DNA of 40,333 nt, taken from assembly GCA_944383385.1 (NCBI GenBank), contig CALWPI010000003.1:1-40333 (forward strand), read 5' to 3'. The stretch is from an uncultured Clostridia bacterium. Its GTDB lineage: Bacteria > Bacillota > Clostridia > Christensenellales > UBA1242. The translations under genes were made by a program, and so were the position numbers. The first letter of the stretch is position 1, and the number at the start of each line of letters is the position of its first letter. Positions 1-40,333 of this stretch are shown here, one piece after another. The notes under the pieces were generated by a model. It was not told the origin of the DNA. It did not search any database and worked only from the letters and a program-made list of their open reading frames with translations.

Positions 1-28
1 AAAAAAGAGCAATTATTTGCTCTTTTTT
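1..28 (-). terminator. Terminator of mnmG
   Basis: A perfect hairpin with arms AAAAAAGAGCAA and TTGCTCTTTTTT around TTAT overlaps the mnmG stop codon. It has a T-run on either strand, so it could work in both directions. Similar AAGAGC hairpins recur at 25158, 28933 and 29405. Confidence 0.85.
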
Positions 29-1863
29 GTTTTTAGATAAATAGATAGCACTGCAATGTCTGCTGGGCTTACACCACTTATTCTACTTGCTTGTCCCAAT
101 GAATAAGGTCTTATGTTTTGCAATTTTTGTTGAGCCTCTATTCTCAATCCTTTGATTTTTTTATAATCAATATCTTGTGGCAATATTATACTCTCTTGTG
201 ATTTTGCTTGTTCAATTTGTTGTTGTTGAATTTTGATATATCCGTCATATTTGATTTCTACTTCAATTTGAGCAAGCAAACTTTGTGGATATTCTGTTAG
301 TATTCCAAAACATGATACTATGTCTTTTATAAAAATATTACTTCTTTTAAGCATGTCAAAATAGGTCATATTTTGATTTGGAATACTCTCATTGTGTGTT
401 TCAAAAAATTTCTTTAAGTCGTCAAAATTGGCTTTATTTCGTAGTTTTTTATAGATTTCTTCTTTCGTTTGCATCTTTTTGAGATACCTATTATAACGTG
501 CTTTTGTAACAAGTCCCACCTTGTATCCAATAGGAGTCAATCTGCTGTCTGCATTATCTTGTCTTAAAAGTAACCTGTATTCTGCACGACTTGTCATCAT
601 TCTATATGGCTCATTTGTCCCCTTTGTGACAAGGTCGTCAATAAGCACTCCAATATATGCATCACTTCTTTTTAATATCAATGGTTCTTTGTCTTTTAGG
701 TAAAGTGCAGCGTTTATTCCTGCAATTATCCCTTGTGCAGCCGCTTCCTCATATCCACTTGTGCCATTTACTTGTCCCGCAAAGTACAATCCTTTTATAT
801 TTTTATAACACAAGGTTGCGTCAAGTTCTGTACTATCAATACAATCATACTCTATTGCGTACGCGTCTCTCATTATGAATGCGTGTTCAAATCCTTTTAG
901 ACTATGCACCATTTTTTCTTGTATGTCAATTGGCATACTTGTAGAAAATCCCTGCAAATACATTTCTTTTGTACTACTTGCTTCTGGTTCCAAGAATAAT
1001 TGATGACGGTCTTTATCAGCAAAATTTACTATTTTTGATTCAATACTTGGGCAATATCTTGGTCCTAACGATGTTATCGAACCATTAAATAATGGTGCTC
1101 TATCCAAATTATCAAGAATAATCTTGTGTGTTTTTTCATTTGTGTATGTCAAATAGCAAGGATATATGTTTTTTGGCGATTTTTTAGTCATAAAACTAAA
1201 ATTTTGTATATTTTCATCACCATTTTGTACTTCTAATTGAGAAAAATCAATTGTATCCTTATGTATTCTTACTGGCGTGCCTGTTTTGAATCTTCGAACA
1301 GATATGCCATTCTCAACTAAACTTTTTGTTAGTAAATTTGCAGGAGCAAATCCGTTTGGCCCAACATTGTTTTTGTATTCACCAATAATAATATCGCTTT
1401 GAAGGTATACACCCGTACAAATGACAACTGCATCAGCAAGGTACGTCGCCCCTTGTGCTGTCTTTACGCCTTTAATTTGGCCATTTTCTACAATAATTTC
1501 ACTCGCTTCTGCTTGTCTCAACCAAAGATTCTTTGTTGTTTCAAGGACTTTTTTCATTTCTGTATGATACTTTACTTTGTCAACTTGTGCACGAAGACTA
1601 TGAACTGCTGGTCCTTTACTTTCATTGAGCATTCTGCGTTGTAGAGTGGTTTTGTCTGCAATAATCCCCATTTCTCCACCTAATGCATCAATTTCACACA
1701 CTAAATGTCCTTTTGCCGTTCCCCCAATAGAAGGATTGCACGCCAAAAAGGCCACACTGTCAAGATTCAGTGCGAGCATTGTTGTTTCTATTCCCATACG
1801 TGCAAGTGCTAATGCTGCTTCACAACCGGCATGGCCACTTCCTACAACTACTGCCTTTTTCAT
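13..1863 (-). CDS. mnmG: tRNA uridine-5-carboxymethylaminomethyl(34) synthesis enzyme MnmG
   Basis: MnmG (GidA) is the FAD-dependent partner of MnmE; together they build the cmnm5 group on wobble uridine 34 of certain tRNAs in the cytoplasm. The 616-residue length is normal for the family. An N-terminal FAD-binding GSGHAG lies at residues 8-13. The GidA signature GPRYCPSIESKI follows in the middle, then GYEEAAAQG and the conserved TSRAEYRLLLRQDNADSRL region. It lies 85 bp downstream of mnmE in an AT-rich gap and ends in a strong hairpin. In related genomes rsmG and parAB commonly follow; here they would fall outside the window. The assignment is secure. Confidence 0.97.
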   Translation of the reverse strand: MKKAVVVGSGHAGCEAALALARMGIETTMLALNLDSVAFLACNPSIGGTAKGHLVCEIDALGGEMGIIADKTTLQRRMLNESKGPAVHSLRAQVDKVKYHTEMKKVLETTKNLWLRQAEASEIIVENGQIKGVKTAQGATYLADAVVICTGVYLQSDIIIGEYKNNVGPNGFAPANLLTKSLVENGISVRRFKTGTPVRIHKDTIDFSQLEVQNGDENIQNFSFMTKKSPKNIYPCYLTYTNEKTHKIILDNLDRAPLFNGSITSLGPRYCPSIESKIVNFADKDRHQLFLEPEASSTKEMYLQGFSTSMPIDIQEKMVHSLKGFEHAFIMRDAYAIEYDCIDSTELDATLCYKNIKGLYFAGQVNGTSGYEEAAAQGIIAGINAALYLKDKEPLILKRSDAYIGVLIDDLVTKGTNEPYRMMTSRAEYRLLLRQDNADSRLTPIGYKVGLVTKARYNRYLKKMQTKEEIYKKLRNKANFDDLKKFFETHNESIPNQNMTYFDMLKRSNIFIKDIVSCFGILTEYPQSLLAQIEVEIKYDGYIKIQQQQIEQAKSQESIILPQDIDYKKIKGLRIEAQQKLQNIRPYSLGQASRISGVSPADIAVLSIYLKTKKSK

Positions 1864-1948
1864 ATTTCCTTCTTTTTATTTTATAATATAAAATTTATAA
1901 CTGAAATTCTAATTCTTATAATTACTTATAATTATATATTAAACAATA

Positions 1949-3304
1949 TTATTTACCAACACAAAATTTTTCAAATATCTTATCAATTATTTCACCGTTA
2001 TTTGTATTTCCTGTTATTTCTCCTATTTTGTTCCACAAATTTGTAAGGTCAATTGATATGATATCGAGTGTCACACCACTCATTATTGCATTTTTAATTT
2101 TGTTACACATTTCTTTTGCTTGTCTCAAAATCTCAACGTGTCTTATATTTGTAATCATTAGACTATCTTTTGTATTTTGCTCACTAATGACTTTGGAATA
2201 AATTTTTTGTTTTAGTTTGTCAATGTTTTGTTCTTGTGTGGCAGATATATAAATTACATCTTTGACATTACCAAGCGTATTTATATCAATATTGTCACAA
2301 ATATCTTGTTTGTTGACAACAATTATATAATTTTTGTCACAAACTAAATTAAATATATATTTATCTTCGTCAGTGATAGGCGTTGTGCTATCAAGCAAAA
2401 ACAATACTATATCTGCACTTTTTATCTCATCAATTGATTTTGCAATGCCTATTTTCTCAACAGCATCATTGCTTTGACGCACACCTGCTGTGTCTATCAA
2501 AATGAATTTGACACCATTATATACATATGTTTCTTCTATTGTATCTCTTGTCGTCCCTTTGATATCTGTGACAATAGCGCGATTATAGTGAAGCATTGCG
2601 TTCATAAGGCTGCTTTTGCCTGCATTTGGTTTTCCTACAAGTGCCACACGACACCCGTTTTTTATGACCATACCTGTTTTGCTAGTTTCAAGTAAGTTGT
2701 TTATTTGATTTTGTAAATCACTAATAGTTGTTTCAAGGTCTATTTTTGCATCGTCTTCGACGTCTTCGTCTGGATAGTCCATAACAACATTTACTTTTGC
2801 AAGTATTTCCGTGATGTTATCTTGCATTGTCTTCACTTTTTGCGCTAAATGACCGGATAATAAATTGTATCCTGCTCTTACTTCACTTTCGCTTTCTGCA
2901 TTTATCATATCAATAACGCCTTCTGCTTCGTCAAGTGTCGTTTTGCCATTTAAGAATGCACGTTTTGTGAATTCTCCTGCTTCTGCCATTGCACAACCAT
3001 GTGACAAAAGAGTTTCTAATATTTGTTTTGCAATAACCATACCACCATGGCATTGAAATTCAACAATATCTTCGCCCGTATAACTATATGGAGCCTTAAA
3101 ATATACCATAAGACATTTTTCTTTTATATCACTTGCAGTAAATTCTCCAAGATAAAGCGTCCTTGGTATGACTTTGTCTTTTGGTCTTGAACACGAAAAA
3201 ACTTCGTATGCTATATCCAAAGCTTTTGGACCACTCATACGAACAATTGCTATTCCACCAACCCCATTTGGTGTTGATATTGCTGCAATAGTTTTTTCTG
3301 CCAT
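1949..3304 (-). CDS. mnmE: tRNA modification GTPase MnmE
   Basis: MnmE (TrmE) is the GTPase partner of MnmG in tRNA wobble-uridine modification. The N-terminal folate-binding domain starts AEKTIAAISTPNG. The G domain inside the helical domain has GKPNAGKSS (G1), DIKGTTRD (G2), DTAG (G3) and NKQD (G4). The protein ends in the catalytic C-terminal CVGK. I chose the ATG at 3304, giving 451 residues, because AAGGTGG lies just upstream and family members begin there; a longer in-frame start at 3337 adds eleven poorly supported residues. The 230-bp gap upstream, after the jag terminator, probably holds its promoter. Confidence 0.96.
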   Translation of the reverse strand: MAEKTIAAISTPNGVGGIAIVRMSGPKALDIAYEVFSCSRPKDKVIPRTLYLGEFTASDIKEKCLMVYFKAPYSYTGEDIVEFQCHGGMVIAKQILETLLSHGCAMAEAGEFTKRAFLNGKTTLDEAEGVIDMINAESESEVRAGYNLLSGHLAQKVKTMQDNITEILAKVNVVMDYPDEDVEDDAKIDLETTISDLQNQINNLLETSKTGMVIKNGCRVALVGKPNAGKSSLMNAMLHYNRAIVTDIKGTTRDTIEETYVYNGVKFILIDTAGVRQSNDAVEKIGIAKSIDEIKSADIVLFLLDSTTPITDEDKYIFNLVCDKNYIIVVNKQDICDNIDINTLGNVKDVIYISATQEQNIDKLKQKIYSKVISEQNTKDSLMITNIRHVEILRQAKEMCNKIKNAIMSGVTLDIISIDLTNLWNKIGEITGNTNNGEIIDKIFEKFCVGK

Positions 3305-3503
3305 TTTCCCACCTTTTGCTTGATTAGTATAGCACACATTTTATTTTTTTCAAATATCATTTTATAATTTTATTATTTTTTGGTATGACAATAAAAATAT
3401 GTTTTTATACTATCAACATAATAATGTAATATTGGTTTAGAATTTAATTAAAATAAAATATATTTGATGTTTTGGTAGTGGTAGTAAATAATTTTTATTA
3501 TTA

Positions 3504-3530
3504 AAATAAAAAAGGTTGCAAAGCAACCTT
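3504..3530 (-). terminator. Terminator after jag
   Basis: Arms AAGGTTGC and GCAACCTT with a three-base loop are followed on the minus strand by a T-rich tract. It sits 5 bp past the jag stop and separates the yidC-jag transcript from mnmE. Confidence 0.85.
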
Positions 3531-3534
3531 TATT

Positions 3535-4260
3535 TTATTCAACATAATCAATTATGAGGTGTCTTTCTTTACCATCTCCTTCGGAGTGAGTAGACACATT
3601 TTTGTATCCTTGAAGGGCAGTGTGAATTATCCTTCTCTCATAACTATTCATTGGTTCTAGACTGTATGATTTTTTCGTACTAACAACATTTTTTGCCATT
3701 CTTTTTGCAAGGTCTACAAGAGTTTTCTTTCTTCTGTCTTTATATCCTTGTACATCCAAAAACAATCTGCCTCTAAAATCAAATTTGTTTTGAAGTGTAG
3801 CATTGATTATTCTTTGAAACGCCTCTAATACTTCGCCATGATAACCAATAAACATTGACAAATCGTCACCTTTTATGTATGCCAAAAAGTCTTTGCCTTC
3901 TTCTTTTACTTCTACTTCGCCAATTTGATTGTACAAATATATCATATGATTTAGATATTTTGATACATACATTATAATATCACTGCTTGTGTATTTTGTT
4001 TTTTGCTTTTCAAGTTTTTCTTCTGGTTTATCAATTATTTCTTGAACAACCGTCTCTTCTACAACATTTTCTTGTGGCAACGCTTCTTGTTCTTCGTGTT
4101 CTTCTTGTTCAATCAAAGTTAGTTGCACTCTTGCTTTCTTAAACAAACTTGCGTCATTTATAATCTCTACATTTACATTGTCTAATGTTGTGTCCAACAT
4201 TTTTAGTCCTTCGGCAATGGCTTGTTCAATAGTTTTTCCTGTCGCTTCGACTTTTTTCAT
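3535..4260 (-). CDS. jag: Jag/KhpB RNA-binding protein (Jag-N, KH, R3H)
   Basis: This is a 241-residue Jag (KhpB/EloR-type) protein. Residues 1-50 match the Jag-N domain (KKVEATGKTIEQAIAEGL). A charged Glu/Gln-rich linker follows at about 55-90. A KH domain contains the IGYHGEVLEAFQRI loop at roughly 135-150, and a C-terminal R3H region carries RRIIHTAL. The family binds RNA and, in Firmicutes studied so far, affects elongation and division; that role is carried over here, not shown. It follows yidC by 11 bp with AAGGAGA before its ATG, the usual yidC-jag pairing. Confidence 0.94.
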   Translation of the reverse strand: MKKVEATGKTIEQAIAEGLKMLDTTLDNVNVEIINDASLFKKARVQLTLIEQEEHEEQEALPQENVVEETVVQEIIDKPEEKLEKQKTKYTSSDIIMYVSKYLNHMIYLYNQIGEVEVKEEGKDFLAYIKGDDLSMFIGYHGEVLEAFQRIINATLQNKFDFRGRLFLDVQGYKDRRKKTLVDLAKRMAKNVVSTKKSYSLEPMNSYERRIIHTALQGYKNVSTHSEGDGKERHLIIDYVE

Positions 4261-4271
4261 AAGTTCTCCTT

Positions 4272-5357
4272 TTATCTACTATAAGATACTTTTGGTTTGT
4301 TCTTTTGCTTTTTTGCAGCAATTTTTTCTTCAATTACTTCTATTATTATAGTCATAATAGGATTAATTACAAGTGAGAACATTGCACCAATAACGATATA
4401 AATAGCAAATGCTGCTGTATAGAATAGGGTGAATATTGCCATAATTGCAGGCATCAAAAATAACATAAATTTGTTTTTAGCCATTGGGTCGACATATACT
4501 TGACCTTTTTTCTTTGCTCTCAATTTTGATACCCAACCAGTCATCTTTGTAGATAAGAACGTTACTAATGCTGCAAGGATACAAAGAATGTAATATCCAT
4601 TCCATTGACCTTCGTATTTTGCACTCAATGAATCAGTCATAACATCTTGGTACAAAACAGGATTTACATAGTTTTCGTTTTCAACATTAGTTGATTGTTT
4701 TGTATATTTTACAAAATCATCATAAGACAATACAACCGAACTGCTGGTATCTTTTCCCCAAATGTTCTTTATCCATAAAAATGATTCTTTTATATCATCA
4801 TATTTCACTTGAACTGCGCTATTTGCGTATTCTTTTGCCTCATCATTTAGAGTCACACCTTCTGCTCGTTCAAAAGAATATTCGTCAACACCAAGTTCGT
4901 TTGCTTTTTCGTTATATGCTGTAATATATGTATCTTGCAAAATCTCAAATTCGTTATTCATTTTGTATGCAACCATGTCATTTAACGTTCCAAACAACGT
5001 AAAGAACACAACACATGTGATGACCATATAAACAACCATTATACCCAAACTGCCAAACACATTGTAATTTTCTTTTTTATACAATTTCATTGTCTCTTGA
5101 TTGAGCATTTGTGGGTTGTTTGCATACTTTTTGTTGAGCGCGTCTAGTTTTGGTTTTAGATTGGCCATCATTTTGCTATTTCTAGTAGTAAAAATCCTTT
5201 GCACCAAATCAATAGGGAGTATACATGTTTTTATAAGTAGTGTTAGCAAAATAATTGCAACTGCATAGTTTGCCACACTGCCGTTTATCCAATTTATGAG
5301 ATTTGCCCACATACCTTCTGGTGCAGCAACGCTCAGTACCATATTAAAGAAATTCAT
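4272..5357 (-). CDS. yidC: Membrane protein insertase YidC/SpoIIIJ family, with enlarged loop
   Basis: This 361-residue YidC/Oxa1-family insertase places proteins in the cytoplasmic membrane. Membrane segments are visible at about 28-50, 103-126, 248-268 and 292-340. The charged cytoplasmic hairpin between the first two (MMANLKPKLDALNKKY) is typical. Lys43 sits where the hydrophilic-groove Arg is common. The stretch from about 127 to 247 is an unusually long, acidic extracytoplasmic loop that still holds the WIKNIWGKD remnant of the standard loop. AAAGGAG precedes the ATG. It lies 79 bp after rnpA, and no yidD gene lies between them. Confidence 0.93.
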   Translation of the reverse strand: MNFFNMVLSVAAPEGMWANLINWINGSVANYAVAIILLTLLIKTCILPIDLVQRIFTTRNSKMMANLKPKLDALNKKYANNPQMLNQETMKLYKKENYNVFGSLGIMVVYMVITCVVFFTLFGTLNDMVAYKMNNEFEILQDTYITAYNEKANELGVDEYSFERAEGVTLNDEAKEYANSAVQVKYDDIKESFLWIKNIWGKDTSSSVVLSYDDFVKYTKQSTNVENENYVNPVLYQDVMTDSLSAKYEGQWNGYYILCILAALVTFLSTKMTGWVSKLRAKKKGQVYVDPMAKNKFMLFLMPAIMAIFTLFYTAAFAIYIVIGAMFSLVINPIMTIIIEVIEEKIAAKKQKNKPKVSYSR

Positions 5358-5436
5358 TTTTTCTCCTTTCAGTTTGCTAAATATAATATATAGTAATATA
5401 AAATAGTAAAAATTTCAAAATAATTATTATAAATAT

Positions 5437-5790
5437 TTACACTTTGTTTGTATTTACATAATTTTTTGCTTTTTCTATCAAATAAACGACAATTTTATCA
5501 ATGTCAGCATACGTCAAATCACAAATAGATGACTTTGCTACAAAAATGTAATTCAGTCTATTGTCGATATTTTGCATATTGTTTCTCACACTTGCACGTA
5601 GTCTGCGTTTTATTAGATTGCGAGTGTGTGCTTTTCCCACCTTTTTAGACACAGAAAAACCTATCTTCGTCTTTTCTAATTTGTTTGGCACGAAGATAAG
5701 ATTGAGACTAGGTGTTGATATACATTTGCCTGCACGATAAATATAATTAAACGCTTTGCGTTTTTTTAGTCTATTTTCTTTGTCTAACAT
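5437..5790 (-). CDS. rnpA: Ribonuclease P protein component
   Basis: RnpA is the small basic protein of RNase P, which removes tRNA 5' leaders. The length of 117 residues is normal. The signature helix is HTRNLIKRRLRASVR at about residues 56-70, and the start LDKENRLKKRKAF is typical. It lies about 100 bp downstream of rpmH, but a terminator hairpin stands between them. rnpA may therefore be expressed by read-through or from its own weak promoter. Confidence 0.95.
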   Translation of the reverse strand: MLDKENRLKKRKAFNYIYRAGKCISTPSLNLIFVPNKLEKTKIGFSVSKKVGKAHTRNLIKRRLRASVRNNMQNIDNRLNYIFVAKSSICDLTYADIDKIVVYLIEKAKNYVNTNKV

Positions 5791-5851
5791 TTGATACCTA
5801 CAATTATATCATAACATATTTTTAGATATTTTACTATCAAAAATTATTCTA

Positions 5852-5877
5852 ATAAAAAAACTAGTCACAAGACTAGT
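5852..5877 (-). terminator. Hairpin terminator between rpmH and rnpA
   Basis: Arms ACTAGTC and GACTAGT with loop ACAA are followed on the minus strand by a T7 run. It lies 15 bp after rpmH and could set the rpmH to rnpA expression ratio by partial termination. Confidence 0.8.
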
Positions 5878-5892
5878 TGATTTATACATTCA

Positions 5893-6027
5893 TTAAGCAG
5901 ATAGTTTTGCTCTACCACGATTTCTACGTCTTTTGATGACATTCTTGCCACCTTTTGTTCTCATACGAGCACGGAAACCATGAACTTTACTTCTTTGTTT
6001 CTTTTTTGGTTGATAAGTTCTTTTCAT
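5893..6027 (-). CDS. rpmH: 50S ribosomal protein L34
   Basis: This 44-residue ribosomal protein belongs to the 50S subunit. The translation starts [19 protein letters not shown], contains [15 protein letters not shown] and ends GRAKLSA, a full match to L34. AAAGGAAGG lies eight bases before the ATG. Its own strong promoter (TTGACA, 18 bp, TATAAT) lies about 90 bp upstream, and the leader carries a tandem repeat and a short overlapping reading frame. It is normally divergent from dnaA; here it points the same way and follows dnaN. Confidence 0.97.
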
Positions 6028-6057
6028 ACACTGTTCCTTCCTTTATATATTTTAGCA

Positions 6058-6086
6058 TTACGCACTTGCATTTTACGCACTTGCAT
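6058..6086 (-). repeat. Tandem direct repeat in the rpmH leader
   Basis: TTACGCACTTGCAT occurs at 6058-6071 and again at 6073-6086, a 15-base period. Both copies lie in the predicted 5' leader of rpmH. The second copy ends at an ATG (minus strand) that opens a 20-codon frame, positions 6086-6024, beginning MQVRKMQVRN and ending in a TGA that overlaps the rpmH ATG. Confidence 0.85.
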
Positions 6087-6114
6087 AGTGCTGTAAATTT
6101 CGTATTGCAAATTG

Positions 6115-6144
6115 ATTATATAAGATACTAAATAATATTGTCAA
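6115..6144 (-). promoter_or_regulatory. Promoter of rpmH
   Basis: On the minus strand a perfect TTGACA (6139-6144), an 18-bp spacer and a perfect TATAAT (6115-6120) give a strong vegetative promoter. The start would fall near 6108. Confidence 0.8.
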
Positions 6145-6192
6145 GGCTTTTTTGTAAAACACGCGCCATAATTATTACTATATTTTATGTTT

Positions 6193-7296
6193 TTACAATC
6201 TTCTCAAAGGTATTATTAGATATGTGAAATCTGTATCTTCTACACCTGTGATTGTACAAGGGGATATGCCATTAAAATTGAGTTTTAAGAATTCACAATC
6301 AATAACTCGTAGTGCTTCTATAAAATATCTTGCATTGAAATCAAGAGAAACATCATTTCCTTCAAGAGCGATTGTAATATTTTCCTTAAATTCACCCAAA
6401 TCGCTTTTTGCTGACACTGTCATAATTTTGTCTGTCACATCAAATCTAACCAAATTGTTCCTTTCAATACGACTGAGTAGTCCTGCTCTATCAAGAGTAT
6501 TTTCTAGTTGTTCTTTGTTGATTGTCACAATAGTTGATGCGTTTGATGATTTTTCAATAACTTGTTTGTATTCAATAAATTGACCGTTTAGTAATCTTGT
6601 TGTAATTGCAGTATCGTCAATTGTTAGCATCATATAATTTGGTTCTAGATATACTGTAATATTGTCTTCGTCATCTTCAAGCAATTTACTTATTTCATTT
6701 AGTGACCTAGCAGGGATAATGGCACTCATATTGCCACTGGCTGATTTGACTTGTTTTTTGAGCATAGCGATACGGAAACCGTCTACTGCAACAGATGTAA
6801 TGCTGTCGCCTTCAATTTCAAACAATGCTCCTTTTAGGACTGGTCTATTGTCGTCTACTGCAACAGAGAAAATTGTTTTGTTGATAAGGTCTTTCAAGTC
6901 TTTTGCAGTTAGTTCGAAATAATTGTTCTCTGTCAATTTTTTCATTGTAGGGAACTCATCACTATTTAGACATTGTATGTTTGTATTACTATCAGTATAT
7001 TTAATAGACAATACATTCTTTTCATTTAGATTGAGTTCGATTTGTTCGCCTGTTAGTTTCTTTATAAATTCACAAAAGAACTTACCTGGAACAACTGTCT
7101 CGCCTTCAATCTTGACTTCGGCTCTTATTTTCTTTTCTATATAGAGTTCCATATCCGTTGCAGACAATGTAAGGATATCATCTTTTGCTTCTAGTTTGAT
7201 GCCTTCAAGTATTGGATTTGTTGTTCTTGCTCCTATTGCTTTACTGACTTTTAGCACTGCATCACTTAGCTCTAAACCATTACAAATCAATTTCAT
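6193..7296 (-). CDS. dnaN: DNA polymerase III beta sliding clamp
   Basis: DnaN is the ring-shaped clamp that tethers DNA polymerases. At 367 residues it has the normal length, with three similar domains. The start MKLICNGLELSDAVLKVSKAIG, the NPILEGIKLEA region, RPVLKGALFEI and the C-terminal YLIIPLRRL (family pattern YLIMPVRL) are all diagnostic. GGAGCGAAGG lies before the ATG. It follows dnaA by 220 bp in a gap that carries several DnaA boxes. DinB, encoded further on, has a clamp-binding peptide. Confidence 0.97.
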   Translation of the reverse strand: MKLICNGLELSDAVLKVSKAIGARTTNPILEGIKLEAKDDILTLSATDMELYIEKKIRAEVKIEGETVVPGKFFCEFIKKLTGEQIELNLNEKNVLSIKYTDSNTNIQCLNSDEFPTMKKLTENNYFELTAKDLKDLINKTIFSVAVDDNRPVLKGALFEIEGDSITSVAVDGFRIAMLKKQVKSASGNMSAIIPARSLNEISKLLEDDEDNITVYLEPNYMMLTIDDTAITTRLLNGQFIEYKQVIEKSSNASTIVTINKEQLENTLDRAGLLSRIERNNLVRFDVTDKIMTVSAKSDLGEFKENITIALEGNDVSLDFNARYFIEALRVIDCEFLKLNFNGISPCTITGVEDTDFTYLIIPLRRL

Positions 7297-7365
7297 TTTG
7301 CCTTCGCTCCTTCAAATTAAATTATTATTTTTAAATCATTATCTTTATTATTAGTGTAGTGGAAA

Positions 7366-7509
7366 TGTGGATAACTCTTTTGTTTTTCAAAAAAGCATAT
7401 ATTTCACTATCTAAATATACCATATTTTACAAAATTCGACAATATTTATATGTGGACAAGTTGTTAGTTTTTTGTGTTTTTGTATCCACAAACCAATTAG
7501 TTATGCACA
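7366..7509. promoter_or_regulatory. DnaA-box cluster between dnaA and dnaN
   Basis: Four DnaA-like 9-mers lie here: an exact TTATCCACA on the minus strand at 7366-7374, TTGTCCACA (minus) at 7451-7459, GTATCCACA (plus) at 7482-7490 and TTATGCACA (plus) at 7501-7509. The flanks are AT-rich. In Bacillus subtilis the dnaA-dnaN gap is the unwinding half of oriC. No such box was seen upstream of dnaA here. Confidence 0.7.
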
Positions 7510-7516
7510 TTACGCA

Positions 7517-8860
7517 TTATTGTGCGTGTTCAATTGTGTTTTTGATATCATCTATTGTTACTCTCATACGGTTGCTATCTTTTATAGCATTTAGTATTTT
7601 TTCTCTTGCGTGAATAACTGTTGTATGGTCACGGCCACCAAATATATCTCCAATAGATGTGAGTGGCAAATCCATCATATCACAAATAAGATACATCGCA
7701 ATTTGTCTTGGCTCAACAATTTCTTTATTCTTTTTCTTTCCAATCAAATCATCTTTTGAAATATTGAAATATTTGCAAACAGCAACTATTATTTTGTCGC
7801 TTGTGATAGACTTTTTCTCCGAAATGACTTGGTCTTTTAATGCTTCTGCAACATCATCCATAGTAGCGTGTGTCTTTCCAGATAGATTTGCGTAAAATAC
7901 AACTTTGCACAACACTCCTTCCATTTCACGAATATTGCTATTTGAATTGGTTGCTATGTAATCAATAACATCTTCGTCAATATTATAGTGTTCTTGTTGT
8001 GCCTTCTTTTGAAGTATTGCAAATCTTGTTTCGTAATCAGGGAATTGAATATCTTGTATGAGTCCCATACTGAAACGAGAACGCAATCTGTCTTCTAGTG
8101 TTTCAATCTCTTTTGGAGCACGGTCACTTGCGATTATGATTTGTTTGTTGTTTTGGTACAATTCGTTAAACACATTAAAGAACTCTTCTTGTGTAGATGT
8201 CTTTTTTGAAATGAATTGGATATCATCTACCATCAAAACGTCCACGTTTGTGTATTTGTTCCTAAAAGACGCAATTGCACCAATTTTGTCCTTGTTTGCC
8301 ATACAATCTATATAGTCGTTTGTGAACTTGTTACATGTGACGTACATGACTTTTAGGTCAGGACGTGTTTTTGATAAATAATTGCCAATTGCGTGTAATA
8401 AGTGTGTTTTACCAAGTCCAACACCACCATATATATATAATGGATTGATTTTTGTAACAGGATTTTCTGCGACACCACGAGCAGCGGCATAAACATATTT
8501 GTTACTATTACCAACGACAAAATTGTCAAATGTAAACTTTTCATTAAACTTGCAAATAGGCGAAGACGAAACGACCTTTGATTCCTGTTCGCTAGACTTG
8601 TATTTTGTAGTCTCATCAGGGTCAAGTATCTTAAAGTCCACAATGTCTTCGTTTGCACTCTTTATTGCATAACGAATGGACTGTTCGTGAAGTTTCAGCA
8701 CTCTATTTTTTGCAGTTTCGCTTGTTGTTGACAAGTACAAAACATTATTTTTCAAATCAATTGGTTCCAAACTCTTTATCCATAAATCAAAAGAAACAGC
8801 TGTGACTTCCTTTTCGAGAGTTTTGAGCGCAATATTCCAAATTTCTTTTGCGTCTTGCAT
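7517..8860 (-). CDS. dnaA: Chromosomal replication initiator protein DnaA
   Basis: DnaA binds DnaA boxes at the origin and opens the duplex. The ATG at 8860 gives 447 residues. It is chosen because GAGG lies seven bases upstream; an in-frame TTG four codons earlier is less likely. Domain I is at 1-80, a variable linker follows, then the AAA+ ATPase with Walker A GGVGLGKTHLLHA near residue 145 and Walker B VDDIQF near 210, and the domain IV DNA-binding signature GGRDHTTVIHA near 415. dnaN follows on the same strand, while recF lies unusually upstream. Confidence 0.98.
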   Translation of the reverse strand: MQDAKEIWNIALKTLEKEVTAVSFDLWIKSLEPIDLKNNVLYLSTTSETAKNRVLKLHEQSIRYAIKSANEDIVDFKILDPDETTKYKSSEQESKVVSSSPICKFNEKFTFDNFVVGNSNKYVYAAARGVAENPVTKINPLYIYGGVGLGKTHLLHAIGNYLSKTRPDLKVMYVTCNKFTNDYIDCMANKDKIGAIASFRNKYTNVDVLMVDDIQFISKKTSTQEEFFNVFNELYQNNKQIIIASDRAPKEIETLEDRLRSRFSMGLIQDIQFPDYETRFAILQKKAQQEHYNIDEDVIDYIATNSNSNIREMEGVLCKVVFYANLSGKTHATMDDVAEALKDQVISEKKSITSDKIIVAVCKYFNISKDDLIGKKKNKEIVEPRQIAMYLICDMMDLPLTSIGDIFGGRDHTTVIHAREKILNAIKDSNRMRVTIDDIKNTIEHAQ

Positions 8861-8900
8861 AATTTTCCTCAATAATAAAATATTTTATCAGTATAAATTT

Positions 8901-8929
8901 AGATTACATTTATAATGTAATTTTGTCAA
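8901..8929 (-). promoter_or_regulatory. dnaA promoter with overlapping palindrome
   Basis: On the minus strand a perfect TTGACA at 8924-8929 is followed after 17 bp by a weak -10, TAATCT, at 8901-8906. A perfect inverted repeat with 8-bp arms, ATTACATT-TAT-AATGTAAT, fills 8903-8921, covering the spacer and the -10. That is where a repressor would bind. It is not a DnaA box. Confidence 0.6.
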
Positions 8930-8986
8930 GCAATGAACCAGTTTTGTAGTGTTTATCTATATTTTTGGTTGTTTTGCTAAAAAAAC

Positions 8987-10072
8987 TTATTTAACATTTT
9001 TGACCGTCCCATTACTTATCTCATATCTTGTGTAAGGAATAGAAAAATCAAAATCAGTACAAGTGAGTATTGTTTGCATTTTGCTCACTCTTTTAAGTAG
9101 GGCAAGTTGTCTGTTTTGGTCTAGTTCGGACAAAACATCATCAAGTAGTAAGACTGGATACTGACCAAGTGAATGATAGAATATTTCTAGTTCAGCAAGT
9201 TTTAGTGACAATGCGCTTGTCCTTTGTTGTCCTTGTGAACCATAATATCTAACGTCAATATCATTTATACAAATTTTGATATCGTCACGATGTGGGCCTA
9301 CTGTTGTGTAACCTAGTTCCCAATCTTTTTGTATATTCTTTGTGAGTGACATAATCATACTGTCTTTAATGTCTTGTACAGTGTCACCCAATATGCCAAC
9401 ATATTCAAGAGTCAAATTTTCTTTGTTATTAGTCAGTTCAAGATGTATATCGTGTGCAAATTTTTTCAAATTCTCAACAAACTTTATTCTCTCATATATA
9501 ATATACGATCCCACTTTTGCTAGTTGCTCGTCCCAAATAGAAAGAGTGTCTTTTAGAACATCAAATGAAGTAGTTGATTTTAGAAGTTTGTTTCTTTGTA
9601 AAAGTATTTTGTTATATTTTGAAAGTGCGTAAAAATAATTTTTATCAAATTGTGACAAATCAATATCCATAAAACGTCTACGTTCTTGTGGGCTGTCTTT
9701 TATGAGTTTGAGTTCGTCAGGACAAAAATATACTGCATTAAACTCGCCCATAAGTTCTCCCATTTTTTTGATAGGAATATTATTTATCTTGATAGCCTTG
9801 TTTTGATTTGGAAAAAGATATAAGGAGATAGTCTTTCTATTCACTTTTTCGACAGTCAAATCAATTTTTGAATAATCCGTATTCCACAAAATCAAATCTT
9901 TGTCTTTGTTTGTTCTAAGAGACTTTCCTATTGCACATAAAAAAATAGCCTCTACCAAATTGGTTTTGCCTTGTGCGTTATCTCCCACAAGTACGTTTAG
10001 TCCAGGGGCAAAAGAAATACTGATATCTTTATAGTTTCTATAATTTTTAAGTTTCAAATTCTTGACTATCAT
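8987..10072 (-). CDS. recF: DNA replication/repair protein RecF
   Basis: RecF is an SMC-like ATPase that helps load RecA at gaps. The ATG at 10072 gives 361 residues. Walker A is GDNAQGKTNLVEA near residue 33, the signature region includes GPHRDD, and Walker B is VLLLDDVLSELD. I prefer this ATG to an in-frame TTG two codons upstream. No ribosome site is visible; a TATAAT ends eight bases before the ATG, so translation may be leaderless. recF normally follows dnaN; here it is about 126 bp upstream of dnaA. Confidence 0.96.
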   Translation of the reverse strand: MIVKNLKLKNYRNYKDISISFAPGLNVLVGDNAQGKTNLVEAIFLCAIGKSLRTNKDKDLILWNTDYSKIDLTVEKVNRKTISLYLFPNQNKAIKINNIPIKKMGELMGEFNAVYFCPDELKLIKDSPQERRRFMDIDLSQFDKNYFYALSKYNKILLQRNKLLKSTTSFDVLKDTLSIWDEQLAKVGSYIIYERIKFVENLKKFAHDIHLELTNNKENLTLEYVGILGDTVQDIKDSMIMSLTKNIQKDWELGYTTVGPHRDDIKICINDIDVRYYGSQGQQRTSALSLKLAELEIFYHSLGQYPVLLLDDVLSELDQNRQLALLKRVSKMQTILTCTDFDFSIPYTRYEISNGTVKNVK

Positions 10073-10161
10073 ACACAATTATTATATCAAAAAATATTAT
10101 ATAATAAAAAGAAAAAATGTATTTTTTGCATTTTATAATAATTTTTTATGCATCGGGTGAC

Positions 10162-10191
10162 AAAAAACTAGATAGAAAAATCTATCTAGTT
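10162..10191 (-). terminator. Terminator of the BclA-like gene
   Basis: Ten-bp arms AACTAGATAG and CTATCTAGTT with a six-base loop are followed on the minus strand by six T. It lies just beyond the stop at 10197. Confidence 0.85.
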
Positions 10192-10196
10192 TGATT

Positions 10197-10754
10197 TTAG
10201 TTGATAGGGGTTATTGAAATGTAGGTGTTTGTAAAAGTAAGAGTGTTACCAGATGTGTTTTGTAAAGACAATATAGCACCATTTGGCACAGTGATTATTG
10301 CCTCACCATTTATATTTGCTGTTTCTGTTGTTGGTATCGTTTGTGTGACGGTATCAACGCTTAAATTATTTACATCAAGTGACAAATTTGCAAGCACACT
10401 ACCACCAGTGTTGTTTGTTATGTTTGAACCATAATTTATTCTGTAAGTTCCTGCGCTTAACGTAAATGTGCCATTAGAATTTGGATTTACCATATCTATA
10501 ACATTGTTATTTACAAATGTTGCCATAGGAATAATTGTGTCACTATCAACAACAGCAGAAGCATTTGTATAATAAGCAAATTGATTTGTTGGAAATTCAA
10601 AATTTTCTCTTGCGATAGGCAAAGCGCTCCTTTGAATCAAAGGTCTACAACTCGTAAAATAATTTTGACAAATATATGGGCTAAAAGCACAATTACAACA
10701 ACCACTATTGCAACCAGTATTGCAACCACAATTGCAAGTTGAATAAAAACTCAT
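10197..10754 (-). CDS. Cys-rich protein with BclA-like C-terminal domain
   Basis: This is a 185-residue protein with no classical signal peptide. The first 36 residues hold nine cysteines, starting CNCGCNTGCNSGCCNC. The rest, from about residue 60, resembles the C-terminal beta-sandwich of BclA-type exosporium and collagen-like surface proteins: GTFTLSAGTYRINYGSN, then GEAIITVPNGAILSLQNTSGN and a final TFTNTYISITPIN. The usual Gly-X-Y collagen repeat is absent and the Cys block stands in its place. A spore-coat or surface role is inferred from the fold only. AGGAGAAAAT precedes the ATG; it is divergent from tex and has its own terminator. Confidence 0.7.
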   Translation of the reverse strand: MSFYSTCNCGCNTGCNSGCCNCAFSPYICQNYFTSCRPLIQRSALPIARENFEFPTNQFAYYTNASAVVDSDTIIPMATFVNNNVIDMVNPNSNGTFTLSAGTYRINYGSNITNNTGGSVLANLSLDVNNLSVDTVTQTIPTTETANINGEAIITVPNGAILSLQNTSGNTLTFTNTYISITPIN

Positions 10755-10812
10755 AATTTTCTCCTAAAATTTTTTACCTAAAAAAGTAGGCACTACATTT
10801 TATGCAAAATGT

Positions 10813-10841
10813 TCGACAGATGCTACTTTATGTGGTATTAT
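10813..10841 (+). promoter_or_regulatory. Promoter of tex
   Basis: TCGACA at 10813-10818, a 17-bp spacer and TATTAT at 10836-10841, each one base off consensus. The start would be near 10848, about 25 bp before the tex ATG. An exact TTTATGCAAA lies just upstream at 10798-10807. Confidence 0.65.
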
Positions 10842-10872
10842 TTACATAGACAAAATTTGTTTAGGAGAAAAT

Positions 10873-13017
10873 ATGGAAATAAATAAAATACTCAGTATTG
10901 AATTTGGAATCACGCAACCACACACAGACAATATTATTAGTCTTATTGATGAAGGGTGTACAATTCCATTCATTGCTAGATATAGAAAAGAAATGACAGG
11001 TTCTTGTGACGACCAAGTGTTAAGAGCATTTGATGACAGACTCAAATATTTGAGAAATTTGAGTAAGAGAAAAAGCGAAGTGTATTCTCTTATTGTTGAA
11101 CAAGGGAAAATGACAGACGAGATAAGCGATGCTCTTAATCGTGCTCAAACAATGACAGAAGTAGAAGATATTTATCGTCCATTCAAACCAAAGAGAAAAA
11201 CAAGAGCAAGTGTTGCTATTGCAAAAGGATTGCAAGGTCTTGCAGATATTATTTTGGCACAATCAGGCAAAGATTTGAGAGAATGTGCAAAACAATTTTT
11301 GACAGACGAAGTAAAAAGCGTAGAAGAAGCATTGCAAGGAGCAAGCGATATTGTTGCTGAAACCATAAGTGACAATGCCGAACTTAGAAAAGAACTAAGA
11401 GAAACATTATACAAAAAAGGTGAAATAGCAACCAAACTAAAAGGTGACAGCGAACAAGCAAAAGTGTATGAGATGTATGACAACTATCACTCACCAATAT
11501 CAAAGACGCCACATCACAGAGTGCTTGCAATAAATAGAGGGGAAAGAGAAGATTGTCTCAAAGTATCACTCGAACTTGACCCACAAATAGCATATCAAAT
11601 AATATCCAAAAAATTTATCAAGAAGAATAGTCCATACAAAGAACTATTAGATACTATTGTTGAAGATTCATACAAAAGACTAATATTTTCAAGTATAGAA
11701 ACAGAGATAAGAAATGAGCGGACTGACAAAGCAAACGAACAAGCAATAAAGATGTTTGAGGTCAACTTGCGTCCACTGCTAATGCAACCTCCTCTAAAAG
11801 ACAAGGTCATATTAGGACTAGACCCAGCATATCGTACTGGCTGTAAAATAGCAGTTATTGACAAAAACGGTGCAGTTCTTGACACAACAGTCATTTATCC
11901 TACTCCACCACAAAACAAAATAGAAGAAGCAGAAGCCAAAATATCTAGACTTGTAGACAAAGACAAAGTAGATGTCATTAGTATTGGTAATGGAACGGCC
12001 ACAAAAGAGAGTGAGATATTTGTTGCACACTTGCTTCCAAAACTATCTAGACCGGTATCATACGCTGTTGTAAACGAAGCAGGTGCGTCAGTATATTCTG
12101 CAAGTAAACTTGGTGCAAGTGAATTTCCAGACTATGACGTTGCACTCCGTAGTGCTGTGAGCATTGCAAGAAGATTGCAAGACCCACTAAGTGAACTTAT
12201 AAAAATTGATGTCAAAAGCATTGGTGTTGGACAATACCAACATGATATGCCGCAAGCAAGACTAACCGAAGTGCTTGAAGGTGTTGTTGAAGATTGCGTC
12301 AACAGTGTAGGAGTCGACCTAAATACTGCTAGCCCAAGTCTACTAAACTATGTTGCTGGACTCAATAGTTCAATATCAAAAAACATTGTAAAATGGCGTG
12401 ACGAAAATGGTAAGTTTACAAATAGAAAACAATTATTAAAAGTCTCAAAATTAGGGGACAAAGCATATGAACAGTGTGCAGGGTTTTTGAGAATAAGTGA
12501 CGGTGATAATATTCTAGATAATACAGCTGTTCACCCAGAAAGTTATGATGTTGTTGATAGACTGCTAAAATATTTCAATCTTACGACAAAAGATATTGGT
12601 GGCGAAAAATTTGCAACCCTTCCAAGCTTGATTGAAAGTGTAGGAATAGAAAAAGTGGCACAAACAATCAATGTTGGTGTGCCAACCCTTCAAGATATTG
12701 TGACCGAACTTGGCAAGCCAGGACGTGACATAAGAGACAGTTTGCCAAAACCTGTTCTAAAAAGCGAATTGCTTGATATTAGTGACCTAAAAGAAGGCAT
12801 GGTGCTAGACGGAGTGGTTAGAAACGTTGTTGACTTTGGTGTATTCGTGGATATTGGTGTGCACCAGGACGGTCTTGTACACATTTCAGAGATTTCAAAA
12901 GACTATATCAAACATCCAAGCGAAGTGCTAAAAGTAGGAGACAAAGTGACTGTCAAAGTCATAGGTGTTGACCTAAACAAAAAACGTATTTCTTTAACTA
13001 TAAAAGGTGTAATATAA
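10873..13017 (+). CDS. tex: Tex family RNA-binding transcription accessory protein
   Basis: This 714-residue Tex/YhgF-family protein is a conserved nucleic-acid-binding factor tied to transcription, whose exact role is debated. Domains in order: an N-terminal helical region (FIARYRKEMTGSCDD), a YqgF-like RNase H fold (ILGLDPAYRTGCKIAV near 315), helix-hairpin-helix motifs (NTASPSLLNYVAGL and the following repeat near 495-540) and a C-terminal S1 domain (GMVLDGVVRNVVDFGVFVDIG from about 640). AGGAGAAAAT precedes the ATG. It is transcribed alone, with its own promoter and terminator. Confidence 0.95.
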   Translation: MEINKILSIEFGITQPHTDNIISLIDEGCTIPFIARYRKEMTGSCDDQVLRAFDDRLKYLRNLSKRKSEVYSLIVEQGKMTDEISDALNRAQTMTEVEDIYRPFKPKRKTRASVAIAKGLQGLADIILAQSGKDLRECAKQFLTDEVKSVEEALQGASDIVAETISDNAELRKELRETLYKKGEIATKLKGDSEQAKVYEMYDNYHSPISKTPHHRVLAINRGEREDCLKVSLELDPQIAYQIISKKFIKKNSPYKELLDTIVEDSYKRLIFSSIETEIRNERTDKANEQAIKMFEVNLRPLLMQPPLKDKVILGLDPAYRTGCKIAVIDKNGAVLDTTVIYPTPPQNKIEEAEAKISRLVDKDKVDVISIGNGTATKESEIFVAHLLPKLSRPVSYAVVNEAGASVYSASKLGASEFPDYDVALRSAVSIARRLQDPLSELIKIDVKSIGVGQYQHDMPQARLTEVLEGVVEDCVNSVGVDLNTASPSLLNYVAGLNSSISKNIVKWRDENGKFTNRKQLLKVSKLGDKAYEQCAGFLRISDGDNILDNTAVHPESYDVVDRLLKYFNLTTKDIGGEKFATLPSLIESVGIEKVAQTINVGVPTLQDIVTELGKPGRDIRDSLPKPVLKSELLDISDLKEGMVLDGVVRNVVDFGVFVDIGVHQDGLVHISEISKDYIKHPSEVLKVGDKVTVKVIGVDLNKKRISLTIKGVI

Positions 13018-13043
13018 AACTAGGCAAAAGCCTAGTTTTTTTT
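13018..13043 (+). terminator. Terminator of tex
   Basis: Arms AACTAGGC and GCCTAGTT with loop AAAA are followed by an eight-T run directly after the tex stop. Confidence 0.9.
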
Positions 13044-13098
13044 GTATTTATTTTTCTTATGTAGATATAATATACTGTTTTTGGGCATATATAATTAT

Positions 13099-13857
13099 AT
13101 GGCTATTATTCAAAACATTATTTTAGGACTTGTGCAAGGGCTTAGTGAGTTTTTGCCAATATCGTCGAGTGGACATCTTTTGATGTTCATGAATTGGTTT
13201 AATTTTGAAACAAACAATATGCTTGCAACAATTATGTTTCATATAGGCACATTACTTTCTGTTGTTGTATACTATTTTAGAGATTTATTGTCACTGTTCA
13301 AAAAAGAAAATTGGGGATATATTCTAAAACTTGGTATCGCCACACTTCCAGCTGTTGCTGTTGCGCTAATTGCAGGAGACAGTGTGGATAGTGTCTTTAC
13401 GAGCAAGTATTTGTGGATAACATTTTTAATTACGGCACTACTTTTATATATCGCACAGAGACAGCAAAAATATTGTGTTTACAAAAAAGAAGTTGGATTT
13501 TTAGACAGTCTTATTATGGGTATTATGCAAGCAGTCGCCATTGTTCCAGGTATTAGTCGCAGTGGTTCTACTATTTGTGGCGGTATCCTTTGTGGAGACG
13601 ATAAAGAAAAGGTAACAAAATTTTCTTTTCTTATGAGTATACCTGCTATATTAGGTTCAATAATTTTCTCATTTGGAGACATTCAAAATATTGAGCAAAG
13701 CACAATTTTACCAACTATTGTTGGTATGATTGTTGCGTTCATATCTGGACTTTGTGCAATTCATATTATGACAAAGTTTGTGTCAAAAGGCAAATTCACA
13801 CCATTTATTATATATGTCGTCATTATTGCAATAATCAATCTTTTTACAACAATATAG
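13099..13857 (+). CDS. uppP: Undecaprenyl-diphosphate phosphatase UppP (BacA)
   Basis: UppP dephosphorylates undecaprenyl pyrophosphate, recycling the lipid carrier for peptidoglycan synthesis, and gives bacitracin tolerance. The 252-residue integral membrane protein has both family motifs: GLVQGLSEFLPISSSGHL near the start and PGISRSGST near residue 145. I chose the ATG at 13099 because the family begins here; an upstream in-frame ATG at 13042 would add 19 residues that overlap the tex terminator. No ribosome site is visible. A possible promoter is TTGTAT (13042), 18 bp, TATAAT (13066). Confidence 0.94.
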   Translation: MAIIQNIILGLVQGLSEFLPISSSGHLLMFMNWFNFETNNMLATIMFHIGTLLSVVVYYFRDLLSLFKKENWGYILKLGIATLPAVAVALIAGDSVDSVFTSKYLWITFLITALLLYIAQRQQKYCVYKKEVGFLDSLIMGIMQAVAIVPGISRSGSTICGGILCGDDKEKVTKFSFLMSIPAILGSIIFSFGDIQNIEQSTILPTIVGMIVAFISGLCAIHIMTKFVSKGKFTPFIIYVVIIAIINLFTTI

Positions 13858-13973
13858 TTTTCTTGAAATTATAAAATTATTTATAAAAAGTAATTTGAAA
13901 CACAAATAAAATAGTGTGTATTGTAAAAATAGTTTAATTGTAAAAATATTAAAAAAGTATTGTTATAAAAAAC

Positions 13974-13997
13974 AAAAAAGGGGAAAACCCCTTTTTT
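13974..13997. terminator. Bidirectional terminator between uppP and prfA
   Basis: Arms AAAAAAGGGG and CCCCTTTTTT with loop AAAA lie between converging genes and overlap the prfA stop. T-runs are present on both strands. Confidence 0.85.
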
Positions 13998-15066
13998 ATT
14001 CTTCACTATTTTCAAGTTTTGCTTTTTGGTCAGCAATAGATAGATTTTCTATCAAATTTTCTATATTGCCGTTCATAAAACTTTCGAGATTATATTCCGT
14101 ATAACCAATTCTATGGTCAGTGATACGACCTTGTGGATAGTTGTATGTTCTTATTCTCTCGCTTCTGTCACCTGTGCCCACTTGATTACGTCTATTTTTT
14201 GCATAGGCTTCGTCTGCTTCTTGTTGATATTTGTCATATAGTTTGCTCTTCAATATTTCAAATGCACGCTCTCTGTTTTGAATTTGACTACGACCGTCTT
14301 GACAGCACACAACAATACCAGTAGGGAAGTGAGTGATACGAATAGCGCTATCAGTTTTGTTTATGTGTTGTCCACCAGCACCACTTGCTCTATATGTGTC
14401 GATTTTGATATCTTTTTCATTTATTTCTACATGAACGTCTGTTCTTTCTGGCAAAACGGCCACTGTTGCAGTTGATGTGTGTATTCTGCCACTGCTTTCG
14501 GTTTCTGGCACACGTTGTACACGGTGAACGCCGCTCTCATATTTTAGTTTGGAATAAACATCTTTGCCTTTTACGACAAAAGTTATTTCTTTTATTCCAC
14601 CTAGTTCTGTTTCAGACAAATCAGTGACTTCGACCTTCCAACCCATTTTTTCTGCATACATTCTATACATTCTAAATAGGTCAGCAGCAAATAGAGAACT
14701 TTCTTCTCCACCAGCGCCACCACGTATTTCCATAATGACGTTTTTGTCATCATTTTCGTCTTTTGGTAGTAACAAAATTTTTATTTCTTCGTCTAATTTT
14801 GATATTTTTTCTTTGCAAGACTCAATCTCTGTTTTGCACATTTCTATCATTTCAGGGTCAGTTTCATTATCCAAAAGTTGTTCAGCACTCTCCAAATCTT
14901 CGTGCAATTTTTTATATTTATCATACGCTTCACAGATTGGTGTGAGACTAGACAACTCTTTCATGTATTTTTTGTAATTATTTTGGTCACTAACTATTTC
15001 TGGTTTGGATACGAGAGCGTTGAGTTCGTCAAATCTTTCTTTTATTTTTTTCAATTTTTCAATCAT
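13996..15066 (-). CDS. prfA: Peptide chain release factor 1
   Basis: RF1 recognises UAA and UAG and releases the finished peptide. The 356-residue protein has GGQ in GASGAGGQHINKTDSA near residue 230, whose Gln is the target of PrmC. The stop-codon tripeptide reads PET in HRVQRVPETESSGRIHTS, which fits the PxT of RF1 and not the SPF of RF2. The ATG overlaps the prmC stop as ATGA, so the two are translationally coupled. Confidence 0.97.
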   Translation of the reverse strand: MIEKLKKIKERFDELNALVSKPEIVSDQNNYKKYMKELSSLTPICEAYDKYKKLHEDLESAEQLLDNETDPEMIEMCKTEIESCKEKISKLDEEIKILLLPKDENDDKNVIMEIRGGAGGEESSLFAADLFRMYRMYAEKMGWKVEVTDLSETELGGIKEITFVVKGKDVYSKLKYESGVHRVQRVPETESSGRIHTSTATVAVLPERTDVHVEINEKDIKIDTYRASGAGGQHINKTDSAIRITHFPTGIVVCCQDGRSQIQNRERAFEILKSKLYDKYQQEADEAYAKNRRNQVGTGDRSERIRTYNYPQGRITDHRIGYTEYNLESFMNGNIENLIENLSIADQKAKLENSEE

Positions 15067-15869
15067 AATATTTCTCCATTAGTTGCAATAACTACACGTT
15101 CAATGTCGTTATAGTCTTTTATAACTTTTATATTTTTATAATATTTAGAAAAAATATTTTTTACGTCTTGTGCTTGATGTATGCCTATTTCTATTAAGAT
15201 AACGCCATTTTCTTTTAGATGAGATACAGATTGTTCTGCTAGTATTTTGTAGTAATCAAGCCCACTTTCTCCGCCGTCTAGCGCAAGCATAGGCTCGTTT
15301 TTTACCAATGTATCAAGCTTTTTACAGTCACTAGATTTTATGTATGGTGGGTTACATACAATTATGTCATATGTATATGGAACACGACTAAACATATCGC
15401 TTCTCATTATTTTGCAATTGACATTGTGTTTTTTACAATTTGCTTTGGCAACAGAAAGAGCCCCTTTTGATATATCAACCAAATGACAAGTAGCATTTGT
15501 TTCAAGTGCAATTGTTATGCCACATATCCCACTGCCACAACACATATCGCACACTGTCATATCACTACTAGTGTATTTAATTGCTTGTTCAACAAGGATT
15601 TCAGTGTCAAAGCGTGGGATTAAAACCTTCTTGTTTACAACAAACTCTCTTTTGTAGAAATAAGATTTTCCAAACAAATATTGTGGGGGTGTGCCTGCAT
15701 TTATTTTTTTTGCAAATTTGATTGCTTTTTTGTAAGTCTTTTTGTTTACTTCAATGATATCAAATTTGTTTCCACAAATATTTTCCACAATATAATTTGC
15801 CAAAGACACCTTATCTTCTCTGTCACACAATATATCTACAAGCACGTGCGTCAATTCTTTTGAATTCAT
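15063..15869 (-). CDS. prmC: Release factor glutamine N5-methyltransferase PrmC
   Basis: PrmC methylates the GGQ glutamine of release factors using S-adenosylmethionine. The ATG at 15869 gives 268 residues and is preceded by AGAGGAAAT; an in-frame start at 15902 adds eleven residues and is less likely. It has the family YLFGKSYFYKREFVVN region, LIPRFDTE, the SAM motif VCDMCCGSGICGI and the catalytic NPPY in IIVCNPPYIKS. It directly precedes and overlaps prfA, whose product is its substrate. Confidence 0.95.
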   Translation of the reverse strand: MNSKELTHVLVDILCDREDKVSLANYIVENICGNKFDIIEVNKKTYKKAIKFAKKINAGTPPQYLFGKSYFYKREFVVNKKVLIPRFDTEILVEQAIKYTSSDMTVCDMCCGSGICGITIALETNATCHLVDISKGALSVAKANCKKHNVNCKIMRSDMFSRVPYTYDIIVCNPPYIKSSDCKKLDTLVKNEPMLALDGGESGLDYYKILAEQSVSHLKENGVILIEIGIHQAQDVKNIFSKYYKNIKVIKDYNDIERVVIATNGEIL

Positions 15870-15899
15870 ATTTCCTCTAAACAAATAAAAAGACCCCAC

Positions 15900-15946
15900 C
15901 ACTTTGTGCGCACAATATACGCAAAAAGTGTACTACATAGTAGTAC
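15900..15946 (-). terminator. Paired hairpins after rpmE
   Basis: Two hairpins follow rpmE: a perfect 7-bp stem GTACTAC-ATA-GTAGTAC at 15930-15946, and a ten-bp imperfect stem pairing CACTTT with AAAGTG at 15900-15930. On the minus strand GGGGTCTTTTTATTTG follows. They probably end the rpmE transcript. Confidence 0.5.
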
Positions 15947-15961
15947 GGAGTCAATTATTAA

Positions 15962-16168
15962 CTAATCAAGATTATATTTTTTCTTAAACTTGTCTACGCG
16001 TCCAGCAGTGTCTACCATTTTTTGTTTGCCTGTGTAGAAAGGATGACATTTTCCACAAATGTCTACTTTTAGTTTGTCGCCAGCAATTGTTGATTTTGTC
16101 TTAAAAGTTTCACCACAAGCGCAAACCACTGTTACTTCGTGATAATCTGGGTGTATTCCTTGTTTCAT
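15962..16168 (-). CDS. rpmE: 50S ribosomal protein L31, zinc-binding form
   Basis: This 68-residue large-subunit protein begins [19 protein letters not shown]. It has four zinc-ligand cysteines, CAC near residue 16 and CGKC near residue 38, followed by HPFYTGKQK. It is therefore the zinc-containing L31 type, not the zinc-free paralogue made under zinc shortage. GAGGTGAAAT precedes the ATG. The order rpmE-prmC-prfA is common in Clostridia. Confidence 0.96.
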
Positions 16169-16230
16169 ATTTCACCTCACTTAATGCTTTTTCATTATAC
16201 ATATAAAAAGGCGCATAGTCAACATATTTT

Positions 16231-17574
16231 CTAATTTTCTACTATACTTTTTATCATATCGTAGATATTTCCAGCCCCCAGAGCAAGAATACAATCATAT
16301 TTTGTATAATTACTTTCCAAAAAATCTTGCAGTTCAGTTACGTTGGACAAATATATTTTCTTTTTCTTTGACAATTTTATATTATCAAAAAGTGTAAGAG
16401 CATCGCCAGAATGACAATATTTTTCTCGTGCAGGATATGTAGGCAGTATTGCAAGCATATTACAACTATTAAAAGTGTCAACAAAATAAGGCATAAGCGT
16501 TTGTGTCCTAGAATATGTATGTGGCTGAAACAGCACGAGTGGACGAGCATAGGTGGTATTTATGTTTTCTAAAATATTTTTAATCTCTGTTGGATGATGT
16601 GCATAATCACATATAACAGGGATATTGTGATATGAGCCAATTTTTTCATCTCGTCTTGCAACGCCTGTAAATGTTGAGATTTTTTGTAATATTTTTGAAA
16701 TTGGCAATTTGTATATAAGGCTCACACCAATTGCAATAAGTGCGTTTGTCACATTGTATTTACCACTTATTTTGAGTGTCGCACGACCAATGTATTTATC
16801 ACAAAATTTGACATCAAAAGAGTAACAGTTTTGTCTGTCTGCCACCAAATTGTATGCATATATATCGCAGTCAGGACTGTATCCAAAATAATACACTCTT
16901 GTTGACTTGTTTCGTACGACCAAAGGACAGGTCTTTGGTAAGACGGCAAATTTACTGTGATTGACAAATATTTCAAAACTGTGTATTAGGTCGTCAATAT
17001 TTTTATAACAGTCCATATGGTCAGGCTCAATGCAAGTAACTATTGCACAGTGAGAAGATATGGTATCAAAACTTTTTTTGTATTCACATGCTTCGGTTAT
17101 AAAATATTGAGAATTTCCTATTTTAACATTATCATTTAGGTTATTAGAAATGCCACCAATATGCACTGTGGGGGATAGATAATCAAAAATGTGAGCAAGC
17201 ATAGAAGATGTTGTCGTCTTTCCATGTGTGCCAGACACTGCAATAGTATATAAAAACACATTACATATCTCGCCCAAAGCAACAGAGCGTTCGATACAAG
17301 GAATATTATTTGCTCCTGCATACATTCTCTCTGGGTCATAAAAAGGTATAGCCCCTGTATAAATTACAAGGTCACAGCCAATTATTTTGTCTGGATGATG
17401 ACCAACAAATGTGACGATGCCACGCTCTTGTAGTTCAAATAGAGTCTTGCTTTGAGATATATCACTGCCCAAAACAGTGTGCCCCATATTTTGAAGAATA
17501 CGCGCAAGAGCGCTCATACTGACCCCACCAATGCCAATCATATATATTTTTTTGTGTTTATCAAAATAATTCAT
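16231..17574 (-). CDS. murC: UDP-N-acetylmuramate--L-alanine ligase
   Basis: MurC adds L-Ala to UDP-MurNAc, the first amino acid of the peptidoglycan stem. The ATG at 17574 gives 447 residues; it is chosen because the family start KIYMIGIGGVSMSALARI follows within ten residues, although no ribosome site is seen. Mur-ligase motifs are the ATP loop SGTHGKTTT near 115, TEACEYKKSF, EPDHMDCY and DYAHHPTEI. A TATATT lies six bases before the ATG, which could fit a leaderless transcript, but the -35 is weak. It is divergent from spoVG. Confidence 0.94.
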   Translation of the reverse strand: MNYFDKHKKIYMIGIGGVSMSALARILQNMGHTVLGSDISQSKTLFELQERGIVTFVGHHPDKIIGCDLVIYTGAIPFYDPERMYAGANNIPCIERSVALGEICNVFLYTIAVSGTHGKTTTSSMLAHIFDYLSPTVHIGGISNNLNDNVKIGNSQYFITEACEYKKSFDTISSHCAIVTCIEPDHMDCYKNIDDLIHSFEIFVNHSKFAVLPKTCPLVVRNKSTRVYYFGYSPDCDIYAYNLVADRQNCYSFDVKFCDKYIGRATLKISGKYNVTNALIAIGVSLIYKLPISKILQKISTFTGVARRDEKIGSYHNIPVICDYAHHPTEIKNILENINTTYARPLVLFQPHTYSRTQTLMPYFVDTFNSCNMLAILPTYPAREKYCHSGDALTLFDNIKLSKKKKIYLSNVTELQDFLESNYTKYDCILALGAGNIYDMIKSIVEN

Positions 17575-17616
17575 AATGCTAATATATATGACAAAATACG
17601 ACATAATGTGTAGAAA

Positions 17617-17631
17617 TCAAAATGATTTTGA
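17617..17631. promoter_or_regulatory. Palindrome in the murC-spoVG gap
   Basis: TCAAAATGATTTTGA is a perfect 15-base palindrome about a central G, 43 bp upstream of the murC ATG. A second inverted repeat, AACCAA (17660-17665) with TTGGTT (17684-17689), overlaps the spoVG -35. Either could be a regulator site; the factor is unknown. Confidence 0.4.
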
Positions 17632-17683
17632 ATGTAACAATCTACACACAAATCTTAAAAACCAATTATATATAATAAAAAAG

Positions 17684-17712
17684 TTGGTTGCATATAAAAA
17701 ATATGGTACAAT
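17684..17712 (+). promoter_or_regulatory. Promoter of spoVG
   Basis: TTGGTT at 17684-17689, 17 bp, then TACAAT at 17707-17712. It looks like a vegetative promoter rather than the sigma-H type known in Bacillus. Confidence 0.6.
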
Positions 17713-17737
17713 ATCTTATACATAAAGGAGTGGACTT

Positions 17738-18010
17738 ATGAATATTACTGATATTAGAGTAAGACTAATGACAAAGGAAGACAGCAAACTAAAAGCATAT
17801 GCATCAATAACAATCGATGGTTGTTTTGTAGTGCATGACATCAAAGTGCTAGAAGGCAATCAAGGATATTTTGTTCTAATGCCAAGAAGAAAGACTCCAG
17901 ACGGGGAGTTTGTAGATATTGCTCATCCTATCAATACCGAAACAAGAAACGAGATTTCTCAAAAAGTGCTCGAAGCATTTGAGAAAGAAAAAGCAAATAA
18001 TCCTGCTTAA
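17738..18010 (+). CDS. spoVG: Septation/regulatory protein SpoVG
   Basis: This 90-residue SpoVG-family protein is a small nucleic-acid-binding regulator, named for a sporulation role in Bacillus but also present in non-sporulating bacteria. The start MNITDIRVRLMTKEDSKLKAYASITIDG is typical, as is VMPRRKTPDGEFVDIAHPI (here LMPRRK). AAAGGAGTG precedes the ATG. It does not by itself prove sporulation. Confidence 0.95.
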   Translation: MNITDIRVRLMTKEDSKLKAYASITIDGCFVVHDIKVLEGNQGYFVLMPRRKTPDGEFVDIAHPINTETRNEISQKVLEAFEKEKANNPA

Positions 18011-18103
18011 TTAAGTTTTGTGTGTTACTATAAAAAAATAGTCTAAAACAAAGTAGACATAGTTTTTTGTGGCACTAATTGGTGATTGCTTACACAGACA
18101 AAA

Positions 18104-18130
18104 AGACTCAACAATCGTTGAGCCTTTTTT
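18104..18130. terminator. Terminator between spoVG and the P-type ATPase
   Basis: Arms CTCAAC and GTTGAG with loop AATC are followed by T6 on the plus strand and TCTTTTT on the minus strand. It probably serves both converging genes. The rest of 18,011-18,245 is AT-rich and shows only short weak inverted repeats. Confidence 0.75.
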
Positions 18131-18245
18131 AATATTATCAATATGATTTTATAATAATTTTTTTACTAATACATTATAATTATTTTGTATTTTGTTTGGT
18201 TGTTTTATTTATGACATTTTTGTTATCAAACAAAAGTAAGAGATA

Positions 18246-20927
18246 TTATTTTTTTGTTTTTGGCATTTTGATAATTGTTTTTTTGCTTCTTTTTTCTTCG
18301 TAACGTCTTACAAGCAACTTGTGTATTTCAAACAATGGAATAATTGCAAAAGATATTGCAATTGTGATTAACCACTCTATACCATTGATTGTAGTTATAC
18401 CCAAAGCATTTTGTAGTGGGGCAATTGGCACAATTATTAGTATAACTGCAAGTACACACGATATTATTCCAGCGCCCCACATATATTTGTTGGTAAATAT
18501 ACCAATAGAGAATAGACTTTCTTTTGTGCTACGCATATTGAATGCGTGGAAGATTTCTACAAATGCAAGCGCCAAGAAACACATTGTGACCACTTCGGTA
18601 TTTGAGTATCCAAAATAATGCAGTCCTATAATATATACGAGTCCAATAAGGATTGCTTGCATTATAGAGCCCACAATTATATTAAGGCCTACAACGCCAC
18701 TAAACAAGTTGCGTTTTGAAGAATTTGGCTTTTGTCGCATTATATCTTTATGTGGTTTTTCTAGTCCTAATGCAAGGGCAGGAAAACTGTCGGACACAAA
18801 GTTATTCCAAATAAGTAGTGCAGGAGTGAAGAGTTCTCGACCAAGTATTCCCACAATTATTGATAACAAAATGAGTTCGCATAAACATGTTTGCAGTAGA
18901 TACTGCATAAGGTTCATTATGTTTTGGTATATTGTTCGGCCTTCCTTTACAGCAGTTACAATGGTTGCAAAATTGTCATCAGTTAGAATGATGTCTGCCA
19001 CCTCTTTTGTAACGTCCGTGCCTGTAATACCCATACCAATACCAATATTTGCCGTTTTGAGTGAAGGAGCGTCATTTACTCCGTCCCCTGTCATGGCGCA
19101 CACAAGGTCGTGCGATTGATAGGCCTTTACTATTCGCACTTTGTGTTCTGGACTGACACGGGCAAATACGTTCCATTCAAATATTCTTCTATTTAGTTCT
19201 TCATCAGTCATTTGTGCTAGTTCAGCACCTGTTATGACTTGACTTTCTTCTTTTGCAATATTCAAATCTTTTGCAATTGCAAGCGCAGTATCTTTATGGT
19301 CGCCTGTTATCATAGACACAATAATGCCTGCACGTTTACATTCAAGAATTGATGACTTGACTTCGTCTCTTGGTGGGTCAATCATGCCAACAAGACCAAC
19401 AAATACCATGTTGTGTTCGGTGGCAGATACTTCAACATCTAATGGGTCGCCCACGATTTCTTTGATAGAAAATGCCAATACTCGCAAAGCACGAGAGCAA
19501 AAAGACTTGTTTATATCATTTATTGTGTCAATATCTTTTTGTGTTATATCTCGCATTTTGCCATTATCCAAAATTTTTGTACAACGTGATAAAATACTGT
19601 CAATAGCACCTTTTGTAAAAGCAAAATAATCGTCATCGAATTTGTTTATTGTTGTCATCAGTTTTCTATTGCTATCAAAAGGTATTTCATTTACACGAGG
19701 ACACATTTTTTCAAGTGTTTCTTTGTAGTATCCATGTTCTTGCGCAAAGTTTACGAGCGCTACTTCGGTAGGGTCTCCAAAAGATGTTTCGCTCTCATTT
19801 TTCACAACGCTATCGTTACAAAGCAACATACCATTTATTAGTGATAAATAGCCTTTGTTGTCATTGCCTTTTGATTTGCCAAATATAAAATAATCTTTGA
19901 CAGTCATTTTGTTTAGTGTTAGAGTGCCCGTTTTGTCACTACAAATCACTTGTGTGTTGCCAAGTGTTTCAACAGCAGACAACTTTCTTACAATTGCTTT
20001 ATTTTTGCTCATGCGATTGACGCCCAAAGCCATTGTGATTGTAATGCCAGCAGGCAACCCTTCTGGAATTGCAGAAACAGCAATGGATATTGCCACCATA
20101 AACGAATTGACAAAATCGTGTTTGTACACAAATGTATATAACAAAAATATAATAGCAGATATGGACAAAACAGAAATGGATATTACTTTGCTTGTCTTAT
20201 CTATTCTTTTTTGTAAATTTGTGCGTTCATTTGTTTCTTTGCCTAATACTCCTGCAATTTTGCCCATTTCAGTTCGGTCACCTATTGCAGTCACTACGGC
20301 ATAGCCTCGGCCATAGACAACAACAGTGCCAGAATATGCCATATTGTATCTATCAGCAATAGGAAGGTTTGTTTCTTCAATTACATTATCCGTTTTCTCA
20401 ACAGGGACGCTCTCGCCCGTTATTGCACTTTCTTCAATTTTGAGACTAGCAATATCAAATAGTCGCATATCAGCAGGGACAATGTCTCCTGCTTCGAGCA
20501 GAACGACATCTCCAACAACAATATTTTCTGTTGCTATTTTGGATAATTTGCCGTTTCGTATGACTTTGGCATAAGGCTTTGTCATGTTTTTGAGTGCCTG
20601 CATATCGGCTTCGGCTTTGTTTTCTTGTACAAATCCAATAACTGCATTGACCATGACGACAAAGAATATCATACCAGCGTCAACCAACTCTTCAAGTTCA
20701 TTAGTGAAAATAGCAATAAAAATAGATAGGACTCCTGTTGCCAGTAGTATCAAAATAAGAACGTCTCTAAATTGTGAAAAAAATCTTTGCCATTTTGTAA
20801 TTTTTTTTGTTTCTGTCAAAACATTTTTTCCATAAGTAGCTTGTCTTTTTGATACAACAGGTGAGGTTAGCCCATCTTTTGAAGTGTCTAGTTCACTAAA
20901 AATCTCGGCTATTGATTTGTTGTACAT
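18246..20927 (-). CDS. Cation-translocating P-type ATPase, calcium type
   Basis: An 893-residue P-type ATPase of the SERCA/PMCA-like group, probably exporting Ca2+. In order it shows the N-terminal cation-ATPase domain, TGES in the actuator domain (about 165), PEGLPAGITITMALGV in the fourth membrane helix, the phosphorylation motif DKTGTLT (about 330), a KGA nucleotide-binding motif and the hinge TGDGVNDAPSLK. NNFVSDSFPALALGLE in helix six carries the Asn and Asp expected for calcium. Substrate is inferred from these residues. It starts 7 bp after rmuC, whose end supplies the GAGGAA ribosome site. Confidence 0.9.
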   Translation of the reverse strand: MYNKSIAEIFSELDTSKDGLTSPVVSKRQATYGKNVLTETKKITKWQRFFSQFRDVLILILLATGVLSIFIAIFTNELEELVDAGMIFFVVMVNAVIGFVQENKAEADMQALKNMTKPYAKVIRNGKLSKIATENIVVGDVVLLEAGDIVPADMRLFDIASLKIEESAITGESVPVEKTDNVIEETNLPIADRYNMAYSGTVVVYGRGYAVVTAIGDRTEMGKIAGVLGKETNERTNLQKRIDKTSKVISISVLSISAIIFLLYTFVYKHDFVNSFMVAISIAVSAIPEGLPAGITITMALGVNRMSKNKAIVRKLSAVETLGNTQVICSDKTGTLTLNKMTVKDYFIFGKSKGNDNKGYLSLINGMLLCNDSVVKNESETSFGDPTEVALVNFAQEHGYYKETLEKMCPRVNEIPFDSNRKLMTTINKFDDDYFAFTKGAIDSILSRCTKILDNGKMRDITQKDIDTINDINKSFCSRALRVLAFSIKEIVGDPLDVEVSATEHNMVFVGLVGMIDPPRDEVKSSILECKRAGIIVSMITGDHKDTALAIAKDLNIAKEESQVITGAELAQMTDEELNRRIFEWNVFARVSPEHKVRIVKAYQSHDLVCAMTGDGVNDAPSLKTANIGIGMGITGTDVTKEVADIILTDDNFATIVTAVKEGRTIYQNIMNLMQYLLQTCLCELILLSIIVGILGRELFTPALLIWNNFVSDSFPALALGLEKPHKDIMRQKPNSSKRNLFSGVVGLNIIVGSIMQAILIGLVYIIGLHYFGYSNTEVVTMCFLALAFVEIFHAFNMRSTKESLFSIGIFTNKYMWGAGIISCVLAVILIIVPIAPLQNALGITTINGIEWLITIAISFAIIPLFEIHKLLVRRYEEKRSKKTIIKMPKTKK

Positions 20928-20934
20928 ATTCTAT

Positions 20935-22131
20935 TTATTCCTCTTGGTCGCCTTCATCTCCCGAATCTAGTGGGGTGGTATAAGTGATAGTGTCAAGAAT
21001 GTCATCATCTTTGGTTGGTAAGGCTTGCACTTTATTTAGTTTGTTTTGGATATTGCGAGTCTTTGCACTTGCTAGTTTCATTGTGTTGCTGACTTCTTCC
21101 AGTTTGCGATTTGTTTTGTCTAATAACAATCCAAATTTGCCAAACTCTGTCTTGACCTTGCCAAGTATATTCCACACTTCGCTTGTTTGTTTTTGAACGG
21201 CCAGCGTTCTAAATCCCATTTGCAAACTATTGATAAGAGCAGAGAATGTTGTAGGGCCAGTGACAGATATATGATACTCTTGTTGCAAAGTTTGACATAA
21301 AGAAGTATTCCTTAAAACTTCGCAATACAAACTCTCTGTTGGCAAAAACATTATGCCAAAGTCCGTAGTATATGGCGGGTCAATATATTTATCACGAATT
21401 TGACCTGCAAATACTTTTATAGATTTTTCAAGGTCTTTTCTTGCTCTTTCTATTTGAGCGACATCGCCGTCGTCTTCGGCCTTTAATAGTCTTTCATAGT
21501 CTTCAACAGGATATTTGCTATCCACAGGCAAGAGAACAATCTCTCCTTCGACCTTGCTTGGTATCTTGATTGCAAACTCAACAAAATCATTTGACCTTTT
21601 CTTTATCTTGACATTGGCGCTATATTGTTCAGGTGTCAAAAACTGTTCTAGCAATGCAGAGAGTTGAACCTCGCCCCACGTACCACGAGCCTTGACATTA
21701 GTTAGCACTTTTTTTAGGTCTCCAACACCATTTGCAAGAGTTTGCATTTCTCCTAGTCCTTTATAGACAGATTGGAGTTGGTCGCTCACTTGTTTGAAAC
21801 TTTCTCCCAATCTTTTTTCAAGAGTGGACGTTAGTTTTTCGTCCACAGTTTCACGCATTTTTTCAAGTTTAATACTATTTTCTTTTTCAATATGTGTTAG
21901 TCTATCTTCTACACTTTTTCTAATGTTTTCGAGTTTTGCTTCGTTGACTTGTGTCAAGTTATCAATTCTTGCACCTAACACATTATTGATTTCTTCTCTT
22001 GTGTTTTTGAGTTCGGTGGATATGTCACGACGCAGTTCGCTATTATTACTGCCGTCTTTTTTTGCAAAAACTAAATATAGTTGTACACACAAGATAAGCA
22101 CAAGTATAACAATTATTGCCACTTCAATCAT
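20935..22131 (-). CDS. rmuC: DNA recombination protein RmuC homologue
   Basis: A 398-residue RmuC-family protein. One N-terminal membrane helix at about 3-24 is followed by a long coiled coil (25-135), then the conserved nuclease-like domain containing GTWGEVQLSALLEQFLTPEQY, DSKYPVEDYERLL and DFGIMFLPTESLYCEV. RmuC limits inversions at short repeats in E. coli; its biochemical activity is not settled. Its ATG overlaps the stop of the upstream SDR gene as ATGA, so the two genes and the ATPase form one operon. Confidence 0.93.
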   Translation of the reverse strand: MIEVAIIVILVLILCVQLYLVFAKKDGSNNSELRRDISTELKNTREEINNVLGARIDNLTQVNEAKLENIRKSVEDRLTHIEKENSIKLEKMRETVDEKLTSTLEKRLGESFKQVSDQLQSVYKGLGEMQTLANGVGDLKKVLTNVKARGTWGEVQLSALLEQFLTPEQYSANVKIKKRSNDFVEFAIKIPSKVEGEIVLLPVDSKYPVEDYERLLKAEDDGDVAQIERARKDLEKSIKVFAGQIRDKYIDPPYTTDFGIMFLPTESLYCEVLRNTSLCQTLQQEYHISVTGPTTFSALINSLQMGFRTLAVQKQTSEVWNILGKVKTEFGKFGLLLDKTNRKLEEVSNTMKLASAKTRNIQNKLNKVQALPTKDDDILDTITYTTPLDSGDEGDQEE

Positions 22132-22946
22132 TTTCTATATTTACCCCCTTTGGTAAAACCACCCATAAACTTTTCATCAAAATGCAAAAGCACACCCATT
22201 GGCAAAAAACGATTGACGAAATATAGCACTTTGTATTTTGCGCTAATTATTGTCATTGCTTTGATATGTTTTTTGTTGCCCATTCTAAATAGTCTTTTTG
22301 CTATGATTGTAGGAGACATACGTTTGTCATTGTTTTTGTCAATACGTTCAGCTGCGACATTTGGTCGGTCGCCATATCGGTCACAAGTATCAAAATGTTT
22401 TTCTCTGTTTTTAGTAAAGTTTGTTTTTGTGTCTCCTGGGCAAACACATCCAATCTCAACACCAAAATCTCTGCATTCTAATCTTTGAGAATATGTTAGC
22501 ATTGCAGTTGCTGCCTTGCTTGCACAGTATAGTGTTCTAAAAGGAACAGGGAATAGAGCACAGGCAGATGCTACGTTTATTACTTTGCTACCTTTTGGCA
22601 TATATTTAAGAGCATGATTTGTACAAGACAATACGCCAAATGTGTTGACGTTGAATATCGCATGTGCGCGCTCACTAGAAATGAGTTCAGTAACTCCACT
22701 AAGCCCATAACCAGCATTGTTAATTAAAATATCAATACGGCCATATTTTTGACCAATCTCATCCATTACTTGTTTGACACGTGCGTCATCACTCACATCA
22801 CATTGATAAAAATTATCTACACCAATATTATTGTCGAGTGACAAAGAACACACAATGTCTCCATTTTGTTTATATAAATTTGCCGTCTCTAAGCCAATAC
22901 CACTAGTAGCTCCTGTTATGACAACAACTCTTTCAGTTTTCTTCAT
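22128..22946 (-). CDS. Short-chain dehydrogenase/reductase
   Basis: A 272-residue classical SDR oxidoreductase of unknown substrate. The NAD(P) motif TGATSGIG is near residue 12, NNAGYG near 85, and the catalytic YCASK near 150 with an upstream Ser in VASACALFP. I chose the ATG at 22946 because GGGAG lies seven bases upstream; a longer frame to 23033 would add a hydrophobic stretch from AT-rich non-coding DNA. It heads the operon with rmuC and borders the DnaA-box region. Confidence 0.9.
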   Translation of the reverse strand: MKKTERVVVITGATSGIGLETANLYKQNGDIVCSLSLDNNIGVDNFYQCDVSDDARVKQVMDEIGQKYGRIDILINNAGYGLSGVTELISSERAHAIFNVNTFGVLSCTNHALKYMPKGSKVINVASACALFPVPFRTLYCASKAATAMLTYSQRLECRDFGVEIGCVCPGDTKTNFTKNREKHFDTCDRYGDRPNVAAERIDKNNDKRMSPTIIAKRLFRMGNKKHIKAMTIISAKYKVLYFVNRFLPMGVLLHFDEKFMGGFTKGGKYRK

Positions 22947-23681
22947 TGCAAATCTCCCATATGTTAAATTTATAATTATAAAATAATATAATACTAACAA
23001 TATTGTACCATAGCAAAAAAAATCCAAAAACAAAATTAAACAACAAAATAAAAATATACAAAAATATTTGCATAAATTGTATATAGTAACACAAAAGAGA
23101 TTTTATACATAGTATGAATTGTATAAAGATGAATAAACATTTATTCACTTTATGCAAAATCTTCCCCCAATCTTGAAGATTGTTTTTATATATACTCTCG
23201 CAAGCCCTTTATTGCGAGAGTTTTTGTTTGCATAAAAATGAATAGAATACAAATACACAATGTATAATTATAAGTTATCCACATTTGCACAATGAATAGT
23301 GTATAAATTTTTGTGTATAAAATTCAAAAATTGAATATTTGTGCATAAAATTGTATAAAACAGGGGTGCAAAAGGGTAAGTTATCCACATTTCCACAAAT
23401 TTTGGCATAGTTATCCACAATGTGTTATTATAAATTGTTCTATAATTTATGCAAAATGTGTACAAATTTATAGAACAAAGCAAAGTTATCCACACATATA
23501 TTTTGTAATTATTAGAAAATGAAGGGAAGTATACAACATACATTTTTGTGAATAAAAAGTATGATTATCTTATATAATATTTTGCTGTGTGCCATATCTT
23601 GTGTTTTATAAAAATTGTGGCACAATATTTGTGGTTATAGTTATACAAAACTAATTGTATATACAATGAATAAAAAAAAGG
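22947..23681. other. 735-bp non-coding region, candidate replication origin
   Basis: This is the largest gap in the window and has no credible gene. Seven 9-mers match TTATNCACA: TTATCCACA on the plus strand at 23275, 23381, 23411 and 23486; and minus-strand TTATACACA (23312), TTATGCACA (23340) and TTATTCACA (23547). Each of the four plus sites is preceded by AG. Four exact copies of TTTGCATAAA are interleaved (23067, 23149, 23227 and 23446). The flanks are very AT-rich, and two hairpins lie at 23168-23225. These are the hallmarks of an origin or a DnaA-titrating site; it lies about 14 kb from dnaA. Confidence 0.65.
23168..23225 (+). terminator. Two tandem terminator-like hairpins
   Basis: CAATCTTGAAGATTG (7-bp arms, 23168-23182) is followed by TTTTT, and CTCTCGCAA/TTGCGAGAG (9-bp arms, 23194-23220) is followed by TTTTTG. 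Both read as terminators on the plus strand, yet no plus-strand gene lies upstream. They may end a small RNA or shield the DnaA-box cluster from transcription. Confidence 0.6.
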
Positions 23682-23693
23682 TCATTCGACCTT
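23672..23693 (-). terminator. Terminator of the VanW gene
   Basis: AAGGTC and GACCTT pair around a four-base loop, overlap the stop codon and are followed by an eight-T run on the minus strand. It would stop transcripts before the DnaA-box region. Confidence 0.85.
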
Positions 23694-25109
23694 TTCTGTT
23701 TGGATATTAAATTGTTCGTTTGAGAACTCACTTGGCAACTCGCAAGCGCCTTCGACTACTAGCCCGTCTTGTGCACGATATATATCATGACGAATTATTT
23801 CGCTTGATACCAATGTATTATTTTCGTATTTATCAAGATATGCTTGTGTTTCGTATCCTTCTTTTGGATAACTTATTCTATATTTTTCTCCCTTGTACAA
23901 TACTTTGTCACTATATTTTTTATCATAGTCGATTATTTTGTTGTCTTGTGCAGGTAGGGTGCGTATTGTTTCACTTCGCGTTCTATAAAATGTTCCTTCT
24001 GGTAATGGTTCGCCATATATTTCGACATATACGTTTTCGCTATCACTATATGTGTGTATGAACATAGGATAATCACTATTGTTAGTAAAGCCCAGGTCAC
24101 TAATACCTTCGGACACCATAGCATCTAGGCTCAATGGCACATATTTGACAGGCAGAGTGTGTTTTTGCACGTCATCAATTTGACGACCGGCAAGCAAGAG
24201 TGCGTTGTATAGAGTTGAGCTTGCTTGACATATTCCACCACCTACACCGTCTTGAAATTTGCCGTCATATATAATTGTTGCGATTTTATATCCATTAGCT
24301 TGTGTTTGTGGACCGGTTATTTGGTTGAATGAGACAAACTGGTGTGGTTCGACTCTAAGCCCTTCAAAACTTTGTAGAGCATGTTTGACATTATATTTTC
24401 TATTTCCTGTGTTGTCGGATACTGATGTTTTGAACGATGACACAAGGCTTGTACACAACAAGTTGTCTTCTTTGGTGATTTTAGGTGCGACGTCTATAAT
24501 AGGCAGTTCAAGTGTGACGCTCGAAGATGTTGCATATTGTTCATTTATCATATTATATAGTTTTTCTTTGTCGACGGTCTGTCCATTTTTTTCGTCCAAA
24601 ATTATTACATGTCCGTCCACTTTGTTGTCAAACGTGACTACGCTGTCGGTTGGAGAAACAGTGACTTCTTCTATAATTTTGTTGATATCATCATCAAGAC
24701 CAACAAACAAGTAGTTGAAGTTGACTACAAGGTCACGCTCATTAGCGTTTGCCAAAAACTCTTTTGTTTTTTCATAGTCTTGTGATATGAGTTCGCGACG
24801 TTGGGCTTCGTCTATTATTGTGTATATATCACTATTTATTTTATAATCACTGCCTTTCAATTGCCATTCTTTGTCTCCGTGTTTTAGCGTGAGAGAAAAT
24901 GTTTCGGCTGTGTCGTTAAAATATTGTGACAATTTTTCGACTGCTTGTGTGCGATTTAGGCCGTCAATGCTTATTCCATTTATTGTATAATTTCTAGCAA
25001 CAGGCGACGTTGTTTTTGATAAAACGATGTTTCCTGCTAGTGCCATAAAAAGAAGCGCAATAATAAGTGATATTGCCCAAATGCCATAAGATGTTTTTTT
25101 CTTTTCCAT
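23682..25109 (-). CDS. VanW family protein with peptidoglycan-binding-like domain
   Basis: A 475-residue protein with one N-terminal membrane helix (about residues 8-30), so probably anchored with the bulk outside. Residues 40-210 resemble the tandem PG_binding_4 region often paired with VanW. The VanW domain follows with VSFNQITGPQTQANGY and the signature GVGGGICQASSTLYNALL. VanW proteins lie in some vancomycin-resistance clusters, but most are widespread envelope proteins of unknown activity, and no vanHAX genes are here. It stands alone, between a terminator at each end. Confidence 0.88.
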   Translation of the reverse strand: MEKKKTSYGIWAISLIIALLFMALAGNIVLSKTTSPVARNYTINGISIDGLNRTQAVEKLSQYFNDTAETFSLTLKHGDKEWQLKGSDYKINSDIYTIIDEAQRRELISQDYEKTKEFLANANERDLVVNFNYLFVGLDDDINKIIEEVTVSPTDSVVTFDNKVDGHVIILDEKNGQTVDKEKLYNMINEQYATSSSVTLELPIIDVAPKITKEDNLLCTSLVSSFKTSVSDNTGNRKYNVKHALQSFEGLRVEPHQFVSFNQITGPQTQANGYKIATIIYDGKFQDGVGGGICQASSTLYNALLLAGRQIDDVQKHTLPVKYVPLSLDAMVSEGISDLGFTNNSDYPMFIHTYSDSENVYVEIYGEPLPEGTFYRTRSETIRTLPAQDNKIIDYDKKYSDKVLYKGEKYRISYPKEGYETQAYLDKYENNTLVSSEIIRHDIYRAQDGLVVEGACELPSEFSNEQFNIQTEKVE

Positions 25110-25157
25110 ACTATCTCCAATATATTTTTAGTATGGATATTTTGATATTTTTTATGT

Positions 25158-25180
25158 AAAAAAAGAGCGAGCGCTCTTTT
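25158..25180 (-). terminator. Terminator of the queH operon
   Basis: Arms AAAGAGCG and CGCTCTTT are followed on the minus strand by a run of T. It directly follows the stop at 25182. Confidence 0.85.
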
Positions 25181-25181
25181 A

Positions 25182-25559
25182 TTAGTTATATAAATCATAT
25201 CTGTTCATTTCTTTTACAAAAGTTGATAGGTCACTGCACGCTCCACAAACGCATGAGGCAATGATTATTATACAGTCTCTTATATATTTGACGTCATCTA
25301 TTACGTCATCATCGTCTTTTTTGCTATACAACTCATCCATGATACTTTTGCTAGTCACTATGGGACGTGCGCTGTTTAGTTTGGCAATGTTGTTGATATC
25401 TACTTGATATTTTAGAGCATATTTATTTATCACTTGTACTGCACGCATATAATCGAAGTTGTCTAACAAATCATTGCACTCATTTATTTCTTTGATAAAA
25501 GGGGCACAAGAACGCAAGTTTTTGATGACATTATAATATTTTTCAATTACTGGATGCAT
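25182..25559 (-). CDS. Hypothetical protein, Cys-containing C-terminus
   Basis: A 125-residue predicted soluble, mainly helical protein that I do not recognise. It has an acidic KKDDDDVIDDVKY stretch near residue 85 and a CVCGAC cluster near 108-113 plus two Cys near the N-terminus, which might bind a metal. Its start overlaps the end of queH by 17 bp, so it is translated from the queH message and may be functionally linked to it. A clear terminator follows. Confidence 0.65.
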   Translation of the reverse strand: MHPVIEKYYNVIKNLRSCAPFIKEINECNDLLDNFDYMRAVQVINKYALKYQVDINNIAKLNSARPIVTSKSIMDELYSKKDDDDVIDDVKYIRDCIIIIASCVCGACSDLSTFVKEMNRYDLYN

Positions 25560-26154
25560 TATTTCTCTCCTTTAATGAATATATACAACCACAATAATCT
25601 TGTCGGTATATGTTATATTCTTTACAAAGTTTTATACTTTCGAGATATCCGTTGTTTTTCTTGAAATCACTGTATAAGAACTTGATATTATATTTATCTT
25701 GCAATGTATACCCAATTTCATTTATCCAATGAGAGTTTTTGTATGGACTGATTGATAGCGTTGTTGTAAAGTAATCAAAATTGTTTTCTTTGGCATACTT
25801 TGCGCATAGTTTCATTCTTTGCTCCATACACTTTTTGCAACGAATGTCTCCTTCGGGCAGATTTTCATATCCCTTTGCTATGTCAAAAAATTCTTGTGGA
25901 TTATATTTTGGCTGGACTATTTTATAATTAAAGTTCATTACTTTGTTTAATTTTATGAGTTCGCCAAATCTTTTTTCATATTCTGCCTGTGGATGAATAT
26001 TTGGATTGTAGTAATATATTGTGATGTCAAAATATTTTGACAACAACTCCAAAACAGCACTGCTACAAGGCGCACAACACACGTGTAGTAATAGTCGTGG
26101 CTTATTAGCAGTGTCGATTGAGTCTAAAAATTGTTGAAATTCTTTTTTATTCAT
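25543..26154 (-). CDS. queH: Epoxyqueuosine reductase QueH
   Basis: QueH (old DUF208) carries out the last step of queuosine synthesis in tRNA, reducing epoxyqueuosine, and replaces the unrelated QueG. At 203 residues it has the family motifs LLLHVCCAPCSS near residue 22, YYYNPNIHPQAEYEKR, GDIRCKKCMEQRM and a C-terminal YRQDYCGCIYS; these Cys pairs hold the iron-sulfur cluster and a second metal. No queA or tgt lies nearby. No clear ribosome site precedes the ATG. Confidence 0.93.
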   Translation of the reverse strand: MNKKEFQQFLDSIDTANKPRLLLHVCCAPCSSAVLELLSKYFDITIYYYNPNIHPQAEYEKRFGELIKLNKVMNFNYKIVQPKYNPQEFFDIAKGYENLPEGDIRCKKCMEQRMKLCAKYAKENNFDYFTTTLSISPYKNSHWINEIGYTLQDKYNIKFLYSDFKKNNGYLESIKLCKEYNIYRQDYCGCIYSLKERNNASSN

Positions 26155-26215
26155 ATTTATATGGTACTAGCATATTCAAAAATTTTCAAGCATTTTATAT
26201 TTATATCACATTGTC

Positions 26216-26458
26216 TTACACATATTGGACGTGCATATACCATTTGCCGTCTTGCAAATAAAGATACATTTTTGTGTTGTTGATTGATACTAGATATCTC
26301 ACCCCAATGCCACCTAATTTCAAATCTGCACAATTACGCACTTCATACACCTTGTCAATGACGTGGCTCGACCCGTCATTTAGACGAATTTTGAGTGGTT
26401 TTAATTTGCCAATAGTATCAAAATATGCAATGACTTCGACATATTCTTTTCTTTCCAT
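26216..26458 (-). CDS. Small conserved hypothetical protein next to dinB
   Basis: An 80-residue protein of unknown function, predicted to be a beta-rich small domain: LKPLKIRLNDGSSHVIDKV, then KLGGIGVRYLVSINNTKMYLYLQDGKWYMH. Proteins of this pattern are common beside dinB in Clostridia, as far as I recall. It starts 2 bp after the dinB stop, with AGG as a weak ribosome site, so it is co-transcribed and could be SOS-induced with dinB. Confidence 0.75.
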   Translation of the reverse strand: MERKEYVEVIAYFDTIGKLKPLKIRLNDGSSHVIDKVYEVRNCADLKLGGIGVRYLVSINNTKMYLYLQDGKWYMHVQYV

Positions 26459-26460
26459 AT

Positions 26461-27699
26461 CTACCTAATATAACTTATGGGGTGGATTTGGTGGCGTTCG
26501 TCTTCGACCTTGACACTTTGCAGATTTTTGGCAAGAGTGCTGGCACGATACAATACGTTGTGCCCATATCTCTTTTTTAATTCGTTTGCGACTTTGTCCA
26601 TATTACAGTCCTTGAAAAGAGTTTTGGGGTCACAAAACAAATCATATTGTTTTGGTTCTCCGGACAAATGACTGACACGAACGCCAACGGCACGAACAGG
26701 ATAATCCCACGTATATGTTTCGTGAAAAATTTGCATACACGTGTCAATGATTTGTTTTGAGTTGTTGGTAGGAACAGACAATGTCTTTTGGTGGTCGCAA
26801 CTATTTAGCGTGTTGTCTTTTATCCAAAGACAAATTGATGAGGCGTACAAATTTTTCTTTCTCATGCGCGCAACAACAGAGTCTGCAAGAGAAGACACGA
26901 TTGCAAGCACTTCGTCTTCTTTGGTCAAATCGTATGGCAATGTCGAACTATTGCCTATACTTTTTATTTCATCCACTTGATATATGCTACGCACAGGTTC
27001 GTTGTCTAATCCGTTTGCGAATTTGTGTATCATGAGCCCATTTTTACCAAGCAAAGTGTTTAGTAGTTCGCTCTTGCAATTTGCAAGGTCGCCAATGGTC
27101 TTTATATTATATCTTTCTAGTTTATCTCCCGTGCGCCTACCCACAAACAATAGGTCACGAACAGGCAGAGGCCACACTTTTTCTTTGAAATTGTTTGTTG
27201 TAATTACAGTGACAGCATTTGGTTTTTTCATATCGCTTGCAAGTTTGGCAAATACTTTGTTAAAACTCACACCGATACTAACAGTGAGTCCAACTTCGTT
27301 TATAACACGCACACGAATTTCATTTGCAAGACGCTCAGCTTCTTCAAAGGAATTAACTATTTTAGATATATCTAGCCAAGCCTCATCGATGCCAAAACTC
27401 TCCACAAAATTTGTATATTCTTTGTATATATTTTTTACAACGCGAGATATTTTGAGATATTTTTCAAAGTCAGCAGGCACACACACAACAGGGCAAGTGC
27501 ATTTTTGTTTTGCTTGCCAAATCGTGTCGCCAGTCTGCACTCCAAATCTTTTTGCAATATAGTTTTTTGCAAGCACAATGCCATGCCTTTTTTCTTCGTC
27601 ACCGACAACAAGCACTGCGCTGTTTCTAATTTCAGGGCGATATAGACACTCAACACTAGCATAAAAATTATTCAAATCACTATGCAAAATGTATCGCAT
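26461..27699 (-). CDS. dinB: DNA polymerase IV, Y family
   Basis: This 412-residue translesion polymerase begins with MRYILHSDLNNFYASVE, the usual metal-binding Asp. The catalytic Asp-Glu pair is kept in SFGIDEAWLDIS near residue 100 (more often SIDEAFLD), followed by SIGVSFNKVFAKLASDMKKP. Near residue 355 the peptide QYDLF fits the clamp-binding consensus QxxLF, suggesting it docks on DnaN. AGGAGGGG precedes the ATG. A near-consensus LexA box lies 15 bp upstream, implying DNA-damage control. Confidence 0.94.
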   Translation of the reverse strand: MRYILHSDLNNFYASVECLYRPEIRNSAVLVVGDEEKRHGIVLAKNYIAKRFGVQTGDTIWQAKQKCTCPVVCVPADFEKYLKISRVVKNIYKEYTNFVESFGIDEAWLDISKIVNSFEEAERLANEIRVRVINEVGLTVSIGVSFNKVFAKLASDMKKPNAVTVITTNNFKEKVWPLPVRDLLFVGRRTGDKLERYNIKTIGDLANCKSELLNTLLGKNGLMIHKFANGLDNEPVRSIYQVDEIKSIGNSSTLPYDLTKEDEVLAIVSSLADSVVARMRKKNLYASSICLWIKDNTLNSCDHQKTLSVPTNNSKQIIDTCMQIFHETYTWDYPVRAVGVRVSHLSGEPKQYDLFCDPKTLFKDCNMDKVANELKKRYGHNVLYRASTLAKNLQSVKVEDERHQIHPISYIR

Positions 27700-27713
27700 A
27701 CACCCCTCCTATT

Positions 27714-27727
27714 CAAACAAACGTTCT
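27714..27727 (-). promoter_or_regulatory. LexA/DinR box upstream of dinB
   Basis: CAAACAAACGTTCT matches 12 of 14 positions of the Bacillus-type consensus CGAACRNRYGTTYC. It lies between the predicted dinB start site and its ribosome site, a good place for repression. Confidence 0.7.
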
Positions 27728-27740
27728 ATAATCTAAAAAT

Positions 27741-27769
27741 AGTATAGCACTATATTTAGAAAGAGTAAA
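27741..27769 (-). promoter_or_regulatory. Promoter of dinB
   Basis: On the minus strand TTTACT (27764-27769), a 17-bp spacer and TATACT (27741-27746). The start near 27734 would place the LexA box at about +7 to +20. Confidence 0.6.
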
Positions 27770-27834
27770 GGGAAATTGGGCTGGTAAAAATTGGAAAAGG
27801 TAACAAAATAAAACAACTAGTCGTATATATTGAT

Positions 27835-28917
27835 ATGAGAACAATTAGTGTATGTATGATAGTAAAAGACGAAGAAAAGGTATTAGGGCGCGTGTTAGAA
27901 GGAGCAAAACAATTTGCTGACGAAATAATTGTTGTGGATACAGGCAGTACAGATAACAGTAAAGATATTGCGCATGAGTTTACAAACAATGTTTTTGATT
28001 TTGAGTGGTGCAACGATTTTGCAAAAGCACGCAATTTTGGTATAGACAAATGCACAAAAGATTATTTTATGTGGTTGGATGCAGATGACGTAATACCAAA
28101 GGACACGATTGACGGTCTTAACAAATGGAAGGGTGGAGACGAAAACGTTGACGTTGTTATGATGCCGTATGAGATGTCGTTTGACAAAAATGGGGTGGCA
28201 GGATTTGTATATTATAGAGAGAGAATATTAAAAAACAAAGCAGGATTTTATTTCGAAGGCAGAGTGCACGAGTGCATTACACCTAGGGGAAGAATAGTAT
28301 ATTTAGAATATCCAATACAGCACAAAAAGGTCGAAAATAAAGACCCACATAGAAACATAAAGATATACGAACAAATGGAAAAAGAAAAAAAACAATTTTG
28401 TGCCAGAGAAAATTTTTATTATGCAAACGAATTGTTTTATTCGAACAATTACACAAAAGCAAAAAAACTATATGAAAAAGTATTGAATGACAGAACGGCA
28501 TATGTCGAAAATCAAATACAAGCCTGTATAAACTTATCCATTATTTACAGAAGTCAAAATGATACAGAAAAAGAACGTCAAGTGCTTATCAAATCATTTG
28601 AATATGATTTGCCACGAAGTGAACCACTCTGTAAACTAGCAAACAGTTATTATGAGAAAAAAGAGTACAAAAAAGCAATCTATTGGTACAATCTAGCACT
28701 GCTATCTGGCAGTGGCAAAAAACATCATGGTGGATTTGTATACAAAGACTATTTGGAGTATATACCAGCACTTATGTTAGGGATATGTCACTATCATATT
28801 GGAGAGATAGAAAAAGCAATCAAGTATAACGAAATTGCATTACAATGCAAACCAAATGACGAAAAAGCACTGTCTAATAAAAAATTTTATCTAAACAGAT
28901 TATGTGAAAAATTGTGA
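27835..28917 (+). CDS. Family 2 glycosyltransferase with TPR repeats
   Basis: A 360-residue protein with an N-terminal GT-A fold of family GT2: SVCMIVKDEEKVLGRVLEGAK, ADEIIVVDTGSTDNS near residue 35 and the metal-binding WLDADD near 85. From about residue 190 the chain is helical with tetratricopeptide-like repeats (YYANELFYSNNYTKAKKLYEKVL and the following units). Such GT2-TPR proteins glycosylate proteins or surface polymers; the acceptor here is unknown. It has no clear ribosome site, is divergent from dinB and ends in a strong terminator. Confidence 0.88.
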   Translation: MRTISVCMIVKDEEKVLGRVLEGAKQFADEIIVVDTGSTDNSKDIAHEFTNNVFDFEWCNDFAKARNFGIDKCTKDYFMWLDADDVIPKDTIDGLNKWKGGDENVDVVMMPYEMSFDKNGVAGFVYYRERILKNKAGFYFEGRVHECITPRGRIVYLEYPIQHKKVENKDPHRNIKIYEQMEKEKKQFCARENFYYANELFYSNNYTKAKKLYEKVLNDRTAYVENQIQACINLSIIYRSQNDTEKERQVLIKSFEYDLPRSEPLCKLANSYYEKKEYKKAIYWYNLALLSGSGKKHHGGFVYKDYLEYIPALMLGICHYHIGEIEKAIKYNEIALQCKPNDEKALSNKKFYLNRLCEKL

Positions 28918-28932
28918 CAATAGATAAAATAA

Positions 28933-28956
28933 AAAAAGAGCAAAATTGCTCTTTTT
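28933..28956. terminator. Bidirectional terminator after the glycosyltransferase
   Basis: AAAAAGAGCAA pairs with TTGCTCTTTTT, between converging genes, with T-runs on both strands. Confidence 0.85.
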
Positions 28957-28957
28957 A

Positions 28958-29353
28958 TTAAAACAAAAATGATACGTCACAACTGAAAAACATGCCAAGG
29001 ACAATACAAAAACTTGCAATCCACACAACAAGTGTAACAGCGCCATGTAAACGACGATTAGAAAAGAGTTGATAACAAGTATTAAAAAAACTCAACAAAC
29101 ACAAAACACTCGACATCAAATATCCAAAAAACAATATTATACTAGCACTCAATACAAGGGCAACCCCGTCAATATTATAAAGTAGTGGTACAAACAAAAG
29201 ACAAAGAGCAAATACAATAGAAAAGACAGACAAAAGTATTGCGCGATGTGAAAAATAAATAGATTTTTCTGCGCTATTTTTGTCTTTTTTAATTTCCTTA
29301 AAATCATTATGAGTTTTTTTGACCGACAGCAAGTGATTAAATGTCTTTTTCAT
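28958..29353 (-). CDS. Hypothetical membrane protein
   Basis: A 131-residue protein with about 40 charged N-terminal residues and then three or four membrane helices: about 43-62, 66-95 and 108-126. I recognise no family. No ribosome site precedes the ATG, but a good promoter ends six bases before it, so the mRNA may have no leader. It lies between the glycosyltransferase and an ABC transporter; whether it serves either is unknown. Confidence 0.65.
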   Translation of the reverse strand: MKKTFNHLLSVKKTHNDFKEIKKDKNSAEKSIYFSHRAILLSVFSIVFALCLLFVPLLYNIDGVALVLSASIILFFGYLMSSVLCLLSFFNTCYQLFSNRRLHGAVTLVVWIASFCIVLGMFFSCDVSFLF

Positions 29354-29359
29354 GATTAA

Positions 29360-29388
29360 ATTATATCATACAATATTATTATATTCAA
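29360..29388 (-). promoter_or_regulatory. Promoter giving a possible leaderless mRNA
   Basis: TTGAAT (29383-29388), 17 bp and a perfect TATAAT (29360-29365) on the minus strand. Only six bases separate the -10 from the ATG at 29353. Confidence 0.6.
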
Positions 29389-29404
29389 TAGTAAAAAAGT
29401 ACAA

Positions 29405-29433
29405 AAATAAGAGCAAAAATGCTCTTATTTTTT
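29405..29433. terminator. Terminator of the ABC transporter
   Basis: AAATAAGAGC and GCTCTTATTT around a six-base loop overlap the stop at 29432; T-rich tracts are present on both strands. Confidence 0.8.
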
Positions 29434-31828
29434 ATTCTGTTCGAAGTGCAACGACTGGGTCTTTTTTGCTAGCAATTCTTGCTGGAATGAGTCCAGATAT
29501 TAGTGTTAGCATTACACTGATAACAACAAGTATTAGTGCGCTCATAGGTGCAAGCACTGCGAGATTGCCAACGTTTGCGACCAACGAATTGATTAATGCG
29601 TTTATTGGGAAAGTGAGAATAAATGCAATAAACACACCAATTAATCCAGCAGACAATCCAATAATAAATGTTTCTGCATTAAATACTCGGCTAATATCTT
29701 TCTTTCTTGCTCCAATGCTACGAAGAACGCCAATTTCTTTTGTCCTTTCGATTACTGAAACATAAGTAATAATGCCTATCATTATAGAACTAACAATTAG
29801 AGAAATGCCGACAAAAGCAATTAGAACATAACTGACAGAGTCAACCATAGTAGAAAGAGCACTTGTAAGGACTTCCATCATGTCATTATAGTACACTCTG
29901 TCTTCGGCTTCTACTGATTCGTTGTAAGCATCCAAATGTGCTTTTACATTTGCTTTGCTGTCAAAATCTTTTACATATATATAGATATTATTTGGAGTTG
30001 TTATTCCACCAAATCTTCTCATATCTTCTTCGTGTTGTTCTTCTGCTGTGCCGTCTTCCAAATTGTATTCTTCACCCGTCATTGGGTCGCGTGTAGGATT
30101 GTCCTTCATCCATTGTATAATTTCGTAGTCAGCGCTATCTAATGTACTATTGTTATTTAGTACATATTCATACAAATCATTTGTATAGGCAATGCCACTA
30201 GAATACATACCTGACTGTGTACTACTATTTGGTCTCAATACGCCAACAATTTTGAGTTTGAGTGCCTGCGACAGTGTGGCTGTGTCTGTGACCTTTACAT
30301 AAGAGTAACAATTTTTTTCATTGTCATAAACGAAGTTTGTTGAGTTGGTTGTCACTACATATTCAGTTGAGCAAATGTCATCAAAGTCATACTCTGTGAC
30401 ATTATCTAGCATATTTTTGATACCAAGCGCACTTAATGTGATGTCGCTTATTTGATTGTATTTATCCACAATCAAGACCATTTCATCAAAGTTTGTTGGA
30501 TACTTTCCATATATTAGGTCATATTGACTTTTTACAAATTCTTCGTTGTTAGATAGTCGTTGCATTGCAGATGATGAGCCAAGTGAAGAAGGAGCCGAAC
30601 TTGCAATATCATTATCCAGTTTTTTATAGACGCCGTCTTTGTACAAATAAATATATCGTCCAAGACGCAGTCCAGATTCGTACAATATATCATAATAATC
30701 GTCAGTGTTAATAGTTTTTATAACATTTTGTACATATTCATCTGTGATATTTGATTTTTTCAAAGATGATTCTATCATTTTTTGAAACAAATTATTGACA
30801 TACACTTTTTGACTGTCGGGATAACTTTCTTTTTCTTCGCTATTTTGAATATTATTTAACAGTCCTGCGATATCCGGCACTTCTTCGCTAATGGTGAGTG
30901 GGGCAGATGAGAGCGTGTCTGTTTGCATTTTATTTATGTAGATATTGAATCCATTTGATAGTGACAAAACGAGTGCAATACCAATTATACCAATAGAGCC
31001 AGCAATGGATGTTAATATCGTTCTTCCTTTTTTGCTCCAAAGATTTTTGAAACTAAGTGACAGTGCAGTAAAAAATGACATTGATGTTTTGTTTTTCTTT
31101 TGGACTGCCCCTTGTTTTTCTTGAACTAATTCAGTTGATGAGTCTTCTATTTGATAAGGATTGCTATCATCTATTATGTTACCATCTAACAATTTTATAA
31201 TTCTTGTAGAATATTGTTCAGCCAATTTTGCATTGTGGGTTACCATGATGACAAGGCGCTCTTTGGATATATCTTTTATGAGTTCCATTATTTGAATACT
31301 CGTATTGCTATCGAGCGCTCCGGTAGGCTCATCTGCGAGCAATATTTCAGGGTCGTTGACAAGCGCTCTTGCAATAGCCACTCTTTGCATTTGTCCACCA
31401 GACAATTGGTTTGGTCGTTTTTTTGCTTGTTCTTTTAGTCCTACGCGTTCAAGCGCATTGAGTGCTCTTATTTTTCTTTCCTTACTAGATATACCGCTCA
31501 AAGCAAGGGCCAGCTCAACATTTTTTGCAATTGACAAATGTTGTATTAGATTATAACTTTGAAATACAAAACCAATACTGTGATTGCGATAAATATCCCA
31601 GTCTTTGTCCTTGAAAGATTTTGTGCTTTTGCCTTTTATTATCAAATCGCCCGAAGTATATTTGTCAAGCCCACCAATGATATTAAGCAGTGTGGTTTTG
31701 CCACATCCCGAAGGGCCTAATATAGACACAAATTCGTTTGCACGAAAATCAACAGATACATTGTTTAGTGCTGTTACAGAAAAGTCATTTGATTTGTATA
31801 TTTTAGTAATATTTTTCAAACTTAACAT
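29432..31828 (-). CDS. ABC transporter, ATPase fused to FtsX-like permease (MacB-like)
   Basis: This 798-residue protein fuses an ATPase and a permease. Residues 1-230 are the ATPase: Walker A LGPSGCGKTTLLN, signature LSGGQMQRVAIARAL, Walker B ILLADEPTGALD. A membrane helix at about 275-295 is followed by a large extracytoplasmic region (300-660) and three C-terminal helices with the FtsX motif (ERTKEIGVLRSIGARKKDI). Such Firmicutes proteins often export or resist antimicrobial peptides or move lipoproteins, but no substrate can be named. No two-component system or adaptor is beside it. Confidence 0.9.
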   Translation of the reverse strand: MLSLKNITKIYKSNDFSVTALNNVSVDFRANEFVSILGPSGCGKTTLLNIIGGLDKYTSGDLIIKGKSTKSFKDKDWDIYRNHSIGFVFQSYNLIQHLSIAKNVELALALSGISSKERKIRALNALERVGLKEQAKKRPNQLSGGQMQRVAIARALVNDPEILLADEPTGALDSNTSIQIMELIKDISKERLVIMVTHNAKLAEQYSTRIIKLLDGNIIDDSNPYQIEDSSTELVQEKQGAVQKKNKTSMSFFTALSLSFKNLWSKKGRTILTSIAGSIGIIGIALVLSLSNGFNIYINKMQTDTLSSAPLTISEEVPDIAGLLNNIQNSEEKESYPDSQKVYVNNLFQKMIESSLKKSNITDEYVQNVIKTINTDDYYDILYESGLRLGRYIYLYKDGVYKKLDNDIASSAPSSLGSSSAMQRLSNNEEFVKSQYDLIYGKYPTNFDEMVLIVDKYNQISDITLSALGIKNMLDNVTEYDFDDICSTEYVVTTNSTNFVYDNEKNCYSYVKVTDTATLSQALKLKIVGVLRPNSSTQSGMYSSGIAYTNDLYEYVLNNNSTLDSADYEIIQWMKDNPTRDPMTGEEYNLEDGTAEEQHEEDMRRFGGITTPNNIYIYVKDFDSKANVKAHLDAYNESVEAEDRVYYNDMMEVLTSALSTMVDSVSYVLIAFVGISLIVSSIMIGIITYVSVIERTKEIGVLRSIGARKKDISRVFNAETFIIGLSAGLIGVFIAFILTFPINALINSLVANVGNLAVLAPMSALILVVISVMLTLISGLIPARIASKKDPVVALRTE

Positions 31829-31936
31829 ATGTTTTCTCCACGATTATATCCTATCACAAACTGCAAATTATGGCAATTTGCTCGTTCTACATATTTATGA
31901 ATATGAAAAGATTATTCAAAAGTGTATACAAACAAA

Positions 31937-31961
31937 ATAAAAAAAATGACATTTCTGCCAT
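31937..31961 (-). terminator. Terminator of the anchored unknown
   Basis: On the minus strand ATGGCA-GAAA-TGTCAT (one G-U pair) is followed by a long T run. It serves the gene ending at 31973. Confidence 0.75.
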
Positions 31962-31972
31962 TTTTTAGTGTT

Positions 31973-32818
31973 TTAGATGTTGAGAGTTTGTATAAATAAC
32001 ATCTCGTCTTGATTGTAATTGATATTTGTAGATTTGTTCTCAAATATATTAAAATATACACTATTTAGTTTTGCAATCTCTGTCAAGAAGAAATGGTTGC
32101 AACTCTCTTTGAATGTTTGTGACATATTATTGTATTCTTCTGTTGTCATTCCAACATTATTTATTGTGTCATAACCATATATATCAAATTGTTTAGCCCC
32201 AATATCAAAGTCACTTTGAGCACAAATGTATACATATCCACCAAACTTTCTATAATATGTAGATATGGTCATTTTGTTAGATAAGTAATCGTGAGAAATA
32301 ATTGTCGCGACATATTCGTTTGTGCTTTGGTCAAAATCAATTATGATTTTGTATTCTTCAAAGTTGGTCACTTTTTCGTTGTCAAAATATATTTTTGCAC
32401 AAGATATGATGATGTTGTTTTCTGTATATACAGAGATTGGCATCGACATATTATCTTTTACTATTTGGTAGAACCCACCATATATTTGATTTTGTCTAAA
32501 ATCTTCTTTTGATATTATTTTGTTAGCCAAATCTATTATTGCAAAATCTTCTTCAATAGGCAGTTGTGCTTGACCTGTTTGTGCAAATGCATTCCAGATA
32601 TCATCATATCCCCAAAGAGAGCCACTATCTAGCATATTGTTTTGAGAGTTGTATGGTTCGCTCCTTGTGGATACGCTAGATAAAATATTTGCCACCTGTT
32701 TGTTGTCGAGCATGGAAACTTGCGAGTGAGAAAAATACAGCGACAAACAAATAACAATAGTCACTAAAATTGCACATATAACAAATGTGTATAACAAGAC
32801 TTTGTTTTTACTAGTCAA
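31973..32818 (-). CDS. Hypothetical membrane-anchored protein
   Basis: A 281-residue protein with a single N-terminal membrane helix (about residues 8-28) and no lipobox Cys at a usable place. The rest is probably outside the cell, with many Asn, Tyr and Ile and beta-rich segments. I recognise no domain. It lies 145 bp upstream of the ABC-FtsX fusion on the same strand, with a terminator between, so a joint function is only possible. Confidence 0.65.
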   Translation of the reverse strand: MTSKNKVLLYTFVICAILVTIVICLSLYFSHSQVSMLDNKQVANILSSVSTRSEPYNSQNNMLDSGSLWGYDDIWNAFAQTGQAQLPIEEDFAIIDLANKIISKEDFRQNQIYGGFYQIVKDNMSMPISVYTENNIIISCAKIYFDNEKVTNFEEYKIIIDFDQSTNEYVATIISHDYLSNKMTISTYYRKFGGYVYICAQSDFDIGAKQFDIYGYDTINNVGMTTEEYNNMSQTFKESCNHFFLTEIAKLNSVYFNIFENKSTNINYNQDEMLFIQTLNI

Positions 32819-32947
32819 TTGTATTTCCTCCTTTGTAAAATCACAAGTATTTTATCATAACAGGTTAGAAGTTGCAAATATAATAATAAAATTGCATATG
32901 TTACAACAAAAAAATAAAGAGTGCTAGTCAAAAACAAAGTAATGTGT

Positions 32948-32953
32948 TATACT
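32948..32953 (+). promoter_or_regulatory. -10 box of tRNA-Leu
   Basis: TATACT lies 13 bases before the tRNA 5' end. The -35 at 32925-32930 (TAGTCA) is weak. Confidence 0.5.
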
Positions 32954-32965
32954 ACAATTGCATTT

Positions 32966-33050
32966 GCAGATGTGGCGAAATTGGCAGACGCGCACGATTC
33001 AGGGTCGTGTGGGGCAACTCGTGCAGGTTCAACTCCTGTCATCTGCACCA
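32966..33050 (+). tRNA. tRNA-Leu (anticodon CAG)
   Basis: An 85-base class II tRNA with encoded CCA. Acceptor GCAGATG pairs with CATCTGC, the anticodon stem is CACGA/TCGTG around TTCAGGG, and the T arm is CAGG-TTCAACT-CCTG. The anticodon CAG reads CUG Leu codons. A long variable arm supports Leu. Confidence 0.95.
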
Positions 33051-33057
33051 GTTCAAG

Positions 33058-33080
33058 CAGTCTCAATAGGACTGTTTTTT
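33058..33080 (+). terminator. Terminator after tRNA-Leu
   Basis: CAGTC and GACTG with a seven-base loop are followed by T6. It isolates the tRNA from the downstream gene. Confidence 0.75.
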
Positions 33081-33191
33081 GTTTAATGATATAGTTCATT
33101 GTTTGTTTGAAATTTTGATAATCTATGTTATAATTGCGTTGATTAAACAATTGAATTTTGAGAATTTGATAAAAATTCAAAAGAGGATAAT

Positions 33192-33974
33192 ATGTACGAA
33201 AAAGAGAAAAAGTTTTTAGAGAAAATAATTGTAAAGGCATATAACACACAAATAAAAAACCACGCAAGAAGCGCGACTATCAAAGAAAATCAACATTTCA
33301 ATAGAGATGTTGTCACAAGTTGTGATATTGGTAGTGAAAAATATATAATTAGCCAAATAAAAAAATATTTTCCAAATGACAATATTGTGAGCGAAGAGTC
33401 AAATGCACACAATATTGCAAAAGACAGATGTTGGATAATTGACCCATTAGACGGAACAGTAAATTTTGCTAATAATATTGATATATACTGCATCCAAGTC
33501 GCATTTTTAGTAGAAGGCAATTGTGTGTTGAGTGCTATATATTGTCCAACAATTGATAAATTATTTGTTGCAGACGAGACTGGAGCCTTTATCAACGGCA
33601 AAAGATTCGAAACTAAACAAATTGATGACACCAAAAATGCAATAGTAACAACATGTGATTATATCAACAAAGACAAGTACCTTTTGGATGCACAACTAAA
33701 ACTCGTTAGATACATGAATACACAATTTGAAAAAGTGCGCTGTTTGGGTTCGGCAGGGTATGAATTTGCTCTTGTTGCGACAGGCAAGACAAATGCGTTT
33801 GTATCTTTTTCATTTAATTTGTGGGATATAGAACCTGGACTATTTTTGTGTAAAATGGCAGGCTGTGAGATAGAAAAAATCAAACACGATGATATGTATA
33901 TAGCCTTTGCGTGCACTAATGATAAGATAAAGAAAATCGTACTAAAAGGCTTAAAAGAATGTATGAAAAAATAA
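33192..33974 (+). CDS. Inositol monophosphatase family protein
   Basis: A 260-residue member of the Mg2+-dependent sugar-phosphatase family. The metal-binding motifs are present: DVVTSCDIGSE, the Glu pair in IVSEES near 74, DPLDGTVNFANN near 87, and WDIEPG near 217, where family members usually have WD.A.G. Inositol phosphate, 3'-phosphoadenosine phosphate or fructose bisphosphate are all possible substrates. AGAGGA precedes the ATG. It stands between tRNA genes and is transcribed the same way. Confidence 0.9.
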   Translation: MYEKEKKFLEKIIVKAYNTQIKNHARSATIKENQHFNRDVVTSCDIGSEKYIISQIKKYFPNDNIVSEESNAHNIAKDRCWIIDPLDGTVNFANNIDIYCIQVAFLVEGNCVLSAIYCPTIDKLFVADETGAFINGKRFETKQIDDTKNAIVTTCDYINKDKYLLDAQLKLVRYMNTQFEKVRCLGSAGYEFALVATGKTNAFVSFSFNLWDIEPGLFLCKMAGCEIEKIKHDDMYIAFACTNDKIKKIVLKGLKECMKK

Positions 33975-34080
33975 AATATATAGTTTATACAAATTCTTAT
34001 TGCAATATTTTGATAAGTTTGATACAATACTTTTGCAATGAAGTATTAGTCAAATGATAGATATTTTGTTGTGAATTTGT

Positions 34081-34086
34081 TATAAT
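34081..34086 (+). promoter_or_regulatory. -10 box of tRNA-Val
   Basis: A perfect TATAAT lies ten bases before the tRNA 5' end and follows TGT, an extended -10. No good -35 is seen. Confidence 0.6.
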
Positions 34087-34095
34087 ACTATATAT

Positions 34096-34171
34096 GGGCG
34101 ATTAACTCAGCTGGTAGAGTGCTTTCTTGACGTGGAAGATGTCAGGGGTTCGAGTCCCTTATCGCCTACCA
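34096..34171 (+). tRNA. tRNA-Val (anticodon GAC)
   Basis: A 76-base tRNA with encoded CCA. GGGCGAT pairs with ATCGCCT, D stem ACTC/GAGT, anticodon stem CTTTC/GGAAG with loop TTGACGT, T arm AGGGG/CCCTT. GAC reads GUC and GUU. Confidence 0.95.
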
Positions 34172-34176
34172 ACACA

Positions 34177-34200
34177 CAACGGCAAATGCCGTTGTTTTTT
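34177..34200 (+). terminator. Terminator after tRNA-Val
   Basis: AACGGC-AAAT-GCCGTT with an outer C-G pair is followed by a T6 run. Confidence 0.8.
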
Positions 34201-34261
34201 GTTGCTTGATATCAACATGTTTGTTATACTAGACAAACAAGATAAGGACAAACAAAATTTA

Positions 34262-34290
34262 TTGATTTTATTTTTAGAATGTGATATCTT
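34262..34290 (+). promoter_or_regulatory. Promoter of tRNA-Gly
   Basis: TTGATT (34262-34267), 17 bp and TATCTT (34285-34290) lie 11 bases before the tRNA 5' end. Confidence 0.55.
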
Positions 34291-34301
34291 GTATTTGCAA
34301 T

Positions 34302-34375
34302 GCAGGTATGGTTTAGTGGTAGAATATGAGCTTCCCAAGCTTTGGGTGCGGGTTCGATTCCCGCTACCTGCTCCA
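34302..34375 (+). tRNA. tRNA-Gly (anticodon CCC)
   Basis: A 74-base tRNA with encoded CCA. GCAGGTA pairs with TACCTGC, the anticodon loop is TTCCCAA, and the T arm is GCGGG-TTCGATT-CCCGC. CCC reads GGG, a rare codon in a low-GC genome. Confidence 0.95.
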
Positions 34376-34384
34376 ATCAAAAAA

Positions 34385-34407
34385 AGAGACACACGTCTCT
34401 TTTTTTA
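34385..34407. terminator. Bidirectional terminator after tRNA-Gly
   Basis: AGAGAC-ACAC-GTCTCT is flanked by a T7 run on the plus strand and A5 (T5 on the minus strand). It also ends the convergent HD-domain operon, whose stop lies at 34405. Confidence 0.85.
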
Positions 34408-35082
34408 TTGATTTTTCAAATAATTTTTCAAGTAATTTTGCCACGCTGCATTATCTTCTTCTCTAAAATAGTTAGATAAAATATCTACCATTATTTTATG
34501 TCGTTTTTTTGCTTCTGCACGTCCAGATTTTGTGAGGGTAAGATTTTTAATTTTTAGTAATTTTTCAAATGTGTGATTGACGCTAGATGAACTGATTTGT
34601 TTTTTATATTCGTCAGCAGACATGTCTAGTCTAGGGAAAATGGTGTTATCAAAAAATGGCTCATTATATGCTAAACTATATTTGAATGTACGCAAAATTC
34701 CGTGTACACCAATAGCGTCACACATATCAGCATCTGACACAATTTTGCCTTCCAAAGTTTTTGGACACTTCCCGTCTAATCGTTTACTGTAACCAATTTG
34801 AGACAATTCGCTAATGACTATGTCTTGTATATTTTTTTCAATATTATGTTTTTGCAAAATATTTTTTGAGTTTGTCAAAATTTTTGCATTTTCTTCGCCA
34901 AACAATTTGTAATCATCTACATCATGTAATAGAGCAATAAGATAAACAATTTCTTTATTTGCTTTTTCTTTATTGGCAAATTTTTGTGCAAGAGAAATTA
35001 CTCTATCTATGTGGTCCATATTGTGACCTGTTTTGTCTTTTGACAACAAATTTTTTACATCATCATATATTTTTTCAAACAT
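34405..35082 (-). CDS. HD-domain phosphohydrolase family protein
   Basis: A 225-residue soluble HD-superfamily protein. The metal-binding residues are visible in order: His of GHNMDHIDRVI near 20-24, HD of LLHDVDDY near 52, and Asp of VSDADMCDAIG near 115. It resembles the YedJ-like group, thought to be phosphatases or nucleotidases; its substrate is unknown. It starts 11 bp after a second HD gene, with AAGGAGA as ribosome site, so two different HD enzymes are co-transcribed. Confidence 0.8.
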   Translation of the reverse strand: MFEKIYDDVKNLLSKDKTGHNMDHIDRVISLAQKFANKEKANKEIVYLIALLHDVDDYKLFGEENAKILTNSKNILQKHNIEKNIQDIVISELSQIGYSKRLDGKCPKTLEGKIVSDADMCDAIGVHGILRTFKYSLAYNEPFFDNTIFPRLDMSADEYKKQISSSSVNHTFEKLLKIKNLTLTKSGRAEAKKRHKIMVDILSNYFREEDNAAWQNYLKNYLKNQ

Positions 35083-35093
35083 ATTTTCTCCTT

Positions 35094-35666
35094 TTATTTG
35101 ATATGTGGAAATAATTCATACAAATCATATCCTAGCATTTTATCAATTTGTTTTTTTAATTTGAATGCTTCTTTGATTTGATATTGTGAGTTTGGATACA
35201 GTCCACGACGAGTCACTATGTCGATTATTCTTTTTTCAAGAGTCATAGGCCTTGTGCCGCACATTAGGTCACAAATATTTATTACTTTTTCGTAAATGCT
35301 ATATTTGTGATGTTTTATGAAGTTAGTTCTATATGGTATATTGTTTGGTATTCCGCCCAGAGTGCAATTGACGTCATGGTTTAGATATGAGTGAGTAAGG
35401 CAAATATTTGCATATTCACTATCATAACCTAATGATTTTATATAGACATATCCTTTGACAATATGGTCTTCTTCTCCCTCAATTCCTTTTCCAATGTCGT
35501 GTATGTAGCCAAGCACTCTTGCTTTGTTTGCATTTATTCCCAATTCTTTTGCTATTTTGTATGCACAATTACCAACACAAATGGAGTGGGTTATCCACTC
35601 TTTGTTTTGTGGGTTTTTAGAAAATTCTTTTAATAAATTTTTTGCATCTTTTGTGGTCAATTTCAT
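35094..35666 (-). CDS. HD-domain protein
   Basis: A 190-residue HD-superfamily hydrolase. HD residues are in WITHSICVGNCAYKIAKEL near 26, GYIHDIGKGIEGEEDHIVKG near 55-60 and the Asp of NICDLMCG near 131. It resembles small HD phosphohydrolases near lipid or nucleotide genes. It lies 11 bp after an alpha/beta hydrolase and 11 bp before the other HD gene. AGGTG precedes the ATG. Confidence 0.8.
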   Translation of the reverse strand: MKLTTKDAKNLLKEFSKNPQNKEWITHSICVGNCAYKIAKELGINANKARVLGYIHDIGKGIEGEEDHIVKGYVYIKSLGYDSEYANICLTHSYLNHDVNCTLGGIPNNIPYRTNFIKHHKYSIYEKVINICDLMCGTRPMTLEKRIIDIVTRRGLYPNSQYQIKEAFKLKKQIDKMLGYDLYELFPHIK

Positions 35667-35677
35667 ATTTCACCTTT

Positions 35678-36568
35678 TTAATTATTATAGAAAAATAATA
35701 TATCATCAAATACTTTTTTGTTGTCAAGTTCGTTTAGTAACTCGTGACGCATGTCAGGATAATCAATCATTTCTATATGGTCAAACGCCTTTTTTAATGT
35801 TTTTAGGCTTGATTTTCTACCTTTATCATATCCCACACAAGGGTCATCTTTACCAGCAAGCAACAGTATTTTTATATCCTTATTTATGTTTGTATATTTT
35901 GCATTTTGCATGGTAATAAGCAAATTATATAAATCAATAAAAGCCGAAACAGTGAAGCCGTGTCCACAATATTTGTCTTGAAAGTAAGTCTGTATTGATT
36001 TTGTATTTCTAGACAGCCAATCAATAGGAGATTGTGGATTTTTGATTTTTTTGTTATATACGCCTAGTGTATTTCTTTCTAAAAATTTTGAATAATATTT
36101 TGGTCCACGAAAAAGACGAATGCTTTTTGCTAAAATTTTTGCAAAATGTACAAGAGGTGTGTAATGTGGATAGCCAGACAATATGACTTTTGGGTAATGA
36201 GTTGAATATGTTTGTAAATATATTCTAGCAATTATTGTTCCCATTGAGTGGGCAAAAAGATATTTTGGCAGATTAGGATATTGTTTGTCTATCCAATTTT
36301 TTATAAATAGTTGGTCTTGCAAAAGTAATTTATCCCCACATCTATCTGCAAAGTATCCTAATTGTTGTGCTGTTTTGCCGTGCCCACGCATATTAGCCGT
36401 GACAACAGAATATCCAGCGTCATTTAGTTTGTGAACAAGTGGTAAATATCTGTCTTGATACTCTTCCATACCATGAATCACTTGAACTACGGCCTTTGGA
36501 TTTTCTATATTGAATATGTGAAGACAAAGTGGGTAATTGTCGTTTGTGTGTAAAATAATTTCTTCCAT
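35678..36568 (-). CDS. Alpha/beta hydrolase, monoglyceride lipase/lysophospholipase type
   Basis: A 296-residue serine hydrolase of the serine-aminopeptidase/lysophospholipase-like group. The oxyanion VIHGMEEYQDRY begins near 33, RGHGKT near 62, the nucleophile Ser is in FAHSMGT near 108, the acid is Asp in LAGKDDPCVGYDKG near 238, and the His is in DMRHELLNE near 273. No signal peptide is visible, so it is cytoplasmic. It is the first gene of a three-gene operon with two HD proteins. Confidence 0.88.
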   Translation of the reverse strand: MEEIILHTNDNYPLCLHIFNIENPKAVVQVIHGMEEYQDRYLPLVHKLNDAGYSVVTANMRGHGKTAQQLGYFADRCGDKLLLQDQLFIKNWIDKQYPNLPKYLFAHSMGTIIARIYLQTYSTHYPKVILSGYPHYTPLVHFAKILAKSIRLFRGPKYYSKFLERNTLGVYNKKIKNPQSPIDWLSRNTKSIQTYFQDKYCGHGFTVSAFIDLYNLLITMQNAKYTNINKDIKILLLAGKDDPCVGYDKGRKSSLKTLKKAFDHIEMIDYPDMRHELLNELDNKKVFDDILFFYNN

Positions 36569-36730
36569 AATGTTTCCTTGCCTTTATTTTATCATACAAA
36601 AGAATATTTTGCTAACAAAGTAAAATGTAAAAAAATAAAAGACGAAAATATATTTATTTGAGTGATATATTGTTACAAAAAGTTTTATAATTATATTTCT
36701 TTGTGGTAAACTAAACATAAGGAGAACATT

Positions 36731-37516
36731 ATGAATATAGCAGTAGTAACAGGTGCATCAAGTGGACTAGGAAAAGAGTTTTGTAAAAGACTAGACCATA
36801 CAAATTTAGATGAGATATGGGCAATTGCACTTGATATTGAAGGATTAGAAGAATTACGCAAAGAGTGTAAAACAACCGTTCGAGTCTTGCCATTTGATTT
36901 GACGGATAAGACAAATTTTGATAAATATAACGAACTTTTGAAAGAAACAAAACCAAATATAACATGGCTTATCAATTGTAGTGGATTTGGCAAGTTTGCA
37001 AGATATGACGAAATACCTGTCGAAGTCAGTGCCAATATGGTAGAACTAAATTGTATTGCTGTTGTCAAAATGACAGAATACAGCCTTCCATATATGCAAA
37101 AGGGCGCAAGGATAATGCAGATTGCAAGTGTGGCAGGGTGGCAGCCAATACCATACATCAATGTGTATGCAGCGACAAAAGCATTTATTATTAGTTATTC
37201 AAGAGCGCTCAATAGAGAATTAAAATCTCGTGGAATATCAGTGACAACAATTTGCCCATTTTGGACAAAAACAAAATTTTTTGATAGAGCAATCAAAGAA
37301 GACACAACAAAAGTTGTGACCAAATATGTGGCAATGTATACACCAGAATATGTCGTGGACAAAGCAATGCAGGCAACAATCAAGAGAAAAGATTTGGTTG
37401 TAGTAGGAACAAAGGCAAAATTGCAATGTGCAATGGTCAAGATGTTGCCACACAGCCTTGTAATGAATACATGGATAAGACAACAAAAATTAAAAGAAAA
37501 GTATAAAAACAAGTAA
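36731..37516 (+). CDS. Short-chain dehydrogenase/reductase
   Basis: A 261-residue SDR. The NAD(P) motif TGASSGLGKE is near residue 8, the NNAG site reads NCSG near 81, and the catalytic Ser and YAATK are near 133 and 147. The C-terminal basic tail QKLKEKYKNK is unusual, and the PHSLVMNTWIR region might associate with membrane. The substrate is unknown. AAGGAGA precedes the ATG. It is unrelated by operon to the SDR at 22128. Confidence 0.9.
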   Translation: MNIAVVTGASSGLGKEFCKRLDHTNLDEIWAIALDIEGLEELRKECKTTVRVLPFDLTDKTNFDKYNELLKETKPNITWLINCSGFGKFARYDEIPVEVSANMVELNCIAVVKMTEYSLPYMQKGARIMQIASVAGWQPIPYINVYAATKAFIISYSRALNRELKSRGISVTTICPFWTKTKFFDRAIKEDTTKVVTKYVAMYTPEYVVDKAMQATIKRKDLVVVGTKAKLQCAMVKMLPHSLVMNTWIRQQKLKEKYKNK

Positions 37517-37520
37517 AAAA

Positions 37521-37547
37521 GAAATGGGTCACCCCATTTCCTTTTTT
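37521..37547. terminator. Bidirectional terminator between SDR and M16 genes
   Basis: GAAATGGG and CCCATTTC pair around a four-base loop, with T6 on the plus strand and T-rich sequence on the minus strand. It lies between converging genes. Confidence 0.9.
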
Positions 37548-38841
37548 ATAATTTTGCATTTTTACAAAGTGTTTTGTATTCAACGTCCTCAACGTCTTTA
37601 CAAGATGATATTATTGCAAAATATGGTTTTGATTTTATTATCTTTTCAAACAAGTTTTTTGTATCTTCAAATTTGATATTTTCAAATGTTCTATATTCTT
37701 CTTTGCTTTTAATTATTTTATTGTAATGTAAGAACATATTGAGAGATAATGAGTTTATGCGTTTTATATTAGAAAAGTCAAAATTATAAGAATTAATTAT
37801 TCGGTTTCTATGTTTTTCGAACAATTCTTCTGTTAAATTATCTCTTAAAAATACTAACATATTATGATACTCATCAATAACGCTTTTGATATTATTATCA
37901 CTACATTTTACAAAGAAATCGCACATTTTATAAATATTGCCTCCAAATATGTCAGCTGAACATCCATAACAAAGATTTTTATTTATTCTATAAAATTCAA
38001 ACATTTTTTCTTGAAGGCAATTAGAAAGCAGTGCAAAAGTGGTATTGTCTTTTATGTTGTCAAATTTTGTTCTATTATCAAATAAGTATCTTGCAAGGAA
38101 TATTGATTGGCCCTCTTCATCTGCGCTGTCTTTTATCAAACAAGGTGTGTGATATCCCACATAATTTTCAAAATCAAAGCCTTTGACATCTCCTACGGGT
38201 ATCCTTGTGAAAACATATTTGTTTATATATTTGATTGCTTTTCTCAAAGGTAAATGTCCAGTAATACTTATAATCAAATTTTGTTGTGTCATATATTTTT
38301 CAATATAATTTTTTATGTCATCTAATGTAATATTTTTTACCGTATCAACAGAACCAGCAGCGCTCACCGTCATTTTATTACACTCTTTTTCTTTGTTCCA
38401 TTTTTTATACATGAGCATATTGAGTTTGCGCCCATTTGATTTTGGTCTAGTCAAAATTTCGTCGATTATTATTTTTCTTTCACTCTCACATTCTTCTGGA
38501 ACATATTTTAGACTATTGAATGGTTCAGTCAAAACGTCTATCGCTTCTTCAAAATCTTTATAATGCATATCAATGACAAATTGTACAAAAGGAGTGCCGG
38601 TGTATGCGTTAGAATATTGAAACTTTTTCTTGATAGATTTCCTTTCATTTCTTGTGTGTTTTTCTGTGGAAAAAGCATTAATTAGAGCGTGTTCACAAAA
38701 ATGAGCAAGGCCCTCTTTTCCTTTTGGGTCGTTCAAAGAACCAGCCCTAAAAGTAAATTCCATTTCGACACCATTCACATCTTTTGTATAGGTATGAATT
38801 AGTTTTACGTTATTTTTTAGATTTAGTATTTTTGTTTTCAT
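37546..38841 (-). CDS. M16 family zinc peptidase
   Basis: A 431-residue M16 (insulinase/processing-peptidase-like) protein. The inverted zinc motif HFCEH (HxxEH) is at residues 47-51, with the third ligand probably in ESERKIIIDE near 120. The second domain holds the FYRINKNLCYGCSA stretch expected near the substrate-binding Arg/Tyr. No signal peptide is visible, so it may act inside the cell. I chose the ATG at 38841, after GGGGG, over a GTG four codons earlier. It is unlinked to any known peptide gene. Confidence 0.85.
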   Translation of the reverse strand: MKTKILNLKNNVKLIHTYTKDVNGVEMEFTFRAGSLNDPKGKEGLAHFCEHALINAFSTEKHTRNERKSIKKKFQYSNAYTGTPFVQFVIDMHYKDFEEAIDVLTEPFNSLKYVPEECESERKIIIDEILTRPKSNGRKLNMLMYKKWNKEKECNKMTVSAAGSVDTVKNITLDDIKNYIEKYMTQQNLIISITGHLPLRKAIKYINKYVFTRIPVGDVKGFDFENYVGYHTPCLIKDSADEEGQSIFLARYLFDNRTKFDNIKDNTTFALLSNCLQEKMFEFYRINKNLCYGCSADIFGGNIYKMCDFFVKCSDNNIKSVIDEYHNMLVFLRDNLTEELFEKHRNRIINSYNFDFSNIKRINSLSLNMFLHYNKIIKSKEEYRTFENIKFEDTKNLFEKIIKSKPYFAIISSCKDVEDVEYKTLCKNAKL

Positions 38842-38901
38842 TTGTACCCCCACAGTAGTTTAATTATAATACCATAAAAAAGATGCGTTGGCAATAACAA
38901 C

Positions 38902-38928
38902 AAAAGGGGGTTTATATTTTCCCCTTTT
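38902..38928 (-). terminator. Possible terminator of deoD
   Basis: AAAAGGGG and CCCCTTTT around an eleven-base loop overlap the deoD stop. The following T-tract is short, so the strength is uncertain. Confidence 0.5.
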
Positions 38929-39640
38929 ATATCAAATCCAATGCAATCTTTATCATATCTACAAAATTATTTTGTCTATCTAGGCTGGACGCTTTTTCGT
39001 TTCGCAAAGGACAATCGGATATGGTGCAAATGATAATCGCATTTTTACCAAATTTCTTTGCGTTTTGATAAAGTGCGCCGCCTTCCATTTCAACTGCTAG
39101 ATATCCACGCTTTTGTGCCTCTTGTGTTGTTATGTCTCCGTCATAAAAGGTGTCAGTCGACAAAATCGTGCCTGTCCTTGTATGAATATTATGTTTGTGC
39201 GCAACATCTTCTACCTGATTTACTAACAATGTTGGTGCAGTTAGTGTCACAAGCCCACCATTTTTTGTCACTAAATTGTCATAATTTGTATCAGTTACAA
39301 TTTTTGAGCCAATCACCAAATCGCCAATGCGCAAATCTTCTTGATATGCACCGGCACTTCCTACACGAATGATTGTGTCTACGTCGTAGAAGTGAAACAA
39401 TTCATAACTATATATACCCATACTTGGTGCACCCATACCCGAAGCCATAACAGTTACGGGTTTGCCATTGTATGTTCCAGAATAACCCTGTACTCCACGA
39501 ACGTCATTTACAAGTATTGGATTTTGTAAAAACGTTTCTGCAATCATCTTGCTTCGTAGTGGGTCGCCAGGCATAATGACTGTTTTTGCAATTTGTCCGT
39601 ATGATGCACTAATATGAGGGGTTGGTGTATTTTCTTTCAT
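38927..39640 (-). CDS. deoD: Purine-nucleoside phosphorylase, DeoD type
   Basis: DeoD splits purine nucleosides with phosphate for base salvage. The 237-residue hexamer-type enzyme has TPHISASYGQIAKTVIMPGDP, the phosphate-binding Arg of DPLRSK, IIRVGSAGAYQED and EMEGGALY near 184 with the substrate Asp in CTISD. The match to the DeoD type, not the trimeric PunA type, is clear. A strong promoter lies upstream. The M16 gene follows after 85 bp. Confidence 0.94.
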   Translation of the reverse strand: MKENTPTPHISASYGQIAKTVIMPGDPLRSKMIAETFLQNPILVNDVRGVQGYSGTYNGKPVTVMASGMGAPSMGIYSYELFHFYDVDTIIRVGSAGAYQEDLRIGDLVIGSKIVTDTNYDNLVTKNGGLVTLTAPTLLVNQVEDVAHKHNIHTRTGTILSTDTFYDGDITTQEAQKRGYLAVEMEGGALYQNAKKFGKNAIIICTISDCPLRNEKASSLDRQNNFVDMIKIALDLI

Positions 39641-39660
39641 AAATATCTCCTATACTTTGA

Positions 39661-39689
39661 ATTATATGAATTTTTGTAAAATTAGTCAA
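39661..39689 (-). promoter_or_regulatory. Promoter of deoD
   Basis: TTGACT (39684-39689), 17 bp and a perfect TATAAT (39661-39666) on the minus strand, about 20 bp before the ATG. Confidence 0.7.
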
Positions 39690-39732
39690 AGGATAAAATC
39701 ATTTTGGCTTTTTATATTTTAAGCACATAAAG

Positions 39733-39763
39733 TTTGACACAAAAATTTGTCAAATGTTATTAT
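39733..39763 (+). promoter_or_regulatory. Promoter with operator-like inverted repeat
   Basis: A perfect TTGACA (39734-39739), 18 bp and TATTAT (39758-39763). A perfect inverted repeat TTTGACA/TGTCAAA with an 8-bp gap (39733-39754) covers the -35 and spacer, so a repressor would block the polymerase. Confidence 0.6.
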
Positions 39764-39785
39764 ATTATAACAAGGGGGAGAAAAT

Positions 39786-40301
39786 ATGAAACAAAAATTG
39801 TTATATGGTATTTTGACAGTAGTATTATCAATCTTTGCTTTTGTTGCACCATTCCTTGATATGTTTGCTTTTAGAACAGAGTTTGGAGATACGCCTATCA
39901 AGTTGTTTGGAGACACGGAAGGAATCAATATTCTTTATGCTGGGACAGGAAAAGAATTTAATAATGCTTGGCTTGTGCTTACATATATTTGTGTTTTGCT
40001 ACTTCTATTACTCTCGATATTGTACATTGTGATGTTTGTACTAGAACTTGTCAAAGTCAAAGGGTCATGGATTGGTCTTCTTAAAAGGATTGCTGCAATT
40101 GGTCTAATTGTGGTTACAATCTTGACAATAGTATTTGTAATAATTGCTTCTAGTGCAAACTATGCTGAAAGAGTTGTTACAGGAGACACGGTGGGCATTA
40201 TTCCACAAGTTGGGGTATATCTATCATTTATATCTTTGCTTGCAGGCATTACGGGATTTTTGTCTTGTGGCAAAGAAAAAACAACTAGAAGGAAAAAATA
40301 A
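39786..40301 (+). CDS. Hypothetical four-helix membrane protein
   Basis: A 171-residue protein with membrane helices at about 7-27, 63-88, 101-126 and 143-163, an extracytoplasmic loop between the first two and a basic tail ending TTRRKK. Both ends are probably inside. I recognise no family. GGGGGAG precedes the ATG. It has its own promoter and terminator and so forms one transcript. Confidence 0.75.
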   Translation: MKQKLLYGILTVVLSIFAFVAPFLDMFAFRTEFGDTPIKLFGDTEGINILYAGTGKEFNNAWLVLTYICVLLLLLLSILYIVMFVLELVKVKGSWIGLLKRIAAIGLIVVTILTIVFVIIASSANYAERVVTGDTVGIIPQVGVYLSFISLLAGITGFLSCGKEKTTRRKK

Positions 40302-40307
40302 AAAATT

Positions 40308-40333
40308 GATTGGCGTTTTGCCAATCTTTTTTT
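40308..40333 (+). terminator. Terminator at the window end
   Basis: GATTGGC-GTTTT-GCCAATC is followed by T7 right after the last gene. Confidence 0.9.

Follow-up and report, generated by a model that had tools for sequence, protein, structure and literature searches.

A conserved cluster of DnaA boxes beside vanW in an uncultured Clostridia bacterium, predicted to bind DnaA outside the origin

DnaA boxes located outside the replication origin can influence initiation. In Bacillus subtilis, as the work of Okumura et al. (2012) is presented in PMC5295017 and PMC13220808, six non-origin DnaA-box clusters were studied together; their joint deletion led to early initiation, and a strong effect was obtained only upon joint removal. 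In Escherichia coli, where DnaA is subject to titration, boxes are concentrated near oriC (PMC12371093), and the datA locus carries five high-affinity DnaA boxes (PMC5295017). Origins of the Bacillota provide a further point of reference. The regulatory half lies upstream of dnaA in both B. subtilis and C. difficile, and in the latter organism the origin comprises two halves with DnaA boxes, with unwinding taking place in the dnaA-dnaN gap beside CACCTACTACTATTACTACTATGA (PMC7561715).

The locus described here lies in a genome of the Christensenellales, from an uncultured lineage of gut Clostridia, on a 40,333-nucleotide stretch (referred to as the window) that constitutes the entire contig C3, so that our view ends where the window ends. 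Like the B. subtilis clusters as portrayed in those two sources, it is an intergenic group of DnaA boxes outside the origin of a member of the Bacillota; unlike those six clusters, it is a single one, anchored to vanW over many genera and carrying the tandem box pair of the origin. It resembles datA in being one non-origin locus with several DnaA boxes of the high-affinity type, a likeness of arrangement for which no sequence relation is claimed; at datA itself, IHF takes part in stimulating the hydrolysis of DnaA-ATP. A tandem DnaA-box pair is also found in dnaA-dnaN origins that use a basal unwinding system, such as those of B. subtilis and oriC2 of C. difficile (PMC7561715, PMC8287927). In contrast to such origins, the cluster lacks DnaA-trios and lies off the skew switch, while the dnaA-dnaN gap of the window has both a box and trios and falls within the switch region. 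Coordinates are collected in Table 1.

Table 1. Features of the window that bear on DnaA binding and the origin (relatives are given by genome number)
Feature	Position	Strand	Remarks
dnaN	6193..7296	-	TIGR00663
dnaA-dnaN gap, likely oriC	7297..7516	.	boxes at 7366-, 7451- and 7482+ (one mismatch), 7501+
Origin unwinding unit, TTATCCACA - TTTCCACTACA - CTAATAATA	7346..7374	-	box, spacer, three trios
dnaA	7517..8860	-	TIGR00362
Short-chain dehydrogenase gene (SDR)	22128..22946	-	PF00106; first gene past the cluster, also in G008, G025 and G031
AT-rich intergenic gap, SDR to vanW, containing the cluster	22947..23681	.	
DnaA-box cluster	23275..23555	.	seven TTATNCACA matches in 281 bp
Exact TTATCCACA boxes of the cluster	23275+, 23381+, 23411+, 23486+		
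Minus-strand boxes of the cluster	23312-, 23340-, 23547-		TTATACACA, TTATGCACA and TTATTCACA, respectively
Tandem DnaA-box pair TTATCCACATTTGCAC	23275..23290	+	origin-type 16-mer
Tandem DnaA-box pair TTATCCACATTTCCAC	23381..23396	+	equals the 16-mer of the dnaA-dnaN unit; opens the core common to G008, G031, G014 and G025
Terminator-like hairpin after vanW	23674..23697	-	
vanW-like gene	23682..25109	-	PF04294; 3' side serves as the conserved cluster anchor

All seven 9-mers reported by the initial annotation were recovered at the same positions and on the same strands. Their gap is the largest in the window (735 bp, G+C 0.235), and dinucleotide shuffles of it contained a mean of 0.185 boxes and a maximum of 3, with none of 5,000 reaching at least seven. 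Over the whole window, 13 matches to TTATNCACA were observed against 4.5 expected, and the draft assembly (923,698 bases in 60 contigs, 95% complete) held 89. A genome-wide scan found no second cluster, with at most two TTATNCACA matches per 300 bp elsewhere in the assembly; such two-box spots, the dnaA-dnaN gap among them, are the next densest. The cluster is a group of boxes far above chance and outside the origin, as are non-origin clusters of the B. subtilis type. Of the two isolated exact copies listed earlier, at 13412 and 30472, the second is really at 30462, and a further exact copy occurs at 7366, in the dnaA-dnaN gap. Four of the five copies in the window of TTTGCATAAA / TTTATGCAAA, one mismatch from TTATGCACA, are in the cluster gap (23067-23455), and these may be weak DnaA boxes.

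As had been noted initially, a terminator-like hairpin follows just past vanW on the vanW strand. A second strong one, on the plus strand at the cluster edge (23194-23221), has no annotated gene heading towards it and possibly ends a short unannotated transcript. Promoter-like matches in the cluster gap were not above those in shuffled sequence, the window contained no parS-like site, and an Rfam search of it returned three tRNAs and nothing else.

Sequence signals point to the dnaA-dnaN gap as the most likely start of replication. This gap holds the single unit in the window that joins a DnaA box, a spacer and DnaA-trios, reading from 7374 to 7346, and its layout matches both that of C. difficile (PMC7561715) and the published definition of such units (PMC8287927). 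Among the relatives, similar units were recognised by eye in about a dozen dnaA-dnaN gaps, and six passed a stricter scan requiring four trios. No box of the cluster is followed by a run of three trios; in the cluster of relative G025, one box precedes three trio-like triplets, an occurrence near chance in AT-rich DNA. The surrounding genes at 1-10100, recF-dnaA-dnaN-(rpmH)-rnpA-yidC-jag-mnmE-mnmG, are all on the minus strand, in agreement with the leftward orientation described before for 1-10 kb. The congener G001 (C1:93800-104400) carries the jag-recF block in inverted orientation with respect to mnmE-mnmG, and rearrangement breakpoints thus flank the origin.

Strand asymmetry was assessed with a strand-corrected change-point test of third-codon-position GC skew, adopted because gene strand confounds raw skew, in which the switch was scanned over gaps; the leading and lagging coding-strand values for this genome, +0.02 and -0.25, came from a fit to seven other contigs that had themselves been oriented by their overall skew. 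The best switch gap in the window was rnpA-dnaN (5790-6193), with the gaps from 5.4 to 13.1 kb within about 2.3 log-likelihood units of it and dnaA-dnaN at -1.5, versus -11.0 for the cluster gap. In G001, the best gaps were at 99-102 kb, with dnaA at 97.8-99.1 kb and the cluster at -9.7. On a 341-kb contig of G025, no gap scored better than dnaA-dnaN, and the cluster stood at -179 at a distance of 158 kb; the raw skew of this contig changes direction at 260-262 kb, about 8 kb from the dnaA-dnaN gap. For contig C3 of G025, skew was read beyond its masked first 72 kb. The cluster is therefore not at a strand-skew switch in the window, G001 or G025, and the clusters of G029, G002, G008 and G031 lie within switch-free stretches. 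Separately, contig C1 of G028 has a sharp switch of skew and gene strand at about 120 kb, about 17 kb from the two vanW boxes; dnaA of this genome is carried by a different contig.

The origin and the cluster have a box pair in common. Of the three copies of the 16-mer TTATCCACATWTNCAC in this genome, one belongs to the origin unit (7359-7374) and two to the cluster. G025 has one copy at its origin unit and one in its vanW cluster; G008, G031 and G006 have it in the vanW cluster only, and G013 has it in the dnaA-dnaN gap and in another small cluster, which lies 9.6 kb away from vanW. The reversed control of TTATCCACATWTNCAC gave no match in 16 genomes. Furthermore, a core consisting of the tandem pair, a box and another box, with spacings of 74-75 and then 30 or 22, aligns in this genome, G008, G031, G014 and G025, with little similarity in the sequence separating the boxes. 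Permutation gave p = 0.034 for a single spacing and 12 of 2,000 for the triple spacing, values that are supportive only, since both statistics were picked after looking and ignore relatedness.

Using VanW as an anchor in 59 relatives, we found that box clusters are kept downstream of vanW in related genera, which indicates that the cluster is no accident; conservation of the boxes in relatives was among the checks proposed initially. In the 27 genomes of the family, this one included, the 1.5-kb downstream flanks held 50 boxes in 39.4 kb versus 5 in 39.9 kb upstream, and 40 of the 50 point against vanW. These cross-relative tests ignore shared ancestry, and all genomes are draft assemblies. 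A second scan, of named genomes that are partly the same ones (Clostridia MAGs, many titled from animal gut samples), counted 36 boxes downstream versus 5 upstream of VanW matches with at least 34% identity. A box cluster follows vanW in some ten further genera of the family, mostly in the same orientation. At least three boxes are grouped near vanW in this genome, G002, G006, G008, G014, G025, G029, G031 and G034; pairs occur in G005, G016 and G024, and a single box in G022. G028 has two boxes, one within the 3' end of vanW, and in G017 four boxes are found on the 5' side. In G001, a group of three boxes sits next to the SDR gene at a distance of 5.5 kb from vanW, in a gap that reads with further near-boxes and tandem pairs. 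Full box lists were compiled for this genome, G001, G013 and G025, and a cluster of at least three boxes is unique within the genome in both G025 and G001. About a dozen genera of the family show no cluster at vanW; none was seen beside vanW in G003, G011, G012, G013 (short flank), G018, G020, G021, G023, G027, G030 or G032. Compact TTATCCACA triples of about 40 bp occur in two genera lacking the vanW cluster (L244:7703-7746 in G013 and L246:7178-7218 in G003), both upstream of a gene of 162-168 aa that encodes DUF378 in G003 and has no family hit in G013.

We consider it probable (roughly 60%) that the cluster binds DnaA outside the origin and titrates it, in the manner of the DnaA-box clusters of B. 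subtilis or datA of E. coli. Since skew and sequence signals place the origin by dnaA, the locus most likely binds and restrains DnaA and does not start replication. The cluster has the tandem pair of the origin and additional high-affinity boxes, with no trios, and from an origin-type pair without trios DnaA would be expected to load without opening the duplex. Lying some 16 kb from the origin here, the cluster would be copied soon after initiation; its copying would double the DnaA sink and leave less free DnaA to refire the origin. Restraint could come from titration as such or from inactivation of DnaA-ATP in a complex. DnaA binding, titration and an effect on initiation timing are all inferred for the cluster. 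Plain stoichiometric titration would be modest, because seven boxes are a small part of the 89 in the genome, and the wide variation in the distance from origin to cluster, from 16 kb here to 158 kb in G025, counts against this reading, as do the dozen or so genera that show no cluster by vanW and, to the small extent that it exceeds chance, the G025 box with trio-like triplets. A bolder, family-wide version, in which a single decoy origin by vanW, with the origin's tandem pair and no trios, would serve over 16-158 kb either as the principal regulator of DnaA or as the regulatory half displaced from the origin, appears doubtful.

The initial annotation had proposed either an origin or a titration locus, and titration fits best by inference. 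An oriC or second active origin at the cluster is very improbable. In its favour, this is the densest box cluster of the genome, AT-rich and in the largest gap, and raw cumulative GC skew shows a broad low at about 23-32 kb, a signal rejected as an origin indicator on account of its confounding by gene strand. The strand-corrected tests in three genomes, by contrast, put the switch in the dnaA region rather than at 23.3 kb (158 kb from the cluster in G025), the cluster has no DnaA-trio, and the complete unit lies in the dnaA-dnaN gap, as do similar units in the relatives. A somewhat less remote idea, still quite unlikely, has the cluster acting at a distance on the dnaA-dnaN half, as the regulatory half displaced from a two-part origin. 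The shared tandem pair, the scarcity of TTATNCACA immediately upstream of dnaA across the family and the two halves of C. difficile (PMC7561715) are compatible with it; known two-part origins, however, are split by one gene, and in G025 the halves would be 158 kb apart.

DnaA is also a transcription factor in B. subtilis (PMC4447404), and at the cluster it might repress or activate the SDR-rmuC operon, or act at the vanW end, coupling these genes to the replication cycle. The SDR gene does lie downstream of the cluster in this genome, G001, G008, G025 and G031. However, the gene past the cluster varies among genera: in G002, G005, G016 and G034 a gene separates vanW from the cluster and the far gene is not SDR, in others a PAP2 protein or different genes come after it, and the gap is no richer in promoter-like matches than shuffled sequence. 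We regard transcriptional control as unlikely. Least probable of all is that the cluster is left over from a former origin or an insertion and has no function today. The box pair shared with the origin and the inversion of the dnaA block between two congeners would suit such a history, but boxes, orientation and part of the spacing are kept where VanW proteins are 44-56% identical, whereas the sequence between the boxes is not.

In sum, a predicted DnaA-titrating locus beside vanW carries a caution for draft genomes, in that the densest DnaA-box cluster is not necessarily the origin. In this lineage, where genomes are about 1 Mb and a single dominant cluster is conserved and uses the box pair of the origin, titration would be testable with one locus, and the finding bears on how Bacillota limit free DnaA.
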